Shown: one piece after another, positions 1-34,213 of the stretch
How the letters are laid out: each line of letters begins with the position of its first letter
How positions within the stretch are numbered: position 1 is the stretch's first letter
Virus record (IMG/VR): IMGVR_UViG_3300010883_018321
Span: 1-34,213 of that record
DNA length: 34,213 nucleotides
Origin: a virus
Strand: one strand, 5' to 3'
Made by a program: the position numbers and the translations under genes
Notes under the pieces: model-generated
Databases searched by the model: none
What the model was told of the DNA's origin: nothing
The model's input: only the letters and a program-made list of their open reading frames with translations

Positions 1-495
1 GGACAAGATTGGGCCCTACTTAGAGTTAGAGATAAAGAGAACAAGGCTGACTGGGTAGCAAATATGTTTCAACTAAAAGAGTTAGAAAACATTCATATCT
101 TTGATAAAGTATATGCTGTTGGAGCGTCATTAGGACATCCGCCAGTAGCGTCTGATGGACACATTTCTTATATGGATGACGAGATAGACCATTACAAATA
201 TTGGATGTCTTCAGCACCTACTATCTTTGGTAATTCAGGCGGTGCAGTATATCGTTGGAATGATGATGGTAAACAATATGAATATATTGGAATACCCTCA
301 CGAATTTCAATTCAACCAATGGGATTCTCAGCTGATGCTATAACCCACATGGGATACTTTATTCCTATTGATAGAATTTATAACCTGTTAGAAGAAAATG
401 ATTATCAGTTTATTTATGATGATAAAGTATCTATTGAAGATTGTGAAAAAGCTCGTAAAGAAAAACAAGCTCCTGAAAAGGACGATGAAGAATAA
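1..495 (+). CDS. Trypsin-like serine protease, C-terminal part
   Basis: The reading frame is open from the first base, so the gene starts upstream of the window; 164 residues are visible. Residues 3-9 (DWALLRV) look like the catalytic-Asp strand of chymotrypsin-fold proteases (compare D-I-A-L-L in HtrA-type enzymes), and GNSGGA around residue 77 supplies the nucleophile Ser79. The catalytic His would lie before the window. The tail after about residue 140 is Lys/Glu-rich and probably disordered. By family it should cleave peptide bonds, but whether it acts on host proteins, virion proteins or during lysis cannot be told. The next gene starts inside its last 11 bases, so they are probably co-translated. 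Fold assignment is good; substrate unknown. Confidence 0.75.
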   Translation, partial: GQDWALLRVRDKENKADWVANMFQLKELENIHIFDKVYAVGASLGHPPVASDGHISYMDDEIDHYKYWMSSAPTIFGNSGGAVYRWNDDGKQYEYIGIPSRISIQPMGFSADAITHMGYFIPIDRIYNLLEENDYQFIYDDKVSIEDCEKARKEKQAPEKDDEE

Positions 496-646
496 GGTAG
501 ATTGGAAAAGTATAAATTGGCTAAACCTTTACATGAGCGTGGTTGAGGAGAATAAAATATTACGAAGACAGATAGAGGTATTGGAAGCTATTTTAAAAAA
601 ACAATTACCTATAGTCGAAGCTAACATAATAGAGAGGAAAAAGTAG
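485..646 (+). CDS. Small coiled-coil protein, unknown function
   Basis: A 53-residue protein starting at ATG 485, preceded by AAAAGGA at good distance and overlapping the protease stop by 11 bases. The frame stays open upstream to 398, but that longer version would lie almost wholly inside the protease gene, so the short start is preferred. The sequence is charged and helical, with a heptad-like stretch (ENKILRRQIEVLEAILKKQL) in the middle. No signal peptide or membrane segment is seen. It resembles small phage spanin- or lysis-associated helices in size only; no function is assigned. Confidence 0.5.
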   Translation: MKNKVDWKSINWLNLYMSVVEENKILRRQIEVLEAILKKQLPIVEANIIERKK

Positions 647-809
647 CAAGGGAGAGGTAACGGAGATAAACTAGGTGGTACAAAACTATAATGGTTTTAC
701 TATATCTCGATTGAAAAGTATAAAGAATATTGAGAAGTAATCGAATATCCAGGTGACATATCTTAGTTGATAATTAAATAAAAAGAAGCCTCCGAGAGAG
801 CTTTAGTCC
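647..809 (+). other. Gene-free spacer with possible two-stem RNA fold
   Basis: No reading frame of useful length is present. Bases 663-668 (GAGATA) can pair with 703-708 (TATCTC), and inside that AAAAC at 682-686 can pair with GTTTT at 694-698, giving a weak nested hairpin. No U-run follows it, so it is not a convincing terminator. It could be a 5' leader element for the gene at 831, or chance pairing in A+T-rich DNA. Confidence 0.2.
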
Positions 810-821
810 TCTAAATACTTA
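810..821 (+). promoter_or_regulatory. Possible late-type promoter box
   Basis: TCTAAATACTTA lies 9 bases before the ATG at 831. It shares TAAATACTTA with the stronger box before 5032 and is close to the T4 late consensus TATAAATA. Placement after the longest gap in this part of the window fits a promoter for the 831/1187 gene pair. Only one box and no mapped transcript, so tentative. Confidence 0.35.
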
Positions 822-830
822 TAAGGGAAT

Positions 831-1187
831 ATGGCAACTAATAAAGAAATTCTAAAAGAACTACAGCTTATAAATGATAACCTTCCGAATGGTGAATTGG
901 CATTAATACAAGTAGATATAGCCTCATTAAAAGAAGACCAAAAAGCTGTAAGAGAAGGCATGCGTGAACTAAAAAAACAAATGCTAGACCCGGATAATGG
1001 AGTAATCGCTAGGGTTAATAGAAATAGTGATTTTAGAGAGGACGCTAAAATTAAATTAGAAGACATCGGAGACGTAACCTCAGAGGTTATGTCTATAAAA
1101 TTATGGCGCCACGCCGTAAATAAGGCACTATGGATAATGTTCGCCTCAGTTATAGGACTAGTTCTTAAGGCCTTATTTATTACCTAA
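831..1187 (+). CDS. Coiled-coil protein with C-terminal membrane anchor
   Basis: A 118-residue protein. Residues 1-50 are predicted coiled coil (repeated Leu/Ile heptads, e.g. LKELQLINDNL and SLKEDQKAVREGMRELKKQM), followed by a polar linker and a single hydrophobic segment near the C-terminus (about 98-116, IMFASVIGLVLKALF). The architecture matches haemolysin XhlA-like and other phage lysis accessory proteins, which sit on the membrane next to a holin. The stop codon shares its last base with the ATG of the next gene, a small membrane protein, supporting a paired lysis or membrane role. The start is set by AGGG just before ATG 831. Function inferred from architecture and neighbour only. Confidence 0.6.
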   Translation: MATNKEILKELQLINDNLPNGELALIQVDIASLKEDQKAVREGMRELKKQMLDPDNGVIARVNRNSDFREDAKIKLEDIGDVTSEVMSIKLWRHAVNKALWIMFASVIGLVLKALFIT

Positions 1188-1372
1188 TGTACCTATTTTC
1201 TCAAATATTTATCAGTCAGACAAAATTATCTAAAAAATTTAAAGATAGTTCTTTTGTTACAACTCTTTTTGCGGCTATATTACTACCTATGACAAGTTAC
1301 TCTATTGCGCTGTTTGCCGTTAGTGGAATACTTTGTTTTTTTGGAGTAGTATTAGAGAGATTTAAAAATTAA
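1187..1372 (+). CDS. Small membrane protein, possible holin
   Basis: A 61-residue protein with two hydrophobic stretches (about 25-38 and 40-56) separated by a short turn, an amphipathic Lys-rich N-terminal part and a basic end (LERFKN). The start overlaps the previous stop by one base (taATG), a translational-coupling arrangement. Size, two-helix hairpin and the upstream coiled-coil membrane protein fit a holin that permeabilises the inner membrane at lysis. No endolysin is seen next to it, so other membrane roles remain open. Confidence 0.45.
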   Translation: MYLFSQIFISQTKLSKKFKDSSFVTTLFAAILLPMTSYSIALFAVSGILCFFGVVLERFKN

Positions 1373-1427
1373 ACTAGATATTAATACATACTTTATAAAA
1401 TAAGTAAGTAATACCCCATGAGGAGAG

Positions 1428-1946
1428 ATGAAGTTACAACCTAATAAACATTTTATTAGCAGTTCTAGTGATGAATACTTTATGGAAAAGTTTCATGAAA
1501 ACTTTATATGGAACTCTTCCTGTATCCCTACTAGCTTTGATATTTTAAATTCCCTAAATAATATAGATACTTTTGAACTCTCTGTTCAATGGTTTATTAA
1601 TATATTAGATCTCCACAACATTAATCAAATTATAGTATATAATAAAAATTCATATATTTTATTAGGTGGAATTTTATATGAAAGTCATCATTCATTATCG
1701 ATAGGACTATTAGAGGAATCCAAATTACAAGGTAATATAGATTTAAATGAACCCGCTCTAGTCATAGATTTATTAATAGATCAGGGAGATGATGCCTGTG
1801 CTGCTATCCTAACATTAAAAGAATTAGGTTTGAAAACTATTTATGCTGCTTTTTTAGTATCTATAAAAGAAAAAAATAATGGAATAATTAATTTAAATAA
1901 AAGGGGTATTAAAACAATCGATACCGCAATGGAGGTAATATTATGA
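1428..1946 (+). CDS. Degenerate phosphoribosyltransferase-like protein
   Basis: A 172-residue protein whose C-terminal half follows the type I (orotate-type) phosphoribosyltransferase pattern: a hydrophobic strand with the PRPP loop (LVIDLLIDQGDD, residues 111-122), then the helix AAILTLKELG, the strand TIYAAFLVSI and a final Lys-Arg-Gly-Ile segment. In active enzymes the loop reads roughly VVDDxxTTG; here the second Asp is Leu and the Thr-Thr pair is Asp-Gln, so PRPP binding is doubtful. A GAGGAG sits only two or three bases before the ATG, but no better in-frame start exists. Its end overlaps the glutamine synthetase start by four bases, so the two are surely co-expressed; a regulatory or scaffolding role is possible. 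Confidence 0.5.
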   Translation: MKLQPNKHFISSSSDEYFMEKFHENFIWNSSCIPTSFDILNSLNNIDTFELSVQWFINILDLHNINQIIVYNKNSYILLGGILYESHHSLSIGLLEESKLQGNIDLNEPALVIDLLIDQGDDACAAILTLKELGLKTIYAAFLVSIKEKNNGIINLNKRGIKTIDTAMEVIL

Positions 1947-2923
1947 TATGTGAATATATATGGTTAGATGGAAATGAATTTCCACAAATAAGATCAAAAG
2001 TAAAAATAGTAGATGAAGCGGGGAAGCCTCCTATATGGGGGTTTGATGGTTCATCTACTATGCAGGCAGAAGGCCATTTTTCAGATTGTATTTTAAATCC
2101 TGTTACTACTTATGATAGCCCATTCGAAGGATCAGACACTTTAGTATTTTGTGAAGTATTAAATACAGATATGCTACCTCATTCAACTAATCATAGAAAG
2201 AAGTTGGTTGAATTAGTGACTAAATATAGAAAGAAAGAAATACTAGTAGGAATGGAACAGGAATATACATTAATGAGAGATGGAGTTCCCTTTGCTTTTT
2301 TAGACGGAGAACTAAAGGAACAAGGCGCCTATTACTGCGGTAACGGCAGTAAGAATATTTATGGTAGAGAAATAGCTGAAGCACACTTATTGGCCTGTCT
2401 TGCTTCTAAAGTATGTATAGTAGGAACTAATGCTGAAGTGATGCCGGGACAATGGGAATATCAAGTAGGTGCTAAAAATCCAGTAACTGTAGCAGATGAT
2501 TTATGGGTAGCTAGATTTATTCTAGAAAGAATAGCAGAAGAGTACGAACTCGATATTAGCTTAGATCCAAAACCTAAAGCAGGAGATTGGAATGGAGCAG
2601 GATGCCATACTAACTTTTCTACAAAAGATACGAGAAGTACTAATGGTTTGAAATATATAACAGAGGCTATTGATAAATTAAGTAAGAAGCATAAAGAGCA
2701 TATTGAAGTATATGGTAAAGATAATGCTAAAAGGTTAACGGGTTTACATGAAACATGTAGTATTAATGAATTTAGAAGCGGCGTTTCGGATAGAGGCGCT
2801 TCTGTACGGATTCCCTGGGCAGTGCAGGAGGCTGGATGTGGTTATTTTGAAGATAGACGACCCTCTGCTAACTGTGACCCTTATTTAGTACTCTATAAGA
2901 TGGTGGAGACAATTTGTGAATGA
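1943..2923 (+). CDS. Glutamine synthetase, type II (GSII)
   Basis: ATP-dependent ligation of ammonia to glutamate giving glutamine, in the cytoplasm. At 326 residues it is complete, similar to bacterial GSII and a little shorter than eukaryotic enzymes. Diagnostic motifs are all present in order: FDGSST (34-39), MEQEYT with metal-binding Glu (104-109), PGQWEYQVG (168-176), GAGCHTNFST for ATP (218-227), RLTGLHET (264-271), RGASVRIP (284-291) and YFEDRRPSANCDPY near the end. This is GSII, not the 12-mer GSI, so it lacks the adenylylation loop and should escape host GlnE control. Its ATG overlaps the preceding phosphoribosyltransferase-like gene. An intact GSII in a phage suggests an auxiliary nitrogen gene, raising glutamine for nucleotide synthesis; activity is predicted, not shown. 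Confidence 0.93.
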   Translation: MICEYIWLDGNEFPQIRSKVKIVDEAGKPPIWGFDGSSTMQAEGHFSDCILNPVTTYDSPFEGSDTLVFCEVLNTDMLPHSTNHRKKLVELVTKYRKKEILVGMEQEYTLMRDGVPFAFLDGELKEQGAYYCGNGSKNIYGREIAEAHLLACLASKVCIVGTNAEVMPGQWEYQVGAKNPVTVADDLWVARFILERIAEEYELDISLDPKPKAGDWNGAGCHTNFSTKDTRSTNGLKYITEAIDKLSKKHKEHIEVYGKDNAKRLTGLHETCSINEFRSGVSDRGASVRIPWAVQEAGCGYFEDRRPSANCDPYLVLYKMVETICE

Positions 2924-3080
2924 ACTAATAGAAAGAGCAAAAACCAAACACTTAGAAGCAACACATGGAGCAAATGATGGATGGATGTGTAAGGGGCTTC
3001 TGGAGGAGTTAATAGAGTTAAAAGAATATTTAGATAATCTAAAACTGGAGAAAGAACTTGAAAGATATACAAGCATATAA
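2916..3080 (+). CDS. Small acidic helical protein, GTG start
   Basis: A 54-residue frame starting at GTG 2916, with GGTGGAG at 2902-2908 seven bases upstream. It overlaps the end of glutamine synthetase by 8 bases and the start of the next gene by 23. The protein is helical and charged, with a Trp-Met-Cys core and an LLEELIELKEYL stretch. That repeated Glu-Glu-Leu pattern resembles the helices of MazG-like and other small all-alpha proteins, but it is too short for a call. It fills an otherwise empty gap between two metabolic genes with good ribosome-binding spacing, which supports it being real. Confidence 0.5.
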   Translation: MNELIERAKTKHLEATHGANDGWMCKGLLEELIELKEYLDNLKLEKELERYTSI

Positions 3081-3897
3081 TGATGTAATAAAGAAGATGA
3101 GATTCTTCTTTCAAGAAGCAAAAGGGTTTATTGAAGTCCCTGCACAAAGTAGACAGAGTATCCTTGCAGCATGCGAAGATCCTGCAACCATATCTCAGTA
3201 CATATTTAGTGGCGTTAATTGGCCCCTTCCGCAAACAGGTCAAATGTGGCTCGAAGAGGAACTCTTAAATAATCCAGATATACCTGGAGTTTTTTGTATT
3301 ACAACCTCTTATAGGAATGAACCAAATCCAATAGAAGGAAGACATGATAAAATCTTTCCAATGTTTGAGTTTGAATCACACGGTACTATGGAAGATATGA
3401 TTAAATTGGAAGAAGAACTATTAATGAGTTTGGGGTTCCAAGATAAGGTCTCCCATACTACATACGAAGAAATGTCAGAGAAATATGATACTGACTTATT
3501 AGAAGCAGAGCACGAAGAACGAATGTGGAATGAAGATGGAAATATTGTATTTCTGCAAGATTTCCCAGAACGTACTCATCCCTTTTGGAATATGAAGCAC
3601 GGTGGCGGGGGTATTTATAATAAAGTAGATGTTATTATGCACGGGATGGAAACAATAGGTTCAGCAGAGCGTAGTTGTAATATCGATGAAATGTGGGATA
3701 GTTTCCATACTATTTCAGATGGAGAATATGCTAATTTATTATTTAATCATTTCGGAAAGAAGAGAGTAGAGGATGAATTAGAAGAATATTTAAAACATGA
3801 AATGTTTCCTAGATTTGGAGCCGGAATAGGCGTAACGAGAATGGCTAGAGCCTTTAAGCATAGTCACTTATTAAACGATAAGTCTTACTCTCTGTGA
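3058..3897 (+). CDS. Class II tRNA-synthetase-like, asparagine-ligase-type enzyme
   Basis: A 279-residue protein that is only the class IIb catalytic core, without the N-terminal anticodon-binding OB domain of AspRS/AsnRS. Motif 1 is GFIEVP (23-28), motif 2 is YRNEPNP...FPMFEFE with Arg86 and Glu88, and motif 3 is GAGIGVTR (254-261). METIGSAERS before motif 3 corresponds to the amino-acid/ATP-binding strand. Standalone cores of this type include archaeal asparagine synthetase (from aspartate, ATP and ammonia) and bacterial AsnA, so amide formation is the best guess; a tRNA-linked or other amino-acid-activating role is not excluded. The start is probably TTG 3058, with GGAG eight bases upstream; ATG 3097 would cut motif 1. 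Placement right after glutamine synthetase supports a nitrogen-assimilation pair. Confidence 0.75.
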   Translation: MKDIQAYNDVIKKMRFFFQEAKGFIEVPAQSRQSILAACEDPATISQYIFSGVNWPLPQTGQMWLEEELLNNPDIPGVFCITTSYRNEPNPIEGRHDKIFPMFEFESHGTMEDMIKLEEELLMSLGFQDKVSHTTYEEMSEKYDTDLLEAEHEERMWNEDGNIVFLQDFPERTHPFWNMKHGGGGIYNKVDVIMHGMETIGSAERSCNIDEMWDSFHTISDGEYANLLFNHFGKKRVEDELEEYLKHEMFPRFGAGIGVTRMARAFKHSHLLNDKSYSL

Positions 3898-3911
3898 AAC
3901 TTTAACTAATA

Positions 3912-4208
3912 ATGTATAGACCGCTACCAGAAAGTTTAACTATAAAAAAATCAAATATAGAAGGTCTTGGTTTATTTACTACTAAAAATATAGAGGCGGA
4001 ATATATATTTGGTATAACACATATTAAAGATCATAACTTTAAAAATGATTATATAAGAACACCCTTAGGCGGCTTTATAAATAACTCAAATAATCCTAAT
4101 TGTATTTTAATAGTTGATGATAACTATTTCAAATTAAAGACTATTGCTTTTATTAGAGACGGTGAAGAAATAACTTTAAAATATCAATATATGGGATATG
4201 AAGTATGA
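3912..4208 (+). CDS. SET-domain protein, putative lysine methyltransferase
   Basis: A 98-residue minimal SET domain. Visible signatures are GLGLFTT (18-24, the N-terminal strand that packs on S-adenosylmethionine), FINNSNNPNC (55-64, equivalent to the NHSCxPN cofactor/pseudoknot motif) and GEEITLKYQY (84-93, carrying the C-terminal catalytic Tyr). SET enzymes transfer methyl groups to protein lysines; phage versions of this short size are known, but targets are generally unknown. No post-SET cysteine cluster is present. The start has only a weak upstream ribosome-binding site, and the end overlaps the thioesterase gene by four bases, so it is likely read from the same transcript. Confidence 0.8.
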   Translation: MYRPLPESLTIKKSNIEGLGLFTTKNIEAEYIFGITHIKDHNFKNDYIRTPLGGFINNSNNPNCILIVDDNYFKLKTIAFIRDGEEITLKYQYMGYEV

Positions 4209-4576
4209 GATTTTTAACTCGAAAACTAGTAACACCTGCAGATTTAAACCCCCGTGGTACTTTACACGGAGGTCAGCTACTTAAATGGATAGACGAAGAG
4301 GGAGGCATACATGCCGCGGTTGATCTTGAATCTGGTCTCTTAGTCACTAAATATATATCAGAGATAAACTTTGTTCATCCCGTACTGCCAGGAGATGTAG
4401 TCGAAATAGGAATGGAAACTAAGGAGGTAGGAAAAACATCCATTACTATAGGATGCGAAGTAAAAAGTATGCAATCTGGAAGAGTAGTTCTAATTATTGA
4501 TAAAATAGTATATGTCCGTGTTGATAAATATGGACAACCTAAACTACACGGTGCTACTAGTTTCGAAGACGAGTAA
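4205..4576 (+). CDS. Hotdog-fold acyl-CoA thioesterase (YciA-like)
   Basis: A 123-residue single hotdog domain. The central helix signature NPRGTLHGGQLLKWIDEEGG begins at residue 15; Asn15 and Asp30 match the catalytic/binding positions of YciA-type acyl-CoA hydrolases, and the following strands (EINFVHPVLPGDVVEIGMET and TSITIGCEV) fit the family well. It would hydrolyse acyl-CoA to free CoA and acid in the cytoplasm, as a homo-oligomer. Why a phage carries it is unclear; altering membrane lipid or CoA pools is one inference. Translation is coupled to the SET gene by a four-base overlap. Confidence 0.82.
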   Translation: MRFLTRKLVTPADLNPRGTLHGGQLLKWIDEEGGIHAAVDLESGLLVTKYISEINFVHPVLPGDVVEIGMETKEVGKTSITIGCEVKSMQSGRVVLIIDKIVYVRVDKYGQPKLHGATSFEDE

Positions 4577-4582
4577 GCGGTT

Positions 4583-4599
4583 ATAAAAGTTTCTTTTAT
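4583..4599 (+). terminator. Weak A+T hairpin after thioesterase gene
   Basis: ATAAAAG at 4583-4589 pairs with CTTTTAT at 4593-4599 around a three-base loop, seven bases after the stop. The stem has a single G-C pair and no clean U-tract follows, so it may only slow polymerase or protect the RNA end. Confidence 0.25.
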
Positions 4600-4667
4600 G
4601 TAGTCTTAAAAGTTTATACTTCGGCAAAGCCATGACATATCTTAAGAAACAAATAGGAGATAAAGTT

Positions 4668-4841
4668 ATGTTTTCTTTTTCAGATAAAGAATGGTGGAAA
4701 TCAAAGACATTCTGGACAGCAGCTATTTCATTTTGCATTGGAGGTGCAAAAGCTGTAGGATATGATATACCACCTTACTTTCTTGAGATGTTGATGGGGT
4801 TTGGCCTTTACAGCTTACGAGACGCTGTAGGTAAAAAATAG
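4668..4841 (+). CDS. Small membrane protein, holin-like
   Basis: A 57-residue protein. The frame is open from ATG 4632, but ATG 4668 has AGGAGAT seven to eight bases upstream and gives a sensible protein: a charged Trp-rich start (FSDKEWWKSKTFW), one hydrophobic segment (about 13-27) and a second shorter one (about 40-49), ending in LRDAVGKK. This Trp/Lys start followed by a hydrophobic core and Leu-Arg-Asp-Ala end resembles small phage holin-family proteins that I know only in outline. It is the last gene before the control region at 4842-5031. Confidence 0.55.
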   Translation: MFSFSDKEWWKSKTFWTAAISFCIGGAKAVGYDIPPYFLEMLMGFGLYSLRDAVGKK

Positions 4842-4857
4842 AAGATTTTCTTCCAAG

Positions 4858-4894
4858 ATAATCTAGGTTTTTGCTTCCTTTCTTCCTAGATTAT
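4858..4894 (+). terminator. Hairpin 1 at module boundary
   Basis: A perfect 10-bp stem: ATAATCTAGG at 4858-4867 pairs with CCTAGATTAT at 4885-4894 around a 17-base pyrimidine-rich loop. It begins 17 bases after the last accessory gene. No U-run follows directly, so it is a possible terminator or RNA-stabilising/processing hairpin, not a textbook rho-independent one. Confidence 0.45.
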
Positions 4895-4908
4895 TACTCC
4901 CGTGTGGC

Positions 4909-4937
4909 AAGAGGGTTCCTCCTCCCGGGGCCCTCTT
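4909..4937 (+). terminator. Hairpin 2, G+C-rich, at module boundary
   Basis: AAGAGGG at 4909-4915 pairs with CCCTCTT at 4931-4937, loop 15 bases and strikingly C/G-rich for this A+T-rich genome. It follows hairpin 1 by 14 bases. Tandem hairpins between two gene modules, followed by a late promoter box, suggest transcript-end function. Confidence 0.45.
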
Positions 4938-4965
4938 AGCTACATTAAAAATGACATAACTATTA

Positions 4966-4973
4966 TATAAATA
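4966..4973 (+). promoter_or_regulatory. T4-type late promoter box
   Basis: TATAAATA, an exact match to the T4 late promoter -10 consensus, 58 bases before the ATG at 5032 and after two hairpins. No -35 element is expected for this class. It would drive the virion gene block. T4 late transcription needs a phage sigma (gp55-type) and sliding clamp; neither gene is in the window. Confidence 0.6.
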
Positions 4974-5031
4974 CTTACTAGATAAGATTTTAAATGGAAG
5001 AATATTAATTATAATTTAGGAGAATAAATTT

Positions 5032-6915
5032 ATGGCTTGGAAAAGAATAGTCACAGCCAGTACGGTTACAGCAAGCGGAGTCTATAATGTTGCGGCTTTG
5101 GACTTACTGCCTGCACCTGCAACCGCTGCAGCCGACGGAAAGATATTAGTATCCGATGCTAGTGGGTATTTAGATTGGGGAAACGATAGCGATACTGTTT
5201 ACACGCATCCGACTAATTACTCTGTATTTGCTATTGATAGTACTTCTCAGAGTAATTACTGTGCAAGTGCAGCAGGTCTTGTATTAGTAACCGCCGATGA
5301 AGATGAATGTAAATGCGGTTCTGGCGGTACTTGGAGTGATCCAGGATATGCGGGTGAATGTGTTGGTGTAGCCTCTGCTCATACAGAAAATGCATGTTTG
5401 GCAGCTAGCGGTACTTGGACAGCTGGAACTTGTTCTGGAGGTTCTCTTACAAGTAATGTATGGCTTACGCCCGTTACAGGCGCTCTAGCTTCCGATGAAG
5501 TTTTAAGTCATTTATATTATGCATTGACTACTGATGCAATGGGTCATGTATCTGATTCTAAATTTGCTGCCGCTAAAAGACAACTTACATTAGCAGATAT
5601 CGGATATACCGGCAACCATGATGCTAATAAATATATTCACCATACTCACTATGATTCTGTTACTTTTTCTGATGAATATTCAGGCGGATCTAACCCTGTT
5701 GCTTACGGTGCTCAGTCTTCTATAACAACGTGGAGTAATGATGGTGTTACGGATAGAGTTTTATCTGGATTAGACATACAGCTTACTACCACTCCTGAAG
5801 GGCATATTGCTAAGTTTACAACTTCTTATTCCGAGAGATCCCTTACATTAGCAGATTTATCATACACAGGCGTTAATGATGCTGATAATTATGCCTCTTG
5901 GACTCTCGATACAACGGGGGCCACCGGTTCGGCTGGAGATGACAGCTTTGCAGTAATATCTTCAGATCAGACTCCGGTTGCTGGGACTAGTGTTAATGTT
6001 GTGAAGTTTGTTGGCGGTACGAATATGGAAGTCACCGTCGATAATTCGAATACTAATATAGCAAAATTGAGTTTTATTGGTACGGCCGATGCTTTGGGAG
6101 AATTAACTGATCTTGAAGCCGGCGTTGGACTAAATCTCAGATCTATAGTTTGTTCAAATAATGCCTATGATAATGAGACTGCTTGTCTAGCCGGCGGAGG
6201 AACCTGGAATTCTACTAATGGCAATGCTGGAGATATCACTAGTATCGACGAAGCTAATCCTAACGGATATATTACCCTAGCCTTAGCCGATGATTCGAAC
6301 TCTACACTTCATGCAGCTTCAACAAATGCTGTGACTAGTACAGGACATACACATGAAATTACCGCTACTTCGGAAGTCACAGCTTCTACTTCTGGTGATC
6401 TTCTCAAGACGGATGCTAATGGCCATCTAACTTTACAAAGTTTAGAAGTACAAGGGAGTTTTACAACAACAGGTGCAGGTTCTGTTATTTTAAATTCCTC
6501 TAATCTTGCTATTCAAGATGAAGAAATTCAAATAAATATGTCATCATCTTCTACATATAATAATAGTGATTCTGCTATCTTATTTGGTGGTACAAGCACA
6601 GCAGGGGGTGGTAAAATTATTAATGATATCTCAGAAGAGGCGTTTGTTTTTTCTGATTTTACTGCAGCAGATATCGCATCTCCGGCAAACGGGGGATCAA
6701 CAACTCAAGGAGTTTTACGTGATATTATTTGTGGAGATATTGCCGCCGCTTCTATCGTGTGCACTGCTATTACTGCCGCTTCTGCGGAATTTACAGGAAC
6801 TGCCGATATTGAAGATTTATTACTTGTAGACGATGTAGCGTTTAACCCTGCTACGGCCGCGGGTGTCCAAGGACAAATGCAATGGGATGGTACAACTTTA
6901 TTTTTATATGTGTAA
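5032..6915 (+). CDS. Fibre-like virion protein with Cys/Trp modules
   Basis: A 627-residue, Ser/Thr/Ala/Gly-rich protein typical of beta-structured phage fibres or appendages; no enzyme motif is seen. The N-terminus MAWKRIVTAST is nearly shared with the next two genes. Residues 93-134 hold two fused cysteine modules and residues 374-392 a third (see repeat entries). Two copies of a 37-residue repeat (165-201 and 251-287) contain GH, LTLAD and YTG landmarks. The C-terminal third (NLAIQDEEIQIN, then QGQMQWDGTTLFLYV) resembles the repeated beta segments and end of tail-fibre proteins. TTAGGAG lies 9 bases before the ATG. Probably late-expressed from the box at 4966. Exact location in the virion unknown. 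Confidence 0.7.
   Translation: MAWKRIVTASTVTASGVYNVAALDLLPAPATAAADGKILVSDASGYLDWGNDSDTVYTHPTNYSVFAIDSTSQSNYCASAAGLVLVTADEDECKCGSGGTWSDPGYAGECVGVASAHTENACLAASGTWTAGTCSGGSLTSNVWLTPVTGALASDEVLSHLYYALTTDAMGHVSDSKFAAAKRQLTLADIGYTGNHDANKYIHHTHYDSVTFSDEYSGGSNPVAYGAQSSITTWSNDGVTDRVLSGLDIQLTTTPEGHIAKFTTSYSERSLTLADLSYTGVNDADNYASWTLDTTGATGSAGDDSFAVISSDQTPVAGTSVNVVKFVGGTNMEVTVDNSNTNIAKLSFIGTADALGELTDLEAGVGLNLRSIVCSNNAYDNETACLAGGGTWNSTNGNAGDITSIDEANPNGYITLALADDSNSTLHAASTNAVTSTGHTHEITATSEVTASTSGDLLKTDANGHLTLQSLEVQGSFTTTGAGSVILNSSNLAIQDEEIQINMSSSSTYNNSDSAILFGGTSTAGGGKIINDISEEAFVFSDFTAADIASPANGGSTTQGVLRDIICGDIAAASIVCTAITAASAEFTGTADIEDLLLVDDVAFNPATAAGVQGQMQWDGTTLFLYV
5308..5361 (+). repeat. CKC-type cysteine mini-module
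   Basis: Residues 93-110 of the 5032 protein: Cys93, Cys95, GTW ending at Trp101, Cys110, preceded by ADEDE. The same layout (DED.CKC..GTW....C) occurs at 15476 in the giant virion protein. Its last Cys begins the next module. Confidence 0.6.
5359..5433 (+). repeat. C..E..C...GTW module
   Basis: Residues 110-134 of the 5032 protein: Cys110, a TENAC stretch with Cys122, SGTW with Trp129, then an extra Cys134. Fits the pattern C-x(n)-E-x-x-C-x(4)-G-x-W shared with other virion proteins here. Confidence 0.65.
5524..5634 (+). repeat. 37-residue fibre repeat, copy 1
   Basis: Residues 165-201 of the 5032 protein, starting LTTDAMGHV and ending YTGNHDANKY, with RQLTLADIG in between. It carries no cysteine module between LADIG and YTG. 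Confidence 0.75.
5782..5892 (+). repeat. 37-residue fibre repeat, copy 2
   Basis: Residues 251-287 of the 5032 protein, starting LTTTPEGHI and ending LADLSYTGVNDADNY. Uninterrupted. It is the closest relative of the interrupted copy at 7829. Confidence 0.8.
6151..6207 (+). repeat. C..E..C...GGTW module
   Basis: Residues 374-392 of the 5032 protein: Cys374 followed by SNNAY, then NETAC and GGGTW (Trp392). One of the cleanest copies. Confidence 0.7.
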
Positions 6916-6934
6916 CATAATAGGAGATAAGTAA

Positions 6935-9550
6935 ATGGCGTGGAAAAAAATATTAACTGCTACTGAGGGTTCTCCTTACGGCGCTAGTGTCGCCCAAGAA
7001 CACGTTTCTCCTTTTGATTTATCTGAAGGGTATGTGACTATTCTGTATACTCAGTTCGAACAATATGTAGGTATGCAGCGTAGATTCTTTAAAACAACTA
7101 CAGCAAGTGATACATATGAAAAAGTTCTTAAATACTATACAGGACGTTGTGTAAACCACACAGACGCGGGGGAAGCAGCAGCCGGTCTCGAAACATTATT
7201 GGCTTATGAGACACAAGAAATATGTGAAGCGGCAGGCCATACGTGGATGGAAACTGGATTATACTGGGCTCCTGATCTGGATAGCATTTTTGCTCATCCA
7301 GGATCTAGTGAAACCGTTGGCGGCGTAACGTATTCGGGTTATTCTACTGGTTACGGAAGTATCACCGATATTGAAACAGATGTAGGCTCATGTGGAGACG
7401 GTACTAGTGTTACACAGTATGAATGTGAGGTTGTTAATGGTAGTAGTTGGACAGTTCCTGCGAGTAATAGTGGACTTGAGCCTTTTGTTCAATATACAGG
7501 TACAGCTAATACAACCAATAATAAACATCTTGTATCCTTAACTAAAAAGCATGCATCTAATACCCTAGGCCATACAGTAGTACCTCCTACATGGAGTCAC
7601 ACTACCGGAAGTCTTTCTTTATATAATTTAGAACTCGGCTATCCTGGTACTGTACCAGGAGGCACTAATTGGAATGCATCCGATACTATGACCTCAGGGA
7701 CTCTTGCATTAGATGCTAATAAATATGTTCACTCTGAAACATCTCAAGCAACCGGACAAGACGGAGCACTAATAAATGATATTAGTATATTAGATCCTAG
7801 GGTTGTATTTTCCGGTTTTAGTATTGGTCTGACAGCAGATTCTGAAGGGCATGTTGATACATTTACACCTCCAGCCAGCACGCAACGTGCTCAGACTATG
7901 AATCAATTAAGTGTCTGTGATACTCTCGATACAACTGCTCCTTGGACTAATGAAGTTGCCTGCCTAGCGGATGGCGGGACTTGGGAGCTTTATACAGGAG
8001 TTGATGATGCCGATAGGTACGACAGATTTGCCCTTGTGGCTGAAATGATTAACGGTAACGGATTGGGACAAAATTACATTACCTCTTCGTTAGATGCCTC
8101 TCCGTTCGGAAATAACTATGGTAATACAGTACAGCTAGCACTAGGAGATAGTAGTGATCTAATAACTCCCAGCTCACTTCTATACGGAGAACCGTTCGTC
8201 ACAGCGTCGGCAGAACTTACAACAACTACAGACACTGACGATACTCTGACATATACCGTTAATGCGGACTACGGTTCTGGCGGAAGAATAAAAGATCTTC
8301 GCGCCGCACGTCCTCTGTTCTTCTCTACTCCAGCAGATATTACTGGCAACTGGTGGAACACCTTCACGGGTGCTGAGCACCTCTTTTATTACGACTTAGG
8401 CGGGTACTACGCAACACCTACTGTTCACCTGAAGGCTCCTAATGCTCCTTTATCTTCTTATACTACTAATTCACTTGCATCCGATAACCATACACATAAA
8501 ATTAATGCCGAATGGAATCTTGGAACAGACAATACAGATGTTTACGATAGCAGTACTGAAGCGGAGGGTTACGGTTCTGGAACTTGGACACCTACTTTAA
8601 TTAGATCAAGGAAGTCCGATCTAACAGACGGACCTAGTAATAATGCTGGAGAGCTAAAGTTATTTAATGTTGTAGTCTCTGACGAATTTTTACATGTAGG
8701 CTCTACTGCCTCTTTAGGTACTATAGTACACGAATTTTATGAGATAACAGCTGATTATAGTGCCGGTGCTACGGTGACATTTTCTACTTATTCTGCCGGC
8801 GTTGGTAGCAGTCCTATATTTTCTTCAGTAGATAGAGTAACATATGGAAGTAGTCTAACTCTAACTACGGATTATACGGTAGCCTCAAACGGTGATATTA
8901 CTCTTGTGGGCGCTCATTCAGGCGGAGAGTTATCAATAGAATTTGGTTATATCACTATTGGTGAAACTCAATTTCTAACTTCTGCCGTAGATGAAGCTGG
9001 AAGATTTCCTATTAGTGTTGTTACAGATACTACTGACGACCCTTATTGTATGCACGCAGACGAGCACACAACAGACGGCGGAGGAACAGACTGGACAGCA
9101 TATGAAAATGTTGTCGATTGCCTGGCTGCTGAAGGCAGGTGGAGTCGCTATGCTGTAACATCTTGGGCTAGTGTCAATTCTGGTATAGTATTTGCACACG
9201 GAGAGTCTGCTAGTAATTCCTATCAAGACTATACAGATAAGACGACTAGGGTTTGGAACAGTGCGTCGGGCGACGATATAATCATAGGAAGAATTGAATT
9301 TCAAGAGACGGCGGATTCTGGCGCTACTTGGTCGGCGACTCGGAAGATAATAGTTGAAAATATAGGAAAAGATGCAGACGGCTATCGTCCAAATATTACT
9401 TCTACTGGTACTTTTACATCTTCTGGAACTGCTCCTGATACGATCACTAGTTTAACAGCGGGGGATGTAATCATAGGAACTGTTGGCAGAACTCCTGCTA
9501 GTGGAAGTCTATCATACGAGTCTGGGATATTAAGAATATTTGCATCATAA
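6935..9550 (+). CDS. Fibre-like virion protein with four Cys/Trp modules
   Basis: An 871-residue Ser/Thr/Gly-rich protein, partly paralogous to the 5032 product: same N-terminus (MAWKKILTATEGS), same DNHTH segment (HTHKI here, HTHEI there) and a 37-residue repeat now interrupted by a 26-residue module (7829-8020). Four cysteine/tryptophan modules lie at residues 72-104, 153-172, 328-350 and 705-736; almost all cysteines in the protein belong to them. The rest is predicted beta-rich, and the stretch around residues 590-670 (Y.ITADYSAG...VTFSTYSAG) looks like a fibre or adhesin domain. AGGAG precedes the ATG. Most likely a tail fibre, appendage or capsid-surface protein; no lyase or glycosidase motif was recognised. 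Confidence 0.7.
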   Translation: MAWKKILTATEGSPYGASVAQEHVSPFDLSEGYVTILYTQFEQYVGMQRRFFKTTTASDTYEKVLKYYTGRCVNHTDAGEAAAGLETLLAYETQEICEAAGHTWMETGLYWAPDLDSIFAHPGSSETVGGVTYSGYSTGYGSITDIETDVGSCGDGTSVTQYECEVVNGSSWTVPASNSGLEPFVQYTGTANTTNNKHLVSLTKKHASNTLGHTVVPPTWSHTTGSLSLYNLELGYPGTVPGGTNWNASDTMTSGTLALDANKYVHSETSQATGQDGALINDISILDPRVVFSGFSIGLTADSEGHVDTFTPPASTQRAQTMNQLSVCDTLDTTAPWTNEVACLADGGTWELYTGVDDADRYDRFALVAEMINGNGLGQNYITSSLDASPFGNNYGNTVQLALGDSSDLITPSSLLYGEPFVTASAELTTTTDTDDTLTYTVNADYGSGGRIKDLRAARPLFFSTPADITGNWWNTFTGAEHLFYYDLGGYYATPTVHLKAPNAPLSSYTTNSLASDNHTHKINAEWNLGTDNTDVYDSSTEAEGYGSGTWTPTLIRSRKSDLTDGPSNNAGELKLFNVVVSDEFLHVGSTASLGTIVHEFYEITADYSAGATVTFSTYSAGVGSSPIFSSVDRVTYGSSLTLTTDYTVASNGDITLVGAHSGGELSIEFGYITIGETQFLTSAVDEAGRFPISVVTDTTDDPYCMHADEHTTDGGGTDWTAYENVVDCLAAEGRWSRYAVTSWASVNSGIVFAHGESASNSYQDYTDKTTRVWNSASGDDIIIGRIEFQETADSGATWSATRKIIVENIGKDADGYRPNITSTGTFTSSGTAPDTITSLTAGDVIIGTVGRTPASGSLSYESGILRIFAS
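7148..7246 (+). repeat. Long C..E..C...GHTW module
   Basis: Residues 72-104 of the 6935 protein: Cys72, a longer Ala/Glu-rich loop, TQEIC with Cys97, EAAGHTW with Trp104. Same end pattern, with the first loop expanded. Confidence 0.65.
7391..7450 (+). repeat. C..E.C...GSSW module
   Basis: Residues 153-172 of the 6935 protein: Cys153, TQYEC, VVNGSSW with Trp172. Slightly diverged copy. Confidence 0.6.
7829..8020 (+). repeat. 37-residue fibre repeat, copy 3, interrupted
   Basis: In the 6935 protein: starts LTADSEGHV, reaches NQLS, then 26 extra residues, then resumes with YTGVDDADRY. Against copy 2 the length difference is one residue before the junction plus the 26-residue module. Confidence 0.8.
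7916..7984 (+). repeat. C..E..C...GGTW module inside repeat copy 3
   Basis: Residues 328-350 of the 6935 protein: Cys328, a Thr-rich loop, TNEVAC, LADGGTW with Trp350. With one flanking residue before and two after it forms the exact 26-residue insertion. Confidence 0.75.
9047..9142 (+). repeat. Long C....C...GRW module
   Basis: Residues 705-736 of the 6935 protein: Cys705, a Thr/Gly loop containing DWTAYENV, then VDC and LAAEGRW with Trp736. The Glu before the second Cys is Asp here. Confidence 0.55.
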
Positions 9551-9553
9551 ATA
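9546..9553 (+). promoter_or_regulatory. Possible late promoter box, overlapping stop
   Basis: CATAAATA, one base from the T4 late consensus and itself a known variant type, 32 bases before the ATG at 9586. It overlaps the stop codon of the previous gene. In A+T-rich DNA this could be chance. Confidence 0.3.
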
Positions 9554-9585
9554 TTATAAAAGAAAATATAAAGGAGTTAAAATAA

Positions 9586-10065
9586 ATGGGTTGGGAGACT
9601 ATATTAACAAATCAAAATCTAAGTACTTATGCACATAGCAGTACCATAGAATTATCGACTTTAAACGTATTAGGTACTTCTAAGGGAGAACACCTTAGCG
9701 TACCTTCGGAAGAAATCAATGGCGAAACATTCACTCCATATAAGCTCTATTATTTAAATTCTAATGGTAAGTTTTTTCAAACCGATGCTACAACTGATGC
9801 AGAAGGAGCCAAATCATTAATAGGAATAGCTACAGACTCTAATAAATTATTAATAGCAGGCTATTTTGCAACGGAGCCCTTCGAGGCAGATTCGGGAGCG
9901 CCTTTATATCTTGATACTAACGCAGGAGCTATTTCACCAAGTGCTCCGACGTGGGCAGACAATGCAGTTCGCATAGTGGGATATGCACTACTAACTACGG
10001 AGGAATATACTGTAATTAGATTTTATCCAGATTCTGTATGGCTTGAATTAAGCATAAATATATAG
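9586..10065 (+). CDS. Virion surface/fibre-tip-like protein
   Basis: A 159-residue protein starting MGWETILTNQN, which echoes the W..I.T start of the two upstream virion proteins. The remainder follows a pattern I know from phage fibre-end and capsid-decoration domains: GEHLSVPSEE, LIGIATDS, a Gly-x-Pro-Leu-Tyr-Leu strand (SGAPLYLDTNAG), VRIVGYALL and a final RFYPDSVWLEL. It has no cysteine. AAGGAG lies nine bases before the ATG. It is probably built into the same structure as its neighbours; decoration or receptor-tip role is inferred, not shown. Confidence 0.6.
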   Translation: MGWETILTNQNLSTYAHSSTIELSTLNVLGTSKGEHLSVPSEEINGETFTPYKLYYLNSNGKFFQTDATTDAEGAKSLIGIATDSNKLLIAGYFATEPFEADSGAPLYLDTNAGAISPSAPTWADNAVRIVGYALLTTEEYTVIRFYPDSVWLELSINI

Positions 10066-10072
10066 ATAGTAT

Positions 10073-13000
10073 ATGAGTTCCCACCCTTATCATGAGTATC
10101 TCAAAAAAACATCTACTCCCTGGCTATTGCCAACAGAATATTGGATAGAGGGAGTTGAAACTTCCAGTAGTGATCTAGCCGAAGATGGCATAGAGCACTA
10201 TCAGCATAACCAGCCAGGAAATTTATTATTTCCTACCCCCCTTATAGTAGAGTCAGGTAGCTACAATTTGGATGTTCCACAGGGTGACGCATCTAAGTAT
10301 ACAAGATTAGTAGACTCTGGAGGAATTGTACATCCTGTACATTTAGGAAAATTTAGACCTTACGGTGTTGCCTCAACCTCAGGTGAATACTTTATCTCAG
10401 ATTTTATTCCAGAAGGTGCTACACTAACAGGTATAGAGATAGCTGTATTTTCCAGAGCCGAAGAAATCTCAAATGGTGCAGTAGCTTCCTGCACTCTTGG
10501 TACTGCCGATATAAAACGAAATAAGCATGAAGCAAATTTATATTTCTATGAGTCTGGTCAAATCTCGCCTACTCCAGAAACTACTACTTATTTAGGGATG
10601 GTGCAGTCTGGTGTGTATACAGGTAAACCCCCTATAACACAGATAACTCCGTCCCACGGAGTTATTGAGGATGGCGGATATCATTATACTCCATCTGATT
10701 GGAGTACTCCTGATACTACAAATTGGACAGACTCTCCGTTCCAATATCCATCAAATAAAACTTCAAAACCTCAAACTGCGGATGACCTGGGAGGCTCCGG
10801 TAACCATCCTTCCATAACCGATAAGAATATTTCTAGATACTCTTATGGACCAAATTCTGAATTAGGAATAGTGAATGAAGAGGCTATGAGATCATTTGCT
10901 GGAACACAAATAGGAAACGGTCTTTCTTTTACAGAAATGGGAGGCGGTATTGAACCGACCTTTTCGTATATGGAAATGTCGGCGCAGCAGCTTTTAGATT
11001 TAGATAACAATTTATGGTTAAACATATCCATAGGAGAATCAGAAGACATAAGTAATCCTTTGCCTTGGAATATAGGTGCAGTATATGTGAAACTCCATTT
11101 TATAGAAAAAGACTGGACTATTGTTCCTATTACAATTGAAGCCACTCCTAGACGAGGTTACTATAAAGGCGGTATTCCCTATAATTTTTCCGCAGAGAAG
11201 TATCAGTGGGGTTTACAGCAGGATAGCTTAGCCAATGCTCAGGCAGGCTTGGATGCTGCTTCATTGATATATTTGTCTAATCAGTATCGCGCCATGCGCT
11301 TTCTCGGAGGACCGACGAATCCAGATAACCCGGAGTATAACTATGGTATTTGTATAAGTGAAGATCTTTCACAATTTAGATTTGATGTGAATGGCTATGT
11401 AATAACAAATCATCAGGAGTGCCTAGACCAAGTTGCTACTCCTACAACTCATCACGACTCTATCTTTTACAGACGCGATTCATCCGGCTATGGTGGGGGT
11501 ATGCCAAACTATGGTAATACTGCTCCAGTCCAATGGGAGTTTGCATACGAGGAACTGGTATATCAAATGGAGCAAGGATTAGTAAAGGGATACGACGGAG
11601 AGATAGCAACAGAACTAGGAGATATTCTAGAGGGGAATCGAACCCCCTCATACTCTGACTGGGTTTCCTTCCCATGGGCCTCCATCTCCTACGACGATAG
11701 ATATGATCATTTGGAAACTTATAGTCAACTTTATCCTCAGTTTCCAGAGACTACAGAACTTGAAAGTTTCCAAGAGGCGCATCTACCGGATGGTAATTAT
11801 AATACTGTAGGTCTATTTTATAGTAGATATGATCACACCGATTTGTCCGTTCCTGACACGGTGGCAATAGACCCTTATTATAGTGTACCAGAGAGCGGTG
11901 AAGCCTGGTATGAGCAAGGTTACAACCTAAATCACAGATATTATCAAGGATTTATGATGCATAATAAGCTAATAATGAGCTATGATCTATCTGCTATAAA
12001 GTATTATTATCCAGTTATAGGACTGCAAATTCCTGAAACTACTTCACATGCTGATGGCCTAGTCTTCGATTGGAATAATGATCCTATATTTGAAGACTCT
12101 ACTCTCACCAACGATTCAGCGACATTAGAAACCAAGAGAGGCCTGCTTCTAACTGAAGGGGCGGGAACAGGCATAACTAGTGAATGGATATGCGAAGCCT
12201 ATATCGAGGGTCCTTGCAATGATCAAGGCACTCCACCGGTTCATGATACGGGGGAGGACGCGTGTGCTTCACTTGGTCTGGAATGTTCTCAGGTTCAGGA
12301 GTTCACTCCGCAAGAGGGTGGTGGAAGCATGTGGGAAGAGTTTGAAACAAACGACCCTACTATTAATTCATGTCAATGGGACTTCTCCGAAAATTTGGGG
12401 CATTCAGATGATGATATGATTGAGCTCCCGACAATAGCCCGCTGTCATACAGATCCACAGGTGGAGTTAGAATATGTAACTCCCTATCCGTATATATTTG
12501 AAAGGCCCCTCCGTTCCGAGGGCCATTGTGTTGATATGGGACCTGACCCACTCGCCCCAGGGAATGGGAATACTCAAGAGCGCCCAACATGGTCGACTAT
12601 ATTTTGGGAGTATAATAGTAATCAACAAGCGTGTGAAGAGGCAGGGTATTATTTTATTCGCTCTGGACACCCGCATCCGACTGAAGGAGCAGATTCTAAT
12701 CTTACAAATCTAACCGGAGGTATGGGTCTTGAAGGATACAAGCAACGCTTTGTGCAAAAGTTTTTTATTCCTTATATTGCTACTAATATGTATCCTAATT
12801 CTAATAATAACGGATACGGGATAGGAGGCGATTTACTGGCTAGCTTACAATCGAAGGTAGCTAATAATAAGTATACTGTAGAAAACCTAGAATTAGAGTT
12901 TATTCATGGAGATATTATTATGGATAATGCTATGGGTATAGAAACACAACAAGGATGGTGGCGTAAATATCAAACTATTCCCAAGGACTTAATAGTATAC

Positions 13001-16000
13001 CAAGCAGTTCCTCCTACAGTAAGAGAAACAAAAGAACTTATAGATATTCCCGATAAAGATAGTTCGGATGTTGGCGCAGTTTCTATTCATGGAATTGCAG
13101 GAGTAAGTTACACAAGTTTAGCAGAGAATGTTTATATATATGGAAATAAAATTAAGATGATGGGCAGTGAAACTCAGTTTGTCACGCCTACCCTACCGCA
13201 AACAGATACTTATTTCTGCCTGGACGTCCGGGCTAATAATATGTCCTCGGCTACTGCCGTCGCTGGCTGTGTTACTGATGCATTCTGTAATCCTATTATA
13301 GATGTGGATTGCGGGACAGAGTATGAAACTGGCGCTTCAATTAATCCAATATGTACATATGATGCCGTTTCTGGTTGTACTAATGATACTGCTTGTAATT
13401 ATTATTGGGATGTATATCCAACTGCTCCATCCTGCGCAACAATAACTGATACTGGATGCTACTGGGCAACAGCACTAGCATGTTATAGTCTTACAGATAG
13501 CACGATTATTCCAATGTTCACATGTGATCCTGTTTGTGGCGACGGCTATATATCAGGGGTAGATAATTCGAATTATCCAATTCACGGATGTATGGACCCC
13601 CTTGCTTGTAACTATGAGCCTTTAGCACATGTAGCGTACACCCCGACTACGTGTTATTATGCCGGTAGCGAAAATTTAGCTGCTTATCCCGACGGAGAAC
13701 ATAATTTATTATATGTCGATTGTCAGAATAATTGTTTAGAAGATGCAGATGGAGATGGTATTTGTGATGAAAATGAAATTTATGGCTGTCAAGATGATAC
13801 CGCATGTAACTATGATGCTGATGCAACATCTGATAATGGTACTTGTTATTATACGTATGAGAATGATGGAATCCATGATTGTTCTAATGTTTGTCTACAT
13901 GATTTTAATTCTGATGGTATCTGCGATGAAGAGGATATACCCGGTTGTATGACGGCCGGTGCTACTAATTATAATCCCAACGCCAACATCGATAATTCAC
14001 CATACATTATAGAAGTTGGCGATGATATTATAATTGCAGATGTGACTACTTTCACTTGGGTTGTTGATCTTTGGTTTAGAATTGAAATTGAGGGAGTCGG
14101 CACAGGTAGTGGTGGTGTAGATGAATGGAAAGCTTCTGTCATCCCTAATGGTAGTGGTAGTTCTTTGGGAGAAACTTGGCCATACAATGGGATAGATATG
14201 TCATCTGCCCCTTATCGTGTTGAGGGTGTATTAGGTGCAAGAATAGATATTAGTTGGGGAAGTAACACAGGACACACATTAGGCGATTATTGGGATGTTC
14301 AAGTATCCGAGTCTGGTGTGTATAATGTGACTATGGGTAATTCCGGGATCCCCACTAATACATATGTCGACGTTAATGCTAGTTGCTATTGGCTAGCAGC
14401 TGGCTCTAATATGCAGTGTCCCGCGCCAGCAGGACAGCCAGGTGGACCCATATTTTGTTGCACAGGGACTCTTGCATATTCTTATGTTTGTAATAACGAC
14501 GACGGAATTGCATTTTGTCTTAGTATAGATGCTAATTCTGATGGTGTAGGAGGAAGTTTTTTGGAGGAATTCTGCGATGAGGCAGAAGTTAATGGATGCT
14601 ATGATGAAGATGCATTAAACTATGATGCATTGGCTACATATGATTCTGCTTGTGCAGATTATTATAATTGCAATTATCCAGACGAAGCAGGAAGCTGTGT
14701 CTATAACCTAGAAAATCCTGGTGATTTATATTTCTTGGGAATTCCCCCTGATGCAGACACAAACTTTTATACTAATGAAGTTTTTTATCCACCCTCAGGA
14801 ACTGTGATGGAGCCTGTTTTTGGTAGCGGGACTTGGACTCAAATAGATGCAACTACAGGGCAAATGGCCACAAATCCTCAGCAAGAAAAATGGTTCACAG
14901 TTCATGGACACCAATTGGCTTTCAACAGATGGTACGGGGGCCCAAGGATATCGAATGAAGGAACTCATTATCTACGAACACACACATATGAGAGATATGA
15001 CGCTCATAACATAGATAGCGAGACTAATTATTACAATGATCCGCTTAAGCTTCAAAATATAATACAAACTCCCAATATTGATGTTAATCACTTTTCTGAA
15101 TATTATACAGGAGTGAATGAGGAAAGCGGGTTTGGTATGCCTAACGCTCTTACTTTATCATTTATGTTAAGTCTAAACGGAATAGAGAATAATTGGAATA
15201 TTTTTTCTCAAACCTGGAGATATGATCCAGGGTTATTTTATATAAGAATTATACCAGTATACGATGACGGTACTGCGCCTCAGCATGCGAATAATGATGG
15301 TATAGCGTCACAGGAATTATCAGAACCTGTCCCTTTACAATTTAGTGAGGAGGAGTATAATGGTTTAGGACACCGGCTAAATTTTGCAAACTATTGCACA
15401 AACACTCCGGAATTCGGTGACGCGACTATTGTCGGACTGGGCAATATAAATACAATGAAATGGGATGAAGATAGCTGCAAGTGCCAGAGCGGCACTTGGG
15501 ATGGTAGCAATTGTACTGAAGGCGGAGTACAGACCGGGAATACCTGGGTTGAAAATAGTGATTTTACAACTTCAGGACGAATAGGTACAAGCTATAATAC
15601 TGTAGCTCAAGCAGCTGCCGCTGGTAATTATGACCTCTTTCCGGGTTATCCCTTTGACGGGTACGGGGAATGGGAAGAAGTAAAGGTAGATATAAATTTA
15701 TCTGACTTTTCCTTTTTTGATATTCCACTAAATGAGGATAGCGGTATAGCTCTTACTAATATTTTTAGAATAGAATTTAGATATATGTCAAGGCCTCCTG
15801 CTACGCGTAACGGTTTACCGACTATATGGAACGAGGCTGGTACGCCCTCTCAGGGGATTAAGTATACTATGGCAGCAATAGACTCTGTTAAGGTAACTGC
15901 TGCACTTTCTACTGGTGATAATGAACTACCTGCTGATCATATAGTTCTAGTTTCAGAGGATGGTTTTATGCCCGCAGATCTGAATATTGCGCTAGGTGAA

Positions 16001-16267
16001 ACTGTCCAATGGGTAAATCTTGAAGGTTCACATAATGTAGATGGATCAACTGAGACTTATCCTAATAACCCTGCTTCCTTTAATAGCGGTCTTGCTTCTT
16101 CTGAACTTTGGAAATATACATATAAATTTGGTAAGTCCGGTACTTACGAGTATGAATGTACTCCGCATACGCAAAGAACAGATGATTCGCATACGGGAGG
16201 TACAATCACGATAGAGCGAGGGCCCACAAAGAAAGGTGAAAAGTTTCTAGATTATGAAGAATCATAA
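10073..16267 (+). CDS. Giant virion protein: Ca/Cys repeats plus cupredoxin end
   Basis: A 2064-residue protein, the largest here. The first about 1050 residues are Tyr/Pro/Gly-rich and beta-predicted without a recognised domain. About 1065-1544 holds tandem cysteine repeats of the type GC..D..ACNY.......NGTCYY alternating with acidic DADGDGICDE loops that look able to bind calcium. A CKC-type module lies at 1802-1814. Residues 1954-2049 are a plastocyanin-like (cupredoxin) domain with His1987, Cys2029 and His2032. Such repeats and copper-type domains are common in secreted marine bacterial adhesins, so this is likely a host- or particle-binding appendage. No clear ribosome-binding site precedes ATG 10073. 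The end overlaps the next gene by 14 bases. Confidence 0.75.
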   Translation: MSSHPYHEYLKKTSTPWLLPTEYWIEGVETSSSDLAEDGIEHYQHNQPGNLLFPTPLIVESGSYNLDVPQGDASKYTRLVDSGGIVHPVHLGKFRPYGVASTSGEYFISDFIPEGATLTGIEIAVFSRAEEISNGAVASCTLGTADIKRNKHEANLYFYESGQISPTPETTTYLGMVQSGVYTGKPPITQITPSHGVIEDGGYHYTPSDWSTPDTTNWTDSPFQYPSNKTSKPQTADDLGGSGNHPSITDKNISRYSYGPNSELGIVNEEAMRSFAGTQIGNGLSFTEMGGGIEPTFSYMEMSAQQLLDLDNNLWLNISIGESEDISNPLPWNIGAVYVKLHFIEKDWTIVPITIEATPRRGYYKGGIPYNFSAEKYQWGLQQDSLANAQAGLDAASLIYLSNQYRAMRFLGGPTNPDNPEYNYGICISEDLSQFRFDVNGYVITNHQECLDQVATPTTHHDSIFYRRDSSGYGGGMPNYGNTAPVQWEFAYEELVYQMEQGLVKGYDGEIATELGDILEGNRTPSYSDWVSFPWASISYDDRYDHLETYSQLYPQFPETTELESFQEAHLPDGNYNTVGLFYSRYDHTDLSVPDTVAIDPYYSVPESGEAWYEQGYNLNHRYYQGFMMHNKLIMSYDLSAIKYYYPVIGLQIPETTSHADGLVFDWNNDPIFEDSTLTNDSATLETKRGLLLTEGAGTGITSEWICEAYIEGPCNDQGTPPVHDTGEDACASLGLECSQVQEFTPQEGGGSMWEEFETNDPTINSCQWDFSENLGHSDDDMIELPTIARCHTDPQVELEYVTPYPYIFERPLRSEGHCVDMGPDPLAPGNGNTQERPTWSTIFWEYNSNQQACEEAGYYFIRSGHPHPTEGADSNLTNLTGGMGLEGYKQRFVQKFFIPYIATNMYPNSNNNGYGIGGDLLASLQSKVANNKYTVENLELEFIHGDIIMDNAMGIETQQGWWRKYQTIPKDLIVYQAVPPTVRETKELIDIPDKDSSDVGAVSIHGIAGVSYTSLAENVYIYGNKIKMMGSETQFVTPTLPQTDTYFCLDVRANNMSSATAVAGCVTDAFCNPIIDVDCGTEYETGASINPICTYDAVSGCTNDTACNYYWDVYPTAPSCATITDTGCYWATALACYSLTDSTIIPMFTCDPVCGDGYISGVDNSNYPIHGCMDPLACNYEPLAHVAYTPTTCYYAGSENLAAYPDGEHNLLYVDCQNNCLEDADGDGICDENEIYGCQDDTACNYDADATSDNGTCYYTYENDGIHDCSNVCLHDFNSDGICDEEDIPGCMTAGATNYNPNANIDNSPYIIEVGDDIIIADVTTFTWVVDLWFRIEIEGVGTGSGGVDEWKASVIPNGSGSSLGETWPYNGIDMSSAPYRVEGVLGARIDISWGSNTGHTLGDYWDVQVSESGVYNVTMGNSGIPTNTYVDVNASCYWLAAGSNMQCPAPAGQPGGPIFCCTGTLAYSYVCNNDDGIAFCLSIDANSDGVGGSFLEEFCDEAEVNGCYDEDALNYDALATYDSACADYYNCNYPDEAGSCVYNLENPGDLYFLGIPPDADTNFYTNEVFYPPSGTVMEPVFGSGTWTQIDATTGQMATNPQQEKWFTVHGHQLAFNRWYGGPRISNEGTHYLRTHTYERYDAHNIDSETNYYNDPLKLQNIIQTPNIDVNHFSEYYTGVNEESGFGMPNALTLSFMLSLNGIENNWNIFSQTWRYDPGLFYIRIIPVYDDGTAPQHANNDGIASQELSEPVPLQFSEEEYNGLGHRLNFANYCTNTPEFGDATIVGLGNINTMKWDEDSCKCQSGTWDGSNCTEGGVQTGNTWVENSDFTTSGRIGTSYNTVAQAAAAGNYDLFPGYPFDGYGEWEEVKVDINLSDFSFFDIPLNEDSGIALTNIFRIEFRYMSRPPATRNGLPTIWNEAGTPSQGIKYTMAAIDSVKVTAALSTGDNELPADHIVLVSEDGFMPADLNIALGETVQWVNLEGSHNVDGSTETYPNNPASFNSGLASSELWKYTYKFGKSGTYEYECTPHTQRTDDSHTGGTITIERGPTKKGEKFLDYEES
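13265..14704 (+). repeat. Tandem GC..D..ACNY / DxDxDGICDE repeats
   Basis: About 480 residues of the giant protein with at least five GC-starting units (for example GCMDPLACNY, GCQDDTACNY, GCMTAGATNY, GCYDEDALNY) joined by acidic loops (DADGDGICDENE, DFNSDGICDEED, DANSDGVGG). A non-repeat beta insert of about 100 residues without repeats splits the fourth and fifth units. Confidence 0.8.
15476..15514 (+). repeat. CKC-type mini-module, second copy
   Basis: Residues 1802-1814 of the giant protein: Cys1802, Cys1804, SGTW with Trp1809, Cys1814, preceded by WDEDS. Matches the module at 5308 but is four residues shorter before the last Cys. Confidence 0.6.
15932..16219 (+). other. Cupredoxin-like domain at C-terminus of giant protein
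   Basis: Residues 1954-2049. Strand order and landmarks follow plastocyanin-like domains: HIVLVSEDGFMPADL, then GETVQWVNLEGSHNVDG (His1987), TYPNNPASF, then GTYEYECTPH (Cys2029, His2032) and GGTITIERG. The axial Met expected five residues after the second His is Asp2037, so a blue type 1 copper site may be altered or absent; His2040 could substitute. Confidence 0.75.
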
Positions 16268-17102
16268 ATATATGATATATATTTTAGCTTTCGCAGCTTT
16301 TTTAGTAGCAGGTAATGCTGCGTTTTTTAGCGTAACTGGAATCTCTCATCTATTTTCAGGAGCATTTTGGTCGGTTGTATGTATGGCGGGTTCTCTCGAA
16401 ATAGGTAAGTTAGTAACTGCTTCGTTTCTATATAGATACTGGGATATAGTAAATAAGAGTCTAAAAATATATTTAGTAATAGGTTCTATTATTTTAGTAG
16501 GAATAACATCTATAGGAATATTTGGATACTTATCAAAAGCATATCAACAATCGTCATCAGAACTTATGCAACTTACTCTGAAGTTAGATCAATATGAAAC
16601 AGAATTAGAATTTATTACTAGTGATAAGAAGGCAGCAGAAAATTACCTAAATGAACAAATCAACTCTTTACCTGATAACTATGTTACAGCTAAGAGAACG
16701 TTAAGAAATGAATATATTCCTATTATTAGAGCGTACTCAGATTCTACTATGGCTATTTCTAGGCAGATAGCGGCTCTAAAAGGAAATCTTGTAGATACTG
16801 GAATAGACGTAGGGCCGGCTTTATATGTAGCTAAAGCTTTTGGGACTGATGTAGATACTGTAGTTAAATGGTTAATTCTTATCTTTATATTAGTGTTTGA
16901 TCCATTGGCAGTTGCTCTAGTTATAGCTACCAACGTTGCTATAGGAGAACGAGAAAAAAGTAATAGAGAAAAAGTTAAAAGCCGTAGTGTTACTGTTTCT
17001 GCTAAGCATATTATCCCTACCCAAGATCTAGTACTTGAGAATAAAGAAAAAGAGAAATCGATAGAGGAAGAAATACGTCCTCCGAGACAACAACCCTTTT
17101 AA
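16254..17102 (+). CDS. Four-helix membrane protein with coiled coil
   Basis: A 282-residue protein. Hydrophobic segments lie at about 8-30, 38-60, 70-95 and 200-228; between the third and fourth sits a long polar helical part (about 97-185) rich in Leu/Glu/Gln that should form a coiled coil outside or inside the membrane. The C-terminal tail (from about 229) is highly charged (EKEKSIEEEIRPPRQQ) and disordered. No enzymatic motif is visible. The start lies inside the giant protein gene, so translation is probably coupled. It may remodel or sit in the host membrane during infection, but no function can be assigned. Confidence 0.7.
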   Translation: MKNHKYMIYILAFAAFLVAGNAAFFSVTGISHLFSGAFWSVVCMAGSLEIGKLVTASFLYRYWDIVNKSLKIYLVIGSIILVGITSIGIFGYLSKAYQQSSSELMQLTLKLDQYETELEFITSDKKAAENYLNEQINSLPDNYVTAKRTLRNEYIPIIRAYSDSTMAISRQIAALKGNLVDTGIDVGPALYVAKAFGTDVDTVVKWLILIFILVFDPLAVALVIATNVAIGEREKSNREKVKSRSVTVSAKHIIPTQDLVLENKEKEKSIEEEIRPPRQQPF

Positions 17103-17123
17103 CACTTTAATCAGGAGGCACCT

Positions 17124-17864
17124 GTGTCTAAAAAGACCAAAGATAACTCCATCGCACCACTAGATTTAAATAAAAAATTAATCCAAAATAAAAGACAAGC
17201 CATGTCAAAACTTAAAAGAATAATGAAAGATAGTTTTCTTGAGTTTAGAAACTTAAATCAAAAGAAAATGTATAGTACTATGTCTTCTAAGGAAATTACC
17301 TTTGTGGGAGGGCCCGCGGGCGTAGGTAAAACTTATATAGTATCACACTATGCTCTTAAATCTCTAATTGAAAAAGGAACTCCTTATGATGGAATAGTTA
17401 TAACAAAACCACTAGTAGAAGCTAATGGTGAAAAGATTGGATTTCTCCCCGGAGATTTATCTGAAAAAACTGATCCTTTTATGATGTCTTATTGGTATAA
17501 TATTCGTAAATTTATAGGTAGTGATACCATGGATATTCTAATACATGAAAAAGTAATAGAAGTCATTCCCTTAGCTTTTATGAGGGGATTAACTTTAGAT
17601 AATAAAATAGTTATTTTGGATGAGGCTCAAAATGCAACACCAGAACAGATTAAAATGTTTTTAACTAGGATAGGAGACCGAAGTAAATATATAATTTGTG
17701 GAGACGTAGAGCAAACTGATCGTAAAGACGCTAATGGTTTGGCAGATAGTCTTACAAGATTTACTAATATGAATGAAATCGGTATTTGTACTTTTAACAA
17801 AGAAGATATTGTTAGAAATAATCTAATTAGTAAAATATTAGATAGGTATCAAGATGATGTTTGA
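17124..17864 (+). CDS. phoH: PhoH-like P-loop ATPase
   Basis: A 246-residue ATPase of the PhoH family, common in marine phages. Walker A is GGPAGVGKT (62-70), Walker B VILDEAQ with Asp166, and the family strands GIVITKPLVEANGEKIGFLPG and ICGDVEQTDRKDANGL are present. The latter matches the GDxxQ-D sensor region. PhoH proteins bind nucleotides and have been linked to RNA handling and phosphate stress, though the phage role is unsettled. The start is GTG 17124 behind a perfect AGGAGG seven bases upstream. The N-terminal 50 residues are basic and probably flexible. Confidence 0.92.
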   Translation: MSKKTKDNSIAPLDLNKKLIQNKRQAMSKLKRIMKDSFLEFRNLNQKKMYSTMSSKEITFVGGPAGVGKTYIVSHYALKSLIEKGTPYDGIVITKPLVEANGEKIGFLPGDLSEKTDPFMMSYWYNIRKFIGSDTMDILIHEKVIEVIPLAFMRGLTLDNKIVILDEAQNATPEQIKMFLTRIGDRSKYIICGDVEQTDRKDANGLADSLTRFTNMNEIGICTFNKEDIVRNNLISKILDRYQDDV

Positions 17865-17894
17865 CATATCTAAAGTATATAAGGAGAATTAAAT

Positions 17895-18335
17895 ATGGCA
17901 GCAATAGTTGATATTATAACAAGGGCACTAAAAGGATCACCATTAACATCCAATGAAATGGATACTAACTTTCTAAATCTGAAGGAGGGAGTTGAAGCAG
18001 CGTCTCCTCCTGGCTTTGATTTTAATAGTGATAATACAATTTTAACTATTAACAATTTAGAACCATGGGATGTTCAGTTATTTCCAAATTTAGGATCCGG
18101 TACATTACATCTAGGACATGTTCTAAGTACAACAAGAATTAGAAATCATTTATTGGTGGACAAGACGGAAAATGACGGTAAGCCCTTAATGCTATTAAAA
18201 ATGAGCGGTCAAGAAGTGTATAAAATCACTAAGGAAGGTTTACCCATTTTGAGTGTTAAGGATGCTCCTCCTGCCTTTATTGCAGGTGGAATGTTTTTTG
18301 ATGGTAATGTATTTTATGCAGGAGAGTCGTCATAA
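17895..18335 (+). CDS. Probable tail/baseplate-associated structural protein
   Basis: A 146-residue protein. Its start (IITRALKGSPLTSNEMDTNF, residues 7-26) closely follows a short motif I know from the N-terminal region of phage tail-fibre and baseplate proteins, where TR..KG..LT..EMD.NF precedes the shaft. The remainder alternates beta segments (TLHLGHVLSTTRIRNHLLVD, PLMLLKMSGQEVYKI) and ends with GGMFFDGNVFYAG, like a small fibre tip. AAGGAG lies nine bases before ATG. It overlaps the following gene by one base. Confidence 0.55.
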   Translation: MAAIVDIITRALKGSPLTSNEMDTNFLNLKEGVEAASPPGFDFNSDNTILTINNLEPWDVQLFPNLGSGTLHLGHVLSTTRIRNHLLVDKTENDGKPLMLLKMSGQEVYKITKEGLPILSVKDAPPAFIAGGMFFDGNVFYAGESS

Positions 18336-18568
18336 TGGGAATTTTACACAAAGGCACTAATCTAAAAACCGAAGTAAAAGAAAATAACAAAACAAAATTA
18401 GATGCTTTAGGATTAGAAATAGAAGATCTTTCTTTTATATTAACTGCAATTCGAAATAGTATGATATCTGGTACTTCTTTGGAGCAGGCAGTTAAAACTG
18501 TATACAAACTACAAACATTATATACTAAATTTGATAAATTATCTACGATAGAGAAAAATGCAGAATAG
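18335..18568 (+). CDS. Small helical protein, unknown
   Basis: A 77-residue protein starting at an ATG that shares a base with the previous stop (taATG). The sequence is soluble and helical: a Lys/Glu-rich N-terminus, then LDALGLEIEDLSFILTAIRN and AVKTVYKLQTLYTKFDKL. No motif recognised. Its position between a fibre-like protein and a deformylase-like protein suggests a virion assembly or chaperone-type role, but that is context only. Confidence 0.6.
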   Translation: MGILHKGTNLKTEVKENNKTKLDALGLEIEDLSFILTAIRNSMISGTSLEQAVKTVYKLQTLYTKFDKLSTIEKNAE

Positions 18569-18573
18569 AGGAG

Positions 18574-19386
18574 ATGATGACTGATCTTCCAATCGGCTTA
18601 TTACAACAAGAAAATAGACAAAATTTTCTAAACTATAATGAATATAGTAAGATTGCAGACATAGTTCAAGAGTTTCCAGAAAAAGGTATTATGGAAACTA
18701 TTGGAGTTTATGAAGGACAACAAACTCTTAAAAATGAACTTCAAGATAGTTTAAATAGTCGTATTGATAAAAATGAATTAATAGCTATATCGGCTATACA
18801 AGTCGGTATTCCAATTCATGCCGTTTACTTTGAATATCAAAATATTACTAGATTATTAATGGAACCTTCTTTATCTGTAATAGAAGGTTCAAAACCTTCC
18901 TTATTTTTAAAACTTATAAAGTGTCCTAATTCTCCTCTACCTTATTATATTGGAATATTTAATAAAAATATTAGAATAAGTTCTTCTAATAATAAGAAAG
19001 ATATAGTTTTAGAATTAGATCATAAAGATCCAATAGATCCGTTAGGGACCTTATCCGCTAATCTTCAAAAAGCTATATGGGCAGATAAAGGGTATATACC
19101 CGGAGATGCTATAGAACTTCCAATGAGTTACAGTAATGTATGTAAATTGTTTAATAAAGAGACTAGTAAATTACACGAGAGTTTTAATTGTACTATTCAT
19201 AGGCAAGAATTAGAAAAAATAATTGAGGCTCTAGAAATAGTAGATATTTCGGGAGCCTACATGTCAACTGTTAATACTATTAAATTTAATTTATTAACAC
19301 TATTGGCAAACAATATAACTACAGAATGGATCCCGGTTCCTCCGGTTGATTTATTTAGTAAACAAAGTTCTTTGAACTTATCATAA
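18574..19386 (+). CDS. Peptide-deformylase-like protein lacking catalytic residues
   Basis: A 270-residue protein whose middle follows peptide deformylase order. Motif 1, normally GxGLAAxQVGIP, is here LIAISAIQVGIP (69-80). The motif 2 region keeps a Cys (Cys117, in IKCPNSP). The motif 3 helix, normally QHEIDHLNG, reads QKAIWADKG (165-173), so both metal-binding His and the catalytic Glu are gone. It therefore should not remove formyl groups from nascent proteins. About 60 extra residues at each end have no deformylase counterpart. A structural or ribosome-binding decoy role is possible. ATG 18577 follows GGAG at three bases and may be the true start. Family call rests on pattern only. Confidence 0.5.
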   Translation: MMTDLPIGLLQQENRQNFLNYNEYSKIADIVQEFPEKGIMETIGVYEGQQTLKNELQDSLNSRIDKNELIAISAIQVGIPIHAVYFEYQNITRLLMEPSLSVIEGSKPSLFLKLIKCPNSPLPYYIGIFNKNIRISSSNNKKDIVLELDHKDPIDPLGTLSANLQKAIWADKGYIPGDAIELPMSYSNVCKLFNKETSKLHESFNCTIHRQELEKIIEALEIVDISGAYMSTVNTIKFNLLTLLANNITTEWIPVPPVDLFSKQSSLNLS

Positions 19387-19424
19387 AAAAGTATTAATAT
19401 AGAACATTAAATTAGGAGGCAAAA

Positions 19425-19691
19425 ATGTCAATTAAAATAAATCCAAAGCAGGATAGAATAGTAATAGATATAGTAAAGGTAGATAATAAAACAGAGTCCG
19501 GTATTATAATTCCTGACTCTGCAAAAGAACGTCCATATGAAGCTACAGTTCTCGCGGTAGGTCCAGATGTTAAAAATGTATCAGAAGGCGAAGTTGTAAT
19601 ATTTTCTAAGTATTCCGGTACAAAAGTAAAAGTATTGGAAACTGAATATCACATTATACGTGAAGACGATATCATAGCAGGCATAGCTTAG
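19425..19691 (+). CDS. GroES-like co-chaperonin (Cpn10)
   Basis: An 88-residue co-chaperonin, near the usual length of about 95. The N-terminal strand (KINPKQDRIVIDIVKV), the mobile loop with its hydrophobic GroEL-binding triplet (ESGIIIPDSA, residues 24-33), the GPDVKNVSEGEVVIFSKYSGT strand pair and the closing EYHIIREDDIIAGI are all clear. Like T4 gp31 or phage GroES homologues it should cap host GroEL and help fold capsid proteins. TTAGGAGG sits six bases before the ATG. Its expression with structural genes fits that role. Confidence 0.93.
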   Translation: MSIKINPKQDRIVIDIVKVDNKTESGIIIPDSAKERPYEATVLAVGPDVKNVSEGEVVIFSKYSGTKVKVLETEYHIIREDDIIAGIA

Positions 19692-19701
19692 ACACCCTTC
19701 C

Positions 19702-20034
19702 ATGCCAAAATATAAATGGTCTAAAAAGAAAATTATTACAGATATTCTTAACTTAGAGCCGAATAATCGTTATTCAACATATGTTAAGAAAACTAATGGT
19801 AGTTTATGGAAAGCAGCCCAACGTTATTTTGGCTCTTGGAAAGGAGCTGTGGAAGAAGCAACTGGCGAGAATTATGAAACTATAGTAAAATGGGGCCCCA
19901 GAGTACCGCATAATGCTAGTAGCATTACTTTGCTCTGCTCCATAAAAACATGTATATTCTCCCATCATGCTAAAGGTTTTTGTCAGCTACACTATAATCA
20001 ACAAAAATATAAAGAAAGAGACATAACTATTTAA
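19702..20034 (+). CDS. Homing-endonuclease-associated repeat protein with zinc motif
   Basis: A 110-residue protein. Residues 5-53 follow the homing endonuclease-associated repeat: W-x-KK-x-IIxDI, then SLWKAAQRYFGSWKGAVEEA, a small helical DNA-binding unit found beside HNH nucleases. The C-terminal third carries a Cys/His cluster (C-x4-C, HH, GFCQLHY) that likely binds zinc. No nuclease catalytic motif is present, so it is probably a DNA-binding or regulatory protein derived from a homing enzyme. The ribosome-binding site is weak. Confidence 0.6.
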   Translation: MPKYKWSKKKIITDILNLEPNNRYSTYVKKTNGSLWKAAQRYFGSWKGAVEEATGENYETIVKWGPRVPHNASSITLLCSIKTCIFSHHAKGFCQLHYNQQKYKERDITI

Positions 20035-20430
20035 ATGCTAGTAGTTAATAAATACGCAGACAATGATAGTAGTATTATTCAATATGAACGAAAACATTTA
20101 AACACTTATCTTGCGCAGCAGATAAAAAGTATTACGTCTATGCAAGATGTTCAAAGTTTTACTGTGGAGTTTAAAATGACAAGTGATTTTATTGTTCCAT
20201 CAAAAATACCTATTAGTAGATTTATTAAAAATAGAGTAAAAGTAAAAACATATTCTGAATATAATTATTTAACAGTTCCTAGTGTATTATTGCAAATACA
20301 ATATACTGAAGAACTACATAATGATACAATTATGTGGAAAGAGATTATGGTACTTCCAAAGAAATTAGAAAAGAAATTATTACCATTATTAGAAAAAGCG
20401 AGAGAATATGACTTATCTCAGAAGAAATAA
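20035..20430 (+). CDS. Unknown protein, possible virion assembly
   Basis: A 131-residue soluble alpha/beta protein. It starts directly after the previous stop with only a weak AAAGAGA upstream and overlaps the following gene by 23 bases. Strands such as SFTVEFKM and VPSVLLQIQYTEEL are followed by a basic C-terminal helix (LPKKLEKKLLPLLEKAREY). No motif recognised. The tight overlap suggests coupled expression with the 379-residue protein after it. Confidence 0.6.
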   Translation: MLVVNKYADNDSSIIQYERKHLNTYLAQQIKSITSMQDVQSFTVEFKMTSDFIVPSKIPISRFIKNRVKVKTYSEYNYLTVPSVLLQIQYTEELHNDTIMWKEIMVLPKKLEKKLLPLLEKAREYDLSQKK

Positions 20431-21547
20431 ATTACAACGAGAACGTAAAGCTGTTCATGGAGATCAGCCCACTGGCGATAGTTCGGCTACTAAAGTAGCC
20501 GAAGCAACTGCAGAGGATATACAAGATAATATAAATACTCTGGAAGAACTTTATGATGACGGAGTACGTATTAATTTATTAGAAGAAACTGAAAAGCTTA
20601 TTCTAGAATTAGAACAAAAGACATCTGATGGATTAGGGATCGGCGAGAATGCTATTGCTGAAGTTATTGATCCTGAAAATAACTTTAACTTAGTTAAAGC
20701 CATGTCTACCTTAACGGGTGAACCGACTCTTGGATTAGATAAAGAGATAATAGAGATGGCAGTTGATTTATCATTAGATAGTTTTGCACATTTAAATGGC
20801 TTTGATCCAGTAGCTTCTGCTTTAGGCCTACATGGCGGAGATGGTAGATTTCCTAATGCTCCCTTACCTAGATTATTTTTAGAATGTAAAGAAATGCAAA
20901 AACTAAAAAATATACCTTCTCCAGGTGATGAGGATTACACGACTAAGCCTATAGCAGAAGTACAACGAGAAGCTACCCAAGCACAATTTTTGGATATATA
21001 TACTAAGTTATGGCGTATTTTTAAATACTTTCCAGGAGTAGATATTAAGAAGTTTCTTAAAAAGGTTAGAAATAGATGGACTAAGCGGCCCGTCAATAGA
21101 GCAATTAACTGGGTCACATGTAACATGATTAATCCAGGATGGATGCTTCTTTCAGGTGAGGCTAGATCATGTCCTCCGGGCTCTGAATCAGATGATCCAT
21201 TAGATAAAGATGAAACGTATCATCTTTCTTCTGAAGATCTAGACGGAACTGGTATGGATTGTATGGAAGCCTCTGCTCTAGTTTTACATTATTTAGGGAC
21301 AGAGCATCATGATAATAAAAATTTAAATATGTATATAGCGGCAAAAGAACACAGAGAACTACATGAAGCTAATAAATTTGCAACACTTACAGCTGCGATT
21401 AAACACCCTGAAGAGTTTGAAAACCAAATTAATACTCTTAATGAATCAACTAAAGTGGTGCCTCGATATAAAAAAAGATATTATGATAATAAAGATAAAT
21501 TTATTTCTATAGACCGAGAAACAATAGTTATGAAAGGAATTATATAA
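20408..21547 (+). CDS. Unknown 379-residue protein, likely structural
   Basis: Acidic at the N-terminus, with a long helical part (about 30-75, NINTLEELYDDGVRINLLEE), a middle of mixed helices and a more basic segment near 200-230 (FLKKVRNRWTKRPVNRAINW). Three cysteines lie within about 50 residues of the centre (CNMINPGW, CPPGSES, GMDCMEAS) and may bind a metal or be chance. No homology recognised. Co-translated with its neighbours (overlap 23 bases before, one base after). Neck, connector or scaffold-type roles are plausible by position only. Confidence 0.6.
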   Translation: MTYLRRNKLQRERKAVHGDQPTGDSSATKVAEATAEDIQDNINTLEELYDDGVRINLLEETEKLILELEQKTSDGLGIGENAIAEVIDPENNFNLVKAMSTLTGEPTLGLDKEIIEMAVDLSLDSFAHLNGFDPVASALGLHGGDGRFPNAPLPRLFLECKEMQKLKNIPSPGDEDYTTKPIAEVQREATQAQFLDIYTKLWRIFKYFPGVDIKKFLKKVRNRWTKRPVNRAINWVTCNMINPGWMLLSGEARSCPPGSESDDPLDKDETYHLSSEDLDGTGMDCMEASALVLHYLGTEHHDNKNLNMYIAAKEHRELHEANKFATLTAAIKHPEEFENQINTLNESTKVVPRYKKRYYDNKDKFISIDRETIVMKGII

Positions 21548-21837
21548 TGGAATATAAGGAATTATATTCTAATGAAATTTACTTAGGAGATTATGCCATA
21601 GAATGGGTTGATCAAAAATTAGTAGTTACTTGCTCATGCGCTGATAATACTAATATTGAAGTTTTTTCTGATAGCTATAGTACTTGTGATACCTGTGGTA
21701 GACGCTACTCAATTCTTGAATTAATTAAAGTAGAAGTGCCTATAAGATATGAGGAAAACAATAATGAAGAATTTGAAATTGATAAAGCAGTCTTTGTTGA
21801 ATTAGTAGAAAAACAACATAGTAAAGGACAACGATAA
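21547..21837 (+). CDS. Small zinc-ribbon-like protein
   Basis: A 96-residue acidic protein with a cysteine quartet in the middle: TCSC (about 36-39) and CDTCGRRY (about 54-61), spaced like a zinc ribbon. The C-terminus is rich in Glu and Asn (RYEENNNEEFEID). AAAGGA precedes the ATG, which overlaps the previous stop by one base. Similar small ribbon proteins are common between phage structural genes; nucleic-acid or protein binding is likely but unproven. Confidence 0.6.
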   Translation: MEYKELYSNEIYLGDYAIEWVDQKLVVTCSCADNTNIEVFSDSYSTCDTCGRRYSILELIKVEVPIRYEENNNEEFEIDKAVFVELVEKQHSKGQR

Positions 21838-22292
21838 TGGGATTTATAACAGATCAACTTAGAAAACGATTAGAAGAAAGAAAGAAAAGTAAAAAACTGG
21901 GTGCAACTTTTAATAAGACACCAAAAAAAGATATTACTTTTTTACCTGCCGATACACCAGCATCTGCTATGACAGAACATGTAAATAATAGAATACTGTT
22001 TTTAATGAATCAAGTAGGCGGAGCAGATAAATTCGGAGAGGGAGATTTTACAATACAATATATTGACCAAACAAAAGATACTGATATAATTCAAAAAAGT
22101 ACCAAATCTTTAGCAAGAAAAACAGCTAAAGATTCTTCTAGTGTATTGGGCCCCGGTAATAGAATTCCTGAGTACGATTGGGAACCAGTAGAAGAAGAGA
22201 TTGTATCTGAGTTAGCGCCAAATATAAATGTTAACCAATTACAGTTTTATATGATTATAATAGAATACACACATATAAAAGAGGTTGTATGA
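21837..22292 (+). CDS. Unknown protein, possible tail/neck component
   Basis: A 151-residue protein with a very basic start (RKRLEERKKSKKLG), a middle of mixed structure and an aromatic C-terminal strand (QLQFYMIIIEYTHI). No recognised motif. It begins one base before the end of the upstream gene and overlaps the protease-like gene by four bases, so it belongs to the same translation-coupled series. Confidence 0.55.
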   Translation: MGFITDQLRKRLEERKKSKKLGATFNKTPKKDITFLPADTPASAMTEHVNNRILFLMNQVGGADKFGEGDFTIQYIDQTKDTDIIQKSTKSLARKTAKDSSSVLGPGNRIPEYDWEPVEEEIVSELAPNINVNQLQFYMIIIEYTHIKEVV

Positions 22293-22876
22293 ACAGACTA
22301 ATTTATATTACACAGGATATTCCCGGATGTGGATCAAAGGGAAATGAGGGAGAAGATGCTCTCGTTAGGAATATATTAGACCAAGTATTACTTTTGAGTA
22401 CTGTAGATAAGGATAAGCCAATCCATGTTTTAATAGAATCAAATGGAGGATGTGTAAAAACTGCTCTATCTATTTATGATATTCTAAAGATGAGTGAAGC
22501 TCCTATATATACATATGCTTTATCTGAAGTAAGTTCTGCTGGTGTTTTAATTTATTTAGCAGGATCTAAAAGATTTGCTTTTAAGCATAGTCAATTTATG
22601 ACTCATCCCAGTACTATGTCATTACATAGTACTGATAAGGACTTTGATCAAATAGCGGATACCTTAAAAGAACAAAATAAAAGAACAAAAATGATATATA
22701 AGGGCAGGTTACGCCTCAGTGAAAAAAAATATAATAAGCTTCATACTTCAACTAATTATTTATGGCCCGATGAAGCAAAGAAATATAAAATAGTAACAGA
22801 AATTATAGAAAAGTTTCCTGAAGACTTACTGTTCGGTTCTCTGGACTTTACATTAGAAGTTGGGGGAGAGTGCTGA
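22289..22876 (+). CDS. ClpP-like serine protease homologue
   Basis: A 195-residue ClpP/crotonase-fold protein. Landmarks: IESNGGCVKTALSIYDIL (49-66, the oxyanion Gly-Gly), SEVSSAGV with Ser83 at the nucleophile position, and MTHPS with His106 as general base. The third residue, normally Asp in the RDxFM strand before an EEA helix, appears as Asn156 in TNYLWPDEA, so catalysis may be weakened. ClpP-type proteases in phages often process capsid proteins, but a separate prohead protease lies at the window end, so this one may act elsewhere. Confident on fold, less on activity. Confidence 0.8.
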   Translation: MNRLIYITQDIPGCGSKGNEGEDALVRNILDQVLLLSTVDKDKPIHVLIESNGGCVKTALSIYDILKMSEAPIYTYALSEVSSAGVLIYLAGSKRFAFKHSQFMTHPSTMSLHSTDKDFDQIADTLKEQNKRTKMIYKGRLRLSEKKYNKLHTSTNYLWPDEAKKYKIVTEIIEKFPEDLLFGSLDFTLEVGGEC

Positions 22877-23235
22877 TGCATAAAATAGAAACTGTAGAAG
22901 ATCTACCACAACCAGTCAGAGTAATGGCAAGAAACTTTCTACAAGCAGACTTACATGAACCGGAGATCTACGAAGTAGTAGAAGACGAATACGATTCTCT
23001 TGCTTCTGGAGATGTTGTAACACAGTTACTTTATTGGAAGGCAGAAAAGAAATTTTATGCTGTAGTTGCAGGGGATGCAAATAGAAAGATTCAGTCCCAG
23101 CTTATACATCATGATCCTTTTTATGTCAATTCTTCTTTATTAGCCTTCTATGAAGTGGATGACGCAGATATAATAGTATGGAAAACAAAGTATGGATCTA
23201 AGATGTTGAATGATAATATTCTAGAAATGAAATGA
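22876..23235 (+). CDS. Unknown acidic protein
   Basis: About 119 residues with ATG 22876, chosen because GGGGGAG ends seven bases before it; GTG 22870 would add two residues. The sequence is acidic with aromatic beta segments (VVTQLLYWKAEKKFYAVVAG and SLLAFYEVDDADIIVWKTKY). No motif recognised. It shares a base with the ClpP-like stop, which suggests partner expression. Confidence 0.6.
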   Translation: MHKIETVEDLPQPVRVMARNFLQADLHEPEIYEVVEDEYDSLASGDVVTQLLYWKAEKKFYAVVAGDANRKIQSQLIHHDPFYVNSSLLAFYEVDDADIIVWKTKYGSKMLNDNILEMK

Positions 23236-23241
23236 AATAAT

Positions 23242-23472
23242 ATGTCAAAAGAGAAAGATTACTTAGAATTAGATAATTTACGAAATAAATTATGTAAAAT
23301 AGATAAAGGAGGAGGTTTAGAGTCGTTATCTACTAAACATAAAGATGTTGCCCTCTTTTGTAGAGTCCGGAAAGCAAATGGTGATAAATGTCCTTATTTA
23401 ATTGGATGGTGTAGAGCTCTAAAAGCAATGCGTCCAGAAATATATAAGGAGTTACTTAATTTAAATGTCTAA
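23242..23472 (+). CDS. Small basic protein, unknown
   Basis: A 76-residue protein with four cysteines (LCKIDK, LFCRVRK, KCPYLIGWC) that could hold a metal or a disulfide. It starts six bases after the previous stop; no strong ribosome-binding site is seen, so reinitiation is likely. It overlaps the next gene by eight bases. No function assigned. Confidence 0.55.
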   Translation: MSKEKDYLELDNLRNKLCKIDKGGGLESLSTKHKDVALFCRVRKANGDKCPYLIGWCRALKAMRPEIYKELLNLNV

Positions 23473-24250
23473 TAAAACTGACATAACTAAAGAGGAAAGC
23501 TCCAATAAGGTAATAAATGAAGCGTTAGAAAAAATGGGGGATACCGGACTTGTCGCTCTTGTTAAACTTGAGCAAGTACCGGAGATAGAAAGTTTATTAA
23601 AAGCATATCCAGAAGAGATGCGGAGTAGTCTTACCGTATCAAAAGAGCAACTAAAAAGACTTATACAGCATACTAAAGCATCTACGTATGGTGTCTCAGA
23701 GACACTGCCCTTAGTATGTAAATCTGCAGAATGCCCTTTTGCAAGTGTTTGTATGTTTGAAAAAACTGGTATAGCTCCTAAAGGGGAAAGATGTCCTCCT
23801 GAGATTATATTTCTAAATGAAATGGTACCTCAGCTTATTAAAGATATGGGAGCAGATCTAGAAAATTATATGGAGGTTAGAATGGTTCAAGAGTATGCAG
23901 CAACTTTACTAGATGAACGCAGAGCTAGAATGATGATTTCTATTGAGGGTGATGTAAAAGAAGTAGCTACTAGTGTAGTTCAAGCTACTGGAACTGTTCT
24001 ATATGCAGAGCAAGCTACACCTTATGTCGAAATAAAAGAAAAGGCAGTAAAAAGATTAACGCAATTGCGTAAAGAATTATTAGCAACTAAAGAACAAAGA
24101 GCTAAATATAAGTTAACGGATGATAGAGATCCGTCAACTAGAGCAGCAGAGATGAGAAAAAAATTCTCTAAAATACAACAGGCTGAAGAAAACGAAGAAC
24201 AGAAACTTCAAGAAGACCTGGATAATGCTTTCAAAGAGGACAATAAATAA
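23465..24250 (+). CDS. Cysteine-cluster protein with long helices
   Basis: A 261-residue protein. The region after about residue 80 carries a cluster, C-KSAE-C-PFAS-V-C then C in GERCPPE, spaced like a small Fe-S or zinc site; the pattern CPF..VC.....P.G..CP is one I have seen in phage proteins without a settled function. The second half is a long charged helical rod (about 140-261) with many Lys/Glu. Position upstream of the packaging genes makes a small-terminase or DNA-binding role conceivable, but no helix-turn-helix is visible. Overlaps its neighbours by 8 and 1 bases. Confidence 0.6.
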   Translation: MSNKTDITKEESSNKVINEALEKMGDTGLVALVKLEQVPEIESLLKAYPEEMRSSLTVSKEQLKRLIQHTKASTYGVSETLPLVCKSAECPFASVCMFEKTGIAPKGERCPPEIIFLNEMVPQLIKDMGADLENYMEVRMVQEYAATLLDERRARMMISIEGDVKEVATSVVQATGTVLYAEQATPYVEIKEKAVKRLTQLRKELLATKEQRAKYKLTDDRDPSTRAAEMRKKFSKIQQAEENEEQKLQEDLDNAFKEDNK

Positions 24251-24918
24251 TGGCAACACTTAAAGGTGCATCAACTATAGCAAAGTCAGCAAAAGCAGCT
24301 TTTGGAATTGGAGGTCTAGCAGCTTTCGGACTAGGAGGTGCCTTAGCACTGCATACGGCTGGTCGCGGTTTACAAGATAATACTAAACGAGCGCAAAGAC
24401 AACAAAATGCATTTACTAAAGAAACCTTTAGAGAGTCTGGATGGTTAAAACGGCAAGCTACGTTATATACTGCCGGTCTTGCTACTGAAGGAGTTATGGG
24501 AGGTTTTACGGCCATGAGTACTTATAATACTCAACGTGTAAAAGATACTTTTACAAGTATTGGTCAACCGCATGTTGCTGCCGGTGCAGGTATCGGAGCC
24601 GGGCTTGGGCTACTAACCGGGATTGCCGCTGCTAGTTTTACTAAACAACCGGCTGCTGCTGCTTTTGTAACAGGAGCTGGCGCTATTGCTGGAGCATATA
24701 CTGCTAGAAAAGTAGGATTACAGATTCAAGAAGGAGTTAATATTGCCCATAGAAATTCTCTGAATAAACAAAGATTTAGTAATAGAGGGCGAGGAGGTGG
24801 AGGGGGTTTTAGATCTTGGTCATCAAATTCTAGACGTATGGGTAGGCCTGGCCATTTAGGAATGGACGGCAGTGTTCCATTTGCTTTACATAAAGTCAAG
24901 GGAAGGAGTACTGTATAA
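24250..24918 (+). CDS. Gly/Ala-rich protein with hydrophobic segments
   Basis: A 222-residue protein with two Ala/Gly-rich hydrophobic stretches (about 18-36, GIGGLAAFGLGGALAL, and about 112-152, AAGAGIGAGLGLLTG then AAAAFVTGAGAIAGA) and a basic, Gly-rich tail (RGRGGGGGFRSWSS). The small-residue-rich helices resemble membrane-penetrating segments of phage internal or ejection proteins. The next gene has a similar composition, so the pair may act together. Function is inferred from composition only. Confidence 0.6.
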   Translation: MATLKGASTIAKSAKAAFGIGGLAAFGLGGALALHTAGRGLQDNTKRAQRQQNAFTKETFRESGWLKRQATLYTAGLATEGVMGGFTAMSTYNTQRVKDTFTSIGQPHVAAGAGIGAGLGLLTGIAAASFTKQPAAAAFVTGAGAIAGAYTARKVGLQIQEGVNIAHRNSLNKQRFSNRGRGGGGGFRSWSSNSRRMGRPGHLGMDGSVPFALHKVKGRSTV

Positions 24919-25970
24919 TGTCAGTGCATCCCGGATTCGGTCCAGCAATAAATGCAGGAAGCAGCGCACTTGCTGGAACTTTAATGGCAGGAGGTTATGC
25001 TGCTTCTGAGACAGCTACTGGATTTAGTCCACTAGATGTTATGCCCTCTCCGTGGATGGGTGCTTTATATGGCGGATTTATATTTAATCCACTCAAAGCA
25101 ACTCGAACGCTATACCAAGGAGCGTGGTCGGGTGCCCCCGGTATTTCGTGGACACAAAGAGGCAACGTTCACTACTCTGCAGGTCAGATTGTACCTGGTG
25201 GAGTCGGTAAAAAGTATAAAGTACCTGCTACTCCTGCAACTGCAGCTGGTTTTAAATATAGCGGTATGCTTGGTTGGAAAACATTACTACTAGGCGTAAA
25301 CGAACATACTGGTTTTTGGGCTAAGAACTTTTCGATAGGGAATGTTTTACTATCTCCTATTGAGCAATTAGCTAACTCAGTAGGAAAAACATGGTTACCG
25401 GACTCTACTGATTCACTTTTATTGCGAGCACAATCAGCTAGAAAGTTAGGATTAGCTGGAATGTTTAATACTATGGATATTGATTCTGGTAAAATACCGG
25501 ATTCTGTAAAAAATAGTTGGCTCTATAAAGCTGCAGGAATTGATATAAGTAAAGCTAAAGTAGTTTCACTTAAAGAAGTAGGTGCTAAGGGTAGTGGAAA
25601 AGTAATAAAAATTACAGATGATTTAGTAAAACAAGGTATGAAGATTACTGCCGCAAGTTCTGCTGGTAGAGTTTTTTCAGTAGCAGCAGGAGCATACTCT
25701 CTGTATGGCTGGATGGAGGCTATTCGAGGAGTTTCTTCTTTTTTTGGAGGGATTGCTATTGAAGGAGTAAGCCAAACAGCACGAAGATTATATCAATGGG
25801 TTGATGAAGTTCGCCAACCTGAATTTGGTAGAGGAAGAGTTCCCGTAGCTATGATGTCAATGAGCGCGGCTACAGAAAGACGAAGAGCAGTACAAGCATC
25901 GTACTCCTCGAAAATTAATCCAACTGGTCGCCTTTATGGAAATGAAGCAGCGTATCATCACTCAAGATAA
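24918..25970 (+). CDS. Gly/Ala-rich protein, possible ejection or internal protein
   Basis: A 350-residue protein, hydrophobic in parts (GSSALAGTLMAGGYA, AAGAYSLYGWM) with Trp/Phe-rich segments and a basic C-terminus (AATERRRAVQASYSSK). GGAAGGAG lies nine bases before ATG 24918, which overlaps the stop of the preceding similar gene. No enzymatic motif is seen. Composition and pairing with the upstream gene suggest a membrane-active virion protein, but a tail-tape or other role cannot be excluded. Confidence 0.6.
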   Translation: MSVHPGFGPAINAGSSALAGTLMAGGYAASETATGFSPLDVMPSPWMGALYGGFIFNPLKATRTLYQGAWSGAPGISWTQRGNVHYSAGQIVPGGVGKKYKVPATPATAAGFKYSGMLGWKTLLLGVNEHTGFWAKNFSIGNVLLSPIEQLANSVGKTWLPDSTDSLLLRAQSARKLGLAGMFNTMDIDSGKIPDSVKNSWLYKAAGIDISKAKVVSLKEVGAKGSGKVIKITDDLVKQGMKITAASSAGRVFSVAAGAYSLYGWMEAIRGVSSFFGGIAIEGVSQTARRLYQWVDEVRQPEFGRGRVPVAMMSMSAATERRRAVQASYSSKINPTGRLYGNEAAYHHSR

Positions 25971-25978
25971 GGAACTAA

Positions 25979-26149
25979 ATGGTAGTTATAAAGAAAAAGA
26001 ATAATGAAACAATTGAATCTATGCTTAAAAGATTTAGAAAAAAAGTAGAAAATTCGGGAATAATGTTTGAGCTACAATATAGACAATATTTTGTAAAACC
26101 AAGTTTATCTAATAAAATTCGTAAGATAAAGCCATGGCGAATACGCTAA
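25979..26149 (+). CDS. rpsU: Ribosomal protein bS21 homologue
   Basis: A 56-residue protein that matches bacterial 30S protein S21 from end to end: the VVIKKKNNETIESMLKRF start parallels PVIKVRENEPFDVALRRF, followed by KKVENSGIM (bacterial KRSCEKAGVL), then a YRQYFVKPS core (bacterial RREFYEKPT) and a basic tail. It is slightly short (bacterial about 70). bS21 sits near the mRNA-ribosome contact at the 3' end of 16S rRNA and aids initiation; phage copies are known from marine phages and are thought to join host ribosomes. AAGGA lies upstream at good distance. The next gene overlaps by 16 bases. Confidence 0.88.
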   Translation: MVVIKKKNNETIESMLKRFRKKVENSGIMFELQYRQYFVKPSLSNKIRKIKPWRIR

Positions 26150-26871
26150 TTATTAGTAAAAATCAATTACTAATTCTTAGCAGTGGGCATATAATAAAAG
26201 CTTCTTCGTTTGATAAAAAAAGAGATAAGCTTTTAACCTTTGCAAGAAATAAGTATACAGAAATAAATGTAATAAATGTACATTCTGTTAAAGAAGAACT
26301 ATATAAGTATATTGGAGCACAAGGTAGAAGTATAGTGTGCGGACAAGATACAAGTTTTTTAACAAATAAAAATCAGTATATTATTCCTAAAAAGAATGAT
26401 AAACTAATATGGGTGTCTCGCTATTTACCAATTTTTGGAAAGCGTAGTGCAAGTGAACAACAGTTAGAAATACTGGCAGCTTCCTTGACAAACATTAATA
26501 CAAAAAGACCTAACAAGGGGAGCGTTCAAGCGATTCCCAGATATTTAGGAGCTTTGAATAAGAAGTCTCTAAAGTCTTTATTAAATAAAATGAATTTAAC
26601 ACATTTTAAGCACTTAACTCAAACCGGCAAAGAAATTATATTAATTATACTTAATAGGTTAGGTATACCGTGCGACGGACAAACTAAGCATGCTGCAACA
26701 CAAGTTACAGGAACTATACGTCTTAAATCTAAAAATGTAAGACGCAAAAAATTAATAAAACTAGAAAGTCTTAGATATATTAATAAAAGTAAGGCTAAGG
26801 GAATAGAATTATCATTTAATACAAATATTAAAAACGTAGTTATAGGAAGTTTTATATGTCAACCAAGTTAA
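26134..26871 (+). CDS. Unknown basic protein
   Basis: A 245-residue, Lys/Arg-rich protein. N-terminal strands (NTLIISKNQLLILSSGHII) read like a small beta domain, followed by a basic helical middle (SLKSLLNKMNLTHFKHLTQT) and a basic C-terminus. The KRPNKGSVQAIPRYLGAL segment could touch nucleic acid. No family recognised. It sits between bS21 and the large terminase, overlapping both (16 bases each), so it is expressed with the packaging genes; a nucleic-acid-binding role is possible. Confidence 0.55.
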   Translation: MANTLIISKNQLLILSSGHIIKASSFDKKRDKLLTFARNKYTEINVINVHSVKEELYKYIGAQGRSIVCGQDTSFLTNKNQYIIPKKNDKLIWVSRYLPIFGKRSASEQQLEILAASLTNINTKRPNKGSVQAIPRYLGALNKKSLKSLLNKMNLTHFKHLTQTGKEIILIILNRLGIPCDGQTKHAATQVTGTIRLKSKNVRRKKLIKLESLRYINKSKAKGIELSFNTNIKNVVIGSFICQPS

Positions 26872-29198
26872 CGGATGATGAATTATTAGAAGCCCAGATC
26901 CTGGAAGATCCCGTATACTTTTCGGAAGTTTATCTTAAATCTCCCTCTAATCCTAAGGAACCTCTTGAACTTAGAGATTATCAAAAAAGGATATTGAGAG
27001 ATAGATCTCAGAAAAGAGTTTTACGTATGGGAAGAAGAACAGGTAAAACAGTAACTCTTGCTATTGAAGCTATTTGGAAAGCCTTTACTAATAATGATAG
27101 AGAAGTTCTTATCGTAGCCGGCTACGACTCTCAAGTAGGTACCTTATTTAATTTAATAAATAGAATGACCAAAGACTCTCCTGATATAAGAGAATCCATT
27201 GAACGGACTAGAATGCGCCCTTATGAAATTTGGTTTAAAAATGGATCTGTTATTATGGGATTTGTTGGAAATAACTCAGTTCGGGGTAAGTGCTTTCCGG
27301 GAAATACCAGAATTCTTATGGAAGATGGAATTACAACTAAATTAGTAAAAGATATAAAAATTGGGGATAAGGTACTATCTATCGATACCGACTTAGAGTC
27401 CCATAATAAAGTTATTGGGGAGGTTTCAGCTGTTCATAATAACGGAGTTAAAGATGTATATTCTTTAGAAACAACTAGTGAAAGAATACTTCATTGTACT
27501 GAGAATCATAAAGTTATGATTCTTTATAAAGGATGGGTACCTGCGAAAGATGTTAAGACTCATGCGGAACACGGTAGTAAAGCTGACTTTATTTCCACAG
27601 TACATCCGAACGGTAGTGCTTATTGGACAAGAGCAAAGAAATTTTCTAAAATAGGTAGTAAAGCTACTTATGATATAACTGTAGACCCTACTCACTGCAT
27701 GGTCGCATTTAATGATGTGCAAAAGAGTGGAGGAGGTGTTGCTGTAGGAGAAAGTGTATTATCAGGTTACTCTGTTAAAGGTATTCATTCTGGAGGCATT
27801 CTTGTTCATAATTCAGCAAATGATGTATATATTGATGAAGTTGACTCTATTTCTAATGATACGCTAGTCGAGGCTGTTATGCCGATTACAACTACATATT
27901 TAGATACTTCAGTTACAGTATCGGGAACACCTACAGGTAAGAGAGAATATTTTTATACGGTAAGTAAGAATAAAGAAAAGATGGGATTTAAAGAACATCA
28001 CTACCGGTCTATGCTTAGCCCTGAATGGTCTAAGGAAAAGGAAGAAGAAATTAAATTAATTACTTCAGCAAGTCAATTTGATCACGAATACTTAGCAGAA
28101 TTTGGATCAGCAGCTGAGGGTGTATTTAAAAATAATTATATAGATAGAAATTTATATGTTTACAATTATTCAGATTTAAAAATTAATCCAAATAATTATT
28201 ATATATTAGGCGTTGATTGGAACGAATCTCAGCACGGAGTACAAGCGGTAGTTTTAGAGTATTTAAATTCTACCGAAGAACTTCTTCCCTTCAATAATGG
28301 AGAATGGAAAACAGGAGATGGTGAATATATAAATCCCATAATGAAGACCAACGCACTGAGGGTTTTTTATGCAGCTGCTATTGATCCCGCTGATTATACT
28401 AATATGGGCTCTGTCGAATTTATTATTAAAATGATGAAAAAGATTCCTTTCGCAATTATGTCTTTTGATAGAGGACATGGAGAGGCTAATTATGAAATGC
28501 TACGTCTATCTCTAGAACGAGGAGAGGGCCCGATGGGGACCAAATGCACAGGTCTAAAGCACCTATTAAATAATATGATGTCGGTAGACTTAGGAGGTAG
28601 TACCGAGATAATTGATAAGGTTACGGGGACTGCAACGAAAGCTTTAACAAAAAATGTAATGGTAAAAAATACTCAATTAATGAATGAAATGGAACAATTA
28701 ATTATTCCTGCTGTCAATAAAAAGAATAATATTGTAGAAAATGATGAAACAAAACTTATAGGACAAATGAGGGGATACGTAGTTGAAAGATACGGAAAGT
28801 CTGGTGAGGTTTATGCATCAACATGCAAGGGCGGATTAGATCATAGACTCGATGCATTGATGCTAGGTATCTATGGGTTCACCCTTAGTAAATCTATTTT
28901 TCATAAACGAGATTCAGATTTAGCTGTAGAAAATTCAGAAGTGGAACCGCTACTCAGAGTAGCACCTGGATGGAGATCTGAATTTTCAGAAGAGGCAGCG
29001 GGAGGTCCATCTATTAGAGAAAATTCTGATGGTTCGGTAACTTATAACCATGGTAATATACCAGGGGACTCTGAACCTAGTGAGTATAGGAAAGATAAAG
29101 ACGGACAGCTTAGAAAAACGGGAACTAGTTATACTTCTAGTAAATTTAAGCATACTAAACGTTCTTTTGTAAAACCTAACAAAGGGAGAAGATTTTAA
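26856..29198 (+). CDS. terL: Terminase large subunit with intein
   Basis: DNA-packaging motor: ATPase plus nuclease that loads DNA through the portal. The precursor is 780 residues, 606 after removal of a 174-residue intein (146-319). Walker A is GRRTGKT (59-65). The Walker B strand VYIDEVD (324-330) follows the intein directly. The nuclease domain shows GVDWNE (Asp454), FDRGHGE and a final GGLDHRLDALML with Asp662 and Asp666, the expected RNase H-fold acidic residues. The C-terminal 100 residues are Ser/Gly/Lys-rich and flexible. Start ATG 26856 overlaps the previous gene. Portal and protease genes follow, as usual. Confidence 0.92.
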   Translation: MSTKLTDDELLEAQILEDPVYFSEVYLKSPSNPKEPLELRDYQKRILRDRSQKRVLRMGRRTGKTVTLAIEAIWKAFTNNDREVLIVAGYDSQVGTLFNLINRMTKDSPDIRESIERTRMRPYEIWFKNGSVIMGFVGNNSVRGKCFPGNTRILMEDGITTKLVKDIKIGDKVLSIDTDLESHNKVIGEVSAVHNNGVKDVYSLETTSERILHCTENHKVMILYKGWVPAKDVKTHAEHGSKADFISTVHPNGSAYWTRAKKFSKIGSKATYDITVDPTHCMVAFNDVQKSGGGVAVGESVLSGYSVKGIHSGGILVHNSANDVYIDEVDSISNDTLVEAVMPITTTYLDTSVTVSGTPTGKREYFYTVSKNKEKMGFKEHHYRSMLSPEWSKEKEEEIKLITSASQFDHEYLAEFGSAAEGVFKNNYIDRNLYVYNYSDLKINPNNYYILGVDWNESQHGVQAVVLEYLNSTEELLPFNNGEWKTGDGEYINPIMKTNALRVFYAAAIDPADYTNMGSVEFIIKMMKKIPFAIMSFDRGHGEANYEMLRLSLERGEGPMGTKCTGLKHLLNNMMSVDLGGSTEIIDKVTGTATKALTKNVMVKNTQLMNEMEQLIIPAVNKKNNIVENDETKLIGQMRGYVVERYGKSGEVYASTCKGGLDHRLDALMLGIYGFTLSKSIFHKRDSDLAVENSEVEPLLRVAPGWRSEFSEEAAGGPSIRENSDGSVTYNHGNIPGDSEPSEYRKDKDGQLRKTGTSYTSSKFKHTKRSFVKPNKGRRF
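27291..27812 (+). mobile_element. Mini-intein in terminase large subunit
   Basis: Residues 146-319 of the terminase. Block A starts with Cys146 (CFPGNTRILMEDG), block B has TENH (215-218), block F is TYDITVDPTHC (Asp273, His280), and the end is ILVHN with penultimate His and Asn319, followed by Ser320. All splicing residues are present. There is no homing endonuclease (no LAGLIDADG or HNH). An unusual Gly/Ser-rich stretch of about 26 residues (about 289-314) separates blocks F and G, which are normally nearly adjacent. The insertion site is between the two ATPase motifs. Confidence 0.9.
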
Positions 29199-31411
29199 TG
29201 AAGTTAGATGAACAAGCACAACAGGCAATAGACTCAACAATGGATGATATGCTTGAAGATCTGCGTGTACAAGTAAAAGCAAAAGCCGAGCAGCTTATGT
29301 CTGCAATTCCTCCAGAGTATTGTTTAGATCCACAATCTGGAATAATTCAAACACAATATAGCACGAAAGCGGAGTGTGAATCTAATACTTTCGAGTGGAT
29401 AGTTAATTTAGAAAAGAAACAAAAAATAGTTAGAAATAATGAGAAACTAAAACAGGTTTGTTCAAATCCAAATTATACTACTGAATTAGCTTGTACTCAA
29501 GCAGGAGAAAGCTGGACCACAGACTTTAGTTATCAGTTTGCAAATAAATACCTAGATCAAGTACAATCATGGATATCGGGACATGCACGAAATATAGAAA
29601 GCAGTCCTACTCTTTATTTAGCGCCGCGCACTACATTAATTAAAGTACCTTATGGAACTATAAGACAAGCCGCTGCCGCTCATGAAAGTATAATAGCTGT
29701 TCCATATTCTACTTCTAATCCATTACGTTTAGATAAAAGAATTTTTAAAAAAAATAATAGTAAGGTTACTTTTTCAAAGGACGATGGTATGTACTTAGGA
29801 TTTACTAAGGCTAGTCTTGCTGCCATTGCTGCCGGTACTTCTCTTCCGAAAGGTAATATTAAGACAGCTCCCTTTACCACTCCAATAAAAGGAATTACAT
29901 ATGATGATTCTATTGGAGAACTTACAATACTTTTATATAATAGACCCGGTAGCGGCTCCGCATTTGGGCCAGAAAAATGGTCTAATTATGTAAATATCCC
30001 CCTTGAAGACGATAGTAAAGATTCATTAGATATTGAATTAGGAAGATACTCAGATCCAACCAACCCCTCGGCCGCCGGAGTTGTAGAAAATTTTATGAAT
30101 GGATGGAAGTATGAGGTAAGTCATGCTCTTTCTGGACAAATGAGAGATACATCTCAAGCGTTTCTAACAGCACTTGATGAAGAAGTATTTGATAGACAAT
30201 TTATATGTTGTATCTTTTTTGAAATTCTAAATAATAGTACTGATGACATTTCCTTTACTTGGGTTAAAGGACAAAAAACCTGCTCAGATCCTCAGTATAC
30301 CACTGAGGGGGCTTGTAAAGGAGCTGGAGAAACTTGGACTTTATCTGGAGTAGAGGGTGATGAAGTCAAGGGTACGCCAAAAGAAATGTATCAAAAACTT
30401 CTAGAAAATAAAGCAGAAGTAGAAGATTTTTTAGAAAAAAATAAAGAATTTTTACGAGATGCAAAATCAGTAATTGAAATTTTATTAGGATACTTTTCTG
30501 CTAATCAAGTCGGTATAACTATTCCTGGTATGGGTATAAATGTAACACGTATACTACTGAATGCAGTTTATATGGTAGCCATTATAACAGCAGAAGAAAT
30601 ACAATCAAAAGCTTTACAAAGGCAAATGAAATGGCTAGAAAAGCAGAAGAAAAAAACACTTGAAGCTGCTAAGGGCGACGTTGCCGCAGCTGTAATGAAA
30701 TGTCTTCCTTTAGAAAGATTAATAATAGTAATTATAAATGCCTTATTTGGAAAAGAAGGGATGCTAAAGTGGGTCACGGGGCTAGTCACTCGGATGAAGA
30801 GAGCTCTTCTCTTAAAGGGAGAAGCGTTTCAAAAAGATAAAAATTTATCCGCCTCAAATAAAAGTTCAGCAAAATTTATTCCTTTACTTAAGGGAACTTT
30901 AGATATTATCAATATGTTACTACAACTTAATGTGGGTGCTTGGGATCTATGCCAATCATACGGAGATAAGTATCTTGAAGACGACGAACAAGCAGCAGGA
31001 GACGGATCTGCGGAGGGTGCCGGTATTGGAGGAGACAGCTCAATTGGAGATTATACTATAGATGGGTCAGAAGACGGAACAGATGCAAGTATACCTATAC
31101 AGGCTGGATTAGCAAGTGGCTCACAAAACCTAGGTATAAACGATGGCTCAGATGGCTCAATGGATGCAAATTCTATGACCGTAAGAAGCACCATTGACAT
31201 AACTAATAGTACGATCGATCCTTTAAAACTTTTAATAATGAAGGACGATAACGAAATTACTAAATTCTTTTCACAGTACTTAGAATTCTCTCCTGAAGAG
31301 GCAGCAGGCTTAGTACAACAAGCTAAGACAGGTGAGTGTTTAAAGAATATAGGGCCGGAAGATGCGGAAGCTCTTAAGGCTTTATTTAATCAAGCAGGAG
31401 TTAATTTATAA
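29198..31411 (+). CDS. Virion/assembly protein with three Cys/Trp modules
   Basis: A 737-residue protein between terminase and portal. The N-terminal 40 residues are helical; modules lie at 42-67, 88-106 and 362-380. A hydrophobic Gly-rich stretch around 430-470 (ANQVGITIPGMGI then AVYMVAIITAEE) precedes a basic helix (QRQMKWLEKQKKKT). From about 590 it is acidic and Gly/Ser-rich (DGSAEGAG, IGDYTIDGSEDG) with a C-terminal helix. No family was recognised. Location suggests a head-neck or internal protein. Its stop overlaps the portal start by one base. The cysteine modules look inserted into an otherwise Cys-poor protein. Confidence 0.6.
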   Translation: MKLDEQAQQAIDSTMDDMLEDLRVQVKAKAEQLMSAIPPEYCLDPQSGIIQTQYSTKAECESNTFEWIVNLEKKQKIVRNNEKLKQVCSNPNYTTELACTQAGESWTTDFSYQFANKYLDQVQSWISGHARNIESSPTLYLAPRTTLIKVPYGTIRQAAAAHESIIAVPYSTSNPLRLDKRIFKKNNSKVTFSKDDGMYLGFTKASLAAIAAGTSLPKGNIKTAPFTTPIKGITYDDSIGELTILLYNRPGSGSAFGPEKWSNYVNIPLEDDSKDSLDIELGRYSDPTNPSAAGVVENFMNGWKYEVSHALSGQMRDTSQAFLTALDEEVFDRQFICCIFFEILNNSTDDISFTWVKGQKTCSDPQYTTEGACKGAGETWTLSGVEGDEVKGTPKEMYQKLLENKAEVEDFLEKNKEFLRDAKSVIEILLGYFSANQVGITIPGMGINVTRILLNAVYMVAIITAEEIQSKALQRQMKWLEKQKKKTLEAAKGDVAAAVMKCLPLERLIIVIINALFGKEGMLKWVTGLVTRMKRALLLKGEAFQKDKNLSASNKSSAKFIPLLKGTLDIINMLLQLNVGAWDLCQSYGDKYLEDDEQAAGDGSAEGAGIGGDSSIGDYTIDGSEDGTDASIPIQAGLASGSQNLGINDGSDGSMDANSMTVRSTIDITNSTIDPLKLLIMKDDNEITKFFSQYLEFSPEEAAGLVQQAKTGECLKNIGPEDAEALKALFNQAGVNL
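29321..29398 (+). repeat. C..E..C...EW module
   Basis: Residues 42-67 of the 29198 protein: Cys42 with LDPQS, then YSTKAEC (Cys60) and a final EW (Trp67). The Gly-Gly is replaced by Asn-Thr-Phe here. Confidence 0.55.
29459..29515 (+). repeat. C..E..C...GESW module
   Basis: Residues 88-106 of the 29198 protein: CSNPNYTTELAC, then TQAGESW with Trp106. Confidence 0.7.
30281..30337 (+). repeat. C..E..C...GETW module
   Basis: Residues 362-380 of the 29198 protein: CSDPQYTTEGAC, KGAGETW with Trp380. Nearly identical in layout to the copy at 29459. Confidence 0.7.
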
Positions 31412-33144
31412 TGGCAAGATTTAATCCATTTTCAATCTTTAAGAGAAAAAGTCTTGAAGAAAAAATAGAAGATATAATAGAAAAGAGAAACTCTTCTGCT
31501 ATCCAGAATCAGATAGAAGAGGTAGGTCAAACTACTAAAGACGCAAAGTCTCTAAGTATAGCTAATATTTTAAAAACTTTAAAGTCAAAAGTTTTAGTTG
31601 CTTTTAAGGGTGGCATTAGGGGAGTATTTCAATCTCCTGAATGGGATTTTAAAAAAGCTCAATTAGCTTTTACTAATGAGTCTATCTTTAGAAGATCCGT
31701 GGAAAAGTATACAGAGCAGATTCGAAAACATGATTGGGAATTTATAGGAAATAATCCGAATACAGTAAAATATATTAGAAAAAGATTTGAGCAAATAGCA
31801 ACAGTTAGTAATAAACCAACTTCTGATTTATTTGATGAATTGGCTTATAATATTGTGCTATATAATAATATTGTAATTTCAAAACAACGAAATAGAAAAG
31901 CATCTGGCGGAAAAGAAAGAACAACATTTGACGGATATAATAGAGTACCGGTTGCTGGCTATTCTATTATAGATCCTTCTACGGTCGAAGTGGATAGAGA
32001 TGATTATGGAAATGTTAGAAAATGGAGACAAGTTAGAAAACAAAAACCCCATAACTATCTGTTAAAACAAGAGGATGATTTAACTATTGAATGGCCTACT
32101 CATAATATTATACATATTAAGGATCGTTCCGCTTCATCAGGATTATATTTCTTTTCAATGCCTATGTCTGTTCCAGTTATAGCTGATATGCAGGCCTTAA
32201 GAGAATTAGAAGAATTAGTATTATTAGAATCTATTAAAGTAGCTGTACCAAAACTTCATGCTAAAGTTGGCTCTAAGGATCAACCTGGCACGCAGGAGCA
32301 AGTTAATGACCTGGCCTCGACAATTAGAAACATAACGGGAGATGGAATATTAATTACAACTGAAAGAATTACACTTGATGATGTTGCTAAAGCAACTACT
32401 GCAAATAATATTTTAACATCTTCTATTGCATACTTTAGAGCAAGAGTTTTAGCAGGATTAGGGATGTCTGATGTTGCTATGGGGGCAGGAGATACAGCTA
32501 ATAGAGCAACGGCACAAGTAATGTCTTCAGAAATTCAAAGTACATCAGCTAAATATCAAAGAATACTAAAAAGAGCAATTGAATTTTTTATTATAAAAGA
32601 ACTTTTATATGAGTCGGGATATACTGAATTTACATTAGATGAAGAAAACATGGTTTACTTATCTATACCAGAGGTTGATCTATCTGAAAAAATTAAGAGA
32701 GAGGCTCATCATTTAAATCTTTATTTATCTAATGCTATTACGGAAGATGAATTACGTAAAAATTTAGGACGAGATATTTTAAATGAAATTGAGAGTGGAG
32801 GTTTATATATTAATAAAGTTCAAATTCCTTTAGCCGCTGCTACCGCAAATGATACGGCTGCACAAAATACTTCAGAAAATATCTCAAGACCTACTAATCA
32901 ATATGGAACGCAATTAAGTAAACCTACAATTTCTAAAGATTATTATAGGATGCTTTGGGATACTTGTATTAAATTTGACAGTATGCAAGATGTACAAAAT
33001 GAATTAATCGGATCTAACTTAGAGCCGAATGACATAACTTCAATACATTTGATGATTACAAATCATTCAAAAAATATAGAACTAAAGGATGCTACTAATC
33101 TAGTATTTTTAGCTTTAGAAGATTCGGTCGTTAATGGAAAGTAA
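31411..33144 (+). CDS. Portal protein
   Basis: A 577-residue protein with the expected portal organisation: basic start, mixed core (IFRRSVEKYTEQIRKHDWEF), a crown/stem region with repeated strands, GYSIIDPSTVEVDRDDYGNV and WPTHNIIHIKDRSASSGLYF motifs typical of portal proteins, followed by long helices (ADMQALRELEELVLLES) and LTSSIAYFRARVLAGLGMSDV. Portals form the dodecameric DNA gate at one capsid vertex and bind the terminase. Location after terminase and before a protease agrees. Overlaps the next gene by 11 bases. Confidence 0.85.
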   Translation: MARFNPFSIFKRKSLEEKIEDIIEKRNSSAIQNQIEEVGQTTKDAKSLSIANILKTLKSKVLVAFKGGIRGVFQSPEWDFKKAQLAFTNESIFRRSVEKYTEQIRKHDWEFIGNNPNTVKYIRKRFEQIATVSNKPTSDLFDELAYNIVLYNNIVISKQRNRKASGGKERTTFDGYNRVPVAGYSIIDPSTVEVDRDDYGNVRKWRQVRKQKPHNYLLKQEDDLTIEWPTHNIIHIKDRSASSGLYFFSMPMSVPVIADMQALRELEELVLLESIKVAVPKLHAKVGSKDQPGTQEQVNDLASTIRNITGDGILITTERITLDDVAKATTANNILTSSIAYFRARVLAGLGMSDVAMGAGDTANRATAQVMSSEIQSTSAKYQRILKRAIEFFIIKELLYESGYTEFTLDEENMVYLSIPEVDLSEKIKREAHHLNLYLSNAITEDELRKNLGRDILNEIESGGLYINKVQIPLAAATANDTAAQNTSENISRPTNQYGTQLSKPTISKDYYRMLWDTCIKFDSMQDVQNELIGSNLEPNDITSIHLMITNHSKNIELKDATNLVFLALEDSVVNGK

Positions 33145-33463
33145 AAAAGAAAAAGAATTAGAATTAGAATTTAGATGCCCTTACTGTAGCTCACTCTTGT
33201 GCAAATATTCAGAAACTGAGATTCCGTTTGCAATAGAAGTAAAATGTCAGAAAAGAGGATGCGGAACAGTAAATATCAGAGGTAACTGTGTTCCTTTGGA
33301 TCTAAAAGAATTAAGATGTGAATATGTAGATCCAAAGAAATCAGAAAAATGGGGAGTTGATACTATTTGTAATAAATTATTAGCTAAAATCGTAATAAAT
33401 ACTTCTTGTGAAATTAAATGCCCTAGATGCAAACAGTTAACTTGTAATGAAGAGGACAGATAA
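33134..33463 (+). CDS. Double zinc-ribbon protein, Com-like
   Basis: A 109-residue protein with two cysteine ribbons. The first is RCPYC (15-18) with KCQKRGC (38-43); the second ends NKLLAKIVINTSCEIKCPRC (80-99), very like the Mu Com family, where CxxC-NKLLAK-CxxC binds zinc and RNA. Here the first CxxC pair of that second ribbon is pulled apart: Cys62 and Cys79 are 16 residues apart instead of two. Com in Mu activates translation of mom; no mom-type gene lies nearby. It sits between portal and protease genes, overlapping the portal end. Confidence 0.65.
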   Translation: MESKKEKELELEFRCPYCSSLLCKYSETEIPFAIEVKCQKRGCGTVNIRGNCVPLDLKELRCEYVDPKKSEKWGVDTICNKLLAKIVINTSCEIKCPRCKQLTCNEEDR

Positions 33464-34213
33464 ATGAGTAAATTACTACACAATTTTTCAGATAAAAGTA
33501 CTGCTCAGTTAGCAGATTTTACTGTAATAAAAGATAATATCCCATCTTCCTTGCTAGTTACTATTGACGCAACGCATGCAGGTTATAAGAATAAGAATGG
33601 ATTTTGGTACGATTCCGAATCAATGCGATATGCAGTAAATAAGGAAGTATGGACTAAACCATTCCCGAAACCCCTACTTAAAAATCATAATCTGGATAGT
33701 GAACCCTTAGGCAGGGTACAAGAAGCTAGATTTATAGATACTGCAGACGGTAAAGGATTCACTCAATTAGATGTATTAATTACAGATAAGGAAGCAATAG
33801 AAAAAATTATAGATGGACGATACTTAACAGTATCCACTCACGGTGCCCCCCTAAAAGATTCTCCAGTAAACTTTAATTTTGTAGAATGTTCTATATGTGG
33901 ACTAAATTTAAATATTGAAGATTTTTGTGGACATAGTCGAGGTAGAGTATATGAAGATGATGGTGGAAATGAAAAACTCTGTTATTGGAAAGTAGGAGCC
34001 TTAGACTACAAAGAAGTATCTATTGTTAATAATCCAGCAGATAATGATGGGGATATTGCAGCACAAATAACAGGAATGGCTATGATAGATGGAGAAACTC
34101 CGGAAGTCGGGGATAGAGCTAATCCCGAGTCAACTATGCTAGTCTTTCTAGATAGTGAAGTTACTTATGCTGATACTTCTTTTTTAGAAGCGGCAGATAC
34201 AGATGCTTTAGTA
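33464..34213 (+). CDS. Prohead protease, N-terminal part
   Basis: The first 250 residues; the gene runs past the window end. A short N-terminus leads into a prohead-protease domain with His75 (KNHNLDSEPLGRV) and the nucleophile region YLTVSTHG with Ser124; SIVNNPADN (from about 190) is the usual end of that domain. A zinc-like cluster C-x2-C-x9-C-x-H (Cys142, Cys145, Cys155, His157) sits inside it. These enzymes cleave scaffold and coat proteins during head maturation. After about residue 205 the sequence is acidic and might be a scaffold part. Position after the portal fits. Confidence 0.8.
   Translation, partial: MSKLLHNFSDKSTAQLADFTVIKDNIPSSLLVTIDATHAGYKNKNGFWYDSESMRYAVNKEVWTKPFPKPLLKNHNLDSEPLGRVQEARFIDTADGKGFTQLDVLITDKEAIEKIIDGRYLTVSTHGAPLKDSPVNFNFVECSICGLNLNIEDFCGHSRGRVYEDDGGNEKLCYWKVGALDYKEVSIVNNPADNDGDIAAQITGMAMIDGETPEVGDRANPESTMLVFLDSEVTYADTSFLEAADTDALV

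Follow-up and report, generated by a model that had tools for sequence, protein, structure and literature searches.

A short cysteine- and tryptophan-containing module that splits a phage fibre repeat and recurs in otherwise unrelated protein families, including T4 gp8 and gp10

The window analyzed here, which is the whole 34,213-base stretch of IMG/VR record IMGVR_UViG_3300010883_018321, contains terminase and portal genes and a cluster of fibre genes at 5.0-16.3 kb. In the fibre protein p6935 (6935-9550), a repeat that would otherwise read from LADLS directly into YTG contains exactly 26 additional residues at that junction (V327-L352, nt 7913-7990), and the question raised by this locus is whether those residues are a discrete unit that was inserted into an intact repeat or merely the product of repeat divergence. 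The region reads ...GLTADSEGHVDTFTPPASTQRAQTMNQLS-[VCDTLDTTAPWTNEVACLADGGTWEL]-YTGVDDADRY, where the bracketed part is the insert (residues 327-352). The features that bear on this comparison are:

7913-7990, + strand: 26-residue insert V327-L352 of p6935 (profile split; comparison with paralogues and cultured phages; module HMM, 15.3 bits)
7916-7984, + strand: insert core, C328-W350 of p6935
7805-8026, + strand: host fibre repeat with the insert, p6935 residues 291-364 (hmmsearch with the insert-free repeat profile)
5500-5649, + strand: insert-free paralogous fibre repeat a, in p5032 (...LTLADIG-YTGNHDANKY)
5758-5907, + strand: insert-free paralogous fibre repeat b, in p5032 (...LTLADLS-YTGVNDADNY)

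A profile of the insert-free repeat was constructed from the two p5032 copies and one copy each from two cultured marine phages, CRP-207 (Roseobacter) and HTVC309P (Pelagibacter), both of which contain the repeat without the insert and were found when the repeat alone was used as query. This profile matched p6935 at residues 291-325, the left half of the repeat alone, with 10.8 bits, compared with 7.2 bits for the best of 2000 p6935 shuffles. The match restarts at residues 353-364 (YTGVDDADRY), with 26 residues left between. BLAST independently paired p6935 with p5032 (E 1e-4). No whole-protein relatives of either p6935 or p5032 were found in IMG/VR, among phages or in five related contigs, a Pfam search of p6935 gave no match, and no terminal repeats flanking the insert were found.

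The first-pass annotation, made from the sequence alone, had claimed an exact 26-residue insertion and had reported that paralogous copies run from LADIG or LADLS straight into YTG. The former held to the residue, with the insert-free profile matching on both sides, and the latter held for the two p5032 copies. It had also stated that its reading would be refuted if the insert were present in all homologues and the repeat similarity were lost in a profile alignment. On testing, neither was the case: the insert is missing from four relatives of the repeat, and similarity to the profile persists on both sides of it. A fourth, poorer copy of the repeat in p6935 (approximately residues 200-265) has a different, cysteine-free extension just after YPG, and since this lies near the same place, the position is probably a loop that tolerates insertions.

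The insert conforms to a module that is typically C-x10-C-x3-G-G-x-W, approximately 22 residues in length, with two cysteines and a tryptophan and with short strands flanking the core. The p6935 insert meets this spacing (C328-C343-G-G-T-W350), except that its first loop is 14 residues instead of 10. Approximately 10 copies of the module are present in the window by pattern, and those outside the insert are:

7148-7246, + strand: diverged module, p6935 C72-C97-W104 (pattern; count of cysteine pairs)
7391-7450, + strand: module, p6935 C153-C164-W172 (pattern)
9047-9142, + strand: diverged module, p6935 C705-C729-W736 (pattern)
5260-5334, + strand: module-like stretch, p5032 C77-C93/C95-W101 (pattern)
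5359-5418, + strand: module, p5032 C110-C122-W129 (pattern)
6151-6207, + strand: canonical module, p5032 C374-C385-W392 (module HMM, 26.1 bits; weak Gp10_D3 match at 63-87, E 0.041)
29321-29398, + strand: N-terminal module, p29198 C42-C60-W67 (alignment; predicted strand-helix-strand; also in the orthologues from loci L002 and L003/L004)
29459-29515, + strand: second module, p29198 C88-C99-W106 (HMM, 30.3 bits)
30281-30337, + strand: third module, p29198 C362-C373-W380 (HMM, 32.5 bits; absent from the 63%-identical L002/L122 orthologue)
15395-15499, + strand: module-like stretch in the 2064-aa fibre protein p10073 (pattern only)

Matches to C-x9-15-C-x3-4-G-x-W numbered three in p5032, two in p6935 and two in p29198, against a shuffle expectation of 0.004-0.006, and none of 5000 shuffles reached the observed counts. 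The protein p6935 has eight cysteines, and each of them belongs to one of its four module pairs. As a separate observation on the last protein listed, p10073 (window 10073-16267) carries a C-terminal plastocyanin-like copper-binding domain (residues 1965-2033) as well as cysteine repeats of the GC.D..ACNYD.DA type at approximately residues 1094-1300.

To survey the module more widely, IMG/VR was searched with DNA patterns covering the motif's second half, which yielded more than 100 loci (given L numbers below), a lower bound. An HMM built from the fetched loci, with the consensus TCSDPSYTTQAACEAAGGTWTP, matched their ORFs 284 times at 10 bits or more and had no such match in reversed or shuffled ORFs. 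With this HMM the p6935 insert scored 15.3 bits, compared with 9.0 or less in shuffled controls. After the modules were masked, the host proteins fell into 61 groups without detectable mutual similarity, two of them from cellular genomes. One group (group 12; L163, lambda gpK-like, phrog_30) was judged a false positive, the matched stretch following an HSHP motif typical of the native peptidase domain. The constancy of the second cysteine, the glycine and the tryptophan in the fetched set is partly built in because the DNA patterns required them. Independent support came from a tblastn search of cultured phages with the consensus, whose hits were T4-like gp8 proteins and one protein from Vibrio phage GR7B. 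The host families that could be named by PHROGs or Pfam are all virion proteins, namely head-tail adaptors, head closure, tail protein, lambda gpL and gpJ relatives, tail fibres, baseplate wedge and virion structural protein; many hosts are unnamed. Dozens of protein families that are otherwise unrelated carry the module, with host sequence continuing on both sides of it. In one protein of unknown family (L014 11206-11595, also in L018 and L055), five copies occur in tandem (CSLGPxYTTQxACxxAGGxW).

Outside phages, the module was rare among the bacterial genomes sampled, being detected at E 1e-6 in 2 of 299 genomes from the phylum of a gammaproteobacterial match and in 8 of 198 from the phylum of a Turneriella match. 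The Turneriella family was enriched, 6 of its 13 genomes having matches at 1e-4, all of them in large proteins. One Turneriella MAG (L220, G006) has modules in a 1908-aa frame, and a large module protein from the Turneriellaceae (L021) has a lipoprotein-like N terminus. A search of plasmids for the module gave no match.

In at least seven families, some proteins have the module and related ones lack it: p29198, the phrog_3287 virion proteins, lambda gpL, lambda gpJ, an Ad2 head-tail adaptor, a marine tail protein and T4-like gp10. Between L094 and L041 (80% identity), the difference at the module is a single clean gap of 22 residues. Between p29198 and its L122/L002 orthologue (63% identical, net difference of 31 residues), the third module is found only in the window protein, and more distant orthologues have module-like stretches elsewhere, at places where the window and L002/L122 proteins have none. 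Among Ad2-type head-tail adaptors the module differs between L187/L205 and L038, which are 40% identical. Modules are present in the phrog_10775 tail protein of metagenome contigs, but not in that of Pelagibacter phage HTVC103P or Vibrio phage CHOED; lambda gpL-like proteins have them at places where those of Synechococcus phage S-H1, KBS-S-2A and Kintu do not; and a 30-residue insert in lambda gpJ-like proteins is absent from Halomonas H4907 and Burkholderia KS9. The gp10 proteins of T4, Acj9, avDM6 and EBPL have the module, while that of Vibrio phage R10Z lacks the stretch. Since varied cultured relatives are without the module, insertion is the simpler direction of change. The head-tail adaptor family of L149 was left out of these clean cases because a larger extra region surrounds its module, although solved head completion proteins aligned without the module.

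These data bear directly on ordinary repeat divergence, by which the extra residues would have grown in place and would resemble modules only by chance. In its favor are the unrelated extension at nearly the same place in the fourth p6935 repeat copy and the modest HMM score of the p6935 insert. Against it are the counts that no shuffle reached and the presence or absence of the module in related proteins across families, which refute it for the family, and we regard this explanation as virtually ruled out. The annotation's further claim, that the module is a discrete insertable unit that leaves its host repeat intact, is supported by the versions with and without it across unrelated families, and there is little doubt that the unit is of this kind.

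Short in-frame inserts in unrelated genes are also produced by Rickettsia palindromic elements, which are conserved palindromic DNA, and a second explanation is accordingly that the module is mobile DNA of a selfish kind, whose short in-frame insertions the protein merely tolerates. The in-frame presence and absence in many genes is what such an element would produce. However, at positions where modules from different host families and contigs have the same residue, the same codon was used in 43% of cases compared with 40% expected from contig codon usage, so that codon choice is near chance while the residues are kept. Module RNAs folded no better than shuffles (z -1.5 to +1.0), the p6935 insert is without flanking repeats, and all identified hosts are virion proteins. 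Furthermore, modules in different proteins of one contig were no more alike (45%) than those of different contigs (51%). The near-random codons, together with the lack of terminal repeats and RNA hairpins, indicate that it is the protein and not the DNA that is conserved. The selfish DNA explanation is therefore very unlikely, and the module, whose DNA is not conserved and shows no hairpin, does not meet the definition of a Rickettsia palindromic element. This pattern is more probably the mark of an old constraint at the protein level than of recently mobile DNA.

The module is also present in two T4 proteins that were reached via Acj9 homologues, without use of the DNA pattern. In T4 gp8, the segment CSIASLTDKDECLKLGGKW (C142-W160) has the form C142-x10-C153-x3-G-G-K-W160, and in T4 gp10, the segment CVGADSDDEVECSVLGGTW (C331-W349), which lies within Pfam Gp10_D3, has the form C331-x10-C342-x3-G-G-T-W349; both match the canonical spacing exactly. 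Acj9 gp8 aligned with T4 gp8 (1n7z) without gaps. As both proteins carry this spacing, solved structures already hold the module, unnamed. A hand-written, consensus-like module string matched Phage-Gp8 at 140-164, and the p5032 module matched Gp10_D3 at 63-87 (E 0.041), both below the curated cut-offs. The p5032 match covers the module only (11.9 bits against a cut-off of 27) and p6935 had none, so membership of these two proteins in Phage-Gp8 or Gp10_D3 was rejected; the module is shared, with no whole-domain match above cut-off. In gp8 (PF09215, Phage-Gp8; 1n7z, 5iv5) the module is a fixed part of one protein, and neither there nor in gp10 domain 3 (PF22670, Gp10_D3; 5iv5, 2fl8) is it described as a shared unit. 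The R10Z protein implies that the module is optional even in gp10. Within what was searched, the module has thus been present in solved structures without being recognized as shared.

An AlphaFold2 model of a 39-residue stretch of p29198, a module with its flanks run with 35 other modules, predicted a strand (9-12), a helix (20-25) and a second strand (30-33), with a core pLDDT of 85-90. The model of whole p29198 was poor (mean pLDDT 40.8), and the local order of its N-terminal module was again strand-helix-strand. As the two strands of the 39-residue model are its only ones, they presumably pair and so bring the ends together, although this is inferred from secondary structure only. The expectation that the module ends lie close was thus partly met, in that the predicted fold would join them; the distance itself is inferred. 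Foldseek and VIA-align searches of the PDB with the 39-residue model gave no match and missed T4 gp8 even though it carries the module, and a PDB sequence search with the module alone returned nothing, the query probably being too short. Matches in BFVD were weak (E 0.2-5) and included gp10-like, baseplate wedge and tail-pin proteins.

Pfam, PHROGs and NCBIfam do not list the module as a unit, and a search of open papers for motif strings and phage microdomains found nothing relevant. The claim that no named element resembles it therefore holds for those libraries and papers, with the limitation that the module sits unnamed within Pfam Phage-Gp8 and Gp10_D3. Two known kinds of insert were considered for p6935 and rejected: an intein, as p6935 has no Hint match, unlike the terminase of the same window, and a phage Ig-like insertion domain, as the insert is only 26 residues and p6935 has no Pfam match. 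Ig-like domains are beta-sandwiches of approximately 80-100 residues that are often terminal. Those of phage virion proteins resemble the module in being discrete, optional units in unrelated virion proteins, but the module is internal, has approximately 22 residues and contains two cysteines. Optional virion domains are known, while a unit so small that extends across gpJ and gpL relatives, head-tail adaptors and T4 gp8 and gp10 is undescribed in the libraries and open papers searched. The module is best regarded as a kind of optional insert in phage virion proteins that is unusual in its size, its breadth of hosts and its presence in T4.

With respect to function, the most likely reading is a disulfide-stapled knob that supports loop rigidity or contact between subunits, although the disulfide, pairing of the end strands and the function itself are all inferred. 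In this view, the module occupies loops, which would lie at the surface, in proteins of the neck, tail tip, baseplate and fibres, and its two cysteines would form a disulfide once the virion leaves the reducing cytoplasm. The flanking strands would pair, holding the ends together and leaving the host fold undisturbed, and the knob would serve the virion by making a loop stiffer or by adding a contact between neighboring subunits. Spread between genes would probably be old and due to ordinary recombination, with no dedicated DNA element. A disulfide that forms outside the cytoplasm fits with the module being confined to virions and to proteins that are probably exported.

Two other functions were considered. 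The module might be a ligand-binding decoration in which a tryptophan knob binds glycans on host or particle surfaces, as do Ig-like domains of phage virions. Its sites in fibres, tail tip and baseplate and its occurrence in large Turneriellaceae proteins, one with a lipoprotein-like N terminus, are in keeping with this. However, proteins of the neck and the head-tail connector, which are not directed at the cell surface, make up many of the hosts, and the constant tryptophan would equally suit a core residue; the explanation remains possible, and there are no binding data. Alternatively, the cysteines might pair between subunits as covalent cross-links. Two constant cysteines in virion proteins would allow this, and there is a precedent in phage Milano, in which a disulfide network stabilises the contractile tail (PMC10811340). 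The module would likewise use cysteines for stability, but no shared insertable module is reported for Milano, and the fixed C-x10-C spacing, the paired cysteines (eight in the four modules of p6935) and the compact predicted fold favor pairing within the module, making cross-linking unlikely.

Returning to the stapled knob, a bolder reading is that it represents an unnamed micro-domain of approximately 22 residues with one disulfide, which has spread as an exchangeable structural part of tailed-phage virion proteins (tail tip, neck, baseplate and fibres) and a few bacterial proteins, with T4 gp8 and gp10 as the first solved examples; the data at hand do not decide for or against it. Such a module would be a loop insert of natural origin whose ends are defined, and it provides a marker for virion proteins among the unnamed genes of marine phages.

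Several other genes were noted in the window and its relatives. The terminase large subunit (26856-29198) has an intein-like Hint segment at approximately residues 146-290, and the relatives in L002-L006 align along this segment as well. In the closest relative (L002, 4480-5712), approximately 1.2 kb of DNA interrupts the terminase gene after residue 61; this stretch contains no long ORF on the + strand, did not match Rfam and could possibly be an intron or other element. The window also encodes a glutamine synthetase-like phage protein (1943-2923; Gln-synt_N and Gln-synt_C), a class II aminoacyl-tRNA synthetase-like protein without an obvious anticodon domain that is possibly an asparagine synthetase-type enzyme (3058-3897), a short SET-domain protein (3912-4208), a 4HBT thioesterase (4205-4576), PhoH (17124-17864), a GroES-like co-chaperonin (Cpn10; 19425-19691) and a ClpP-like protease (22289-22876).
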